The notes under the pieces were generated by a model that had not been told where the DNA came from, made no database searches, and saw only the letters and a program-made list of their open reading frames with translations. From the NCBI GenBank assembly GCA_015039365.1, contig WION01000081.1:1-64000 (forward strand): a stretch of 64,000 bases of DNA. The letters are read 5' to 3'. The stretch comes from Amanita rubescens (Eukaryota; Basidiomycota; Agaricomycetes; Agaricales; Amanitaceae). Shown here one piece after another: positions 1 to 64,000 of the stretch; position 1 is the stretch's first letter, and every line of letters starts with the position of its first letter. The position numbers and the translations under genes are program-made.

Positions 1-885
1 TCGTCGTTGTCGTTGTCGTCAATCTCGAGAGTCCACAGCTCCTCCTCGTCTATGTAATCTTCTGGTTCAGAAGCGAAGAGATGACCAAAGGAGTCCTCGG
101 GGAAGCTTTGTTGACGATTAGAAAGGATCAGGTTCAAAGATTCTTCGTTGGTATCTCGTTCAGGGTTAGGGGAACCACAGTCCAAAGTGTCCTTGATGCC
201 GTTGCACTGCAGGTTGGGAGACGTATAGACAAAGTCGGGGAGAATGACCTCTTCGTCCTCGTTAGGCGCCCTTCCCGGGATAAAATACTCGATTGTACCC
301 CAGTCTTCAAAGAAATGATGTCCCTTAACAAAGTCCGGAACCCAAGGAGGTAGCACAGTCCTATTTCTCATAGCTACACTCCAGCAAGTAAGGGTGAGAC
401 ATCGTCGATTCCAATCCTGAGCCGTTCAGCCGGGTCCTTCTTCATCATCTAATAAAGGAGATTTTTGCATTCATCGCTAACGTCGTCTTCAGGCGCAAAC
501 TGAATATCATCTTCAAGAATTTGGCTTGCAACGTCTCCTTCGTAATCCCAGGGGTGCTGAGCCCGCAAATTTCAGTTTCAAAAGATGAGATAAATGATTG
601 GACGACCTACTCTACTAGTAACCATCGCATACAGAGTAACGCCCGCAGACCAATAGTCCACGCCAAACTAGTAATAATCACGGCGGAGGATTTCAGGTGC
701 CATCTGACCCGCACCAATCTTTAGAAACGAAAGTCAATTCCTTAGGTGACCAACGCGGGGCTTCAAAAACGTTGTCGTACGTTTTGAAGGGCCAGTAAGG
801 CTGGTAAGACCGTTCAATCCTTCGCGGGGCCAAAATCAGCTAGGACAATATGACGAATAAGGACGTTGGCCGCTTTGATGGTTCT
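1..885 (-). pseudogene. Decayed Ser/Thr kinase copy A (truncated by window edge)
   Basis: Minus-strand remnant of the kinase also present at 24200-25790 and 30119-33130. Seen near 830-885 is the catalytic-loop/DFG part (IKAANVLIR...IVLADFGPAKD), in which the three codons SDG found in the other copies are missing and DFGL has become DFGP. Seen at 81-353 antisense is the stretch matching the acidic post-kinase region of the other copies. No single frame spans it, so it is a relic. It runs off the left edge of the window and on its right abuts a dispersed repeat (886-1250). The family call rests on the DFG region and on similarity to copy C; the exact kinase subfamily is not certain. Confidence 0.75.
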
Positions 886-1250
886 GTGTAGTTGGAAGAG
901 CGTAAATTCTCCAACTCGAATGAAGAGAGAAGCACACAACTGATAAACGGCACAGAAAAGCCTTTGAAGCTGGCAGGCCAAACAAAGAGCCTTTTCCACC
1001 CATCTTCCCATCGAAGCACAAGACTTGACGTCAACCCCACGAGTACGACAACAAAATGGAAGGGACGCGTATGGCCCAACCAAAGAAAATGCTGGCAGGC
1101 ATGTATACGTATTACACCCTTACTTCCCTGAGCGGCGACACCAATCCTGGCACACAATGGTGTTACACAATTAATTGGAAAGCCTTTGTCACATTCATCG
1201 GGATTGTTCTCTAGTGTAAAGTGCTGTTCCGAGAGGGTCCTGTCTGGCTG
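886..1250. repeat. Dispersed repeat, inverted copy at 28560-28925
   Basis: About 350 bp that recurs in reverse complement at 28560-28925: the same run from the blocks around AACAGCACTTTACACTAGAG and AAGCCTTTGTCACATTCAT to CGAATGAAGAGAGAAGC is seen in both, with scattered differences. It has no credible coding frame. In this copy it lies directly beside a decayed kinase, and the other copy lies about 1.2 kb from another. It is probably part of a larger dispersed element or segmental duplication. Confidence 0.75.
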
Positions 1251-1918
1251 TTACTGTTGGTGAGCGCTGAGGATTTGCATCATGTTAGTCAGTTCATGCA
1301 TCCGAGATGCTACAAGAGAACCTACCGGCGCCCGCATCTTTAAATTTAATTGCCAACACACAACCTACCTAGTTCCGGTGGTTCAAGGGCGCCATCAACA
1401 CCAACCTCTGTCCATTGAGGCAATACCGACGGCCTGCTTAACCGCGCCATGTGACCGGTTTGAGGAGAACCCGCTTGTCCCTCGTCAGGTAAAATCGGAA
1501 TTTCCAAACAGAATCTTTCTCTACCGATGTTAGTTGTTGGCTTGGGGTGCAATAGTTCAAGTTCTTTAGCGCTGACGGGCTCCTCGGAGGATTCAACGGG
1601 GAGAAACGAGGTGAGTCCGCGCGGACCGACCACGTGCTACTGACGTGGTATTATTTTTCACGTGAAAATGGCATATATAGAACAGTCGCGAAGGTCAGAG
1701 ACCGTCAGACACGACATGGCGCAGACACCCCGCATACCCACCGAAGTTATCCGCGAAGCCCTGAACTTAGGGTGACGCATAAACGACGCCTAGTGCACCG
1801 CTGTTGACCGATCTTTCGAGGTCTTTTGTATCGGAAAATAGAGGAATACATTAACTAAGGACGATGTCATCCACAAAGCTAGATATATATAAGGTACCAT
1901 CCTCCTGGGTAAAATACA

Positions 1919-4128
1919 TCACCACCCTGTGTCTTCTTCATCGGGTATGCCAACAGATCCCTTCGCTAACCAGTATCTCCGTTTGCCGACACCCTCGGTC
2001 TGCTCCGCTCGCCTACGATCACCAGCACGACGATTCGTATCCCGATGCTCACCATCAGAGTGTGCAGCAGAGGACGACGAGCATTCGCCCTCATCGTCAG
2101 TGGTAAAAACGGTATGGAGGTCTGCAGTCTTTCCCGTTTTCCGGCCGCTTATGAGGCGGGGACCGTCCCACGACCAATATGGTATCTGCCCTCCTCCTCT
2201 TCATCGTACGTAGCGGGGCGGATATCAGAAACGATATCATCATCATCATTCCCCTCCCATGCAGCATGAACGGCATGATACGCTGTAGCCGAGCCGCTTG
2301 ACTTTCCATTCACTGTCGCGCTCACACTTGAACCTCGCTTTCACGACGACAGGCTGAGGTGCAATGCCCCATCATCTTATGCAAGACCTTCTTGTCATAG
2401 ACCTCTTGCACAAGTTTTCGGTGATTGATCGTCTGTGTAACGTGAGCCATTATAATTTCATATCATGATTTCAGGCACAAACCTCTTGCGTGACGCCCCA
2501 TGACACTAGACAAGATGCTCACATCTTGCGCTTCATATCGATCACGGAGATGGATTGATTGAGAATGGCGCCTCGAGTTCAGTACTCCTGCCCGAAGATA
2601 TGCAGTCGACGTGAGAATTCCATGCGCCCCCTGCGAGGGCCATTCGAACACGCTGAAAGCCAAATGACCCCTTGGAAATGTCGTTCGCTGTTCGTCGTCA
2701 GTCTTTACTATAAACAAGAGGAACATATACTCACTAGAGTCTGCTGGATCTTCAATGGATACCAAACCGCCCTTTTGATAATCGACCCAACCCCGCTGCT
2801 TCTTCTGGAAGTAGTACCCTCCATTCCGAACAGAAATCCCGGCTTCTTCATAGTTGAAGTAACAGCCGTACAGTTCAAAGAATTCCACCAAGAGAACGCC
2901 AAGGTTCTTGTCCGGGTCAATCTCGCCTCTTCGTATTTTGGGGTGCATCTGGAGGAAGCTGATCGCCATGCAAACGATGCTATAACTTCCAAGCCCGCCT
3001 GTGTACACTTCGTTCAAACTTCTTTGGTTCAGGAATGCCTTGGTTATTAGGACAAGACTCCGCAAAGCAAGGCTGCCCTCCCCCGATCCAGCATGCATGT
3101 CTTTCAGGAAGCCATTGATAATGCTCCCAGAAATGATGCCGTTCTGTTGGTTGACGCTGATATCAACGTTTATCCTCCCATACACGGTGACAAATTTCAC
3201 GATGGGGACCTTGGCTCGAGCAATAACTGTCACTTTAGAGGTGATGCCTGCGCGTTTTAGAGTGTTTGCAAGTGCATACAGAACGGTTTGTCTATCACTG
3301 TACGCCATGGATTGCGATAGAATGACTAGGTCGATGTCGCTATATGAGAGTTTTAGAACGGCTGTCGTGAATACAGATAGGACTCACCCTAATGGCAAAT
3401 ACAACTTTGTCTCATAGCTCCCAAACGGAAATACTTGAGCGTCAGGAAACTGCTGTGTGACCGCTTTCGTAATGCAATTCACAATCAGCCCCCGAATTTC
3501 ATCCTCAACAGGCGTCGGCGATATCCAATTTGTGAAAGCCTCCACTTCACGATGCAACCTGCCCTACAGGATAAGCAACTTCAAGCAGCTAGCATCAATA
3601 CGTGTTATCTACTCACATCTCGGCAACATTCTTGCAGTTCTCCCAGTCGAACTTGTCCAACCACGGGCGTCTTGCGCGAGTTGGCGGAGACGCGTTGCTT
3701 CTTGTTGGCGTAGCCATCATCGAAGTCAAAGACCATGTCATATTTGCGCTTGCCACCGCGATCTTCGTCTCTAGATTTGCCTCTATCCCATTCTCGCGGT
3801 GGCGGCGAAGTTTCACGGCCTATTGCACTGTTAGTAAGAATGACGCGGAAAACCTGATTTAGACGCTGGCACCTTTTCCTTTATCTTTTCTACGTTCCAA
3901 GAGCCCCGGTTCCACCTCAGAGTCATCCAAAGGACCAAACGCAAGGAAATCCTCCCCGAATGTGACGTCAGGGTTGATTGTAGCTTGCCCATCTGCACTG
4001 CCGTTGACACCACTCGCCTCAGGTTGGTTTTTTAGTTCGTTTTCGCTCTTCTGTTTGCGTTTTTTGGATTTCCGTTCCCTCGATGAAGTTGGAGGAACCC
4101 TGTCAGATGTTGGGCGCGGTGAACTCAT
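1919..4128 (-). CDS. Non-canonical poly(A) polymerase, Trf4/5 (Cid14) type
   Basis: Template-independent poly(A) polymerase, expected to act in a TRAMP-like nuclear RNA surveillance complex that tags aberrant RNAs for the exosome. The first exon starts at ATG 4128 and is lysine/serine-rich (disordered). A following exon reads WLDKFDWENCKNVAEM. The nucleotidyltransferase signature FPFGSYETKLYLPLG is split by an intron from DIDLVI, giving the two catalytic aspartates. The central domain follows: ALRSLVLITKAFLNQRSLNEVYTGGLGSY, then LGVLLVEFFELYG and the PAP-associated segment GGYYFQKKQRGW and LVSIEDPADSS. The last exons are acidic/arginine-rich and I end the gene at the stop at 1919. Between about 2130 and 2160 the frame must shift through an intron I could not place, so the 3' end is less certain than the rest. 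Family members are usually 550-750 residues, which fits. Confidence 0.85.
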
Positions 4129-5907
4129 TTTCGGCGAGTGTCGCCAGCGGGTTTGCTACTAGATGGTGATAGTTTGTTTATTTCTGGGGCTGTTTCCAAA
4201 CCATATTATTATTAATCTGATTCTCAGGCTAGGAATAGGAAATTTATTCCACTATCTTATCGCGTTGAAAGTTCCAATCAGCAAGTTACTATTTTTGCAA
4301 GTAGAAATGTGTATTGAGCAAGGGATGTACGGAGATAGTAACACAAGGATATTATATAAATATTTGTCATCTGTCCCAGAGTCCATCATTTTTTTTGTCC
4401 CCGATGAGTTCGCAATTTGCAGACACGGGCCGACTGGGACAGATTTGTTCCTATTACTCATGAGCGTAGAAAGACTCTAACTTTGTAACACGCTACACAC
4501 AGCCCTGCACTGTAATGAAGACTGAAGTACTATACTCCTTAAGCTATACCAAATTGCACACTTTTAATATGACAGAAAAACGCCGCTAGCCGAGAATGGC
4601 ACGTTACGACGATAACGGTACCTTCGGACCATGGTCAGACCAACAAGTTCTAATTGCGGATTCTAATAAACAAGGCATTAATGAACATCGGTCCGCGAAT
4701 TCATGCTGACATGTCTCTCACCTCTTTTTTCAAGGTAGGAATATTGTCGATTGCCGCAGGGATCCTTAAGCTTTGCAGCGCATACCTCCTTCGCGAACGT
4801 TCCACAGAAATAAATGTCAATCGGCGAAACGTCACTTCATGGCAGCTTGATCTGTAGCCCAAAGCATACAACACGCGGAAAAAACGGACCTCCAGCTGCA
4901 GTGTACATGTTGGCTAAGCCCTCGTAGCTTGAGTTGCAAAGACCGAGGAAGTGAACGGTCCTCGTGCAGGTACAAAGTGGCGTCCATGCGTATGGATGCC
5001 AGGCCATCTGAAAATCCGGTGCTAAATATACAACCTGCCAGTGTCAGAGCTTGCCATGGCTTCATAACCGGTGGCGTTTGTCATCGATTCATCAGCCCGT
5101 TTGCCCTTGCAACAAATGAGATATCAGCGCTCAGCGTTCGAGAAAGCCATTTCGGAAGCGGCATGCATTATGAATCCTGTGAGCGTGACTATACATAGTA
5201 GTAAATGCCGACGGCCCAGCGTGTCACATCAACTATATCCCGACTCGCCAAAACGCCTTTGTCATATCCGCATTTGCCATTCTGAAGTCTCATTGCTTGC
5301 CACGGTAGTCATCTCCATCCAATAGCAACAAAACGGAACTCTCGTAGGTCCGTTTCGATTGCTGCCGCCGGCAACTTTGTTGACCTCATGATCGTCGAGA
5401 CGTTCACTTCCCGACCATCACCAGGCAAGTGCGGCCGGCCTCGGCCAGCACTGAAACTTAAATTAGTTGACTTATTTTTCCTATTTATTATCATGAAAAT
5501 CCAACGAGATTCTTCATTCCCGAGCCCCCTTCCATACGGCAACTTCATTTTGCCTCGCCTTCTCGACTGATTTCCTTGCCTTGTACGTATACAGTAGGTT
5601 TTTGCCTGTTCCGATAAGGGCAAAGGGAAGAAGCAGTAGAAGCATCACATCGCCCGGTGTCGACGTCCCCGAGGTGAGCTCTTATTTACTGCTCATTTCC
5701 TTACCCCATACGTATATTTATGGGAATGTCCACATTTGTGCATACATACATACTGACGCACGGCCCGGGTACTAGGCAATTTAGCTCAGCCTATTTGACT
5801 TGCAAGTCACCTGGCAGAGAATTATCTGCCCTCGTAATATCGCGCTTATAGCCTACCTTATAAACACGCCGTCTTCTCATTTTCAAGTGTTGAACAGCAA
5901 ACGACCG
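4129..5907. other. Intergenic region
   Basis: Divergent promoter region between the poly(A) polymerase (-) and the MFS transporter (+). Short frames occur on both strands but none has a recognisable domain or intron structure. It is AT-richer around 4160-4400. I see no RNA gene or mobile element in it. Confidence 0.6.
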
Positions 5908-8163
5908 ATGCCCAATTCCGTCCGCCCTACTTCAGAAAAACTGGCCCGCAACGCCAATGGCGGCTTGTACGGTGACGACAGCCCATCCTCGTCTCAGTCA
6001 AAGATACCAGAAAAATCCATCCACGGATCGTCTATCCGCTCTCAATGCCATCTGGATGAACTCTATGACGACGACGAAGACCATGAAGACGACGATGGAG
6101 CATCTGTCGAACGCGGAGCCTTTTCCGTTGTGTCGTTTTCCCTACACAGGCGTCCGTCGGTTGAATCTGCGTTTACGGTTTCCACCGTCAAAGGCGGTTC
6201 AAAAACAGCGTCCGTCGGCGAAAAAGGCCTGTACAAATCAGGAAGTGGAAGCGTTAAAGGAAAAGAGAAGGCCGATAAAGGAAATGTCTCATGGTGGGCA
6301 CGGATCAGAGGCGTAAAAGATGCAGAGAAAGCCGAACAGGCACGTGAGAAAGATCTAAACGCTCTCGAGGCCGACCTCCAAGCGAAGACCGAAGAGGACA
6401 TCTATCCAGATGGCGGGTTCATGGCTTGGACGATGGTTTTGGGGGTGAGCGACAAATCATGTCTTTCGTTCTACTTGTTGACTTACAAGCTTCAATTTTG
6501 CAATGTGTAGGCACTATTGAACACGTTTTCAACGTGAGTTTTATTTTCCCTGTCCTGTTCTGCGCTTTCGTCGCCGTGTCGCGTCCACCAGGGGCTAACA
6601 GGGACGACTTGATAGCCGGTTGTTCCTGGTCGTCGGCTTTATCGGTTCTCTGGGCCGGCCGTTTCCGTGATGGTCATAATTTGACTTCGGATTCTGAACG
6701 AACCTGACTCCAAGCGGCGGCAGGGCGGAAAACTTTTTGGATTCGCTGACGCTTCTTAAAACACAGGTTTGGATATGTAAATTCTTGGGGAGTGAGTAAT
6801 GCACTACTTCAGATGCGTGATGGAGGATATAACTCACGGTACTTTTTCTTAGATTTTTCAGTCGTATTATCAAAGTACGATCTTGAAGGACTCGACACCT
6901 TCAAATATGTGCGTCTTCTCACATCTCTCGATTTGTATTTTTTAACATGGGGCTAGAGCATGGATCGGGTCAATTCAATACGCACTCGTGTTCTTTCCCG
7001 CAATTCTCATTGGGCGATTATTCGATTTGGGATATTTTCGCTCCATCTTTATTCCTTGCAGCATTGTCTTAGTCACCGCCACCTTTCTTGTGGCAGAGTG
7101 CCATGTCTATTGGCAGTTCTTGCTGTGCCAGGGGTTTGCGGTTGGGGTAGGTTTCTTGGCTTTTATACACCGAATCCAATCTCTGATACCAATTGTATTA
7201 GCTTGCATGCGGAGGGATATTTGGCCCAACGACGGCTGTTATAGCCCACTGGTTCAAAAAGAGGCGCGGTCTTGCAATGGGAATTGTTGCGACGGGATCA
7301 TCACTAGGTGGAACAACGCTGCCTATTGCCGTGAAAAACCTGATACCGCAAGTTGGGTGAATACCACTGCGCCATCTGCTGTTTTCCCCTCTGGGCTAAT
7401 CACTCTACGCAGATTTAAATGGACCATGCGCATCCTCGGTTTCATTCTGATGTTCTCTCTAGTTGTATCCAATATCATTCTCAAACGTCGCCTCCCACCT
7501 AAAAACCTCCCGGGTGGTTTACTCAATCTGTCGGCCTTCCGGTCTCCCGCGTTCACCCTCTACTGTCTTTCCGCGTTTACGATTTTTCTCGGCTTGTACA
7601 CCGTGCTAACGTACATTGACGTTGCAGCGCCGAATGTACATGGTATTTCGGTGACCCTCTCATTTTACATGTTGCCGATTGCGAATGCGTCGAGCCTTGT
7701 AGGGAGGTATGTGTGCGGTGTGATCTGTGATCGGGTGGGCCCGATGAACGTGATGATACCGTTTACGGTGCTGGCGGGAGTGATGACATTCATTTGGCCG
7801 TATGCAAGGACGGTTCATGCGTTGGTGGCCGTTGCTGTTGTATATGGGTAGGTGCTCCGGGTTATATGGTCGTAACTATGCTAAAACCTGTTTAGATTTA
7901 GCTCTGGGGCGTATGTTTCACTGTTATCGAATCCTCTGATGGATCTGGGAGATACAAGTGATGTGGGACGTCGGATTGGGATGTTCATGAGTGTTTTGGC
8001 ACTTGGTGCGCTTGCCGGTCCACCTATCTCGGGGGCGATCAATACAGATACGGGGGACTTTGTGGCAGTTGGGTGGTATGCGGGTTCGATGATTCTGCTT
8101 GGAGTAGCGATGATGGGTATTGCGAGGAGGCTTGTATTAAAGGGGTGGTGGGGTAGAATATAA
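5908..8163 (+). CDS. MFS transporter, monocarboxylate (MCT/MCH-like) family
   Basis: Membrane transporter of the fungal monocarboxylate-permease-like group; the substrate is not predictable. I chose ATG 5908 (MPNSVRPTSEK). An approximately 170-residue charged, cytosolic N-terminus leads to EEDIYPDGGFMAW, the hallmark start of TM1 in this family (PDGG). After short introns come SIQYALVFFPAILIGRLFDLGYF, then GGIFGPTTAVIAHWFKKRRG (the loop between TM4 and TM5), GIVATGSSLGGTTLP, and the C-terminal half from KWTMRILGF to GWYAGSMILLG, ending at 8163. Odd: after GLTGTT at about 6612 there is an in-frame stop and some 240 bp without the expected TM1-2 loop sequence before SYYQSTILKDSTPSN at about 6862. 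This is either an unusual intron arrangement or a disrupting insertion, so the gene may be non-functional. Confidence 0.8.
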
Positions 8164-8917
8164 AAGAGCAGTTAGGTGTATACTAGTTGAGTAGCCTTGC
8201 AGATTAGCACTAATGGAAATTCGCGCATCGGACAGCGTCTTTCACCGGCGTCAGCATGCGGGGTGTGGTCGGCCATCTCTGAACTTCGCCGCGAGAGACC
8301 ACGTTCCTATCATCGACGTCGAGTTGAGTGAGTACCATACAAGAAAATAGGATTGTTTGGGACGATGGCAAGATATGGGCGTTGACTCGAGCGTGATTTT
8401 GTATCCGGACTCGGAGGTACGGTGGATATACAATAGTCTGCCACAAGTTTACGACGCACGCACCTTTATGAATAAACAACCGATAGATAGATCACCTCTA
8501 CAATGACAGGTCACAAAGAGCTTGATCTTTGGTACTGCCGACACGTGGAGAAAAGAGCCTCATGCTCGTGTCGCTGTTAGCCATCGTGGTTGAATGGGAT
8601 TCGTGAACATTCGCAAATCCTTTGCAAAATACATGTCGCAGTGAGATGCCATAGTTTGTCGTCACTGCGGTGAACCGGGCGAAGAGCCCCAGTGAGCCCC
8701 GCCTTCGCTTCCTCCACTAACTCGAGTCAATAGAGTATGTGCGAGAAGTTGCAGGTCTAGATGAATCAGCTTAAGTGGACTCCCCACACGCCACGCTTCC
8801 ACAGGTGCCAGCGATGCAATGATGATCGACGATGAGTACCGAGTACTGAGTACTTGAGTGGATGGACAATAGATAGCTCGCATTATATCAAGTACATCTA
8901 CAAATCAGAACGCTTAT
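8164..8917. other. Convergent intergenic region
   Basis: 3' ends of the MFS transporter (+) and STT3 (-) face each other here. There is no coding support. Around 8832-8858 lies a short run of overlapping GAGTAC repeats (GAGTACCGAGTACTGAGTAC). Confidence 0.6.
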
Positions 8918-11754
8918 CTATGCCATCGAGCGCCGCCGAGACTGCGGCTTACTCCGCTTCCGCTTCTTCCCCTGCGCAAACGCGTTCGCAGTTTTATGGT
9001 CACGCCCAAGGTTATCCTCTTTCCTGACCTGATAGATCCGAACAATCCAATTCTCCGAGGTATATGCTTCGTCTTCGGTATTGACGTAAGTTCAAAACTC
9101 ATCACCAACAAGTTAGAAAGGCCACATACCGAGAATATCCAATGTCGGACCGTTTTTAGGCAGGTTTTGCTGCCGGACTCTATCAACGGCTTGACCTCCA
9201 CCAAAGAGTTCGGCAAATCTGTTCCCATTACGGTCGCAATGACTACAAGTACCACAGAGAAAAAAGTAAGTCGTACCTGTAGAAAGACATCTTATACATC
9301 AAACTGTTCTTCATAGTGGGCGAAGCACGTTCGTCAACCCGATATTCGCCTTGCGGGGTGAAGTAATTGGGTTCTTGAATCTCGTCGGGCCAAACGCCCT
9401 GTGCTATCCGAACCATCCACAAGAACTTGTTGATATCATCGCCAGAGTATCCCAAAAGACCGCCAAAGATGATGAGGACATAATCGACATCGTGTTTTCT
9501 GAGAATAGGATACGCAACTTCCTCGCTGCTTGACATTGCCTTGCCAACGGTTGCAATGTGAGCTAAAGCAACATTCAGAATACAGCAACTGAAGGAGAAT
9601 GCAAAACCCACTGTTGTTCCAAGTGTTATTGTCAACGAGTGTCGCTCGGTCAGCCATGCCGGCAATTTGATAGCCATAATCCCACCAGCTCATGACGACA
9701 GCATCCTGGGGCGTGTTTTGACGTAACCAATAGTACGCCTCACGGAAATCGTCTATGATATGCTGAGAACCGTCGGGAGAAGTGGATGCCAGGACGACCG
9801 AAGGTGAAGAATATGCGTTTGACGTAACCCAGGTACAATGAACAACGAAAAAGGCGAGCATGCCAATAGTGTTGAGGACAACGATAAGACGAGAGTCGAA
9901 CCCGAAAATGCCACGAGACTTGGAAGGCTTCTTAGTAGATGACGCGTTATCGAGTACTTTGGGAGTTGAGGGATCTGCTGTTGCCGCTGCTTTCTTTGCC
10001 TTTTTCGTAGAGGGAGTAGAGGGTACATCGACAGTCGTGGTTCCACTCGAAGTGGACCCGGCCCCGCTCGGCCCTTGAGAAGCATCAGGTTCAGTGGGAT
10101 CGATATATGTGTCCAACAGTGTCGAGAGAGCAACGGATGAAGCGACGCACACGACCGGAGTGAGGGTCAGCATAAGACGAACCATAACTCCTGCGAAATA
10201 GCTCGCCACGAGAGAATAGATGATGACAAAGACATGTTCATCCCGTAATTGACGGAAGCAGAGAGCAACACCCGCTGGGAAAAGGAAAATGAGGAATTGA
10301 AGATCCATGAAGAAGGATGGCCAGGCTGTCGGTTGATGTTCAGAAACGGATGCGATGATTGGGATGTACCTGTCAATGGCTTCAACAAGGATCATTCCGG
10401 ACAATAAGAGTACATACTTCTTAGCATAGCCAGTGTCCCATAGAGAGTAAAAACGGCCTGTCCATGGCGCAATCCATCCTTTGTACGTCAGGAGTACGAA
10501 TGCCAGAGCGCCGAGTATTCCGGTAGCGACGACGCTGGAAAATAGCAATGTCTCGAACTGACGTGATGAGATGTGAGAGCGAACAAGCTGAGCGAATGCG
10601 ACAATTTGCAAAAGACCGAAAACACCTTGACATATCTCAGGGCGCCGTTATCTCGGATAATATGTAGACATACCAAGAGCTGCCATGTGCTCACTTGTGC
10701 TGACAGGCTGGAATCCGACAAACGGAACTTGCATACTCGCAAGCGTTCCGATCGCATACCACGACGAGTATGCGACGTATAAACGATTGGAGTAACGTCC
10801 CATCAAGATCAACACTAGTGCATGCAATGGAATCATGTTTGTAATGAACGCATAGCCACCTAATGAAATCGTTAACACAAAGTGGAGCATTTCAACATAC
10901 GACGCACCCCATGCAGCTACCATGTAAAAGTAGAAGACTGCGGCTACAGTCCCAAACAAAGCGCTTCCTTGTTTCAGAGCTTTGATCCAGCAAAAGAAGG
11001 TAAACATGAGTAGGAAGATGGCGATAGCTTCGTTGTCGTAGGACCCGGCCACAGACCGTGATATATAGCCAGGGACGATACCGATGAGAGCAGCTGCCAA
11101 GAGCCCTGCACTTTCGTCTTTCATTTCTTTTGTAAGCCTGCAAAGCTTTAAGAATAGTTCAGTAAAAGAGGGTATATGTGCTTACATGTACGTCGCCCAT
11201 GCAGTCAATGCGCTAAATCCGGGTGCAAGGAGGACGCAAACGTTCCGAATATCTACTGGGAGGTTCAAGGCGTGAAGAGCGTTGTAGATAACGCCGCTAG
11301 TGGCCATTATGCCAGGGTACACAGTCCCACCAACGACACGACCCAAGGGGTACCAAGCGGTGGGGTCAAACCAGTTCCAGAATTCCTAGTTCAGTTCTTC
11401 AGCATTCAAACCAAAGAAATCGCGATTGCGACGCACATAAAAGCCATCTTTCGCAAGAACCTTTGTCGCGCGACTGTTTGGAAAGAAGTTCAATCACAAG
11501 GGCCATATACGTAGCGTACTTGCTCACTAATTGAACCATGGGTCACTTTATATAGAAAAATGTCAGAAGGCGAACAATGCAAGCAAAGCGCCTTACAATT
11601 CATGAATAACGCTCTCAAAGTTGACGACAGCAAATAGGCGAGAGGCAATGGCGGCACCAGAAATAAGAATGAGGGCTACTATACGGATAAGTGAGGCTGT
11701 ATTGGCGACCGTCTCTTGCGAGAGGCCTGAGGGGAGTGGATAGGCCGTGCGCAT
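8918..11754 (-). CDS. STT3: Oligosaccharyltransferase catalytic subunit STT3
   Basis: Transfers the lipid-linked glycan to asparagine of nascent proteins in the ER lumen. Start ATG 11754 ([11 protein letters not shown]), followed by a hydrophobic segment and NFESVIHE, then DPWFNY with the first DxD-like acidic residue. The Tyr codon is split by a 5' site at TA|GTGAGC, and the next exon gives [12 protein letters not shown], then [16 protein letters not shown] and VGGTVYPG. Further on: [16 protein letters not shown], many membrane segments, and the substrate-binding WWDYGYQI motif with VDNNTWNN near 9640-9690. A lysine/serine-rich loop (about 9930-10080) separates the last membrane segments. 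The C-terminus is [14 protein letters not shown] plus a basic tail, stop at 8918. All junctions checked keep frame, so the gene looks intact. Confidence 0.95.
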
Positions 11755-12382
11755 GGCCTGAGTCGACGTGTCACTATGGGCGCAACTTCGACAACGCGTG
11801 AATGTGCGTGAGAAGAAGACACGTCTATTCCGAATCCCGGCAAGTAGAAACCATTTTCCTCGTCGAAGAAGTCAGAATCACGGTTACTTGGGAATACATG
11901 GTATATCATTAAGGGTTGTATAGAATGCATCTGAGAATGTATTATGGCTGCGTGCCATTTGAAACAGTGGATATCGGCCATATGCATACTATCTGAAGGT
12001 CTGAGAAATTGATCATCGGCCGCGTTCGTTCTTCGTTACTAGACAATTTCAAATCAACGTCCGAGATAATAGCCATTGCTTTGTCTTCGTCAGACACTTC
12101 GTGCATCGCTATATTGCCTGCATCTCGGATGTGGTGGTTTGGGTCCAGTATCATCCGGAGCGATCTTACCGTGAGATACTGTACATTACTAATACATTCG
12201 GGTCGTGCTGACTCATCCCTTTGAGTACCATAATATCGCCCTTAGTATAATTCCTGGTGAATCGTTTTTGATTCAACCGGATCCACGCATCATGAACAAT
12301 CGTAAATATGAATAACAATAGGTTTCAGCTATCAGTCATCAGGAATTTGGGTTCAGTCTTTTTTTTTACTTAATTGAAAATA
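11755..12382. other. Intergenic region upstream of STT3
   Basis: Promoter side of STT3. A minus-strand frame at about 11945-12154 (DPNHHIRDAGNIAMHEVSDE...) has protein-like composition and may be a remnant exon, but I recognise no family. At 12355-12402 lies a near-perfect AT hairpin (ACTTAA...TTAAGT flanked by T and A runs) that leads into the hAT terminal repeat. Confidence 0.5.
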
Positions 12383-12470
12383 TCATTTAAGTAAAAAAAA
12401 AGTGTGAGACCTGTCTTATTTTACCTTATTTTGCCTTATTCTGACTTATTTTGGGCTTAATCTAACTTAA
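12383..12470 (+). repeat. Left terminal inverted repeat of hAT element
   Basis: Starts TCATTTAAGTAAAAAAAAAG and proceeds through three CTTATT-type blocks to CTTATTCTGACTTATTTTGG. It pairs with 16172-16257 in inverse orientation. The left flank contains a further inverted copy of the outermost bases (12355-12380), so a nested or slipped end is possible. Confidence 0.85.
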
Positions 12471-12721
12471 CTTTACCAAAGTCAAATACCTCACAACCCT
12501 TTCATAAAATTAAGTTAGATTTAGGGAATGGGAGGGGTCACCCCCGGGTTTTCGGGGTGGCACCCCTGCCCCTGCCCCTCAAAACCCCTGCCCTTCATGA
12601 GGGGGTAAGGGGTTTACCCCTCATACCCCAAGGGTCCACAAGGGGTTTACAGAGGGTCAGCGGGTTGAAATAACCCGGGGGTTCTACCCTCGTATCACTT
12701 AGCACAGCAGAAATTTCAATA

Positions 12722-15700
12722 CTATGTACTCGTACGAATGGTATCCCACCCCTCCGCAACATCCTTTTCATCCTCTATTTCAACATCTGTCAGACCCTTC
12801 AGCCAAGCTTGCATATCCTTATCCCGGATCAAACCAGCCCTCAACCACTCCCCAACGCACAAGACAGACCTAACGGTCTGGACTTTCAGCCGATTTCTGA
12901 CATAAGATAAAACAAATCGGCCACGAGAAAACACACGTTCGACATCAACTGTCGAACCTATGCAACATTGTAAGATAGAAGAGCTGAGGAATGATCATAG
13001 TAGCTTACCGGGGATGCATAGATAGTCCATTGCCATAGCCGAGAGTTTCGGGTAAGAGTCGCGGTGGTCTCTCCACCATCGGAACGGATCGACGGGCTTA
13101 TTTGAATCATCAAGCCTCACAACATCGGTGCTGAGGTACAGCGCCAGCTCGTCCTGTGGCTCTGATGATGGTCCCACCAGTGCGCCGCTAGTCTGAGTCT
13201 CCGTGATGAACTTTTCAAACATATTCTCCGAAACCGAGGTGCGCTCAATGCGGAGTTGGGGGTTATCAAGCTGGTACCGAGGATTTTGAAGTCAGTACAA
13301 TTACAAAAACAATATACTATAGTATATAAAAGAGTCACGCACCATGATTACATCGTTGTCATCTTCAGGGTCGTGGCGAGCATCGTCGTAGGTATGTTTT
13401 GTTAGTACTTCCTTTACGAGTCTCTGGGCTTCAGTTATCCAGTTCTCTTCCCATTTCATCTTCCGAAAGTATGATAACTTGTACCGGGGATCAAGTACTG
13501 ATGTTAGGTTTGTAAGTAATGTACCGAGTGAGTGAAAGTAATTTAGCGTACTCATTGCGATGCGGTACACGTCGGAATAGTCAGTTTTGCTGTAGTAGCG
13601 ATTGAGCGTGCGCTTTCCGATCCTAACGGCTGCATGGATGGCTGCCGAGTATTCAATTGATACCATTGCCGATGCTAAGACTTCATCGAAATGGTCTATT
13701 GCGGGTATTACGCTCGTGATGTTTGAGATCTTGGATCTTGAGAAGTAAGCGGTCGCATCATTGAATACCTATTAAGTAACGGTTAGTTAATTATTGTCGA
13801 GCGTGCATTGAGCGCACGGCACTGAATACTGTACTCACCTTGAGCACTTTGCACAGTTGCGTAGCGAGGATCCATTCCTCGTCATCCACTTCATATTTTC
13901 TCAGATCCAGGGCGCGCTCGCTTGTGAGCATGTCGATGACAGTCCGGTACTTTATCGCAAACTCGAGCATCTGATAAGTTGAGTTCCATCGGGTGCTGAC
14001 ATCCCGGGGCATGTTCTTGTCATCTAGGCCACATGTCTCGCAGATTTCCCTCCAACGGGGAGTAGCGACAGTTGGTGAGTTCTTGAGTGCATAGGCGACT
14101 TTGCGTAGCTATTTAGAGAGGTCGTTAGTCGAACCCGGTACCCAGCGGCGCCTGTGCGGCACAGGCTAATGCAAACGTGGACCAACAACGCATAAATGTG
14201 GACCAACAAGGGCACATTGCCTTGGCATGCCAAATGTGGACGTACATACCTTGACTAACATTCGTCTCGCAGGCAGCACGTCTCTCTCCAACGCTTTCAG
14301 CTCCTCGCTCAGCATGCTCCTCCGCTCATCAATCCAGCCGTCATCTTTGTCTTTCTCTCGATCTTCCGGCGGTACCTCCGAGTCATCCAGCTCATCCAAT
14401 TCATCTTCCCCGTGATCACCGGCCAGATCACTGATTTCTGCCAGCAGATCTTGAAGATCGGAGTCGTTGTCGCCACCTGCTGCAGCAACATCATCTTGAT
14501 TTGCCTGATTTCTGCTTTGTCCCTTCTTTTTCGGTGTATCGAACTGAGAAATGACACTTTTCGCTACTAGATTAATGATGTGTGCAAAACATCGGACTCG
14601 TGAGGCCTCTCCACCAAAGGAACTTAGTCTATCTCTGAGTTCTTCGACCATGACTTCGTTGTTTGAGGCATTATCGCACGTTATCGCGAGAATCTAAATA
14701 TGGCAGTAAGTCCGAGTGTTATCTTACGAGCCGAACTATGATTTACCTTGTTTGAGATACCAAAATCATTTAGAACCTTTTCAAACTCGATCGCGAGCCG
14801 TTCTCCGGTGTGCCGCCTCCCCACCTCTACTATGTCAAGCAACCACTCACTGACAATACCATCAGTCTCGTATTGCACCGTGATGGCCATGTAAGCACGA
14901 CGATTAGGTGAGGTCCAACAGTCGGTGCCGAAATGTAGCGCGCCGTGGTGTTCCTCAGAGGTGAGTCATTTTCCAATGCCTTCAAAAACGTGATATACCG
15001 ACAACCTACCTTTAATAGTTTTGCTATCTTCTCCCGGGCCCGAACAAAGACATATCGTGCATCACGGGAGACAGTATCGGCGGGTGGAATGTATTGGTGA
15101 GGCCTCCCCGTCTTCATATTACGATGATAGCCCTTATCGTTGACGATCGCGAAAGGCCGTTGACTCTCGCATATCCATTTAACGTGGTTTACACGTACTT
15201 CAAGATTTGTAGGGGTAGTTGTTGGGTAAGTAACGGTCTCTTGCCCTGCTTTTTGAAAGGCCAATGCAATTGACCCGTTTCGTAGATTATTCTTGTCCTT
15301 CAGCACATTTCGGGCTTGATCAAGACTCTTCACGGTCAGGGCTGCATCTACTATGTCCTTACCATAGCACCGGGTAGCGTGAGCCTTCAAATTAGACGTA
15401 GATGTCGCATTTGCGGAATCGATGTTACGCTTGACCAACCGGCCTTTTGTATTCCGGCAAACCTTTGCCGCACATTCAAAAATGTGGAAGCGCTTTTTAT
15501 TCTCCTTCCCGTATGTGGGTGGTAGGAAGAAAACGTATATGGGAGATTTGTAGGTCTTATATAGCTTGTCTACCGGGACTTAGTTGACGTTGATCACGAT
15601 ATCAGATATAATGATGCACCTAGTTTGTCTTGAGAGTCCCCTAAGTTTCTGGGTTGCCCACCATCGTCGTTATCATCCTCGGCATCGTTATCAGGTGCCT

Positions 15701-15947
15701 CATCATCATCGCGAACATCTTCGGTAGGACTAGGAGATCTGGGTGGGGTTGCATGATGAGATTGAAGGGAAGATGCAGATGTTTGTCGAGATAAGTTAGA
15801 TGTAGTTGAGGCTGGAGACGGAGGTGCCAGTGACGGAGGTGCCAGCCTGTCGTTATCTGCATGGCGAAGCTTCTTTGCAAGGGCCTCGTCACTTTCAGCG
15901 AGCCTTGTAGATGCTTTACGCTTGCGAGCTTCCTTGCTGGAGCTCAT
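12722..15947 (-). CDS. hAT transposase (BED finger, RNase H-like core, dimerisation domain)
   Basis: Catalyses cut-and-paste transposition of the surrounding element. Start taken at ATG 15947 (MSSSKEARKRK). A serine/acidic-rich N-terminus is followed by a BED-type finger (FECAAKVC...HATRCYG, about 15370-15480). The catalytic core begins HFGTDCWTSPNRRAY (first Asp, about 14910) and continues with ITCDNASNN (second Asp, about 14690) and RVRCFAHIINLVAKSV. The insertion domain is acidic (about 14310-14560). Then come DVSTRWNSTYQMLEF (about 14000) and the C-terminal dimerisation domain WWRDHRDSYPKLSAMAMDYL, then GSTVDVERVFSRGR with the final catalytic-region Glu (about 12930-13070). Several introns of ordinary length interrupt it. 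I saw no frame break in the catalytic parts. Confidence 0.88.
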
Positions 15948-16171
15948 TAGGGACTGTCGGTCACGAAAAAGTTGTTTATCTCTATATCTATGTTTTATCT
16001 GAATCATCTCGGAAGTAACATGTTATGTAAGCTACTTGAGTGGCTGTGCATCAGGCAAAACCCCCGGAGGGGTGGAGGGTTGGGAGGGGTTGGGCACCTC
16101 CAACCCCTACCCCTGCCCCTTCAAAACCCTCCATAAAAACCCCGGGGTTTCCCAAACCCCTCCCATTCCCT

Positions 16172-16257
16172 AGTTAGATTAAGCCCAAAATAAGTCAGAA
16201 TAAGGAAAAATAATGCAAAATAAGGCAAGTCTTGCACTTTTTTTATACTTAAATGAC
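16172..16257 (-). repeat. Right terminal inverted repeat of hAT element
   Basis: The reverse complement reads TCATTTAAGTATAAAAAAAG, then TGCAAGACTTGCCTTATTTT and on to GGGCTTAATCTAACTA, matching the left end with a few substitutions. Confidence 0.85.
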
Positions 16258-16599
16258 TTATTTTATGAGAGAGAGAGACCTGAAAATACTTTTTTGGGCT
16301 CCCATTACAATTGCCTGAAGCAAATAAAGAAGTAGGCCCAGGATGATGACTTGTTCTTGGCTGCAGAGGGAGTTAGATCTGATGATCAGGGTAAGTTACC
16401 AAATTGCTGCCAGAATTAGTGACTGCTTCTGAACCACACATGGGAATACTCAGGTGCTCTGACATTGAAATGGTTTAATACACTACTTTACTATGGCATA
16501 TGTATCCAGACAAGATTGCTGCTTTCCACATTCCCACATTTATACATATGACATTGCAGGTACTGAAGCCATTAGTATCTGTACCCTGCACTAATTTTT

Positions 16600-19500
16600 C
16601 TACTTGGCCTTGAGAAGCTTGTTCAGTTCTTGCTCATAATAGTGTGTAATTTGATGCTGAGATCCCATAACTTGTTGCATAGTGTGGACTGCACAAGATA
16701 GTAAAGACTCTGCCTCATCAAACCTTTTCTGACTTGTATATGTCAAGGCCAAATTGGCCATGACTTGGAGGGTGTTTGGATGTTCTGACCCAAGCTTTAT
16801 TTTCCATGCATGCATAACTTCCACCTGCAGCTTCTCTGCCTCATCTGACCTTCCCTGATTCTGGTATGTGAATGCCAAATTGTTCATGGTTGTGAGAGTG
16901 TCAGTATGGGTTGATCCCAGCTTTACTTTCTGTGTATTCAGCACTTCTACCTGCAACTTCTCTGCCTCATCCCACCTTCCCTGATTCTGGTATGTTGATG
17001 CCAAGTTGTTCATGGTTATGAGAGTGCTTGGATGGTCTGATCCCAGCTTTGCTTTCTGTCTATTCATCACTTCCACCTGCAGTTTCTCTGCTTCATCCCA
17101 CCTTCCCTGAGATTGGTATGTTAATGCCAAATTGTTCATGGTTATGAGAGTGCTTGGATGGTCTAATCCCAATTTTACTTTTTGTGTGCTCATCACTTCT
17201 ACCTGTACCTTCCCTGCCTCATCCCAGCATCCCAGATTCTGGTATGTTGTTGCCAAATTGTTCATGGTTGTGAGAGTGTCTGGATGGTCTAATCCCAGCT
17301 TTACTTTCCGTGTATTCATCACTTCTACCTGCAGCTTCTCTGCCTCATCCCACCTTCCCTGAGAGTGGTATGTTATTGCCAAATTGCTCATGGTAGTGAG
17401 GGTGCCTGGATGTTCTAATCCCAACTTTACTTTCTGTGTATTCATCACTTCTACCTGCAGTGTCTCTGCCTCAGCCCACCTTCCCTGATTCTGGTATGTT
17501 GATGCCAAATTGCTCATAGTTGTGAGAGTGCCAGGATGGTCTGGTCCCAGCTTCACTTTCTGCATATTCATCACTTCTACCTGCAACTTCTTTGCCTCAT
17601 CCCACCTTCCTTGATTCCGGTAGGTTACTGCCAAATTGCTCATGGTTGTGAGAGTGCCTGGATGGTCTAATCCCAGCTTTACTTTCTGTGTATTCACTAC
17701 TTCTACTTGCAGCTTCTCTGCATCATCCCATCTTCCCTGGGTCTGATATATTGTTGCCAAATTGCTCATGCTTGTGAGAGCACTTGAATGGTCTGATCCC
17801 AACTTTACTTTCAATGTATTCATCACTTCTACCTGCAGCTTCTCTGCCTCATCCCACCTCCCCTGAGACTGGTATGTTAATGCCAAATTGTTCATGGCTG
17901 TGAGAGTGCCTGGATGGTCTGGCCCCAGCTTTACTTTCCATGTATTCATTATTTCTACTTGCAGCTTCTCTGCCTCATCCCACCTCCCCTGATTCTGGTA
18001 TGTTAGTGCCAAATTGCTCATGGTAGTGAGAGTGCCTGGATGGTTTGATCCCAGCTTCACTTTTTGTGTATTCATTACTTCTATCTGCAGCTTCTCTGCT
18101 TCATCCCACCTTCCCTTAGACCAGTATGTTAATGCCAAGTTGTTCATGGTTTTGAGGGTGCCTGGGTGGTCTAATCCCAGCTTTGCTTTCTGTATATCCA
18201 CCACTTCTACCTGCAACTTCTCTGCCTCATCCCACCTTCCCTGATTCTTGTATGTTGTTGCCAAATTGTTCATGGTTGTGATAGTGCCTGCCAGGTGGTC
18301 TGATCCTAGCTTTACTTTCTGTGTGTTTATCACTTCCACTTGCAGCTTCTCTGCCTCATCCCACCTTCCTTGGTTCTGGTATGTTGTTGCCAAATTATTC
18401 ATGGTAGTGAGAGTGCCTGGATGGGCTGATCCCACCTTTACCTTACATGTATTCATCACTTCTACTTGCAGTGTCTCTGCCTTATCCCACCTTCCCTGAT
18501 TCTGGTATGTCAATGCCAAATTGCTCATAGTTGTGAGGGTGTCTGGATGGTCTAATCCCAATTTTACTTTTTGTGTATTCATCACTGCTTCCTTCAACTT
18601 CTCTGCCTCATCCCACTTTCCCAGATTCTGGTAGGTTACTGCCAAATTGCTCATGGTTGTGAGAGTCCCTGGGTGGTCTAATCCTGGCTTTACTTTCTGT
18701 CTATTCATCACTTCCACCTGCAGCATCTTTGCTTCAACCCACCTCCCTTGATTCCGGTATGTTAATGCCAAATTGTTCATGGTTGTGAGAGTGTCTGGAT
18801 GGTCTGATCCCAGCTTCACTTTCTGTGCATTCATCACTTCTACCTGCAGTGTCTCTGCCTCATCCCACCTTTCCTGACTCTCATATGTTAGTGCTAAATT
18901 GCTCATGGTAGTGAGAGTGCCTGGATGATCTAGTCCCAGCTTTACTTTCCGTGCATTGATCACTTCTACCTGCAGCTTCTCTGCCTCATCCCACTTTCCT
19001 TGGGACCAATATGTTAATCCCAAATTGTTCATAGTTGTGAGAGTGCCTGGATGGCCTGATCCCAATTTGACTTTTTGTGTATTCATCACTTCTACCTGCA
19101 GCTTCTCTGCCTCATCCCACCTTCCCTGATTCTGGTATGTTGAAGCCAAATTGCTCATGGTTGTAAGAGTGCCTGGATAGTCTAATCCAAGCTTCAATTT
19201 CTGTGTATTCATAACTTCCGCCTGCAGTTTCTCTGCCTCATCCCACCTTCCCTGACTTTGGTATGTTAATGCCAAATTGCTCATGATTGTGAGAGTGCCT
19301 GGGTGGTTGGATCCCAGCTTTACTTTTGGGTTATTCATCACTTCTACCTGCAGCTTCTCTGCCTCATCCCACCTTCCCTGATTCCTGTATGTTGATGCCA
19401 AGATGCCCATGCTGACAAGAGTGTCTATGTGATCCAATCCAAGGTGTGTTTTTCTTTGATGAATTGTAACATGTAATAATTTTTCTTCCTCATCCCAGCT

Positions 19501-21060
19501 CCCAGCATGATTGAATACAAGTGCAAATCTTGCATATTCATCATCATAATACTTGCTGTTCAATTTTAATTCCAACCCATGCACAAAGTTTGATCTAACA
19601 TGTGGTGCAAGTGATTGACAGAATTCATAATTATCAAGATTCCAGTCAAGAGCTATTGAGCAGGACAACAGTGCTCTTGCTCCGTAAAAGCAATCAGCAA
19701 CTTCTGCCTTTGGTATGCAGTTCCTACTCCAGGCATTTACTAGTAGGTGCATGGAGTACAGGTGATTGGGACTCCTGATAAAAGAGAATGAGAGTAAAAC
19801 TTGAATGCCATGTAGAAATTTCAATTTATCCCACTCTCCATCTCTTCCTATGAACAAAGTTTCATTATCCAGCAAACTCAATGATGATGAAAAATGCATG
19901 TAATTCTCAATATGTCTTTTTGTGTAGTTCTCAGCAGCATATTTGAATAATTCTTGTGGTATATTTGTATGATCTAGGAAAGCAAAGGCTCTCAAGATCT
20001 TGATAGCAGTTTGTGCTCCAGCAGATTCCTGCAAATTATCCTTTGCAGCCATATCCTCCATCTTTTTCATGGAAATGTCCCATGTTCCAAATGTAGATGT
20101 CCCATAATCTGAAGCACCTCCAAATCCTGGAGTATTCTCCATTAATTTATCCTTGTGTCTTGTGTACAATTCCAAATAACCATTAATGCTGCAACCACAG
20201 GAATGCATATATGCTCCTGCTTGGTCAATTGCAAGAGGGATTCCACCCAATTGTGACACAAGTTGCAGGGCCAGATTATAGATATCATCATCTGTGTCAT
20301 CAAACATGGCTGACTTCAGAAGCAAGGAAATGGCATCTTCATCATCCATGCCATGAATCTCCATTGAGTTCCTGAATGTAAACCTCTTCAACCCAATATT
20401 CCTACTTGTTATCATGATGTTTCCCTCATGTCCTGGTGGGAGGAATTTTTCAACTACTGAGTAATGCCCATCTGCTCCATCATATATCATCAGAAAGTTG
20501 GGCCTTTGGGAAATCCATTCAAGAGCAGATCTGACTGAGGGTTTACCATCTGATGAAGTATTGTAGGTTGAAGATATCTGTGTGAGTACAAATTCAACAG
20601 TTTTCTCTGAATAAGCATCAATCCAGAATATGTCAGAAAACCTTGAATACATTGTAGTTCAATTATTTTGAATTACTAATGTTTAAAATACTCACAGACC
20701 AGCACATTCTTCAATGAATTTGAGGCAAATCTGAGTCTTGCCAATGCCACCTAAACCATGCAAAAGGAAAGTTGTCCTTTGACATCCAATATTGGAGGTA
20801 AAGTGATCCTTCAGCTTCTCCAAGTATTCATCACGGCCTGTGAAGAAAGTACTAGAATTTTTTATAGGAGGCAAAGGAGGCAGATCAGTGTCAGAGGAGT
20901 TTGTAATATAGTAGTTAATCTATAAGTTCAACAAGTTTTTGGGATGAAACATATGAAAAGGCTGAAACTCAAGAACCTCGATAAATTGGCTATCTGTAAT
21001 AACAGCATTCTGGTATCCTGCAAAGATACTAGTATTCGCAATCCAAGGAGGATTTGACAT
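16600..21060 (-). CDS. STAND P-loop protein with long TPR array (fungal NLR-like)
   Basis: Signal-transducing ATPase with numerous domains, the fungal counterpart of NLR receptors; a sensor role is inferred from architecture only. Exon 1 starts at ATG 21060 (MSNPPWIANTS). Exon 2 carries FFTGRDEYLEKL and the Walker A site HGLGGIGKTQ (about 20740-20765). A 54-nt intron with the Leu codon split (CT|G) joins it to one exon at 20641-16600. That exon has the Walker B-like FLMIYDGAD (about 20485), the GLPL-like GGIPLAIDQAGAY (about 20220), a winged-helix region, then about 23 TPRs of 42 residues, and ends LNKLLKAK. The N-terminal effector domain expected of an NLR is very short (about 60 residues). 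The TPR part is one uninterrupted frame, so the gene looks functional. Confidence 0.88.
16700..19500 (-). repeat. Tandem 126-bp TPR repeats
   Basis: About 23 copies of a 42-residue TPR with consensus LTTMSNLALTYQNQGRWDEA then EKLQVEVMNTQKVKLGLDHPGT. One unit (about 18280) has a one-codon insertion (DHLAGT). Copies are highly alike at the DNA level. The differences concentrate at a few positions: the residues after TY (Q/R/W/E/K/H, then N/S), position M-S/N-N, and the MNTQ/MNRQ/MNMQ/MNTW site. This is the pattern of concerted evolution with diversification on one face. Confidence 0.9.
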
Positions 21061-21399
21061 GGTGATTGAAATCCGTTCTAACAAAGGATGAGAGAATCGA
21101 TGTATGTTGTGGTCAAGAAGAAAAGATGTGACGTGACACGTCACGCAGAACTTCGTGGAAAAGTATTCTCTACTACCTGGTACGAAAAGGAATGGGAGGT
21201 GCTTCGGTGGAAGTTAGAGCTATGGCCTCTGGCCGTCCCTATACGCTCCTCTTGGGCTCATCCGAGCCGCCTTGAGGGCCCACAGCGAGCTTAAGCGGCG
21301 GCCATGTCACGCATTACGCTTCGATTGGTGCGACCTTACTGATGCTCTTTCAAGGTCAATATCGGCGCCTGATCAGTCCTTCTTGGAAGTGGATATGAT

Positions 21400-21763
21400 C
21401 AATGGTTCTGATTGCGAGGGTCAGGGAAGTCTGAGATGTGGGCTTGTTGGAGAACAAACTCGGAGGTGCCTGGCTACCGAAAGTCGACCGTAACTTTGAT
21501 ATCTCATTGTCGACATGGTGTCATCGCGTCTCTGTCCGGAAGAGATCCCTGGGCCTGGCTTAGATGCGCCTCATATCAGGCATCTACACGCCGAGGTCCT
21601 CTTTCATCAAATTGAACAACTTTTAAGCCAGGTGGCAGAGAAGAGCGGGATGAACTATGCTTCAGACAGAGATAGAGCATTCTTCATATTTATAGCCTCC
21701 CGAGAAGCTATCGTTGGCAAAGTGGGGCCTACTTATGCTCACGGTTCTTTTTTTTTGATGTAG
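21400..21763 (+). pseudogene. 3' fragment of the F-box gene at 50501-51860
   Basis: The frame 21515-21763 (MVSSRLCPEEIPG...SREAIVGKVGPTYAHGSFFLM) is almost identical to the C-terminus of the F-box protein encoded at 50501-50746 on the other strand. No 5' half is present here. It marks one edge of an inverted duplication that also contains the F-box gene next door. Confidence 0.75.
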
Positions 21764-22037
21764 TGGAAGGCAGAGCATTATAAGAGTATATATTAACGAT
21801 TTCTTCATTTTATGTGCAAAGGAAAATGCATTCATCGATACTGGCACGCCTGAATGGACGCTACTCGAATATATTCATGTATCAGTTAGAGATATGGATC
21901 GTCCAAAGACTGGAACAGAATGCGCCTCGCTAGGTCACGTAGGAAGGGATTTTGGGATCTGCTACAAAGCCTACTACACGCTACACAAGCCTCACTATCA
22001 TTGACAACCAGTGTGAGAGAGTGCGGAAGCCGAGAAA

Positions 22038-23477
22038 TTATTGACAATGCTGTTTCCTGTTGACGTTGCGTTCAGTACGTGACATGGATGAACGAGTCAA
22101 AATTACCATCTGCAGCTCCGGAGCAGCGACGTGCCCGCTCACGGTAGGTCGATAGTCGAGTGTTAGCTGCTTAAGATTCGTGCATTGGAGCAACTCCAAC
22201 TCGTCCTGCGTTTGTTCGATACATTTGTACAAAATCCAGTGGCAAAAGCCAAGATGTGTTAGAGTTTCAGAGTGCCGGGATAGGATTCTTAGTAAGGTAG
22301 AACAGTACGAGACATCACTGTAACCATAACTTGTTAGGCTAACAATCCCAGGGTGACCGTCGAGGTATTTGATCGTATATTGGTCCATCATCCAGAACGT
22401 CATGGTGGGAGGAAATACGTTCTGTTTAAGCAACTCCTTCAAGATATCGGAGTCGGCAAGATTAACGGAGGTCAAGGAGGAGATATGAGGTGCTAGAGCT
22501 GCCGAATTACGGAAGGGGTGAGAGAGGCGAAGGTGTTTTAGCTTCAAAGGGCGATTGGCTGGTATATGTCTAAGCGTTTGCGCAAGATCTTTAATATCGT
22601 CGCATAGCACTTCAAGATGCGTTAGGTTTGGGTTTGCCGCGATGATCTTCGCAACCGAATAAATTTTGGGGCGGGAGAAGATGGTACCAATATAATGAGC
22701 ATAAATAAATTTGAAACTGAGCTTGCGTAAATTGTGCAACTTGGCGACGCAATCGACAAGGTGGGCAAATTTCTTCGAGGATTTATTCATGATGAGAGTA
22801 AGTTCAGAGAGTCGAGGTAGTCGTTGGAGCAATTTAACTATACGGGATATTATCCACTTTGGAGGATTAATCCCTGAATTCCATCTAAGATACGTTAGTA
22901 GTGTCCCTGAGAATAAATACATAACGTACACAACGCGAGAGACATTCGGCAAGTTGAACTGGGAAACAGGGAGGTAAAGCCTGAGTTTTGCAAATGCGCG
23001 CAAGGCAGTCTTGACCACCCTTTGGAGAAAAGTCCGCGGTTCTGTGATGGGCGAGGCGAGATAGTGAACGATTGCGGTACTCCCAAATATGTTTGCAATC
23101 ACCGGGGATATTTCACGAAAAGGAATGGAAACGCCTTTTCCATCAAGCCAATCACGGTTCCCAATGAAAAGAGTCGTCGTTGCATGCAATTGCTCATTTG
23201 GTTTTGAAGACAAGAGAGTCAGGAGCTGGTCCATATTGGATGATAGATGCTCATCATCGAATAGTTTGATATGGGAAGAATACACTCTGGGTTTAACGAT
23301 GACGTTGAACCGTCTGCAGACAAGGCGCAGTGCTTTAAATTCATCAAAATTCGTGTCCAAGTCCTTTAGAAACTACGAAAGGAGTACCATAGTCAAGCGT
23401 CGTGGGTACATACAGTATGGAGCGCTCACACTAACCTCTGCAATGATGTGTTGGTGAATCTCGACTGGAAAATCCAT
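22038..23477 (-). CDS. F-box/LRR-like protein
   Basis: Presumed substrate adaptor of an SCF ubiquitin ligase; substrate unknown. The first exon (ATG 23477) reads MDFPVEIHQHIIAE, a typical basidiomycete F-box start. A short intron with 5' site GTTAGTG follows, and the second exon begins near FLKDLDTNFDEFKALRLVCRRFN, the second half of the F-box. The remaining 400 residues show irregular leucine-rich repeats (LPRLSELTLIMN, LHNLRKLSFKF, NPNLTHLEV, LKLKHLRLSHPF, CTNLKQLTLDYRP). It is the intact member of a pair; the other (48910-50293, opposite strand) carries frameshifts. Confidence 0.8.
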
Positions 23478-24199
23478 GAAGTTGGTTGTGTGCTGCTCAT
23501 GTATGGCCGGGCTTGCTCCGGGTTTACGGTCACCAGTGGACCTGAATTCCATGGTAGGTAGCGGAGATAACACGGCTGCCATAATACATAGTTGCGCAAT
23601 GCTAACTGACCGCGTGACGCGTCTGTGACGTTCTAGTTGGCCATCTCGCCTTTCGCCAGTGCCCATCGCCTCCAACAAACCACGCGGCTAGTATTACGTC
23701 CATGCCTGGTTCGCACCATCGCCCAGCCGTCAACATGTTTTTGCTCCTTGTGTTCGAACATCCGTTTCACAGCGCACCTCTGGACGGTGACTGAACCTCA
23801 GGCGGGTACCTGGGATCCTTATCCAGGGTTCGCTCCTTTACATTTTCTCTCACCGCGGATACAGCTGGTCACCTGGGCAAGCTCATCACTTCGTCGCCCG
23901 GCCCGCACTCGCATCATCATCCTTAGCGCTTCCAGGGACGCGAGTCCGATGCTATCTCACAGCAGGACCCTCCATGTGTAGTATTTATATGGCGCCGCTA
24001 TGACGAGCCCTCCACGACCAAACTCTGACCATCTCCAGCGCTTCTTTTCATTTTCCTCATATCGATCATTCCTCCTGCTTTTCAAAGCACACCGGCGAGC
24101 ACGGTTTCGGACGAGAAATGGTGCAAGTGCATGTATCCCCTTGTCCATGCACGCCCATTACGGACGTCACTCAGGCCAATCGTGGGCGCAACAGCGAAA
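23478..24199. other. Intergenic region
   Basis: Holds no frame I can support. It lies between the F-box gene and the start of decayed kinase copy B. Confidence 0.5.
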
Positions 24200-25790
24200 T
24201 TATCAGATGCGACAAGTTCCCGGCTGATAGAGCGCGTTTCTACATGGTTGAAATGGTGAGCGATAACATTCTTAATTCGGATTTTGGCGTTCTAATTGGT
24301 TTGAAGATAATTGCGTTGGAGGAATTACACAAGCGAGGGATTATTCACAAAGACATCAAAGCGGCCAACGTCCTTATTCGTTCCGATGGTCATATTGTCC
24401 TAGCTGATTTTGGCCTCGCGAAGGACTTTGGCTCCAAGCCGACAGTCGCCGAACGGTCTTACTAGCCTTACTGGCCCTTCAAGACGGACGACAACGTTTT
24501 TGAAGCCCCGCGTCGGTCACCTAAGGATTGACCTTCGTTTCTAAAGTGGTGCGGGTAGGAGATGGAAAATCCTCCGCCGCAATTATTACTCTTTTGGCGT
24601 GGACTATTGGTCTGCGGGCGTTACTCTGTATGCTATGGTTACTGGTAGAGTAAGTCGTCCAATCATTTATCTCATCTTTTGAAACTAAAATCTGCGGGCT
24701 CAGCACCCCTGGGATTACGAAGGAGACGTTGCAAGCCAAAATCTTGAAGATAATATTCAGTTCGCGCCTGAAGACGACGTTAACGAATTTCCTTTATTAG
24801 ATGTTGAAGAAGGACCCGGCCGAATGGCTCAGAATTGGAATCGACATGATTCTCACTTTGCTGGAGTGTATGCGTTCCTTACTGAAACGAGCGCTATTTG
24901 CTGAAAATGCTCGCAGGGACTGGGAAGCTATGAGAAATAAGACTGTGCTACCTCCTTGGGTTCCGGACTTTGTTAAGGGACACCATTTCTTTGAAGACTG
25001 GGGTACAATCGAGTATTTTATCCCGGGAAGGGCGCCTAACGAGGACGAAGAGGTCATTCTCCTCGACTTTGTCTATACGTCTCCCAACCTGCAATGCAAC
25101 GACATCAAGGACACTTTGGACTGTGATTCCCCTAACCCTAAACGGGATGCCAACGAAGAATCTTTGAACTCGATCCCTTCTAATCCTCAACAAAGCTTCC
25201 CCGAGGACTCCTTTGGTCATCTCTTCGCTTCTGAACCAGATGACATAGACGAGGAGGAGCTGTGGACTCTCGAGATTGACGACAACGACAACGACGATGC
25301 TCTCCCTGTCAATGAGGTTAAAGCACGCTTTCCGGCGATATCTACCCTGGAACCCCACATTCCGATGTTGCCGTCGGTTCATTCGGGATCTTCGCTGCTC
25401 TGTCTTGTTGAATCTGACCACGTTCCTGAACCCATGTCTGTGCAGGTGGAGTCCTGCGTTCCGAATCTGCGGTAGAGTCTAACGCTGTCCCTGAATCGCA
25501 TGTACCGGGGCTTCTCCGATTCGCAACGCCGCCCTCAGTAGCGCTTTCTGTCGATTTTGCAAGACCTGCACCGTTCCAACCTATCCTGGAACCTCTAGTC
25601 AATTGCGTCCCAAAAGAGCGACTTGAACTCGAGTCTCGTGCGATTTCGCTGTATAAAAAGGTTATGACGTGGTTGAGAAAACTCCTGCCTTGGTCCAAGA
25701 AACGAGACAACAGGTCTGAGCTGACACTGCCACCCACTGGTTGCGGTAACGATTCAGTATGGTGAACGTTTCAAAAGATTTGGGTGCCAA
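24200..25790 (+). pseudogene. Decayed Ser/Thr kinase copy B
   Basis: The 5' part, including the ATP-binding lobe, is absent. It begins near the DKFPADRARFYMVEM stretch (24210-24255), continues with KIIALEELHKRGIIHKDIKA (catalytic loop HKD instead of HRD) and GHIVLADFGLAKDFG, and then SY is followed by a stop at 24463 (TAG where copy C has CAG). The downstream WSAGVTLYAMVTGR is intact in a different frame. The acidic tail, 24801-25475, is open. Multiple frame changes make it a pseudogene. Its order and sequence match copy C at 31380-32900. Confidence 0.8.
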
Positions 25791-27097
25791 AAGTGAAGCA
25801 CGCGCAATGTTTACAACCCAAGCGAACTATTCTTTGCTGATGAACGAGTGGTTACGATGTGTCATGCTTTTTTTTAACTTTTTTCTCTAGTTTACTTTCT
25901 ATTTATATTATTGCTTCAATCATGCGTATCGCACAACGCCAACTGGCACATCCGCCATTCGCACTGCTAAAAGTAACAATGTCAATGGCACGACGTAGGA
26001 CACCACGAGAAACGTACATGCTTCGGTGTTTGACTCTTGGTGTGATATCCCGTAAACACGATAGATAGTTTTGCATAGCATTCGGAAAATTGTTACAGGA
26101 AAATTGTGTCCTGCCTTTTTCTCACAAATACCACGAGCAATGTAAATGTTAGAAACGAAAATGTCGATACGGGAGCCCAGTATGTGATAAGTCTCTTACG
26201 CGCTTGGTCGCGCCGAACGCGCCTTTAGGACATTCTCAAAATTCCTCAGGTACCCTTCGCACCCACAACATCCAAGATGTCTGCTTCAACGAACACGACG
26301 TCTACACCTTCTAGTGTGTGCGCAAGACATGATTTGCGCCGCTTTCGAAGGTCATCATTCAAGGTTCCTTCAGAACAGGCTTCTGCCCGAACTGAAATAC
26401 TGTCTGGAATAGCCGCCGAAGCGAGAGGCAGAATCTTATATCCAAAGGAAGGAGGATGATAGGCTGGGATTTGCTGGAGCCCTGACAGTCTAAGCCATCA
26501 GTGATTCAATGTGGGGACGACACACAAACGACGAACCGGCCTTCCGATCCAGGCGATATTTCCCATTCATTTGGCGAGCGTCATTGATTGCGAGTCAAGT
26601 TCTTTGACTGAAGGCGAGTTAGTAAGCGACCGTTACTGAGAGTGGCGAAAAAAACGAACCAAGTGGTTGGGCGGACGGGGTAAAAGTGGCAAAGATCTTG
26701 AGTAAGACGAATTTGAGAAGGGACCAAAGTTCGGAGCACCACGCGGCGGGAAAGAGGCAATACGAGAATGATAGTATGCAGCGCCAGCTTCAACTGGGTA
26801 TTATATAATACATACTACCCGTCCGTTTGTTTAATTGGGTGCGAGACAAAAACAAATAGCATAGTATTAAGTTCATGGTTCCTAGTATTGACTCGCTGTA
26901 ATACCAATCTACGCGGCTGGGGCTGTGGTACCATCTACATCTTCACACATTCTCCACTTCCTGTGAACCTCATCGTTCAAAATTTATAATCATAGTGGAT
27001 TATTGTGCATACAGGGCATGTACATGTATTGAGCGCAGAGGAGAGAACGCTCTTGGCATGGTTTTCAAGTGCGGCCACTGGCCACGGGACCAGGACC
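25791..27097. other. Intergenic region
   Basis: No convincing gene. Short frames have no family features. The far end abuts the 3' end of the FunK1 kinase. Confidence 0.5.
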
Positions 27098-28502
27098 CTA
27101 CATCCCATGCCCAGCCAAAGGTTTCCGATGCCCATGGGGGACAGTAACACATTTGGAGGGTACAAAGGAGGTACACTGGTAGTCTGGCCACTCGCTGTTG
27201 AGCGCTTCCTCGAAGAGAGGCAACACGTTATCGTGACCCATGCCACGGGAGTCGAATAATAATAAGGAAGCAAGCCGAATAAGAAGCTGTGTAAGCGGCC
27301 TGTTTTCCTCGACTTCTATCTCTTTCCAGCCTATCAACACCAACTTGCAAAGCCATCCTAATTTTAGCATACGCGCTTTTGCGGCTTTAGGCATATCGAA
27401 GTGGTCGACAAAACTTTTCTTCACATGACGAAAAGAGGCCCAGGCAAGCAACCAGAAGAAAGATTCGAGGTCATGCATCGGCCCTTGCGACATACCGTCC
27501 ATGATATCTCTGGCCATGAATTTATAAGTTCCCTAGATTATTGATTGAATGCTTTATCAACACGTTTACTGCTATGTATCGGCTTACTGTATATTTAGGA
27601 ATTTCGGATGGGCCGCCTGAAAACTTGTCCCACTTTGGCAAATTGTTGCTATAATCCAAGTCGTGAATGATTCCCTTGTACTCCTCGTTTGTGGCTAGTA
27701 AAATATTGCTTGCACTAATATCCCCGTGGAGCAGACCACAATCCATAAGCGCTTTGTGCCCTATGTTCGTTCGTTGACCAATAAGCTGAAGAAGAATAGG
27801 TAATACTGAAGGAATGCACCTTTTATGGCGTCCCGAATGACCTCCACGAGTTCCCTCGTAGACTTGAATGCCACGATTGGCTCGCCAACAGGGCACATTG
27901 TTATCCTCGTGCGGCTCCGGTTAATGTTGACAATGGCTTGCTCTGGAAAATCAGGTCGCGGTAAATGAGGAGGAGACCCAGCGCCCGTTGACGTGTTTGT
28001 ATCCCCAGGTAATGATGCAGTTTCCGATATTGCCAACGATGATGGGTCTGTGTATGGTTCAGAGGTGGGTGGTGTCTCCGGGCGGCTTGAGTTATAGCCC
28101 TCGTCCGAAGTCAAGAGAATTGTCAAGTCCTCTTCAACCGTTGCGCCTCCTTCCATTTCGCCATCCTCTGAACTCTCCTTGTCTGGGCCCTGACCTGCAT
28201 CATGATTTTGGTCTTCGTCAGCGCGGTGAACACCGTCAGCTGGTTCGCCTCCTTTGTCGTGGATAGTATCTTCATGTGTAGTGAACTTCTTGTCGGTCGA
28301 TATGCCTTTAACTGTGTACGGCTCAAGTTTACCACTGTCCGCCGGTTCGCCTCCCTTTTCGCGGGCAGTATCTTCTTGTGTACCATACATTTCGTCTGTC
28401 AATGCGCCCTTAACTGCGTACGGCTTGAAATTATATGTTTTGTGCCCAGTGGAATCGGAATGCGTGTCGAAATCGATGGTCCCAAGTGTCCAGGCACAGG
28501 CG
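27098..28502 (-). CDS. FunK1-type fungal kinase, 5' end unresolved
   Basis: Member of the fungus-specific FunK1 protein-kinase group. The N-terminal part (about 28500-27810) is open upstream of MTDEMYGTQEDTA and contains an internal repeat built on EDTxxxKGGEPAD and KLEPYTVKG, then a charged linker. After an intron comes the catalytic loop LMDCGLLHGDISASNIL (HGDI replacing HRDL, usual for this group), then IIHDLDYSNN. The junction PKYT/GTYKFMARDIMDG uses a 54-nt intron at about 27590-27537, followed by HDLESFFWLLAWA, the FunK1 C-lobe signature. The stop is at about 27098. The beginning was not found: the frame runs towards the repeat at 28560, which may have replaced the 5' exons. Confidence 0.75.
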
Positions 28503-28559
28503 GATAATTTGGTTTATAACACGATTGTAAAAATCGATTCTGTTCTTTAGGTAAACACG

Positions 28560-28925
28560 TCGCCAGGCAGGACCCTCTCGGAACAGCACTTTACACTAGA
28601 GAACAACCCTGATGAATGTGACAAAGGCTTTCCAATTAATTGTGTAGCCAGGATTGGTGTCGCCGCTCAGGGAAGTAAGGGTGTACACTGTAATACGTAC
28701 ACATGCCTGCCAGCATTTTCTTTGGTTGGGTCGTACGCGTCCCTTCCATTTTGTTGTCGTACTCGTGGGGTTGACTTCTGTCGTAACCAAGTCTTGTGTG
28801 CTTCGATGGGAAGGTGGAAAAAGCTGTTTGTTTGGCATGGCTTCAATGCGCCGTTTGCTTGTACTATCAGTTGAGTGCTTCTCTCTTCATTCGAGTTAGA
28901 GAATTTACGCTGTGCACAGAACCAT
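28560..28925. repeat. Dispersed repeat, inverted copy of 886-1250
   Basis: Matches the reverse complement of 886-1250 along its length with substitutions and small indels. It sits immediately upstream of the truncated FunK1 frame. Confidence 0.75.
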
Positions 28926-30118
28926 TTGTCATCGGAGATATGCCAACCTAGACATTTAGGTTATGCAAAAGGCGAGACGCGGCCTACATTAACGACAAGT
29001 ATCGCACCATACTCAACCCATGGCCCAATGCCCAGTCATACCTCTATTCGCTAGATTTTTGGTATCTCAGCCCGGCTCATCCTCATCAGGCTGCTCTACC
29101 CATCAGGTCTACTTGCTACCATATCCATTCCAGCGTGGCAGGCAACCACAATGGCAACAGGTTCAAGCTATAACCCATCCTCTCACTACGCGCGCCACAT
29201 CCGTATCTCAACATATCCTCTAGCAGTGGCAGTTCCGTGTGCCCCATGTCGCCCTTACATATCTAGACACAACACACATTATTGGCTCTCCAAGTGCCAA
29301 CTACAACAAGCACTGTCCCTATCTCTAGCCTCTCATCTTCGCCTTCGTTGTCCCACTGCCGATTTTCAATGTTACACTCGAATAATCCAAATAAGCAGCT
29401 GCGGACGCCGGCGCACACAATCATCACGGGCTATATGGAGCCACCAGGTGTCGTTCAGCGGGCATTAAAAGTTCGAGCATTACCTCCTCCTTCACTGCCA
29501 ATGACGGAAAAAAGGAAAGTGAAAACAAATACAGAAGAAATGGCATACCGCAGGTCATGGCTGCAGTGGCCGAGTCGGACCCGTCAACCATTCAACCACC
29601 TCCGTCGTGCATAATGGAACGCTACTGCATGTCAAATTTTAACAACAACTGCTGTTGTCGATAGAGCGGTTGTAACAACTCTGTTACGTCTACCCTTACT
29701 CCCTTCGCTTCTACCGCGACCTCTAGTACTTCCGTTACTACAACGATCACAGCATCATCTTCTCTCGCCACTCAAAAGATGCTGGACAAGGACGGGAGGT
29801 CGGGCTAACCAAGTGTGGCCTCGTAGAACGTTGTACATGGGAAGGGAAAGGTCGAATCAGTTGAGGTTTTGACCGATGACGCTGTTGAGGGACGGACATG
29901 ACGAGAAGACCTCGAAAGACCTGTCAACAGCACAGTGCAGCAGGCATCGTTTACCCGACACTATTGCATTAACAAGACAAAGGAACTCGGAACTAATTTC
30001 CGAAACCGGACAAGAAGAGGAGTGGAGAGCAACGACGAGAAGATCGTCTTGCTTCTCACTTCTATATAGCAGCTCTCGATGTGGCTGTGGCAAGAACGGC
30101 GAAACGTGAGCAGGCTCT
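28926..30118. other. Intergenic region
   Basis: No supported gene. Several overlapping short frames on both strands lack domains; composition is Ser/Thr/Pro-like in translation, which is typical of non-coding fungal sequence. Confidence 0.45.
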
Positions 30119-33100
30119 GTGGCTGACCTTTGGCTCCAACTTATGTTAGCCATGTCAGCCGCAACCTATCCATACATAAACCCGCCCCCAATTTGGGATT
30201 CTCAATTTTTTCTCCCTGCTCGCGACCAATTCCTCAATACCCGTCGTAGGATCTCTCATGTACTAGGAAATCAACCAGTTGCAATCGATGCAGGTATAAT
30301 CGCTGACCTATCAGGTGGGCTTATTGCCGTATCGAAATTCTATGCCTGTTCCTGATTTTCTTCAAGTTTATACAGGTGTCGTTCCTTCACATCAAGCGGT
30401 CTGTTACAGACTTTATTCTTCGAAGCAAGAAGGTACGTCATCATGGCGAATTCTGTCCGCTCTGTGTGGCTCATGACAATTCATATAGATCAAGCAAGTT
30501 AAGGCTTGCAAATCCGTTGACGAGGTATTCTCGTCGGTCAAGTCGGACGCAGCTGTCGAGGATGAGGTCGGCCACCAGTTCTTGCATTCCTCGGTCCGCA
30601 TTTCTGACATTTTGCCAATCCATCTAGGCCAATGAGACCTCATATCTCGAAGCCCTCAATGATGCCTATCACGAACCAGAAACGCTTGACGTTGGCCGCT
30701 TCACGAAGTACGGACTTGGAACCGTTCTGCAACTCTCCACCCTACAAATTTCTTCTGTTTCCTTCACCCAAGCCATCCACGACATAATGGGTTCCACGCA
30801 AAACCCAGTCTTTGTAGCACCGCCAGTTCTCGAGCCTTTGGACGTGGCTAAGGACCTCGCCGTTATTCCTCGTACTCCCCTGCTTCCGAGCACTCCGGTT
30901 TTTGAAGACTCTTCGATCATCTCTGCCTCGCTTTGCACTCCTTCGCTTATTTGCTCCACCCCTTCTCTTTTTGTCTCCAACGTCGGGTGTATCTAGGGTC
31001 TCTTTTTCCGAGCCTCGCGTCGTGAATATCCGGGATTTTGAACTGCTCGAGTTCATCAGCAAAGGTTCGAGTGGACAGGTCTATCTCGCGAGGGACAATA
31101 CCTCCAGCAAGAATGTTGCTCTCAAGGTAATCCGAAAGGTTGCAGGCGTATGGGACCATCCGCTCATGGCGCAAATACTTATCGAGGAGAAGAAGATCGC
31201 TCGGATTGGTTTGTCCAGCTCGAAGCAAGCTGGCATGATACGAACAATATTTATCTTGCTATGGTGAGTCTGGCTTTGCCGTTTTCTTTGGATTATCTAA
31301 TCTTCGGTGCAGATGTACTATCCTACAGACAGAGAGCGAAATTATCAGATGCGACAAGTTCCCGGCTGATAGAGCGCGTTTTTACAATGGTGAGCGATGA
31401 CGTTTTCAATTCGGAATTTTGGCGTTCTAATCGGTTTTAAGATCATTGCTTTGGAAGAATTACACAAGCGTGGTATCGTTCACAGAGACATCAAAGCGGC
31501 CAACGTCCTTATTCGTTCCGATGGTCATATTGTCCTAGCTGATTTTGGCCTCGCGAAAGACTTTGGCTCCAATCCGACAATCGCTGAACGGTCTTACCAG
31601 CCTTACTGGCCCTTCAAAACGGACGACAACGTTTTTGAAGCCCCGCGTCGGTCACCTAAGGAATTGACCTTCGTTTCTAAAGATTGGTGTGGATCAGAGA
31701 TGGAGATGGCACCTGAAATCATCCGTCACGATTATTATTCTTTTGGCGTGGACTATTGATCTGCGGGCGTTACTCTGTATGCGATGGTTACCGGCAGAGT
31801 AAGTCGTCCAAACATTTATCTCATCTTTTGAAACTGAAATATGCGGGCACCCTTGGGATTACGAAGAAGACGTTGCAAGTCAAATTCTTGAAGATGATAT
31901 TGAGTTTGCGCCTGAAGACGACATTAGCGACGAATGCAAAGACTTCCTTTACCAGATGCTGAAGAAGGATCCGGCTGAGCGGCTTCGGATTGGAATCGAC
32001 ATGACGTCTCACCCTTACTTTGCTGGAGTGTACGCGTTCGTTACTGAAATGAGCGCTATTTGCTGATAATGCTCGCAGGGACTGAGAAGCTATGAGAAAT
32101 AGGACTGTGCTGCCTCCTTGGGTTCCGGACTTTGTCAAAGGACATCATTTCTTCGAGGACTGGGGTACAATCGAATATTTTATTCCCGGAAGGGCGCCTA
32201 ATGAGGACGAAGAGGCCATTCTTCCCGACTTTGTCTATACGTCTCCCAACCTGCAACGCAACGATATCAAGGACACTTTGGACTATGGTTCCCCTAACCC
32301 TGAACGAGATACTAACGAAGAATCTTTGAACTTGGTCCCTTCTAATCCTCAACAAAGCTTCCCCCGAGGACTCTTTTGGCCATCTCTTCTCTTCTGAACT
32401 GGACGATGAGATAGATGAGGGGGAGGAACTGTGGACTCTCGAGATCGACAACGACAACGACAACGACGATGCTCTTCCAGTCAATGAGGTTAAAGCGCAC
32501 TTTCCGACGATATCTACCCCGGAACCCCACATTCCGATGTTGCCGTCGGTTTACTCGGGATCTTCGCTGCTCCGCCGTGTTGAATCTGACCATGTTCCTG
32601 AACCTATGTCTGTGCAAGTGGAGTATTGCGTCCCCGAAGCTGCGGTAGAGTCTAACGTTGTCCCTGAATCGCCTGTACCAAGGCTTCTCCGATTCGCAAC
32701 AGCGGAGCTTTGTATCGATTTTGCAAGGCCTGCACCGTTCCAACCTATCCTGGAACCTCTAGTCGAATGCGCTGAGCCTGCTACCTTGGAGTCTATGCCG
32801 TCCCCCTCGATCGATTGCGTCCCAAAAAAGCAACTTGAACTCGAGTCTCGGCTGTATAAAAAGTGGTTGAGAAAACTCTTGTCTTGGTCCAAGAACGAGA
32901 TAATGGGTTCATGCTGGCACTACTGCTCACTGATTGCGGTAACGATTCGGTATGGAAGTCTATCAAGTGGAAGTTTCAAAAGATTTGGGTGCCGAAAGTG
33001 AAGCACACGCAACGTTTACAACGCAAGCGAACTATTCTTTGCTGATGAACGAGTGTATCATACTTTTCTCTCGTTTACTTTCTATTTATATTATTGCTTC

Positions 33101-33130
33101 AATCTATACCCCATTCGCCTTGGAAATGAG
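30119..33130 (+). pseudogene. Decayed Ser/Thr kinase copy C (most complete)
   Basis: The N-terminal part is in pieces (PIWDSQFFLPARDQFLNTRR near 30190; YHEPETLDVGRFTKYGLG near 30670). The kinase N-lobe is clear: FELLEFISKGSSGQVYLARD, then NVALKVIRK with the ATP-binding Lys (31035-31140). The frame then slips before LEASWHDTNNIYLAM (31225-31260). A second slip lies at the QVPG/ADRARF site (about 31362, one base extra). HRDIKAANVLIRSDGHIVLA and DFGLAKDFG follow (31482-31568), then PEIIRHDYYSFGVDY and a TGA in place of Trp (31757-31759), where copy B keeps TGG. The acidic tail ends near 33000. With at least two frameshifts and a stop it cannot make the full kinase. The fold is AGC-like; a closer assignment is not possible from this alone. 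Confidence 0.8.
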
Positions 33131-33236
33131 ATAAGATAGAGAGTACATTCGATCCGGTAACTTTTGCGTACCCGGCACTCGGACTCAACACACGTCAACA
33201 ACCGGTTCGTACTCTAATTCTCATTCACGCCCATAC

Positions 33237-33949
33237 ATGCGCGGTATGCATTCTCGTTCTCACCCGCCATAAAAGATCTCGTTTTTGATCTCTGCAGCAG
33301 TTGTAGGCCTCACGGGCGGAATATCCACGGGCAAGTCGACTGTCTCACGACTTCTCCGAGACGAGTACCACGTCCCTATCATCGACGCTGACACTTTGGC
33401 ACATCGAGTTTATGAGCCTGGTACGCGTGCATATAAGAAAATCGTAGCGGCGTTTGGGGAACAAGTCGTCTCGCAGGACGGGAGTGGAAGAATAGACCGA
33501 AAGAAAGTTGGGGAGATTGTGTTTGAGAATGAAGAGAAGAGACGGGTGTTGAATGGGATTGTGCACCCTGAGGTGAGGTGGGAGATGTTGAAAGAGGTGT
33601 TTTGGTGTTGGTGGAGAGGGGAGTCGTGGGTTGTGTTGGATGTGCCGTTGTTGGTCGAGAGTGGGATTTGGCGGTGGGTTGGGGAAGTTGTGGTTGTGTA
33701 CTGGTGCGTGCGGTGGGATGTTGTTGTGATCTGACTGACGTGGGGTCACGTAGCCCGGCGGAAGTGCAGTTGGAGCGGTTGATGAAGCGGGATGGGAGCA
33801 GTGAGGAAGGTGCACGTGCTCGAATTGGAGCACAGATGGGAATCGAAGAAAAGGTGAAGTATGCAAATGTTGTGTTGGATAACAGTGGAAGTGTAGAAGA
33901 TCTTGAGAGGAGAGTAGCAGAGTATGTTGAGAAGAAGCAAAGGAGATAA
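33237..33949 (+). CDS. Dephospho-CoA kinase
   Basis: Last step of coenzyme A synthesis: phosphorylates the 3'-OH of dephospho-CoA. The start is inferred by splicing: ATG 33237 with MR plus a split Ala codon, intron GTATGC...CTGCAG (54 nt), then VVGLTGGISTGKSTVSRLLR with the P-loop. DADTLAHRVYEPG carries the conserved Asp of the family. A lid region with ENEEKRRVLNGIVHPEVRWEM and LDVPLLVESGIWR follows. A second intron (about 33709-33753) splits a Cys codon and joins VVVYC to PAEVQLERLMKRDG, which completes the C-terminal part (NSGSVEDLERRV). Length of about 220 residues fits the single-domain enzyme. Intact. Confidence 0.92.
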
Positions 33950-34027
33950 GATAAGATAAAGTTATTTGGTTGTATTTACTGCAGCGCCCCTCGTCCGCCA
34001 AACTGTGTGGTGGAACGTTCTCGAGTG

Positions 34028-37000
34028 ATGGCGACTGATCACCAGGTCGCTCTTTCTCGCACTCACCATCGTCTTCCTTCCACACCATCACAACATGCCG
34101 CTCAACAGCCACGACCCGTCCCAGCTTTCCTCAAGAAGCTTTACGAGATGGTTAATGACCCTCAGAACGTCGCCCTCATACGTTGGTCAGACTCCGGTGA
34201 TTCGTTTTTCGGTCAGTACACCCTCACCTATTCCATATTCGTCTTTTTCTTTTTATTTGCGTTTTTTCTCTCTCCTTTTTACTTATTGCCACTCTTCTCC
34301 CCCCCACTAGTCCTCGACCACGAACGCTTTGCACGAGAAGTCCTAGGCAAATGGTTCAAGCACCAGAACTTTTCTTCCTTTGTTCGCCAGCTCAACATGT
34401 ACGGTTTTCATAAAATCCCTCACCTCCAACAAGGCGTTCTCCGATCCGGTTCTGAAACTGACTTTTGGAATTTTGGCCACGCCAATTTTCATCGAGGTCA
34501 GGCAGACCTTCTCTATCTCATCCACCGAAAGAAAGGGAACTCGCAACAGCAGATACAGATGCAGCAACAGATGGAGGAGGTCGCTGCAGCTGCGGCCGCG
34601 GCGACCGCGGCCGGATTCCTAGCAGATGTGAACGGCAATACCGTCATGGGCGTTGGTGCGCAAGGCGCAGGCGCGAGCACCATCGCTGGTACCGGGTCTC
34701 CTAATGCAGCTGCCACCGCTATGGGTGCATCCGGCGCAGGGTCAAGCAGCATGTCAGCTCTCAACAATTCCCAGATTCTGGACATTCATTCCATCGTGCA
34801 GGGTATCTCGGCGATCCAGAGGCATCAAGGGGCAATAAGTTCAGAACTTCGGGAGCTTAAACGGTCGAATGAAATGCTCTGGCAGGATGCGTTATTGGCT
34901 AGAGAAAAGCATCAAAAGCAAGAAGATACGATTAATCGGATTGTCAAATTCTTGGCGGGCGTTTTTGGGAAGCATGCGCCACCTGGTCCTGGCGGTGTTG
35001 GAGGCGATGGGCATCATGGAGAAGATGAAAACCCCGGATCGAACGTGTCAGTTCAGAGAAGAAGTGGTGGTGGTGGTGGTGGTGGTGGTGGACATCAACA
35101 AGATATGCATCAAAGAGGGAACGATGGACCGAGACGACGTGCTAGGTTGATGATTGAGGATGTCAGAAGGCAAAACAAGTCCGTTCCATCGTCGGGAGGC
35201 AAACAAGGCATGAATGTAGTGGAAGTAACGGAGGAATCGGACGAAGATACAATGATGAACGATGTTACAATCCCTCTAGGTAACACTGGCAATGGAATTG
35301 GAGGTGGGGCCGGAAGAGATCAACCGACCTCGCCTGTGACGCTAAGTGATTACCGCTCCCCTCCTTCCCCTCCCCATTCACTGGGTATTCTGGATTCGAA
35401 TGATGACACCACAACTTCCTCTTTTTCTGCGTTAGACCTGAACGGCGGTCCGGGCTCGGCCGAGGACACCCTCGGGTACCCTCAAATTGAAATGGAAATA
35501 GAAACACCCAAGTCGGTTAATACACCCTTACCTACATCGCCGGCGGAGACAGTTATGGGTTCAAATGAGAAAAAAGAGACGGCGACGAACCCGCATTTAC
35601 TGGCTGCTCTCACCGCGGGACGGGCTCTCGCGCGTACGCCTCCTGTCCATTCGCAGCAAAACACCGCATCAAACGATAATACTGGATTTTCCTTTGACCC
35701 TCGCAATCTCACGATTAACCTCACGCCTGCCCAAATCCAACAACTCTTGGCTTCAGTAGCAACACAGACCATAGCAGAACCCCCTAGCAACCCTAATGGC
35801 TATTCGGGTCACCACAGTGACCACTACGAACGTGGCTTCTTGACACCTGTAGATGGAGACGGTAGCGCAGCGCCGAAACGCGATCATACCCAACATTTCA
35901 ATGGTACCCCTCCATTCGATATCTCGAGCTATCTTGTACCCAGTCCTACGTTGGCCAACTTGTCTATCGGCTCTGCAGTTACCTCCCCCGGACCATCTAC
36001 ATCAACGCCTGCAACCTCTCCCATGCTCTCTAACCCCACGCCTCGAGTTGGCGGAGGGAACGATAGCGGCGCATACCGCTCCGGCGCTGCTTCTGCTTCA
36101 GTACCAGTACCGGATGGCCTCATTTCGTTCGACGGACCGGAGGCTGCCAACGCGGCGGCGGCGGCCTCTCAGACTTCTAATGCTGCTGGTGCTTCAGCAG
36201 CTACGACGAATGCAGGAACGACAGGGAATACGAATGCAGCTCCTTATGCTGGCGACCTGAGCGTGCTCCCTTGGGCGGCGTATCAGGGGTACGGCGGCGC
36301 GTATCCTCCACCAGTTATTCCCAATGTCAATGCCGGCGGTACCACGAATGGCGGCGCGTATGGAAATGCACCGGCGGGGTATACTCCGTATGGTTTCCCG
36401 TACAATCCTGATGGGACGTGGGGGAATGTAGGAGGAAGCGGGACGAGCGACGGAGGAACAGGTGGGGATTATAGCGGCCTCTTTTCACCTTTGCAAGCCA
36501 GTCCGAGGGTCGGGTATTCCGCGACGACGACGACGACGACTGGGGCCGCTGGTGCTGGCGCTGGCGTCAACGGGGGACAACAAGGTCAAAACACCGATGG
36601 GAGCGCGGTTAGCTCGTATAATAACCCTTCTTCTACCGGTTCTGCTGCTGGGAGTGTAGGACAGCACTCGTCTAATTGGCAAGCGACGGAGGATATCGAT
36701 CGGGATGTCAGCGCGATGCATACCTCGATTCATAGTTTGATTCAGATGTTGGGTCTTGATCCTTCGTTGATGTCGTCGGGGGATGGAGGAGAAGAAGAAG
36801 GGGATGACGAGGAAGATGGCTCGACTGGACCGAAGGTTTCGGGGACGGCGAGGAGCGTTGCGGATTTTGACAATTTCATGAATTCGTGGAGTGCTGCGGG
36901 TGTTATGGGTCCGAATGGCAACGGGACTATGAACCGGTCACCAAGTGAGAGTGCGACGACGGGGTCTTGTTCTACGCCGTGTGCGTCTGTCCCGTCACAT

Positions 37001-37474
37001 GCCGGGTCTGTGGCTGGTGAGAGTCCGGGTGGAGACGGTGAGTGTGTAGATGGAGGCGAACCGTCTACGACATTGGGATTCGCCCGAGGTTCGACTTCAA
37101 CTTCTGCATTACCTTCGTCCGTGACTCCCCTATCGGCTTCGACGAGGCCTCAGTCTGCTCAGTCGGTCAACTCTGGTATCGTCCCGGTGGATGACGGTAC
37201 TGCCCGTCCGATTAATAAGAAGGCGAGGACGGGTTTGACCGCGAGTGCGCCTACGAGTGCGGGTGTGCCTACTACGGTCGTGGAGGCGGGTGGGAGGAAG
37301 AGGAGATCGGCGATTGTGAATGTACCTACATCCGCTGTTGATGAATTGGACGCTTTGGATGGGGACTTGGCTCAGGAGCTGGGTGCTACTGCTGCATCGC
37401 AACTTCAACCAAAGGGCGCAACTACTGCTGCTACTTCTAGCAAGGGAACAAAGTCGAAGAAGCGAAGAGCCTGA
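34028..37474 (+). CDS. Heat shock factor-type transcription factor
   Basis: Nuclear DNA-binding regulator. ATG 34028 (MATDHQVALSR) is preferred over an in-frame upstream GTG. The HSF domain runs from VPAFLKKLYEMVNDPQN to LLYLIHRKKG: RWSDSGDSFF, KWFKHQNFSSFVRQLNMYGF (recognition helix), then DFWNFGHANFHRGQ. A 98-bp intron (about 34212-34309, GTCAGT...CACTAG) lies inside the domain and is itself open and in frame, so an unspliced reading would insert a hydrophobic stretch. A coiled-coil oligomerisation region follows (about 34790-34960, SIVQGISAIQRHQGAISSELRELK). The remaining 800 residues are low-complexity (Gly, Ser, Ala, Thr) with GTG and ACG trinucleotide runs (about 35064-35091, 36522-36540). 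A late helix, DVSAMHTSIHSLIQMLGLDP, may be an activation or regulatory segment. Confidence 0.93.
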   Translation: MATDHQVALSRTHHRLPSTPSQHAAQQPRPVPAFLKKLYEMVNDPQNVALIRWSDSGDSFFGQYTLTYSIFVFFFLFAFFLSPFYLLPLFSPPLVLDHERFAREVLGKWFKHQNFSSFVRQLNMYGFHKIPHLQQGVLRSGSETDFWNFGHANFHRGQADLLYLIHRKKGNSQQQIQMQQQMEEVAAAAAAATAAGFLADVNGNTVMGVGAQGAGASTIAGTGSPNAAATAMGASGAGSSSMSALNNSQILDIHSIVQGISAIQRHQGAISSELRELKRSNEMLWQDALLAREKHQKQEDTINRIVKFLAGVFGKHAPPGPGGVGGDGHHGEDENPGSNVSVQRRSGGGGGGGGGHQQDMHQRGNDGPRRRARLMIEDVRRQNKSVPSSGGKQGMNVVEVTEESDEDTMMNDVTIPLGNTGNGIGGGAGRDQPTSPVTLSDYRSPPSPPHSLGILDSNDDTTTSSFSALDLNGGPGSAEDTLGYPQIEMEIETPKSVNTPLPTSPAETVMGSNEKKETATNPHLLAALTAGRALARTPPVHSQQNTASNDNTGFSFDPRNLTINLTPAQIQQLLASVATQTIAEPPSNPNGYSGHHSDHYERGFLTPVDGDGSAAPKRDHTQHFNGTPPFDISSYLVPSPTLANLSIGSAVTSPGPSTSTPATSPMLSNPTPRVGGGNDSGAYRSGAASASVPVPDGLISFDGPEAANAAAAASQTSNAAGASAATTNAGTTGNTNAAPYAGDLSVLPWAAYQGYGGAYPPPVIPNVNAGGTTNGGAYGNAPAGYTPYGFPYNPDGTWGNVGGSGTSDGGTGGDYSGLFSPLQASPRVGYSATTTTTTGAAGAGAGVNGGQQGQNTDGSAVSSYNNPSSTGSAAGSVGQHSSNWQATEDIDRDVSAMHTSIHSLIQMLGLDPSLMSSGDGGEEEGDDEEDGSTGPKVSGTARSVADFDNFMNSWSAAGVMGPNGNGTMNRSPSESATTGSCSTPCASVPSHAGSVAGESPGGDGECVDGGEPSTTLGFARGSTSTSALPSSVTPLSASTRPQSAQSVNSGIVPVDDGTARPINKKARTGLTASAPTSAGVPTTVVEAGGRKRRSAIVNVPTSAVDELDALDGDLAQELGATAASQLQPKGATTAATSSKGTKSKKRRA

Positions 37475-39079
37475 TGCACTCTTTTCCTGTTGTAATCTTT
37501 TCTGGGTCCGGTTGAGGGGATAAAGGTGACTTTTCTACTATTTCTCCCCCGAGGAGAGGAGGGCGTTGATTCAATTTTTTTCAGTATGAAGACAAATAAA
37601 ATGACAAAATCGATACGAGAAATGAAGAAAAGAAGAAAAAAGCCGAATCGTTGTATGCTATTGAATCTCACTGACGTAACCGTCCTTGTCCGTGTTTGCG
37701 CCGTTTGCCACGTCTCTCTCTCTCACTCTCGTTACCTGCCCGATCAATCTGTATGCTTAGGCCCCGTGTTTTTTTATTTTGATCCCGATTAAGTGAGTGC
37801 GTACAAGGCAAGTTTTGTCACCAGTTAAGCTCAAGTTTGGACCAACTACAGCTCTATATATGCATCCGGCCGGATGTACTCCCGTCATCCTTGCGGTTCC
37901 CATGTTGTATACCGTATACCTCTTTGGTGCCTTCTCGTCCCGCCTCTCCACACCCAAAACGAAACAAACGAAACAATCAATGTACCTTACCACAACAGTT
38001 ATTGCTAGGACTTTCCCGTCCATCCTACTTTACGTACGTTTTTTGCTCTCAGAACTGTTGTTTTGATATACACCACGGACTCTATCATGGATGTTTATAA
38101 AAGCGACTCGTTTACTAGTAGTAGGGTACACATCATACTTTTTGTAATGTATTGAAATATGTACTATGTTCTGCCTACCTAGGTTGTAGTTGATGTAATT
38201 GCAAAATGATGTTGTTAGCAGCATTAGATGCACTCATGCAGTCATACTATGATATGATCAGATAAGTACAAGTATAGTACATGTTACGATCATGTACTAG
38301 TATTACTCTTTTGGACTATAGTTTACTTTGTACTATGACTCACTATACCAGTCATATCACACAGCCCCCCCATTATCATCTTTACTCACTCTGACTCATG
38401 TACAATACTACGTATGACTCAGTACCCACATATGACTCATACCTTAGGAGTAGGCTCATATAAACCCCAGTAGCTACGCTGTACTTCCCTAGCTTTAGCA
38501 ATCTACTGCACTACTCCAATTAACCTCAGAGTCTGAACCTCTATTACCTTCCAACCTTCGCTCACTGCTTAACCTTGGAACCTAAGAGATAAGAACCATA
38601 TTGAAAATTCCGAGGCGAAACGAATGTAGGCTTCGGCCTTATAACCGATTTTTGGCTGAGCTGAATTTCGGACACTTATTTCCCGGGTATTGATTAGCCG
38701 GTATCCGAGACGCGGATTGCCACGCTGAACCAAATAAACACACGCTGAACCAAATAAACACAGCCACATTTGATGATGGCTCGGCACTTTCTTCGCTTTC
38801 CACTGTAGTTTAGGACATGTATAGTAGTCACTTCTAGTAGGGGTAAAAAAAAATTGATTGCTACTAATGATGTGCCAAAAAATGTCATAGGTCTACACAT
38901 CTATGGGCATGTTATCTTGAAGTTCTGAGGCATTGCCACACTGAGCCAAACAAATACAGCTGCCCCAAGAATTGCAACTGCACACAGCTATGATGTAGTA
39001 TGAGATGATCCACTCCCACCTGTACTAATATACTATTTCTGTTCATGAGGGTAACAGGCACTTAAACCGTATGTTACAA
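37475..39079. other. Intergenic region with clustered TGACTCA motifs
   Basis: No gene seen. The first 300 bp are the probable 3' UTR of the HSF gene. Between 38334 and 38452 four TGACTCA heptamers occur (TGACTCACTATACC, CTGACTCATGTAC, ATGACTCAGTACC, ATGACTCATACC), the core of Gcn4/AP-1 sites. Around 38722-38762 there is a short tandem duplication of CACGCTGAACCAAATAAACA. Confidence 0.55.
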
Positions 39080-39330
39080 CAGGCTGAAAGAACAGCACTG
39101 ACTATAGTACCTCCCTGTCCACCTATTGCTATTTAACCTTTCCTGTGCTCATGTGCAGTTTGACAAATTTGAAATGCATACCCAGAAATGTGGAAATTTT
39201 GAAAAAAAACTATGAAAATGACATAATCACATGTCCAATGTTTATATGTATTTCAGAACATGTCTGAGGGATCACTGTCAATGTCAGCAGGTGACATGTT
39301 GAATGTGGCCCTAACTGAAGTGCAGCCTAT
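39080..39330 (-). pseudogene. Remnant of a third G-domain/microexon gene
   Basis: About 250 bp matching 44975-45185 of copy 1 on the same strand. It includes the end of the conserved exon (GCACTTCAGT on the minus strand), the small exon block AATTTCCACATTTCTGG with its GTATGC 5' site, and the intron blocks CAGACATGTTCTGAAATA and CATGAGCACAGGAAAGG. The G-domain exons and microexon array are absent. It is thus a detached piece of a related locus or a partial duplication. Confidence 0.7.
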
Positions 39331-39499
39331 TTAACCAGGCAATGCTGTTGATTTCTTGCAACAACCTCTCTGATTAGAGAACAGGGTATCTTGCAACTGC
39401 TTGTTAATGGTATCATTGTGCAACAAAAGGAATAGATTTTTATGTTGCAACACATGGGCTCCTGAAATGTAAACTAGTCATGTGTGTGTGCCTGTCAAC

Positions 39500-39980
39500 C
39501 ATGCATGCCATCATGCTCAGCATATCACCCAGTTGCAACAGCTAATGCCCATCAACCATGTGCACAGCCCAGCACATCACCTGGTTGCAACAGCTACCCC
39601 TCCCTGCAACCACACCCACCCTACTCAGTGCATCACCTGGTTGCAACTAGGCAATGGCACAGATACTTTTACAGATACTGTCCACTCTATCTGTATCTGT
39701 CCCTTCAAGGGTAAGTATCTGTGCAGTCACAGATAATCTATGGATAATCCACAGATAGCAACCCTCCCCACAACCATGCACACCCCACCCAGCGCATCAC
39801 CTGGTTGCAACAACAACCCTCCCTGCAACCTTATTTAGTGCTCACAAGTCACATTTGCCTAGTTGCAACAACTAACCTTCCCTGCAACTGTGTGCGCCCT
39901 GCTCAGCAGTGACTCATTGCCTGGTTGCAACAGCCAGGCTACCCACTCCCTTCTTCCGTTGCAGCTCACACCTCAATGCT
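39500..39980. repeat. Degenerate minisatellite with GGTTGCAAC core
   Basis: Irregular repeats of the block CATCACCTGGTTGCAACAGC followed by CTCCCTGCAACCA and CACCCTRCTCAGYGC occur about six to seven times between 39528 and 39990, with spacing from about 30 to 90 bp. It has no convincing reading frame. It differs in sequence from the microexon arrays. Confidence 0.65.
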
Positions 39981-40433
39981 AGGTTGCAACATCCCAATTC
40001 CAGTGCTCCTGGCAGTGTATGGCATCCCACTGTTTGGTTCAGAGTCTGGGCTTTGGTACAGTTTTGGTATCAGTTCCAATGTACCAAACAATACAACTTT
40101 CAAAATCTGATTCAAACATGTATTCATAGTAGAGGAAATCATGATTGGACATAGGTACATTGGGAAGAATATTTCAGGTAGAAAGGGAATTTCAAAAAAT
40201 ACTTGTGCATAGAAGGAACAACATAGGACAACTGCACAAATAAGTATGAGCTCAATGGAGAAGCAGCATGGCCAGTATAGCACACATGAGAAGTGATCTG
40301 AATATTACAAATAAAAATGAGCTAATGCTTGAAAGGAAATGCAGCTGATACTAAATCACCTAAATATCATGCTGTGTGATTCACCCTGCCATCAATTATT
40401 CATAAGTACTGCATGACAGGACAAAGTACCTAC

Positions 40434-43400
40434 CATCAATGTGAGTAATCAGCTGATAGAGTAATGTGAACAAGTCTTGATGACTGGAGTGCAAAACATC
40501 AGGAGTGATATCAGTCTTCTTCAACTTCTGAAAATAGCCTTTCTGTTTGTATTGATGCAAGGCTCGGTCAGCTGAGGCCAGAAATGGTAGGCTGATCCAA
40601 AAGGATAGCTTGGCAATGATAATAATTGCTTCAAACTTTAAGCATAAATATGTTAAATGAAAGGATTAGTTTACAAACTAAGACTTGGCAATGATTAGGC
40701 TTGTTGCAATGGCATGAGTTGTGCACTACCCCATAAAAAAAACAAAAATACCTTGACCATACTGAAGTCCCCTTCAATCACTTCATATGTACTTTTTGCA
40801 TATTCAGGAAACATTGATAAAAGTTCACTCTGACCATGAGAAGGGATAAAATATACAATGTAGTATTATAGGACCTACAAGCTGCCATGCAGACAAATAT
40901 CAAAATCAATACTTCATGAACTAGCACTGCTCACCTGGAAATCAAGGAAAGTCACATAAGTGAGAGAAATGATGACATGAGGTGTGTATGGGTGAAATGA
41001 AATCTTACAATCTATGATGATAATAGTGTAAACATGAAAATGGAAAAGATATGGCAATGTGCAACATGCTCACTGTCCGCTATACATATATGTATGAAAC
41101 ATTCATGAATTGTGGTATGCTGAGAATGCAGGTCAGAAAATGTGCATGAATGTCACTCACTCACCATTGGTCATAGGACAAGATGTGACTCAGATGAGAC
41201 TGCCATTCACAAAATGTGCAATCTCTGGCACTCACAAACTGTTTGTTGTACATAGAAGAAGAGACCGTGATACTAAGACTCCTTTCACAAAATGTAGACT
41301 CACAAACTGTTAATCATAGGAAAAGATACAGTGATGAGACTTTGTTTTACAACATGTGCACTCTTTAAGAACTCACATCCTGTTGGTCATAGTAGGAAAA
41401 GATATGATGAGACTGCCTTTCACAAAATGTGGGATGCCACTCACTCGCTGTTGGTCATAGGAAAAGATGTGATGAGACTGTATTTCACAAAATGTGCAAT
41501 CTCACTCACATACTGCTGGCCATAGGAAAAGATCTGATTTGAAAAATGTGCAATGACACTCACTTGCTGTTGGTTATAGGAAAAGATGTGATGAGACTGC
41601 CTTTCACAAAATGTGCAATGACACTCACTTGCTGTTGGTTGTAGGAAAAGATCTGATGCAACTGCCTTTCACAAAATGTGCAATCTCACTCACTTGCTGT
41701 TGGTCATAGGGAAAGATATGATGACATTGCCTTTCACAAAATGTGCAATCTCACTCGCTGTTGGTCATAGGAAAAGATGTGATGAGACTGCATTTCACAA
41801 AATGTGCAATCTCACTCACTTCCTATTGTTCATAAGAAAAAGGTGTGGTGAGGGTCGAGGCTGCCTTTCACAAAATGTGCAATTCACCCACATCCTGTTG
41901 TTCATAGGAAAAGATGTGATTAGACTGCCATTCATAAAATGTGCAATCTCACTCGCTGTTGATCATATGAAAAATCCTGATGAGACTGTTTCACAAAATA
42001 TGCATTGTCACTCACACTCTGTTTCATCATAAGAAAAGACTGATAAATTTTCCTTTCACAAAATGTGCAATCATGCTTACTTGCTGTTGGTTATAGGAAG
42101 AGATGGGATGAGATGGTGTTTCACAAAATGTGCTATCTCACTCACTGGCTGTTGGTTGTAAAAAAAAAGTGGTGAGAGTCATGAGACTGCCTTTCACAAA
42201 ATGTGCAATCTCACTCACTTGCTGTTGGTCATAGAAAAGATGTGATGAGACTGCCTTTCACAAATGTGCAATCTCACTCACAAGCTGTTGGTAACAGGAA
42301 AAGATCTGATGAGACTGTTTCATAAAATGTGCAATCATCTCACTCACTTGCTGTTGGTCACAGGAGAAGATCTGATGATGATGTGTTTCACAAAATGTCT
42401 GCTGTCACTCACATCCTGTTGGTCATAGGATGAAACTGGCTTTCATAGAATGTGCAATCTCACTCACAAACTGTTAGTCATAGATAAAGATGTGATGAGA
42501 CTGCCTTTCACAAAATGTGCAATCTCACTCACAACCTGTTGGTCATAGGTAAAAATGTGATGAGTTGGACTGCCTTTCACAAAATGTGCAATGACACTCA
42601 CTCGCTGTTGATCATAGGAAAAGATGTGATGAGATGGCTGTGCAATCTCACTCACAAACTGTTGGTCATAGGAAAAGATGTGATGGGAGTGCCCTTCACA
42701 AGATATGCAATCTCACTCACATACTGTTGGAAAAGATGTAATGAAATTTCTTTTCCCAAGATGTGCACTCACTTGCTGTTTGTCAGGAAAAGATGTGACG
42801 AGACTGCCTTTCACAAAATGTGCATGACACTCACATCCTGTTAGTCATAGGAAAAGATGTGATGAGACTGCCTTCACAAAATGTCCAACCTCACTCACTC
42901 GCTGTTGGTCAGGAAAAGATGTGATGATTGGACTGCCACTCACAAAATGTGCAATGGTGCTCACCTGCTATTAGTCATAGGGAAAAATGTGGTGAGACTG
43001 CCTTTGACAAAATGTGCAATCTTGCTCACAAGCTGTTGGCCATAGGAGAAGATGTACATATGAGACTGCATTTCACAAAATGTGCAATCCCACTCACTCC
43101 CTGTTGGTCATAGGAAAAGATGTGATGAGACTGCCTTTCATAAAATGTGTGATCTCACTCACAAGCTGTTGGTCATAGGAAAGGATGTGATGAGACTGCC
43201 TTTCACAAAATGTGCAATCTCACTCACAAGCTGTTGGTCATAGGAAAAGATATGATGAGACTGCCTTTCACAACATGTGTGATCTCACAGTTCACTCACT
43301 CGCTGTTGGTCATATGAAAAAATCTGATGAGGCTGCCTTTCATTGTCACTCACTTCCTGTTGGTCATAGCAAAGATCTGATGAGACTGTTTCACAAAATG

Positions 43401-46400
43401 TTCAATCTCACTCACAAACTGTTGGCCATGAGAAGAGATCTGATGTGACTGCCTTTCACAAAATGTCCAATCTCACTCACTCGCTGTTGGTCATAGGAAA
43501 AGATCTGATGAGACTGCCATTCACAAAATGTGCAATCTCACTCACTCCCTGTTGGTCATAGGAAAAATATGTGATGAGACTGCCTTTCAATGTCACTCAC
43601 ATGCTGTTGGTCATAGGAAAATATGTGATGAGACTGCCCTTCCACTTTCAATGTCACTCACTTCCTGTTGGTCATAGGAAAAGATCTGATGAGACTGCCT
43701 TTCACAAAATGTGCAGTCTACCTCACTTCCTGTTGGTCATAAGAAAGTATGTGATGAGACTGCCTTTCCATGTCACTCACTTTCTGTTTGTCATATGAAA
43801 AGATCTTCAGCTGAGACTCCCTTTCAATGTCACTCACTTGCTGTTGTTCATAGGTCCAGATCTGATGAGACTGCCTTCCACAAAATCTTCAATGTCACTC
43901 ACTCCCTGTTAGTCATAGGGAAAATAAGAACAGTTATTCAGAAAATTTGCAATGTTACTCACATACTGTTGGACAGGCAAAAAATTGGATAAGGTCATTT
44001 TTTGAACCACTAGACCAGGATGACATGCTGCTAACCTTCTATGTTTATAAGGAAAGATGTGATTTCACTGCCTTTCACAAAACCTGCAATCACCTACAAT
44101 CTGTAGAACAAAATAATGTTTCTAAATCATCTTGCATCAGAGTGGTCAGCATCACTCACTTCCTTTTACATAGAATGAAATTAACATGATGAGTAGGGAA
44201 ACAAGAGAACAATGCCACTGACTCTCTTTTTCCATAGTATTTCATATGATGAATTCACATCTCACAAAAGTATACATACATCCTGTTTGTTTTGCAATGG
44301 CTTGTGAAGAGACTTTGAAAAGGACAAATATTTACTGTCTGTTGTTTTGGGACAAGATGTAATGTTTATAGGCAAATGGAGGAAATGTCACTTACTTCCT
44401 GTTATTAATCCAATGAAATTTGTTAAGACTCTCTTTCAGATAACAGTAGTCACCAACTTTCTATTGTTCATTCAGTCATGTCTCATAAACTCCACAAACA
44501 TAATGTTGCTTACTTTCTTTAAGCAAGTCAGATGCAGTGTGAGGCAGTGCTGTATTAGTACTCACTCCCTGTGCATGAGAGACTGGATTGGTGACAAGTC
44601 TGCTCACAATGATAATTAACTCACTTCCTTTTGGTCATATGATCACCATGGGATAATCAAATCAAAATTGATGATGTCACTCACTTCCTGTAGATCATGG
44701 GATAAGATTGCTGATTACAACAGGAAGTATTACTCACAAACTGTTGTCATCAGACAATATGTCAGGTCTATGATAGTTCAATGTCACTTACCCACTGGTA
44801 TCAATAATATTAAATCCTGCCACCAAAATATGGTAAAAACTAACCTGTGTTTCATTCTCTTTATTGACCATCTGAAGCATGACTAATCTCATTTTTGTGT
44901 GAAGGTATTGGAGTATTACTTACCTATGAATGAACTTTTTTCAAAAATTTTTCAATCCATATGTAGGCTACCTACCTCCCTGGACACCTATTGACATTTA
45001 ATTTTTCCTATGCTGATGTGCAGTTTCACAAAAAGGTATACCCAGAAATGTGGAAATTTTGAAAAAACTATGAGAATGACAGTATCCCATCCCCATTTAT
45101 ATTTCAGAACATGTCTGAACTATGTCAATGTTAGTAAGTGACAAATTTATGTGACCCTCACTGAAGTGCAGATTTAACACAAAGGTCAACATTATTCATC
45201 TGTGTTGAAACAAACAGCTGATGTATGCTGTCATCATCTATTGCACCAGCAGTTTGCTGAGTTAATTCAGCACAATTATTCTCTGGTAAATCTGTGTCTA
45301 TGAAACAGCATTACTCCCATTTTTTTTGGGAAGAAACCCCATCTTTCTCACCTTCCAATCGCACATATGCTTTGGGAGGGTATTTGGCATCCAAAACTTT
45401 AGGGAGATAAATGTTCTGAAAAGTGATTTCAGCAATTTCTCTGGCTCTTGCCCACTTATCTTCATCATTTGCATCAGTCAAGTTGATGAAATTCACTGGC
45501 TATTTGACCATCAAATTTAGTGAATATAACCACCAAAGGAACTGTGAAGGAAATATTTGCTAGTCAGTACTAGTAGAATTTGTGGCAAGTTAGCCAATGG
45601 AAAGGAGGTAACAATAGTTAAGACAATCTCTCCAAAACCAACTCAAGATGAGATATGAAGTCATTAGGACTTACCTTGGCCTGTCCCTTTATTAAAGAAT
45701 TCAAGTTCTGCAGGTAGAATGGGACGAGGGCTGTCCATGGGTATACAGTACCTGCAGGAAACCAGGTCAGCCATTACTGTAAAGGGATAAAGCAAGATAC
45801 CAAATTGTATGCAGTTGATTCTTCAGTTCAGTTTCTGCAGACTTCTTTTCAATGAACTTCCAAGCAATCTCCAATTCCTCAGTCGAACCAGACTCAAAAC
45901 CCTGAGAGTCATGGAAGATAAAGTTACTTCCAGGGTATGTAATTTGATGCTCAATATCATGCAGCCCTCTCTGTTATCATTCAAGCATGTGAACAGGTGC
46001 ATCCAAACATCATTATTCATTATCTGACTCACCTCAACTGATGGCATCAAATGAATCACAGACTGTTCAAGCTGTTTACCTGCAAGAAACTTAACAGTCA
46101 AAGGAAGCACAAAACTTAGACTGACTCACCATCCTTGTCATATATGATGGGCTTTGTTGCCTTTGCTACACCACAAACCTTCTCAAGGATAGTTGTCTTG
46201 CCTGCATTAGCCCTTCCAATGACAAGGATGCGAAAGTGTGGGCATAAATAGTGCTCCCTGAGTATTTGAACATGTGCTTCATCTGGATCTAATCATATAC
46301 TATATATCAGTCACCTAGGCTGAGCCACATAAATTAGCCTACTCAAACTCAAAGAAGGTGCACCAGTTGCCATAGCTGTGCTAGGAACACGAGTTTGTAT

Positions 46401-46499
46401 CTGGGTTGCCTCGCCTACTGATTCCTGCTTGTATGTCTGGGCCAACTTTCCCAGTATTGAGCGAATAACATTCTTCTTCCCATGTTGCTTATTTAGCAT
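40434..46499 (-). CDS. G-domain protein copy 1 with single-codon microexon array
   Basis: P-loop GTPase of a family expanded in Agaricomycetes; its cellular role is unknown. Start taken at ATG 46499. Normal exons encode G1 (LVIGRANAGKTTILEK, about 46180-46230), HDIEHQITYPGSNFIFHDSQ with G3 DSQG (about 45910-45965), and WYCIPMDSPRPILPAELEFF. G4 TKFDG follows at about 45517, then YPPKAYVRLE, and an exon at 45300-45160 with TDLPENNCAEL and QLFVSTQMNN. Then come a candidate exon at 44882-44845 (38 nt), 58 one-codon exons (separate entry), an exon at 41003-40935 (23 codons), 40829-40752 (SELLSMFPEYAKSTYEVIEG), another TTT microexon at 40675, and the C-terminal exon from 40635 (FEAIIIIAKLSFWISLPFL). 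The frame breaks by one base just after G4 (about 45500): the G4 frame ends at a stop in FHQLD, and NFINLTDANDEDKW lies one frame over. This is a mutation or an assembly error. The 3' end after HID is unresolved. Confidence 0.75.
41236..44794 (-). repeat. Array 1: 58 one-codon microexons separated by ~62-nt introns
   Basis: Each minus-strand unit is AG, then 3 nt, then GTGAGT-like. The commonest intron is 62 nt, beginning GTGAGTGAGATTGCACATTT, with GGCAGTCTCATCACATC in the middle and CTATGACCAACAG at the end. Units (lowest + coordinate, residue), in transcription order: 44792 W, 44738 F, 44685 E, 44625 E, 44566 G, 44514 K, 44458 K, 44396 E, 44336 T, 44280 D, 44223 R, 44160 E, 44098 I, 44036 K, 43963 Y, 43903 G, 43838 Q, 43781 K, 43727 E, 43662 E, 43601 H, 43546 G, 43481 R, 43416 F, 43354 E, 43300 R, 43228 L, 43163 L, 43098 G, 43030 L, 42965 Q, 42899 R, 42835 D, 42773 Q, 42721 Y, 42656 F, 42602 R, 42533 V, 42468 F, 42413 D, 42348 Q, 42282 L, 42219 Q, 42146 P, 42081 Q, 42016 S, 41953 R, 41892 D, 41820 E, 41755 R, 41694 Q, 41629 Q, 41564 Q, 41510 Y, 41445 R, 41377 D, 41304 F, 41236 F. 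There is no stop triplet. Introns are far more alike than the triplets. Confidence 0.85.
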
Positions 46500-47310
46500 T
46501 TTGGGGACCAGCTAGACAACAGGGTCACAAGCTCCCCCATCAAGATGAGATTGTTTGATGATAAAAAGGAAATACACACCAGAGATGATGGAAAAAAGCA
46601 ATGATACCTGGGTGTGTGAATTGGCAAGAAATGTAACTGGGCAGGTTGACGGAGGCAATGGACAATGTCTCGGCTGGATTAAGAGATCAGAGACAACAGT
46701 GGCAGTTAGACGATGCAGTTGACTTACTAGTATGTGAGGCACAGCGGGTGTGTAGCAGGAGAGTCGGCTCAAGATAATGATCGAAGAGATAACGGTGCGG
46801 TGTCACGCGTCACTGGCAGGTGACCCTGGGATACTAGGCTCCAACTGAATTAGAAGTGTTTGGTCAAGGTGCCGCGTGCGTCTCTGGTTAAATGGTTGAG
46901 AGCGCGCAGGAATATAAGAGGCAGCACTTCGGAATCACTGATCCCAGGAATCAGGCTGCTCTCAGGGCCCAGGCTTACGTGTTTAACGTTGAGGCAAGAA
47001 CTCTCCTTCCTTGTGCTCGAGAAGAACCTGGTCTTATTTTCCAACTCGTGCAGAGCTGTCGCGACTTCGGCTAGGAGAGGTTCTGACGGGTAGTTGGAGC
47101 TACTCGGACAATAACAATTTACAGCATTTTGCGGCACTTTCGCGCGGCACGTGCGAGGAGAAAAATAGTGAACCCTTGTCTAGGGTTATAGTATTCTGAC
47201 GGCTTGTTCAAGCCGTACTCTAATAATCTTATCACCAAAAGCAATTGAAAGCTGAAGCGTTTGGATCATCGTCCATCACGCCACATTTCACATAGGCTTT
47301 CTAAGCTATT
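46500..47310. other. Intergenic region
   Basis: Separates the start of G-domain copy 1 from the 3' end of the SR-protein kinase. A plus-strand stretch at 46892-47090 is open in two frames but shows no family features. Confidence 0.5.
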
Positions 47311-48700
47311 TCACAACTGTCGGAACGCAGTCCCTGCCCGTGGTGTATACTCGAACCAAGGATGCCGCACCACCTCTTTTATCGTGATTCTGTTCTCTGG
47401 CTGATACCTGAGCATCTTCTCCAATAGGTTGCTCAAAAGCTCAATTTCCTCTTCTTCAAGCCGCGTCCCAGGAGGATCCATCATGGGCCCGTGCCTCTCA
47501 CTACCCTACCTTCTCATCATCTCCGATCGTTTGCAACAACTTTCGGATAGAGGTCTTTCTCGCTGGAAACAGCGGCTCGCCGTTCACCTGAACCTTCGGT
47601 TCGCCATTCTCCTCAAACCACACGTGACGCTTCTCGAATTTGCTCCACCAAGGTTCCTGGGAGCTTACCCAACGTTCTAACTATATTCTGTAAATCCAAC
47701 GACCTAGCAGTGAAAACTGAATTGAATAGCGAGAATCCGGCACGGATCTCGAAGATGGTGCATGCCAACCCCCATATGTCAGAAGCGGGGGTGATGATGT
47801 TGTCGAAACGAGCCTCTGGGGAGAAATAGTGTAATGCTGTACCCGGTGTGTAATCCTTTGGCAGAGCCGTTATGTCGTAGGATTGACCAAAGTCGGTGAC
47901 GACGATATTTTCCTCTAAGAAAGACGGGGAAGAGATATCGTGGTTATCAATGGGTTGGAACAAGTTCACGGGGAGCGTGTGGCCCAGGCGGTGAGTTGTC
48001 CAAGGTTTCAATCTCTTCTGTCCAAAGCCGACCTAGCGTCGAGTAGACTTCCTCGTCGGTCCATCTGCGGACCCAGGGTGAGACCTGAAAAAGGATGTTG
48101 GATGATGTTAAATCTGAGGGGAATTTAGCTGGTTCACTTTCGACATAACTGTAGATATAACGAACCTCCATGTACAAGTCCCGCGGAATGCATGAGCTCC
48201 ACCACTGTCAGCGGTTTGCTTTGCCACCTTCCTCGCCAAGTCGCCTCGGAGTCGCCCGCACCCCCTGGATCCCATAGAAAGCACACTCGCTCCAACAAAT
48301 TGAGTGACAATGCACACGTGTTTTCCATTTGGCCCTTCCACTGTGAAGTAGTCCTTGACGGCTAGGAAATTTTGACCAGCAGGGGTTATGCGTGGCACTT
48401 AGCGAGCATATCAAGCTTATCGGGAACAAAAAGGTCCGGGATCTCGTCCGTCGGCTTGGTAGAACTAAAGCCAGAAAGAACCTTCAAAGCGACCAGAGTG
48501 TCCGAATCACCTGGCTGCGGCTGCAGGTCTCGTGCAAGCCATACAGTAGACTCACCCCCGTAACCTAACTTGTGCAATATTTTGTAGCGACCGTTGGCGT
48601 AGATATCGCCAATCGAGACCGGATGAAATCCGCCAGGTTGATACAACTGGATTTCTTCTATTGACCATAAGCCGGAAAATTTGTATTTTCTTGGAAGCAT
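47311..48700 (-). CDS. SRPK-type serine/threonine protein kinase
   Basis: Predicted SR-protein kinase, phosphorylating RS-domain splicing factors. ATG 48700; the N-terminus contains YQPGGFHPVSIGDIY (SRPK hallmark), then ILHKLGYGGESTVWLARD (Gly loop) and ALKVL (Lys). The catalytic loop is rebuilt over an intron: LVHG plus a split Asp codon gives HGDLTSSNILFQ. The usual SRPK linker lies between the lobes (WFEQ..., about 47950-48010). Then VVTDFGQSY (DFG), TPGTALHYFSPEARFD and SDIWGLACTIFEI. The C-lobe ends EVVRHPWFEYTPRAG, stop at 47311. About 400 residues, near the usual length for compact fungal SRPKs. All parts are open once short introns are removed. Confidence 0.88.
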
Positions 48701-48909
48701 GATTGCGCCAGAGACGCGGGCAGCGGTTGCGAAGAGACTCAGATACTATTGGGTAGCTAGACGTTACTAAAGGAAGAGAGACGAGTCACGCGGTCACCCT
48801 CTAGAGCTATTATACCTGAGCAGTTTCAGAAATGCACAATCATTGCTATGCCAGACGTGCACGGTGCGGCGCAACCCCGGCTATACCTGAGCAGCATACG
48901 ATCACTTTC

Positions 48910-50293
48910 ATGGATTTCCCAGTCGAGATTCACCGACGCGTCATTGCAGAGGTTAGTGTATATATGTAGCCACGACGCTTGACTAACTCCTCTCGCAGTT
49001 TCTAAAGGACTTGGACACGGATTTTGACGAATTTAAAGCACTGCGCCTTGTCTGCAGACGGTTCAACGCGATCGTTAAACCCAGAGTGTATTCTTCCCAT
49101 ATCAAACTATTCGATGATGAGCATCTATCATCCAATATGGACCAACTCCTGACTCTCTTGTCTTCAAAACCAAATGAGCAATTGCATGCAACGACGACTC
49201 TTTTCATTGGGAGCCATGGTTGGCTTGATGGAAAAAGCGCTTCCATTCCTTTTCGTGTAGTGTCCCGGTTGATCGCAGACATATTTGGGAATCCCGGAAT
49301 CGTTCGCTATCTCGCCTCGCCCATCACAGAACCGCGGGCTTTTCTCCAAAGGGTGGTTAGGGCTGCCTTGCGCGCATTTGCAAGACTCAGGATTTACCTC
49401 CCCGTTTCACCAATTCAACTTGCCGAATGTCTCTCGCGTTGTGTACAGTTGTGTGTTTATTCTCAGGAACTGCTGCTAACGTATCTTAGATGGAATTCAG
49501 GGATTAATCCTCCAAAGTGGATAATATCCCGTATAGTTAAATTGCTCCAACGATTACCTCGACTCTCTGAACTTACTCTCATCATGAATAAATGCACGAA
49601 GAAGTTTGACCACATCGTCGATTGTGTCGCCAAGTTGCACAATTTACGCAAGCTCAGTTTCCAATTTATTTATGCTCAGTATATTGGTACCAGCTACACC
49701 CGCCCAAAAATTAATTCAGTTGCGAAGATCATCGCGGCAAACCCAAACATAACGCATCTTGAAGTGGATAGGCGACGATATTAAAGATCTTGCGCAAACG
49801 CTTAAACATGTACCTGCCGATCGCCCTTTGAAGCTAGAACACCTTTGCCTCTCTCACCCCTTCCGTAATTCGGCAGCTCTAGCACCTCATATCATCCTCC
49901 TTAACCTCCGTTAATCTTGCCGACTCCGATATCTTGAAGGAGTTGCTTAAACAGAACATATTTCCTCCGACCATGATGTTATGGATGATGGACCAATATA
50001 CGATCGAATACCTCGACGGTCACCCTGGGATTGTTAGCCTAACAAGTTATGGTTACAGTGATGTCTCGTACTGTTCTACCTTACTAAGAATCCTATCCCG
50101 GCACTCTGAAACTCTAACACATCTTGGCTTTTGCCACTGGATTTTGTACAAATGTATCGAGCAAACGCAGAACGAGTTGGCGTTGCTCCAATGTACGAAT
50201 CTTAAGCAGCTAGCGCTCAACTATCGACCTACCGTGAGCCGGCACGTCGCTGCTCCGGGGCTGCAGATGGTAATTTTGACTCGAAGTCAATAA
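48910..50293 (+). pseudogene. F-box/LRR copy with two frameshifts
   Basis: Inverted duplicate of the F-box gene at 22038-23477. It begins MDFPVEIHRRVIAE (ATG 48910), continues DLDTDFDEFKALRLVCRRFN, and is open to HLEV at about 49765. There one extra base (GAAGTGGATAGGCGACG against GAAGTGCTATGCGACG) shifts the frame to a stop. A second extra base at about 49894 (TCATATCATCC against TCATATCTCC) lies before the region that is again open to 50293. Two single-base insertions make it a recent pseudogene, or both could be assembly errors. Confidence 0.8.
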
Positions 50294-50500
50294 TAACGAG
50301 GCTTGTGTAGCGTGTAGTAGGCTTTGTAGCAGATCCCAAAATCCCCTCCTACGTGACCTAGCGAGGCGCATTGTGTTCCAGTTTTTGGACGATCCATATG
50401 AATTGGTAAAATGAAGAAATCATTAGTATACAGGCTGTAGCCGCTGAGGTATAATGAAGTTCAGTCTGTAACGTGCAGTTTGACTTGATTCTGCCTTCCA

Positions 50501-51860
50501 CTACATCAAAAAAAAAGAACCGTGAGCATAAGTAGGCCCCACTTTGCCAACGATAGCTTCTCGGGAGGCAATAAATGTGAAGAATGTGCCATCTCCGTCT
50601 GAAGCGTAGTTCATCCCGCTCTTCTCCCCCACCTGGCTTAAAAGCTGTTCAAGCTGATGATGAAAGAGGACCTCGACGTGTAGATGCCTGATACGAGGCG
50701 CATCCAAGCCAGGTATCTCTTCCGGACAGAGACGCGATGATACCATGTCGACAATAGTATCAAGCGAGTCCCCACTCGCCCTTGTGAAACCTCAAATATA
50801 AGAGGTTTGGGCACAGTGGAGCTGGCTTGGACGAACGTAAAGTAAGTCTTTTCAATACGTCGTCGGTTACGGCAGGGAATTCTGTGAGGGACGCGGTTGT
50901 GTGATCATGGTGTATTCGATAGTGAGTTCTGTGAGAGAATTGCAGCTTTTCTTGCTCGAGACAGTCTGTCATGTCGTCCTGCGGAGAACGGGATGCCAGA
51001 GAAGGTGAGTTTATCTAGTTGACATCGTGATCGGGTCAAGGAAGCTAACGAAGTGGTTGGCTTCTTCCGAACCCGGGGAAAGGAGTATCAGTCTAAGATC
51101 GGCGAGTGAGGGTAAGGTGATTGCTGAGAAGAACAATGCGAGGTTGTATGTCATCAAATCGAGTTTGCGCAGGTTGTTCTGAATGAGGGGGGACGAGGTC
51201 TTGGCTTGTGTTAGGGTGGAATCCAATCTAATGCGCGCATCAACGAGATGGGGGCAGCGCTCGAGAATCTCTAGCGCAACCTCCGGTGACATATCCGCCT
51301 CTATGGTGAAGTGTGTAAGCTGTGACCACGGGATCTGACTTGTTCTGATGGAGTGGAGCGAAGTGCTTGGAAGATGATATGCGGCGCAGGCTGCTCCACG
51401 AGGCAAAAGGAAAATCGATGTAGAATTCTGGCGAATGTCGTCGGCCTGGAAGTTCTGCCGCAAAATCGAAGTAGACGGCTTCCCAGCGACTTGCGTGACG
51501 GGTCAAGGCAACTAGGAAGAGAACTGTGCGATCATGTTCGCTAGGGTCCCATTTACCGCGTCTAAGATACAGCGTTAAAGGGAGCACGCCGGAGCGTCCG
51601 ATCCACGTATGAAGGTAGGATATCTGTTCCTCTGCTCTCTCTCCGGAAATGCCATGAAGAATGGTGACGACAACTGCGGTCCACAGTCGGGGTGTGGAAA
51701 TACCAACGTCTCGCCATCTCGAGCATACAGAGCAGAGGGTTCTCGGGTGAGGCAGCTTCAGCCGTTTCCCGGGCAGTTCCAAGGAGTAAAGGAATATTTT
51801 TCCGAGGACCTCAGGAGGTAAACTGTTCAACGGAGGTTGGGTGTACTGTTGTGGGTACAT
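50501..51860 (-). CDS. F-box protein
   Basis: Start ATG 51860 (MYPQQYTQPPLN), then the F-box LPPEVLGKIFLYSLELPGKR and LCSVCSRWRDVGISTPRLWT. The middle includes LPLTLYLRRGKWD and, after intron changes, SLRRISSSKHFAPL and ITLPSLADLRLILLSPGS. The C-terminus is at 50501-50746 (MVSSRLCPEEIPGLDAPRIR and following). The C-terminal part is duplicated in inverse orientation at 21400-21763. Possibly an SCF adaptor; target unknown. Exact exon borders between 51450 and 51250 were not resolved. Confidence 0.75.
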
Positions 51861-51997
51861 TGAAAGGATGAACCGAATAGAGACATTGAAGTGTGTGATG
51901 CCGTAGTGTATACTTTTTGGCTGAGTGGATATGTACAAGGCATTCCTAAATAGAGATAAATATTCCCACACGCTTTACAACCATCCTCAACGCCGTC

Positions 51998-54105
51998 ATG
52001 GTTGCGCAAATTGACGTGGTTCCCTGCAGTAAACGGCACCACGAAAGCTAATGCAAACGGAAAAATCAAGTCCAGAAACCAATTGCGGCGCCTAAAGCAC
52101 AAACTAAAGAAAGTGGTGCGTCGACCTCGTCTCTCACATCCGACTGCGCCTCTGAAACTTTTTTGAAGCAAATTAAAGATGACTCCCAATCGAATATCGA
52201 TGAAACGGAGGCGAAAATGGAAATAGACGATGATATGGATTTGGCTAATGTCGAGTACGTATCTGAGCAGTTGGATATCAAAGGCTCTGCTCTTGAAGCA
52301 TTCTCCGACGTCTTTGCTCGCTTTCAGCCGCCACCAGAAGAGATAACTGTGCGTATCCCTTGTATGTTCTCGCTCTCAGCCCAGGCTTGACGCTTTTCGC
52401 AAGGTCAAGGATAAGGAACCAACCAAGGGAGAAGTCATCTACTCTGACGACGACATGGAATCCGAAGGGGACTCTGAAGCGGAGCAAAAGCCACTATCAA
52501 AGAAGAAAGCACGCAAGTTGAAGAGACTTACGGTCGCAGAACTCAAACAGCTAGTGAAAAAGCCCGAGTTGGTCGAATGGACGGATGTGACAGCTGCGGA
52601 CCCACGGCTATTGTTACACATCAAAAGTTATCGGAATACGGTACCTATACCAGCTCATTGGAGCGCAAAGAGGGATTATCTGCAGGGAAAGAGGGGTATC
52701 GAAAAGCCACCGTTCCAGCTACCGGCATACATAGCGGACACGGGTATTGCGCAGATGCGTGACGCAATCAAGGAGAAGGAAGCAAATATGTCGCTCAAAG
52801 CGAAAACAAGGGAACGGGTGCAGCCAAAGATGGGCAAAATGGACATTGACTATCAAAAGCTACACGACGCATTCTTCAAGTTTGCAACCAAGCCGATCGT
52901 GACCGGTTTTGGTGAAATGTGAGTTTCTTCGACTTCTCAAAGTCCCTGTTAGCTTATATATGCGGCTTAGGTATTACGAAGGGAAGGAGTTCGAGACACA
53001 ACTAAAGGAAAAGCGACCGGGGGATCTGTCCCCTGAGCTCGTCGAGGCTTTGTCTATCCCACCACTCGCGCCTCCTCCCTGGCTTATCAGCATGCAGCGT
53101 TTCGGTCCACCACCCAGCTATCCGACACTACGGATACCTGGGCTAAATGCGCCTATCCCTGAAGGGTTCGTTCCAGTTTCAATTTTCATTTTACTATGAC
53201 TCATTACATCTCTAGCGCGCAGTGGGGCTTCCATCCCGGTGGATGGGGGAAACCACCATTGGACGAATACAATCGTCCGTTGTATGGTGACGTGTTTGGC
53301 GTCTTGCCCAAAGTCACCGATACCAATGTAAGCATCATCATTTATACTATCATGACTCATTGACGAATATCTGGCCGTAGATCGGCGAGCCTGTGGATAA
53401 GGAACCATGGGGCGAGTTGGAGCCGGAAGAAGGTGCGTTACAAACGATTTTTATGCGTAATAGGTAACTAACTTGGTAAACAGAGGAGGAAGAAGAGGAA
53501 AGCGAGTCAGAGGAAGAGGAAGAGATCGCAGAGCCAGCACCCACAGACGGCATGCAAACGCCATCAGGAATGGAAACACCGTCAGGCATGGCCAGTGTCG
53601 TATCAACCGTTGCCGGCGGTTTGGAAACACCCGATTTCTTGGAATTGCGGAAGAGTTCGCAACGTACTGTATCCGAGGCAGTGGAAGCCGGTCCACGGTC
53701 GCTTTATCAGGTTGTTCCCGAGAAGCAGACATCCGTCCGCGGTCTGGTGGGGAGCGACCGCGCTTACGATGTCAGCGCTGTTTCTGGCGCCGGTGCTGCC
53801 ATTCCCGTTCTTGGTGATGACCGATCTGCGAAGGTATGCTTACTTTAAAACCTTATCCGAGCTCCTAGCTGACGGACTGGCTTCAGCGGAAGGGTGGTGT
53901 TGACGTATCACTCGATGCCAGTGAACTAGAGGGCATCTCCGAGGAGGAGCTGCGGCGGAGATATGATGCTAGCTCGAGGAGTAGTGCTGGTGTGCCTGGA
54001 TCGAAGGAAGACTTTTCGGATATGGTTGCGAAGGAGATGGCGAAGAAGAAACAAAAGATGGAGCGGGAGCGTGATAACAAGAAGGGCAAAGAGTTCAAGT
54101 TTTAG
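51998..54105 (+). CDS. Splicing factor 3b subunit 2 (SAP145/Cus1)
   Basis: Component of SF3b in U2 snRNP, stabilising U2 on the branch point. The N-terminal motif KSRNQLRRLKHKLKK is at about 52068-52112; the start codon is provisional because ATG 51998 does not join it without an intron I cannot place. After a candidate 56-nt intron comes QIKDDSQSNIDETEAKMEID. The DUF382 core follows: LKQLVKKPELVEWTDVTAAD, PAHWSAKRDYLQGKRGIEK, then the PSP segment YYEGKEFETQLKEKRPGDLS, WLISMQRFGPPPSYPTLRIP, GFHPGGWGKPPLDEYNRPLYGDVFG. An acidic stretch (53480-53530) and a C-terminus ending KKGKEFKF complete it, stop at 54105. Confidence 0.93.
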
Positions 54106-54578
54106 TTGTGAAATCACGCTAGTAGTTTTTGTTAATTATGTGGTCGATAGGACTAGAGTTCTGTATTACCAGCAAAATGGTGGGTATCTCGCTTGGTGAT
54201 CTGACACTGCTTGAAAGAATGTACTAGACTAATGGCTGTCATTGACTACTGGCAGGAATGTTTACTCACACAGAGATTAAATAAGCTTCATTTTGTATTT
54301 CAGTCTCACATTGTTACAACTTGAAAAGTGATATTTAGTCAAAGTTGTCAATCCAACAGTATTTATGTATAGTACAAACATCTGAGCATCATGGATGTAG
54401 GAGAATCATTCAGACTAGATCTTTGAAAGCACATTTTTATCAATGAAAGCATGGTGAGGAAAAGATTGCAACAAAAGGTATGGGAAATCGGAAAGGGATT
54501 TTTCCATTTGCAGGTGGCTGCATCTATGCAGATTAAAGGTAAATGTTAGCTTTCAGATTGTAAGTGAAGTGCACACCA
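54106..54578. other. Convergent intergenic region
   Basis: 3' ends of SF3b2 (+) and G-domain copy 2 (-) face each other. No features seen beyond AT-rich probable UTR sequence. Confidence 0.6.
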
Positions 54579-57500
54579 TTAGATGCAAATAGCCAAATCA
54601 TATAGAAAGGTAGTCAAAGCTTTTTTGTCAGAAGGCAAAGATTCAGAAGTAATCTGCATCTTGAGTTTGCCCATATAGTCTTGTTCCTTGAACTGGGTAA
54701 GTGCATCTTGTAATGACACAAGGAGTGGCTTCCTTATGGAAAATGACAGCTTGGCAAGGACAACCATTGCTAGCATGCACAATATCAATTCAAAAACATA
54801 AATCAAAGCATTGTGTATTACAGGCTAAGATTTGGAAGGCTACAGGCTGGTTACATTATGTCAGCTGTGTACTACAGGCATAAATATGACTCTTACAGTT
54901 TCTTCAAAATTTGATGGAGCATCTCCAAACAAAGAGAGAAGTCCAGTCTAGCAACTAGAATGAGTGGAATATCAACTTAATCTGGTAATGGCACACAAGC
55001 TAAGTACTCATTAGCATGTATATCAACCTCTTGTGTGTTTTACCACTGACCTAGAGAACCAGTATGATAGCACATGTCATCAGAATGTACTTTGAAGGCC
55101 ATGTATGTATAATGCCATACAATCTATGGATAATAGTGAGTGTGAATGTGGAAGAAGATAGAAAAGACAATATATTTTCTTACTTGCTGTTTGATGGGAT
55201 ATATTGAAATTGGACTCCATGGCAGGAAATATTGCAATGATTACTCACAGCCTGTTTGTATAAGGATGAGATCTGAATTCAATGCCACATTACTCACAAA
55301 CTGTTTGTCAGAGTATTCAGGGTATGAGATATGGTCAGGCCAGGTTGGAGGACAATGAAAACAGTGGTGCACCAACAATCTGTTGGTGGATGGAATTAGG
55401 GTACATCATACTATACGGCTGAAACCAGTGTGGTGCTACTGACTTGCTGTTTTTGAGTTGTAACATGACCAAGCCAAATAGAATCAAAACATGTTGTGTC
55501 ACTTACATCCTGGCAGTCTTAAATGAGACCAGTTGGGATGAAAAAAGATTGGTTTTGTGCTCACAAGCTGTTCATCACATGATACAGTGTGTTTAGAGTG
55601 CATTGTAGCAGAGCTATACTGTAGAATCACTAACTTGCTATTGCAACAATTTTGATTGGACTGCCTGGAGATGGTATTATACAGTGTCACTCACTTGCTG
55701 TTGGTCATGGGATGTGATGTGATTAGAGTTCTAAGATAAAACTCTACAATATTGCTCACAAACTGTTGCTCATTGGGAGATATGATTAGACTGACTGGGA
55801 AAAGAATACTGCAGGAGCACTTACTTGCTTTTTTGAATTGGGTGATATGTGACTGATTGATTTGCAGAAATTACTGGAGTCCCACTCACAAACTGTTCCA
55901 TGTGGAATAAGATATAATCACATTGTCTGGAACAAAAACCACATTATCACTCACTTTCTGTTAATTGGTGCATAACAAGGTATATGATTTAATTGTTTGA
56001 CATAAAAAAGCTGCATTACCACTTACAAACTGTTGGTAATTTTATGAGATTGGCTGGCAGCAGAACAAGGGAAATAGTATTATCACTCACTCCCTATTGG
56101 CTGTGAGAAGACTGAGTGGCAGAAAAACAAGAATTGCAGTATCACCAGTTGCTGTTGGTCATCAGATTTTATCATGCTGTTCTGCAGAAGATCAATGCAG
56201 CATCATCACTCACAACCTTTATGAAAGGACAACATTTGATTAAATTACCTGACAGAAGAATGTCTCAGACTCACTTCCTATCATTAAGGGATGGTATGAG
56301 CTGCGTGATTAACAAGGAAAAACTACACTGTCACCCACTTGCTGTTGGCAATGGGATGAACCATGTCATTATCTTATTGCCAAGCACAAACACAGTGCAA
56401 GCCTTATCACTCACTACCTGTGGTCCATCACAATTATGTTAGTAATGTGTGTGACCATTTGATGTAATCAGACATTGTGGCAAAATACATTCCAGTGCTC
56501 TCACCATCTATTATAAATGCATAAAACATGATTATGCTGGCTGCCAAAAAGTTTTCTGTGTCACTCACAGTCTTTTGGGATGAGGTGAGATTGCTTGGCA
56601 AAAACACTGCAGCATCACTCACCTCCTATTGGCCATGAAATGACAATGATTAGACCTGGCATAAAAAGGTCACAGAGTCACTCACCATCTGTTGGACATA
56701 TGACAAGTGTGATCACACTGCCTGCCAGAATATCACTCATGTCTCACTCACTTCCTGTTGATCATGAGAAAAGATTCAATCAAAGACCATGGACTCAGAA
56801 CATCACTATGGTAGTACTCACTTCCTGTTGGTCATGATATGGCATGTAACTAGACTATCTGAAAGTGCCACACACTTGCTAAAAACCAGCATAAATTAGA
56901 TTAACCTGGTTGCCTGGAAGAATAGGATGTGGTGACACTCACTAGCTGTTGATCATTGGATAAGGTGTAATCACATTATTGCATTACCACTCACTTGTTG
57001 TGGATCCTGGATCATGTATGTACATGAGACATGAAAACCTCTGGCAGTACAGTCACTCACAAGCTGTTAGTTATGCAATGAGGATCAGATAACTGCCCAG
57101 CAGACAAAAAATTGTGACACTCACTTCCTAAGATGCAACAATACACCACAAGACCAGGCTGCTTCAGCTTGGCTAAAAAATGGTGCACTGTTACTCACAA
57201 CCTGTTAACCAGATTTCATCAGACTCTCTGCTAGCATAGCACACCATCATCACCTACAAGCTATTGATTATCATTGCACAAAACATGATTAGGCTGCCTG
57301 GTTGATTAAGACTGCAAGTCACCTCCTGTTCATCATGGGATGAGTCTTGAAAATTCTCAACAGAAGAAACTGAAGTGACTCACAACCTATGGTCAATGTT
57401 GGGAGAAATAATCAGATTGTGTGGCAGAGAAAGACCACATTGTCACTGACTTGCTGTTGGTTGTGAGATAGGAAATAAAGACTCAAATCTTAAAGCCACA

Positions 57501-60500
57501 ATGCAATCACATACTATCTGTCACTCATTGTGTTGTGATCAGAATTTCTGCTTGGTGAACATTGCAATAGTATTATTTACCCGCTGTTGATCATGGTGAC
57601 ATGTATTCAGACTGCTGGGAAATGGTGAGTCCACTGCCACTCACAAGCTAATCAACATCATGAGACTTTTTCAAAATGACCATGCAGAAACATTGCAGTC
57701 TCACAAGCTATCAATTAGCACATGAGATGTGATGATAGTAGCTGGAACCAAACTATTATTACTAACATCCTGTTATCATAGAATGTTGTGATCAGATCAC
57801 TGAAAAAAAAGTGCAACTATGTTACCCACAAGCTATTGATCATGTGAAGAGATATGGTCAGACAGCATGAATAAAATGTTGCAACATTGCTCACCCACTG
57901 TAGATCATATGTTGAGACAAGACAGCTAACAGAAATCACTGCAATATCACTCACTCTCTGTTGGTATGGTGTAAGATGTGGTCAGAGTGAAGATACTGCA
58001 GTGTTACCCACTTCCTATTTGTCATGGAATGAAATACCTATCATCAAGCTGTATGTGAGAAGACAATGCAGTGCAACTTACCCACTATTAGGGAAGCAAT
58101 TAGGTGTACTAGTCTATTCCCAGTGAAAATTTCATGGCAGAATTACTCACATCCTGTTGGTCATGAGGTTCCATGCAATCAGACTACAGTATCTGGCCAA
58201 AAGTACTGCTCACTTGCTGTTGGTCATGGGATGAAAAGTAATAAGACTGCCTGGCAGGCTTGAAGAGGGACAGTATTGCTTACCTCCTGATGGTCATGGA
58301 ATGAGTTGATCCAGCTACTTTGCAGAACAACATTGCAGTGACTGTACCCACTTGCTGTTGGTTACAGGATAGGATGCAATCAGATTTCCTGGAAACATAT
58401 TACTCACATCCTACATGATGAGATTTGGTCAGGTTGACTGACAGGAATTAGCCTTACTCACTGGCTGTTGTTGTATGATAAGAAGTAATCAGACTGGTTG
58501 GCTGCAAAAATTGCAGAATCACCCACAACCTGTTCCCACAGTGGTATGCAGTGAGATAATAATAAAAACCGTACAGCAGTGCAACTCACAACCTGTTGAT
58601 CACCAGGAATTTAATGGGATTGGCTCCCTGGTACACAAAGTATTTATTGGCACTTACAGTCTGTTCATGGTCACATAATGAAAAGAATGTATGGGAGAAA
58701 AATGCTGCAAGTACCACTTACATCCTGTTGGTCATGGAATTAGCTGTGATAAGGCTGCCAAAAGAAATCATTGGAATGTCACACACTTGCTGTTGATGGT
58801 GTGATGTGATGAGACTACATTTCTGAAGACTTGTGCAGTGTCACTCACCCACTGTTCATAATGGACTTGATGTGATTATACTGTTTTCATAAAGTATACC
58901 AGCCCTGCTCACCCACTATTGGAGGCAAAAAATTGAGCTGCAGGAAACAAAGCATGTACTCCTACTCACTTCCTGGTGGTCATGAAGATTGAATTTGATC
59001 AGACTGCTTTGCAGAACATCACACAGACCTCCTGTTATCACAGCATGGGATGGGATGTAAAAAACAATGCAGGATCACTTACAAGCTTTGGAATTGTACA
59101 TGGTATTACTATCAGAGTGCTTTGGACAAAAACTGCACTACCACTTACAACCTGTTTGTTGTGAATTGATATGGGAATTAGAATGTCTGGTGAAAGAACT
59201 CTAGACTGACAGACTGAGTGACAGGTGATTTGAATGCTTTAAAGAAACATAACTGAAGTTTCACTCACTTGCTGTTTGACATAAGAAGAAAAGTAGTTAG
59301 ATTGCCTTTTAGAAAAGGCAATGTCACTTGCCCACTATTGATCATGGGGTAAGTTGTAATCAGTCTTTCCGGCAAAAATGTTTTGCTCACTCCCTGTTGT
59401 TGAGGGGTGTTCACTGGGATATGTGAAAAGGATATGAGCACTACTCACAATCTGTTGGCCATGAGTGGTCAGACAGCCTGGAAGAAGCAGTTTTACTCAC
59501 TTGCTGTTATTGGTTATGAGTGTAACATGATCAGACCATTTACTTTTACTTGAGAGACATGTCACTCACACCCTGTGGCTCATTAATGAGATGTGATCAA
59601 ATTATCCAGCAGAAAATACAATAATCAGGCTACTCACCCCCTTTTTGTTATGTGATAAGATGTAAATCATGGACTGCATGACAGAAAAGCACCCAGAGTT
59701 ACTCACTTGCTATTTGTCATGAGACATGTTATCAGATTGTGTCCAAGAAAACTGTAAGGAAACACTAGCATCACTCACAAGCTATTGCCCATGGGATGAG
59801 GCATGATCAGATCACCCACAAGAAAAATATCACAGCATCACTCACAATCTGTCAATCATAGGTGAGATGTATCAGACTGTCTGACAACAAAGGAATGCAG
59901 CATCACTTATGGACCTTCTGTTGACAAGGGATACAGTGGATGTGGTTACATTGCTCAATAGAACACAGCAAAATTGCCCTCACTTGCTGTTGGTCATATT
60001 ACATATAATACAGAAATTGATTCAGTGGTGCAGAAAACCAAGGACTCCCAGCCACTCACCTTCTGTTGGAATTGGGGTGGGATTTGAATGTAATTCCTGG
60101 TAAAAAGGTGTGTAACTCACAAGCTATTGATCACAGCATGAGACATGATCAGATTGTCTGCCAAAGCAAAATGGCAGCCTTACTCACTGTCTAATAATCA
60201 TAGGACAAGATTCCATTAGACTGCCTGGTGAAAAAATGACAACTGGTGAGTCATTTACTTGCTGTTGGTCATGATATGTGACATGATTAGACTGCCTGGC
60301 AGGAAAAAAAAGACTTTATGTTACTTACTGACTATTAATCATGTCAGAAATGTAATCAAGCTGTCTGGAGGAAACACAATGCAGGATTACTTACATTCTG
60401 CACATAATATGATCAAACTGTTAAGGAGAAAATATTGCAGTATTACTCACTTCCTATTGGTTATAATGAGGTATGATTGAACCTCCCAAGAAAATAAGGC

Positions 60501-62056
60501 TGTGACATCACACACAAGCTGTTGGTAATGTGATGTGATGTGATTAGAATTTCTAAAACGCTGCAATATCAAGTCATATTTCCCACATTTGGTTCATCCT
60601 GTTCCATGTGCTATGATTGAGCACATAAGCATGCAAGGGCATGTTATTATACTTACAACCTATTAGATGCTTCAGCTGTTTGCAGTGTGGCTCATTTGTA
60701 TTGAAGGAACATACTGCTAAAATACTCTGGTGTTTATCTTAAGTCTTTGACAATTCTTGTTAGTATGTATATGCCACAGACTCACCCAATAATGTGGAAA
60801 GTTGATCAGAACCAACATAAAAACTATCTTCCATTTGGAATCTTTTGCAGCTAAAACAGATCTAAAGATTGTGAAATTCAGATTGATGTTCATACATAAT
60901 GTGATTCTTACTCAAGTGCAACTTTGATGCAAATGTTGACATTGTTCATCTGTGTTGAGACAAACAACTGCAGAAGACTAGCATCATCAATTACATCAGC
61001 AGTCTTTTCAGTCAATTCTGGACAGTTATTCCCTGGAATGTCCATATCTGTTGGATAACTTAGGATTTCCATATATTATTATATATTTTTTATTTCCACC
61101 TTCCAATCGCACATAGGCTTTTGGGGGATATCTTGTGCTCAGAACTTTAGGAAGATAAACTCCCTGAAAAGTCTTATCAGCATTTTCTCTTGCCTTCTCC
61201 CACTTATCTTCAGCTTCATTCAACTGAGTAGACTCTTGAATTATTTGACCATCAAACTTGGTGAATATCACTACCAAAGGCACTGCAAAGGTCTCAATTA
61301 GTGGAAAGTTCCAAGGAAGGCTTGAGAGGCAGCTTGCCAACTCAACCAAATATTGACAATAGTAAGGACTAACCTTTCCCAATACCTTTGGTGAAAAATT
61401 CAAGTTCTGCAGGCAGAAGAGGACGAGGACTGTCCATGGGTATGCAGTACCTATAAAAAGCATAACCATCTAATGTTGTAAAGAATGAACAACAAAAAAT
61501 ACCAGATTGCATGTAATTGATCCTTAACTCGAGTTGCACTTAACCTCTTGTCAATGAATCTCCAAACATTCTCCAACTCCTCACTTGCACCAGATTCAAA
61601 ACCCTGAGAGTCATGGAAGATAAAGTTACTTCCAGGGTATGTAATTTGGTGCTCAATATCATGAATCCCTCGCTACAATCTCAGATTGCATCTGTTTCAG
61701 TCATTTGTTCTCATGAGTCAACTCACCTCCATTGTTGGTGTACAAATTTATTGTGGAAGGAACCAATTGTTCACCTTAAACTCACTGAATACATGTAAGT
61801 AACTGAGTGTTTGGTTTACTCACCATTCTGGTCATAAATGATAGGTTCTGTCCCACTCTCTACACCACAGACCTTCTCAAGAATGGTAGTTTTGCCTGCA
61901 TTGGCCCTTCCCATGATAAGAACACGAAAATGGGGGCATTTGTATTGTTCCTTAAGTACTGTGATATATCCCACATCAGTCTCTGCAGGGCACAAGGGGC
62001 CACCCCTTATATTTCAAAATACCTGATACATGTGCACCAGCCTGAGTCTCTGCCAT
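54579..62056 (-). CDS. G-domain protein copy 2 with single-codon microexon array
   Basis: Complete paralogue of copy 1, about 7.5 kb. Exon 1 at 62056-62023 (MAETQAGAHVS, phase 1). Exon 2 at 61982-61824 holds G1 (LIMGRANAGKTTILEKVCGV). Further exons give EQLVPSTINLYTNN, then HDIEHQITYPGSNFIFHDSQ with G3 DSQG, WYCIPMDSPRPLLPAELEFF, and G4 VVIFTKFDGQI with YPPKAYVRLE. The next exon, about 61050-60910 (phase 1 in), reads MDIPGNNCPELTEKTADVID and QLFVSTQMNN. A small exon ends STLL plus G at 60790, and a candidate 2-nt exon (CA, 60715-60716) resets to phase 0. Then 86 microexon units, an exon IVWHYTYMAFKVHSDDM (about 55120-55050), TGLLSLFGDAPSNFEET (54944-54894), and the final exon from 54824 (PVIHNALIYVFELIL...AKLSFSIRKPLL), stop at 54579. 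The phases I could check agree, except one junction near 55050. No frame break was seen in the G domain. Confidence 0.8.
55184..60659 (-). repeat. Array 2: 86 microexon units, 84 of them exactly one codon
   Basis: Unlike array 1 the introns (about 50-87 nt) have diverged, keeping AG-NNN-GT, a mid-intron GGCAGTCTAATCA-like block and an AACAG end. Units in transcription order (lowest + coordinate, residue): 60657 V, 60587 DEPN (12 nt), 60516 L, 60451 E, 60395 N, 60329 S, 60259 Q, 60188 T, 60121 L, 60060 K, 59984 Q, 59915 K, 59846 I, 59779 L, 59707 Q, 59638 G, 59570 G, 59501 Q, 59449 I, 59391 G, 59332 W (GC 5' site), 59269 Q, 59211 S, 59149 V, 59083 L, 59029 E, 58970 E, 58913 W, 58849 W, 58787 Q, 58722 D, 58658 T, 58590 V, 58527 V, 58462 P, 58408 D, 58352 Q, 58284 E, 58214 Q, 58151 D, 58082 W, 58012 E, 57955 R, 57895 W, 57830 L, 57767 D, 57705 L, 57645 L, 57581 R, 57511 Y, 57451 Q, 57384 V, 57323 E, 57258 L, 57199 V, 57125 E, 57061 L, 56995 Q (3' AG lost), 56943 L, 56876 Q, 56822 E, 56752 E, 56686 M, 56623 E, 56569 T, 56505 M, 56415 V, 56339 Q, 56275 E, 56214 V, 56146 QL (6 nt), 56091 G, 56027 F, 55955 K, 55890 F, 55825 Q, 55760 F, 55695 Q, 55635 Q, 55565 L, 55507 D, 55444 Q, 55377 I, 55298 F, 55249 A, 55184 Q. 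No stop triplet. Confidence 0.83.
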
Positions 62057-63205
62057 TGTCTCTGCTTGTACAATAAGGGTTCCAACAATAGGATAGCAGA
62101 AAAACGGTAATAATGAACTTGAGGGTTGGCCTACAGCGTACTAGTACCTATGCGTGGAGACTGGAGCCACTACCCGGCACCGGGGATCAAGGGGCCAACT
62201 TCAGTGGATGAGGTGAAGGACTCGTCGGATGTGCTAAGTAGTATGGCGGAATTAGACTGAGAATTAACAGTTACTGCGTCAAAATTGAGAACGCGGCGAT
62301 GCAACGTTTGGTGCAATGAGGTCGCCTGTGTGAATGCGCGATAGAGACGTTGGCACTATGGACTTGAGAGTGAGCGTGCGAGGCAAGCGATGGTAAAGGA
62401 TGGGTTAGGGTTGAGTGCTTGATAGGATACACTTCCCAGATTCGCGCCTTCAGATGTGCTACTACATCTGAAGCTTCCTCATTTGGGAATCATGCAAACC
62501 TGATCAAATCAGTTCATCTTTGACTTCATTGCGCCTGATATCGCTCAGGCTCCCTATTCTTCACAGCCTTGTTCAAGTTCTTTTTTAGCGTGCAATATAT
62601 CGCGTTAATAAGTCGGAGTTTGAATTGACCATGGAGCCTTCTACAAGTCAATTGCCAGCTCCTGATATAGTGCAGCAAGAATGGCTATTCGACAACGGCC
62701 ACAGATCCACGTAGCTCCGCACGGACCCCTTGGGTTCAATTTCGGCATCCAGCCAATAATCTTATTTTTCTAAGGCTTCCCGCTCTTGACTGGTGTCCTC
62801 ATACCTTTGGTATTCACTATGGAACCGCAATCACCGCATGTCAGATACTGGCCTGTAACGAGGATGGCTATCTCTCCACTTCTCGTGATCGCCATGCTCA
62901 TGGACGCATAAATGTTGACCTGGATTCAATTATACCCCCAGGGGTATATTACTACCATATTAGTTCCCAAAAATCTGAAGCGCTATACCCTACCCAATAT
63001 GCTGTGATTTTCCTTGCTGGAAATTTCCTCACGCACAACTCCCCCCGGGCTGGGAGAACGAGCTCCCCAATCAAACGACTGGCGTTTGGCCTTCAAATTG
63101 GACTGCAATAAGCGAAAAAGTTAAAACCCGAGACACACGGTGTCTCATATCGGAATCGCAGGATTGCCTTACTATTTCCCATGTTGTTGCCAGGATTAAC
63201 GAGAA
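62057..63205. other. Region with possible degraded exons of the downstream gene
   Basis: The upstream side of G-domain copy 2 occupies the first few hundred bases. Between about 62850 and 63110 a plus-strand stretch is open in one frame (DGYLSTSRDRHAHGRINVDL, then YYYHISSQKSEALYPTQYAV) and may be a 5' exon of the gene at 63206, but I could not connect it. Confidence 0.45.
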
Positions 63206-63958
63206 ATGGGTACGCAAAATGCTCGTCTTCGACGTAGGTTTTTCGCTAATCTGTCATCTTATCAGCTGGTTCAGAATAATATGCATGTCTACCTAAGTGG
63301 TGACCAACGTTCGCTCATCAACAGCTCCAGCAACCTCTTCACTCTTCGGTGGGACTTACGCCTGGGCCTATTTGATCAGGCGGGATTTGTTATCGCCCCA
63401 AAACTTGGTCAACTCGTTGTTCATTTCCTCCAACCCACCAATCAAAGTGCCCAACTATACCACAACGTTCAATTCGATCACAAAAACACATTGTCCCATG
63501 AAGCCCTCTATGCTCGTTTCGCGTGGGCGTTGATGAAGATTGTCAAGAGCTCCACGGTGGCAGACATGAAAGAGTTTAGATTTCTGACGGCCTCAGACAC
63601 TGATGGTGGAGGTGACGATAGTGGCGTAGACGAAGACGGTGGTGGGGACGAAGGCGGTGGTGCAGACGAAGACGGTAGTTGTGGAGGAGACGAAGGCGGC
63701 GGAAGCAGTGGTGGTAGACGCGGACGCGGTAGTGGGGGAAACAAAGGCGGTGGTCGCGGTCGCGGTGGTGTAAAACGCAAACACGAGGATGAAAACGCAA
63801 ACACGAGGATGAAAACGAAGATGACGAATCCAATTATGGTATGGGTGCCACGTCCGATCCAGGTAGCGATCGGAGAAGCGGCAACCACGTTACGTCTGAT
63901 GCCTGTCCACGAGAAGGTAGAGCCTGGCCAACATCACACTCCCAGAGTTGTATGCTGA
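63206..63958 (+). CDS. HNH-nuclease-like fungal protein, probably partial
   Basis: The stretch VYLSGDQRSLINSSSNLFTL followed by RWDLRLGLFDQAGFVIAPK resembles the second half of the HNH_2-type domain found in many basidiomycete proteins (asparagine, then the D-L-H...FD block). The usual HNH histidines are not visible: the expected H after WDL is R here, and the upstream zinc/HNH part is missing or in unplaced exons. A Gly/Asp-rich low-complexity tail built on DEDGGGDEGGG-like units and a basic GGRGRGGVKRKHEDEN follow. The stop is at 63958. A direct 18-bp duplication (AAACACGAGGATGAAAAC) lies at 63779-63812. Function and integrity uncertain. Confidence 0.5.
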   Translation: MGTQNARLRRRFFANLSSYQLVQNNMHVYLSGDQRSLINSSSNLFTLRWDLRLGLFDQAGFVIAPKLGQLVVHFLQPTNQSAQLYHNVQFDHKNTLSHEALYARFAWALMKIVKSSTVADMKEFRFLTASDTDGGGDDSGVDEDGGGDEGGGADEDGSCGGDEGGGSSGGRRGRGSGGNKGGGRGRGGVKRKHEDENANTRMKTKMTNPIMVWVPRPIQVAIGEAATTLRLMPVHEKVEPGQHHTPRVVC

Positions 63959-64000
63959 TATGATTGAGCCAGATGGTAGCCAGCTGTTGCTTGATAGTGA

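What the first reader, a model, noticed from the sequence alone, without database searches (positions are those of the whole stretch)
55184..60659. A gene in which more than 80 consecutive amino acids each appear to have their own 3-nt exon
On the minus strand 86 successive units read AG, a short exon, GT. 84 are exactly 3 nt, one is 6 nt and one is 12 nt, all multiples of three. Intron interiors have diverged strongly between units, yet the AG-NNN-GT spacing is retained in all but one, which is hard to explain for an untranslated satellite. The array sits between normal exons of a G-domain gene that enter and leave in phase 0. Exons as small as 3 nt are known individually, but I know of no described gene with a run of one-codon exons on this scale.
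Basis: partly seen in the sequence, partly recalled or inferred. Interest (0 to 1): 0.98.

Follow-up and report, generated by a model that had tools for sequence, protein, structure and literature searches.

The report
Mushroom gene with one-codon exons
In a mushroom genome that is probably Amanita rubescens, at least twenty related genes, most of them GTPase-like, carry runs of three-letter exons, one per amino acid, and protein records from related samples that read the same residues without interruption indicate that splicing very likely joins these single codons into an ordinary protein segment, a gene layout for which our searches found no earlier description.

Summary
Minus strand 60659-55121 carries about 85 units of AG, a 3-nt exon (rarely 6 or 12), GT, with introns of median 62 nt. 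PWMs trained on other arrays find 67 such units; 200 shuffles give at most 2. The family is genome-wide: 1,869 exact CCAACAG-NNN-GTGAGTGA sites, reversed control 0. A stop fills the triplet in 1 of 1,869. Spacings of 5, 7 or 8 nt never occur, against 17 of 6 nt and 6 of 9 nt.

The decisive test was homology. The joined exons of a sister array, searched against 5.8 billion proteins, gave one hit, P0121 (164 aa, 1,033-nt JGI contig): E 2.2e-31, 69% identity. It runs from before the array into the C-terminal domain. Called triplets match it at 43 of 55 residues; 1,000 unit-order shuffles reach at most 72 against 215. So one-codon exons are real and very likely translated. No transcript of array 2 itself was found, and that the JGI contigs are cDNA is inferred from their length. 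The array segment is predicted to be a helical stalk on an IRG/dynamin-like GTPase. Eight literature searches showed no precedent for such runs.

The parts
60786..62056 (-). Upstream exons of gene A: likely start codon (62056), G-domain exons with P-loop GRANAGKTT, and the last pre-array exon 60861-60786 (ESVLAAKDSKWKIVFMLVLINFPHYW), ending in phase 0
   Evidence: read by eye; G-domain homologs
55184..60659 (-). Array 2: run of one-codon exons (about 84-86 units) separated by introns mostly of 51-73 nt; concatenation is open
55121..55123 (-).
55049..55052 (-). Zero-nucleotide splice site (tctctag|gtcagt), a candidate recursive splice site between the ATT and CTT exons
   Evidence: by eye; a like site 57 nt after the ATT exon in L049, L050 and L053
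54997..54999 (-). CTT one-codon exon after the zero-nt site (TGT or TTT in sister genes)
   Evidence: by eye
54897..54947 (-). Post-array exon TGLLSLFGDAPSNFEET, resembling PELFSLFG... of P0121
   Evidence: by eye
54588..54779 (-). Exon of the C-terminal helical domain of gene A
   Evidence: 53% identity to P0121 97-161
45158..46288 (-). G-domain exons of the paralogous gene B
41236..44794 (-). Array 3: 58 one-codon exons, WFEEGKKETDREIKYGQKEEHGRFERLLGLQRDQYFRVFDQLQPQSRDERQQQYRDFF, opening with the linker motif seen in P0008 and P0050
40430..40860 (-). Post-array exons of gene B (SELLSMF... and the C-terminal domain)
   Evidence: read by eye

Best explanation
These are very likely coding genes in which a stretch of about 50 to 85 amino acids is written as single-codon exons between introns of about 62 nt, and splicing is predicted to join the codons into a helical stalk between a GTPase domain and a C-terminal helical domain. 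Shown: the unit anatomy, its spacing and stop constraints across the genome, and intron-free homologous proteins that read the concatenated triplets of sister arrays in order. Inferred: because a 3-nt exon can hardly be defined across the exon, each intron is probably recognised on its own (intron definition, strong GTGAGT donors and a shared TATGACCAACAG acceptor) and the introns are removed one after another; zero-nt AG|GT sites shared by paralogs fit such stepwise removal. Inferred: codons at the 5' end of an array are old and shared between paralogs, while the 3' part is gene-specific and was built by amplification of the same intron family, so that the encoded stalk can change in length and composition without losing frame. 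The cellular role is untested; an immune or self-recognition GTPase is the leading guess.
For: Genome-wide: 1,869 CCAACAG-NNN-GTGAGTGA sites, reversed control 0; 1 of 1,869 triplets is TAA, TAG or TGA, against about 5% expected from independent positions (0 of 557 parsed triplets, 28.5 expected). Spacing: 3 nt 1,869; 0-2 nt 18, of which 14 in one contig; 4-9 nt 32 = nine of 4 nt, seventeen of 6 nt, six of 9 nt, none of 5, 7 or 8; reversed control 2. Blind search: the joined L049 array region returned only P0121, E 2.2e-31, 69% identity over 96% of the region, in 5.8 billion proteins. P0121 spans the array and continues into the C-terminal domain. PWM-called exons of L049, L050, L051 and L053: E 3e-24 to 1e-23, 76-78% identity over 55 residues (L049 and L051 are near-identical copies, L050 and L053 close ones). 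Unit-order permutations reach at most 72 against 210-215; other frames and displaced triplets at most 28, reversed order at most 34. P0039 independently: E 6e-15 and 9e-14. In five fetched loci P0121 residues 73-164 match contiguous DNA and 1-72 do not; all 150 genome-wide places listed fall within residues 71-164. AG and GT are unchanged at 192 of 192 positions while intron interiors differ at 204 of 1,982 between L049 and L050. In L042 four adjacent groups of odd-length exons add to multiples of three (AT,CA,GA; CA,A; CA,GA,GA; AAGT,CA). AlphaFold2 of P0121: helices 8-29, 32-42, 45-78 over the array part, mean pLDDT 78.
Against: No transcript from array 2, or from any locus of this very genome, was found; the JGI records come from relatives (69-92% identity by region) and their being cDNA is inferred from length (P0121: a span that takes about 4 kb in L049, on a 1,033-nt contig). 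P0039, which matches the same exons in direct comparison, was not returned by the search, perhaps for its word filter. Array 2's own peptide has no significant match. Codons in L049/L050 change about as often as intron interiors (15 of 156 against 204 of 1,982), so codon-level purifying selection is not shown there, and in the array-3 subfamily AG/GT are not wholly frozen (8 of 876 differ). L041 is out of frame at its 3' end in all four parses and L042 in two of four; in L042 the adjacent pair GTTT,A adds to 5. Loose calls gave stop triplets in L046 (last unit) and L037, not followed up; one TGA stands in C537.
Confidence: 0.93

Rival explanations
1. The arrays are non-coding satellite DNA inside one large intron; the AG-NNN-GT look comes from the repeat consensus.
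For: Array 3 is a tandem repeat of about 65 bp by TRF; some arrays (L041) are almost perfectly homogeneous.
Against: Triplet stops 1 of 1,869; spacings of 5, 7 and 8 nt absent and other non-multiples of three few; AG/GT kept in diverged arrays; triplets in order match P0121 and P0039.
Confidence: 0.03
2. Real codons, but decaying: most arrays are pseudogenes, and intact or intron-free relatives (such as P0121) carry the function.
For: L041 and perhaps L042 have frame problems; 19 codon changes and no synonymous one over the three pairs among L049, L050 and L053.
Against: Stop triplets are nearly absent. Synonymous change may be blocked by splicing: no parsed triplet ends in C (0 of 557) and few in G (41 of 557). 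The P0121 array peptide was not found uninterrupted in this genome (one search has no positive control of its own).
Confidence: 0.08
3. The arrays arose by an introner-like intron that inserted at every codon boundary of a continuous coding sequence, rather than by duplication of codon-plus-intron units.
For: In the youngest arrays many introns are identical whatever their distance while triplets differ (12 of 48 and 4 of 44 nearest neighbours share the exon; the rest include 6 and 18 pairs with exons of unequal length); odd-length exons look like introns placed inside codons.
Against: 939 of 975 exact 3' ends of the family are followed by NNN-GY-NNG, so the intron is hardly scattered through other genes; codon make-up is array-specific (mostly CAA, CTA, CGA in L041), as expected from unit duplication.
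Confidence: 0.35
4. Units spread by tandem duplication and the introns are then homogenised by gene conversion while selection keeps the codons different.
For: Intron identity flat with distance in six arrays; triplet identity barely rises even between the most similar introns (W3: 0.41 at 94% intron identity against a mean of 0.37).
Against: No direct trace of conversion was tested; in L041 and L042 triplet identity does rise with intron identity (0.54 to 0.72, 0.44 to 0.59); the allele-like pairs fetched (L039/L040, L043/L047, W3/L046) have identical codons and say nothing on rate.
Confidence: 0.4

Closest known systems
Single microexons, including 3-nt and 1-nt exons (Arabidopsis APC11, PMC4674806, passages seen; Drosophila homothorax 3-bp micro-exon, PMC7392893, and Fusarium CYP621A 1-nt exon, PMC12940212, start of abstract in the listing)
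   Same: Exons of one codon or less in spliced genes
   Different: Those reports describe a single such exon in a gene; here about 50-85 follow one another and make up a whole protein segment in a large family
Phlebia radiata gene models (PMC6540522, two passages seen)
   Different: Reported for gene models in general; the two passages describe no runs, no shared intron family and no hypervariable triplets
Schistosoma microexon genes (MEGs; listing, details recalled)
   Same: Genes built mainly of tandem short exons in multiples of three (recalled)
   Different: Exons are longer (6-36 nt, recalled), fewer, and in secreted proteins; no single-codon array known to me
Introners / introner-like elements (PMC9860276, passages seen; PMC4457414, start of abstract in the listing)
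   Same: Families of near-identical introns; the paper reports cases with insertion or deletion of neighbouring codons
   Different: Introners insert into many genes across a genome; this family is almost confined to arrays
Immunity-related GTPases (IRG) and dynamin-like GTPases
   Same: P-loop G domain followed by a predicted helical region; best PDB fold matches GM4951 and IIGP1
   Different: TM-score about 0.4 and about 10-16% identity in the rows shown; membership not established

Membership tests
Microexon-containing protein-coding gene | Very short exons (27 nt or less) included in mature mRNA in frame | tested here: met
   By homology: PWM-called 3-nt exons read in order match the intron-free P0121 and P0039; direct RNA from this genome not available
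Satellite / minisatellite DNA | Tandem units without coding constraint | tested here: not met
   Stop depletion, multiples of three, AG/GT conservation, protein homology
Introner / introner-like element | Same intron family inserted at many unrelated genes | tested here: not met
   939 of 975 exact family 3' ends are followed by NNN-GY-NNG; the 36 others were not inspected one by one, and only one exact 18-mer was tested
Introner / introner-like element | Target-site duplications or terminal inverted repeats | not tested
   Not examined
Schistosoma-type MEG | Symmetric exons of 6-36 nt forming most of a secreted protein (recalled) | tested here: not met
   Exons are mostly 3 nt and sit inside a GTPase-like gene
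Recursive (zero-nt exon) splicing | Conserved AG|GT site inside an intron | tested here: met
   tcag|gtragt 57 nt after the ATT exon in L049, L050 and L053, 3 of 10 loci scanned, the script's patterns giving no line for the other 7; by eye also in W2, W3 and L043; use in splicing not testable here
P-loop GTPase | Pfam G-domain above gathering score | tested here: inconclusive
   MMR_HSR1 above cut-off for P0087 only, 1 of the 3 scanned proteins that hold the G domain; precomputed PF01926 for 17 of 120 listed homologs; P-loop residues at least 90% invariant in 50 homologs
IRG / dynamin-like GTPase | G domain plus helical domain of that fold | tested here: inconclusive
   Foldseek E 5.7e-6, TM about 0.4; the array and C-terminal part is helical in the model

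The most novel reading that the evidence does not exclude
A genome-wide system of codon-resolution exons: a fungal recognition-type GTPase family whose stalk is stored as beads of one codon each, strung on near-identical introns, so that recombination or exon skipping can add, drop or swap single amino acids anywhere in the stalk while the reading frame is kept. It would be a eukaryotic diversity generator working at the level of one codon.
Probability: 0.3. Interest if true: 0.99.

Novelty: categorically new. Interest (0 to 1): 0.96.

Why it matters
Single 3-nt exons are treated as borderline curiosities of splicing. Here a spliceosome would have to handle dozens in a row, in many genes of one organism, which makes intron definition, ordered splicing and the lower limit of exon size directly testable. 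It also shows a state in which introns have cut a coding region into single codons, and suggests that gene catalogues of mushrooms miss such segments: of the A. rubescens records read, those that reach FPHFW/FPHYW stop there or within about 30 residues, and one (P0088) passes straight from FPHYW to the C-terminal domain.

Tried and rejected
First parses missed weak units and produced spurious exons of 1, 11, 12 or 15 nt; gap-filling on the splice-site score solved most. Gap-filling adds low-scoring 3-nt units by construction, so the homology tests were also read on permuted, reversed, frame-shifted and displaced controls.

A supposed two-unit difference between L043 and L047 was rejected: the L047 fetch simply ends earlier, and the shared codons are identical. 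Allele-like pairs were too similar to measure selection.

P0050's array part finds only itself in the protein collection; the searches for the home locus of P0050 and P0008 gave best matches of about 75-90% identity, so both probably come from another species. Array 2 against the other arrays and fetched proteins: nothing significant.

The idea that arrays reflect a genome-wide introner was weakened. Synonymous/nonsynonymous ratios were abandoned because third positions seem constrained by splicing. Pairing the 150 listed C-terminal places with a hand-picked list of G-domain places gave 82 pairs within 15 kb, all at least 2.9 kb apart, consistent with arrays in the gap but not proof.

Literature: eight searches listed no paper that, by title, abstract start or the passages opened, describes runs of one-codon exons.

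Full report
WHAT IS THERE. The window lies in a 75.7-Mb genome, G000, contig 767. Its contig lengths equal those of Amanita rubescens protein records (for example 123,375 and 1,667,397 bases), so the organism is taken to be A. rubescens; that name is an inference. On the minus strand, gene A probably starts at 62056, has a G domain (P-loop GRANAGKTT), runs to the exon ending NFPHYW at 60786, and resumes in 54947-54897 with TGLLSLFG.... Between the two lies the array. A parse allowing 3-, 6-, 9- and 12-nt exons gives 85 units between 60659 and 55121, 82 of them 3 nt, introns of median 62 nt. Concatenated, they read VDEPNLENSQTLKQKILQGGQIGWQSVLEWWQDTVVPDQEQDWERWLDLRIQVELVELDPQQLQEEMETMVQEVQLGFKFQFQQLDQIFAQI, without a stop; DEPN is doubtful and two weak units (59031, 57707) are left out.

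MORE THAN CHANCE. Splice-site matrices trained on other arrays find 67 3-nt units over 10 bits; the plus strand has 1, 200 dinucleotide shuffles have 0.135 on average and 2 at most, and positions 1-38000 of the window have no 3-nt unit over 10 bits on either strand. A paralogous gene B at 46288-40400 carries a second array of 58 one-codon exons.

GENOME-WIDE RULES. The 18-base pattern CCAACAG-NNN-GTGAGTGA occurs 938 + 931 times, its reversed control never. TAA or TGA fills the triplet once and TAG never. With 0-2 nt between the same flanks there are 18 sites, 14 of them in contig C749, 3 in C13 and 1 in C93. With 4-9 nt there are 32: nine of 4 nt, seventeen of 6 nt, six of 9 nt, and none of 5, 7 or 8 nt; the reversed control gave 2. 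In nine parsed arrays (557 triplets) there is no stop, against 28.5 expected from independent positions; no triplet ends in C, though a GAC is visible among the 100 places listed. These are the marks of a translated frame plus splice-site needs.

DECISIVE HOMOLOGY. Protein search with the G domain returned Amanita proteins and JGI records on contigs of about 1-2 kb, several of which span the G-domain exons without introns. P0008 and P0050 continue after FPHLW/FPHFW with ...LSETKWFEKGKKESDREIEYDG and ...LSEAQWFEHGKKDTDKQIVYDGE. The arrays of several loci open with nearly the same text, one codon per exon: WFEEGKKETDREIKY (array 3), WFEQGKKETDRETKYDG (L043), WFEQGKKKMDEIEYDG (L039). P0039 matches the called exons of L049 at E 6e-15 and of L050 at 9e-14. 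I then joined the L049 exons, a few residues by eye, and searched only the array region: one hit, P0121, E 2.2e-31, among 31 candidates; P0039 was not returned. P0121 reads VDRNQVTSSNEIKWFADAKKQADKEREYFESPEMRKRQVYGAWDRQEYDEELRKQHEDLANKIDAAAEEKICPELFSLFGHQS..., that is, from the exon before the array, through the array, into the C-terminal domain. Called exons of L049, L050, L051 and L053 match it at 76-78% identity over 55 residues, L052 at 84% over 45; these loci form two groups of close copies. Unit-order permutation (1,000 each) never exceeds 72 against 210-215; for P0039 it is 69 against 138-151. Other frames and triplets displaced by 1-3 nt give at most 28 for P0121 and 32 for P0039, reversed unit order at most 34 and 47. 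In tblastn of five fetched loci only residues from 73 on match contiguous DNA; the 150 genome-wide places listed lie within 71-164, and the array part alone gives nothing (without a positive control of its own). The I and C of P0121's ...KICPELF correspond to an ATT exon and, after a zero-nt site, a TGT exon in L049.

HOW MANY. Joining fetched sequences that are at least 96% identical over 800 bp leaves 21 groups with five or more called one-codon exons; eight groups were seen over more than 40 units, the others only in part. The G-domain query has 368 exon-level matches and P0121 150 listed places, of which 82 pair with a G-domain place from my hand-picked list upstream on the same strand, never closer than 2.9 kb. 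Some contigs are near-duplicates (L039/L040, 98.7% identical), so counts of places overstate gene numbers.

EVOLUTION. Between L049 and L050, AG and GT are unchanged at 192 of 192 positions while interiors differ at 204 of 1,982; of 47 comparable codons 38 are identical and 9 differ, all by amino acid, many to similar residues; over the three pairs among L049, L050 and L053 none of 19 changes is synonymous. In six loci of the array-3 subfamily the first 14-18 residues differ at 60 of 656 positions (pairwise, not independent), AG/GT at 8 of 876, interiors at 1,463 of 7,889. The 3' parts look gene-specific: array 3 aligns with other arrays only at its start. There triplets are far more variable than their introns: in array 3 introns 94% identical have triplets 41% identical by base, against 37% on average; in L041 and L042 introns that are identical still often carry different triplets, and intron identity does not fall with distance along six arrays. 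In L042 four adjacent groups of odd-length exons add to multiples of three (AT,CA,GA; CA,A; CA,GA,GA; AAGT,CA), so introns there seem to cut inside codons; a further pair (GTTT,A) does not, and the array closes in frame in two of four parses. L041 ends out of frame in all four and may be broken. The intron family is almost confined to arrays: 939 of 975 exact 3' ends are followed by NNN-GY-NNG. Whether units spread by insertion, duplication or duplication with intron homogenisation stays open.

WHAT IT DOES. AlphaFold2 of P0121 (9 sequences, mean pLDDT 78) gives helices 8-29, 32-42 and 45-78 over the array part and a helical C-terminal domain; P0039 (50 sequences, mean pLDDT 80) has a confident G domain and low confidence in the array part. 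Foldseek against the PDB ranks GM4951, IIGP1 and other IRG and mitofusin-type GTPases first, E 5.7e-6, TM about 0.4. A helical stalk on an IRG/dynamin-like GTPase is the working model; an immune or self-recognition role is a guess from family size and variability.

LIMITS. No RNA of this genome was available. The JGI records are from relatives and their cDNA nature is inferred: in L049 the stretch from the VDRN exon to the ATT exon takes 3.4 kb (644-4061), but the whole contig of P0121 has 1,033 nt. If they were retrocopies they would still record splicing; if they were never-interrupted genes, the triplets would still be conserved codons. Array 2 itself has no significant match among the other arrays and fetched proteins.

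NOVELTY. Single 3-nt and 1-nt exons are in print (PMC4674806, passages; PMC7392893 and PMC12940212, listing), and a basidiomycete genome paper mentions many one-codon exons (PMC6540522, two passages). None of the eight searches showed runs of one-codon exons or a gene family built on them; the library lacks most subscription papers. I rate it categorically new as a gene architecture, while its parts (GT-AG introns, microexons, zero-nt sites) are known.

Noticed in passing
L042 (C749:1500-7200) and L041 (C13:579600-585000): Exons of 0, 1, 2 and 4 nt mixed with 3-nt exons; in L042 four adjacent groups add to multiples of three, as if introns cut inside codons.
   Followed up: partly
L049, L050, L053 (57 nt after the ATT exon); window 55049-55052: A zero-nt AG|GT site between two one-codon exons at the 3' end of the arrays, shared by paralogs.
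   Followed up: partly
nine parsed arrays: No triplet of 557 ends in C and only 41 end in G; synonymous change seems blocked by splicing.
   Followed up: partly
L013, L014: W and F were parsed into one 15-nt exon TGGGTAAGACAGTTT, which looks like an intron shrunk to 9 in-frame bases.
   Followed up: no
window 16600-20658: Uninterrupted NB-ARC/TPR-like frame (name recalled) with about 21 copies of a 126-bp (42-aa) repeat, in the same window as the array genes.
   Followed up: no
G000 contigs, e.g. C35/C105 and C470/C767: Some contigs are near-identical pairs, possibly the two haplotypes of a dikaryon.
   Followed up: partly
window 14166-15579 and 13301-13768: Pieces that look like a broken hAT/BED-type transposon (impression from the ORF list, name recalled).
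   Followed up: no
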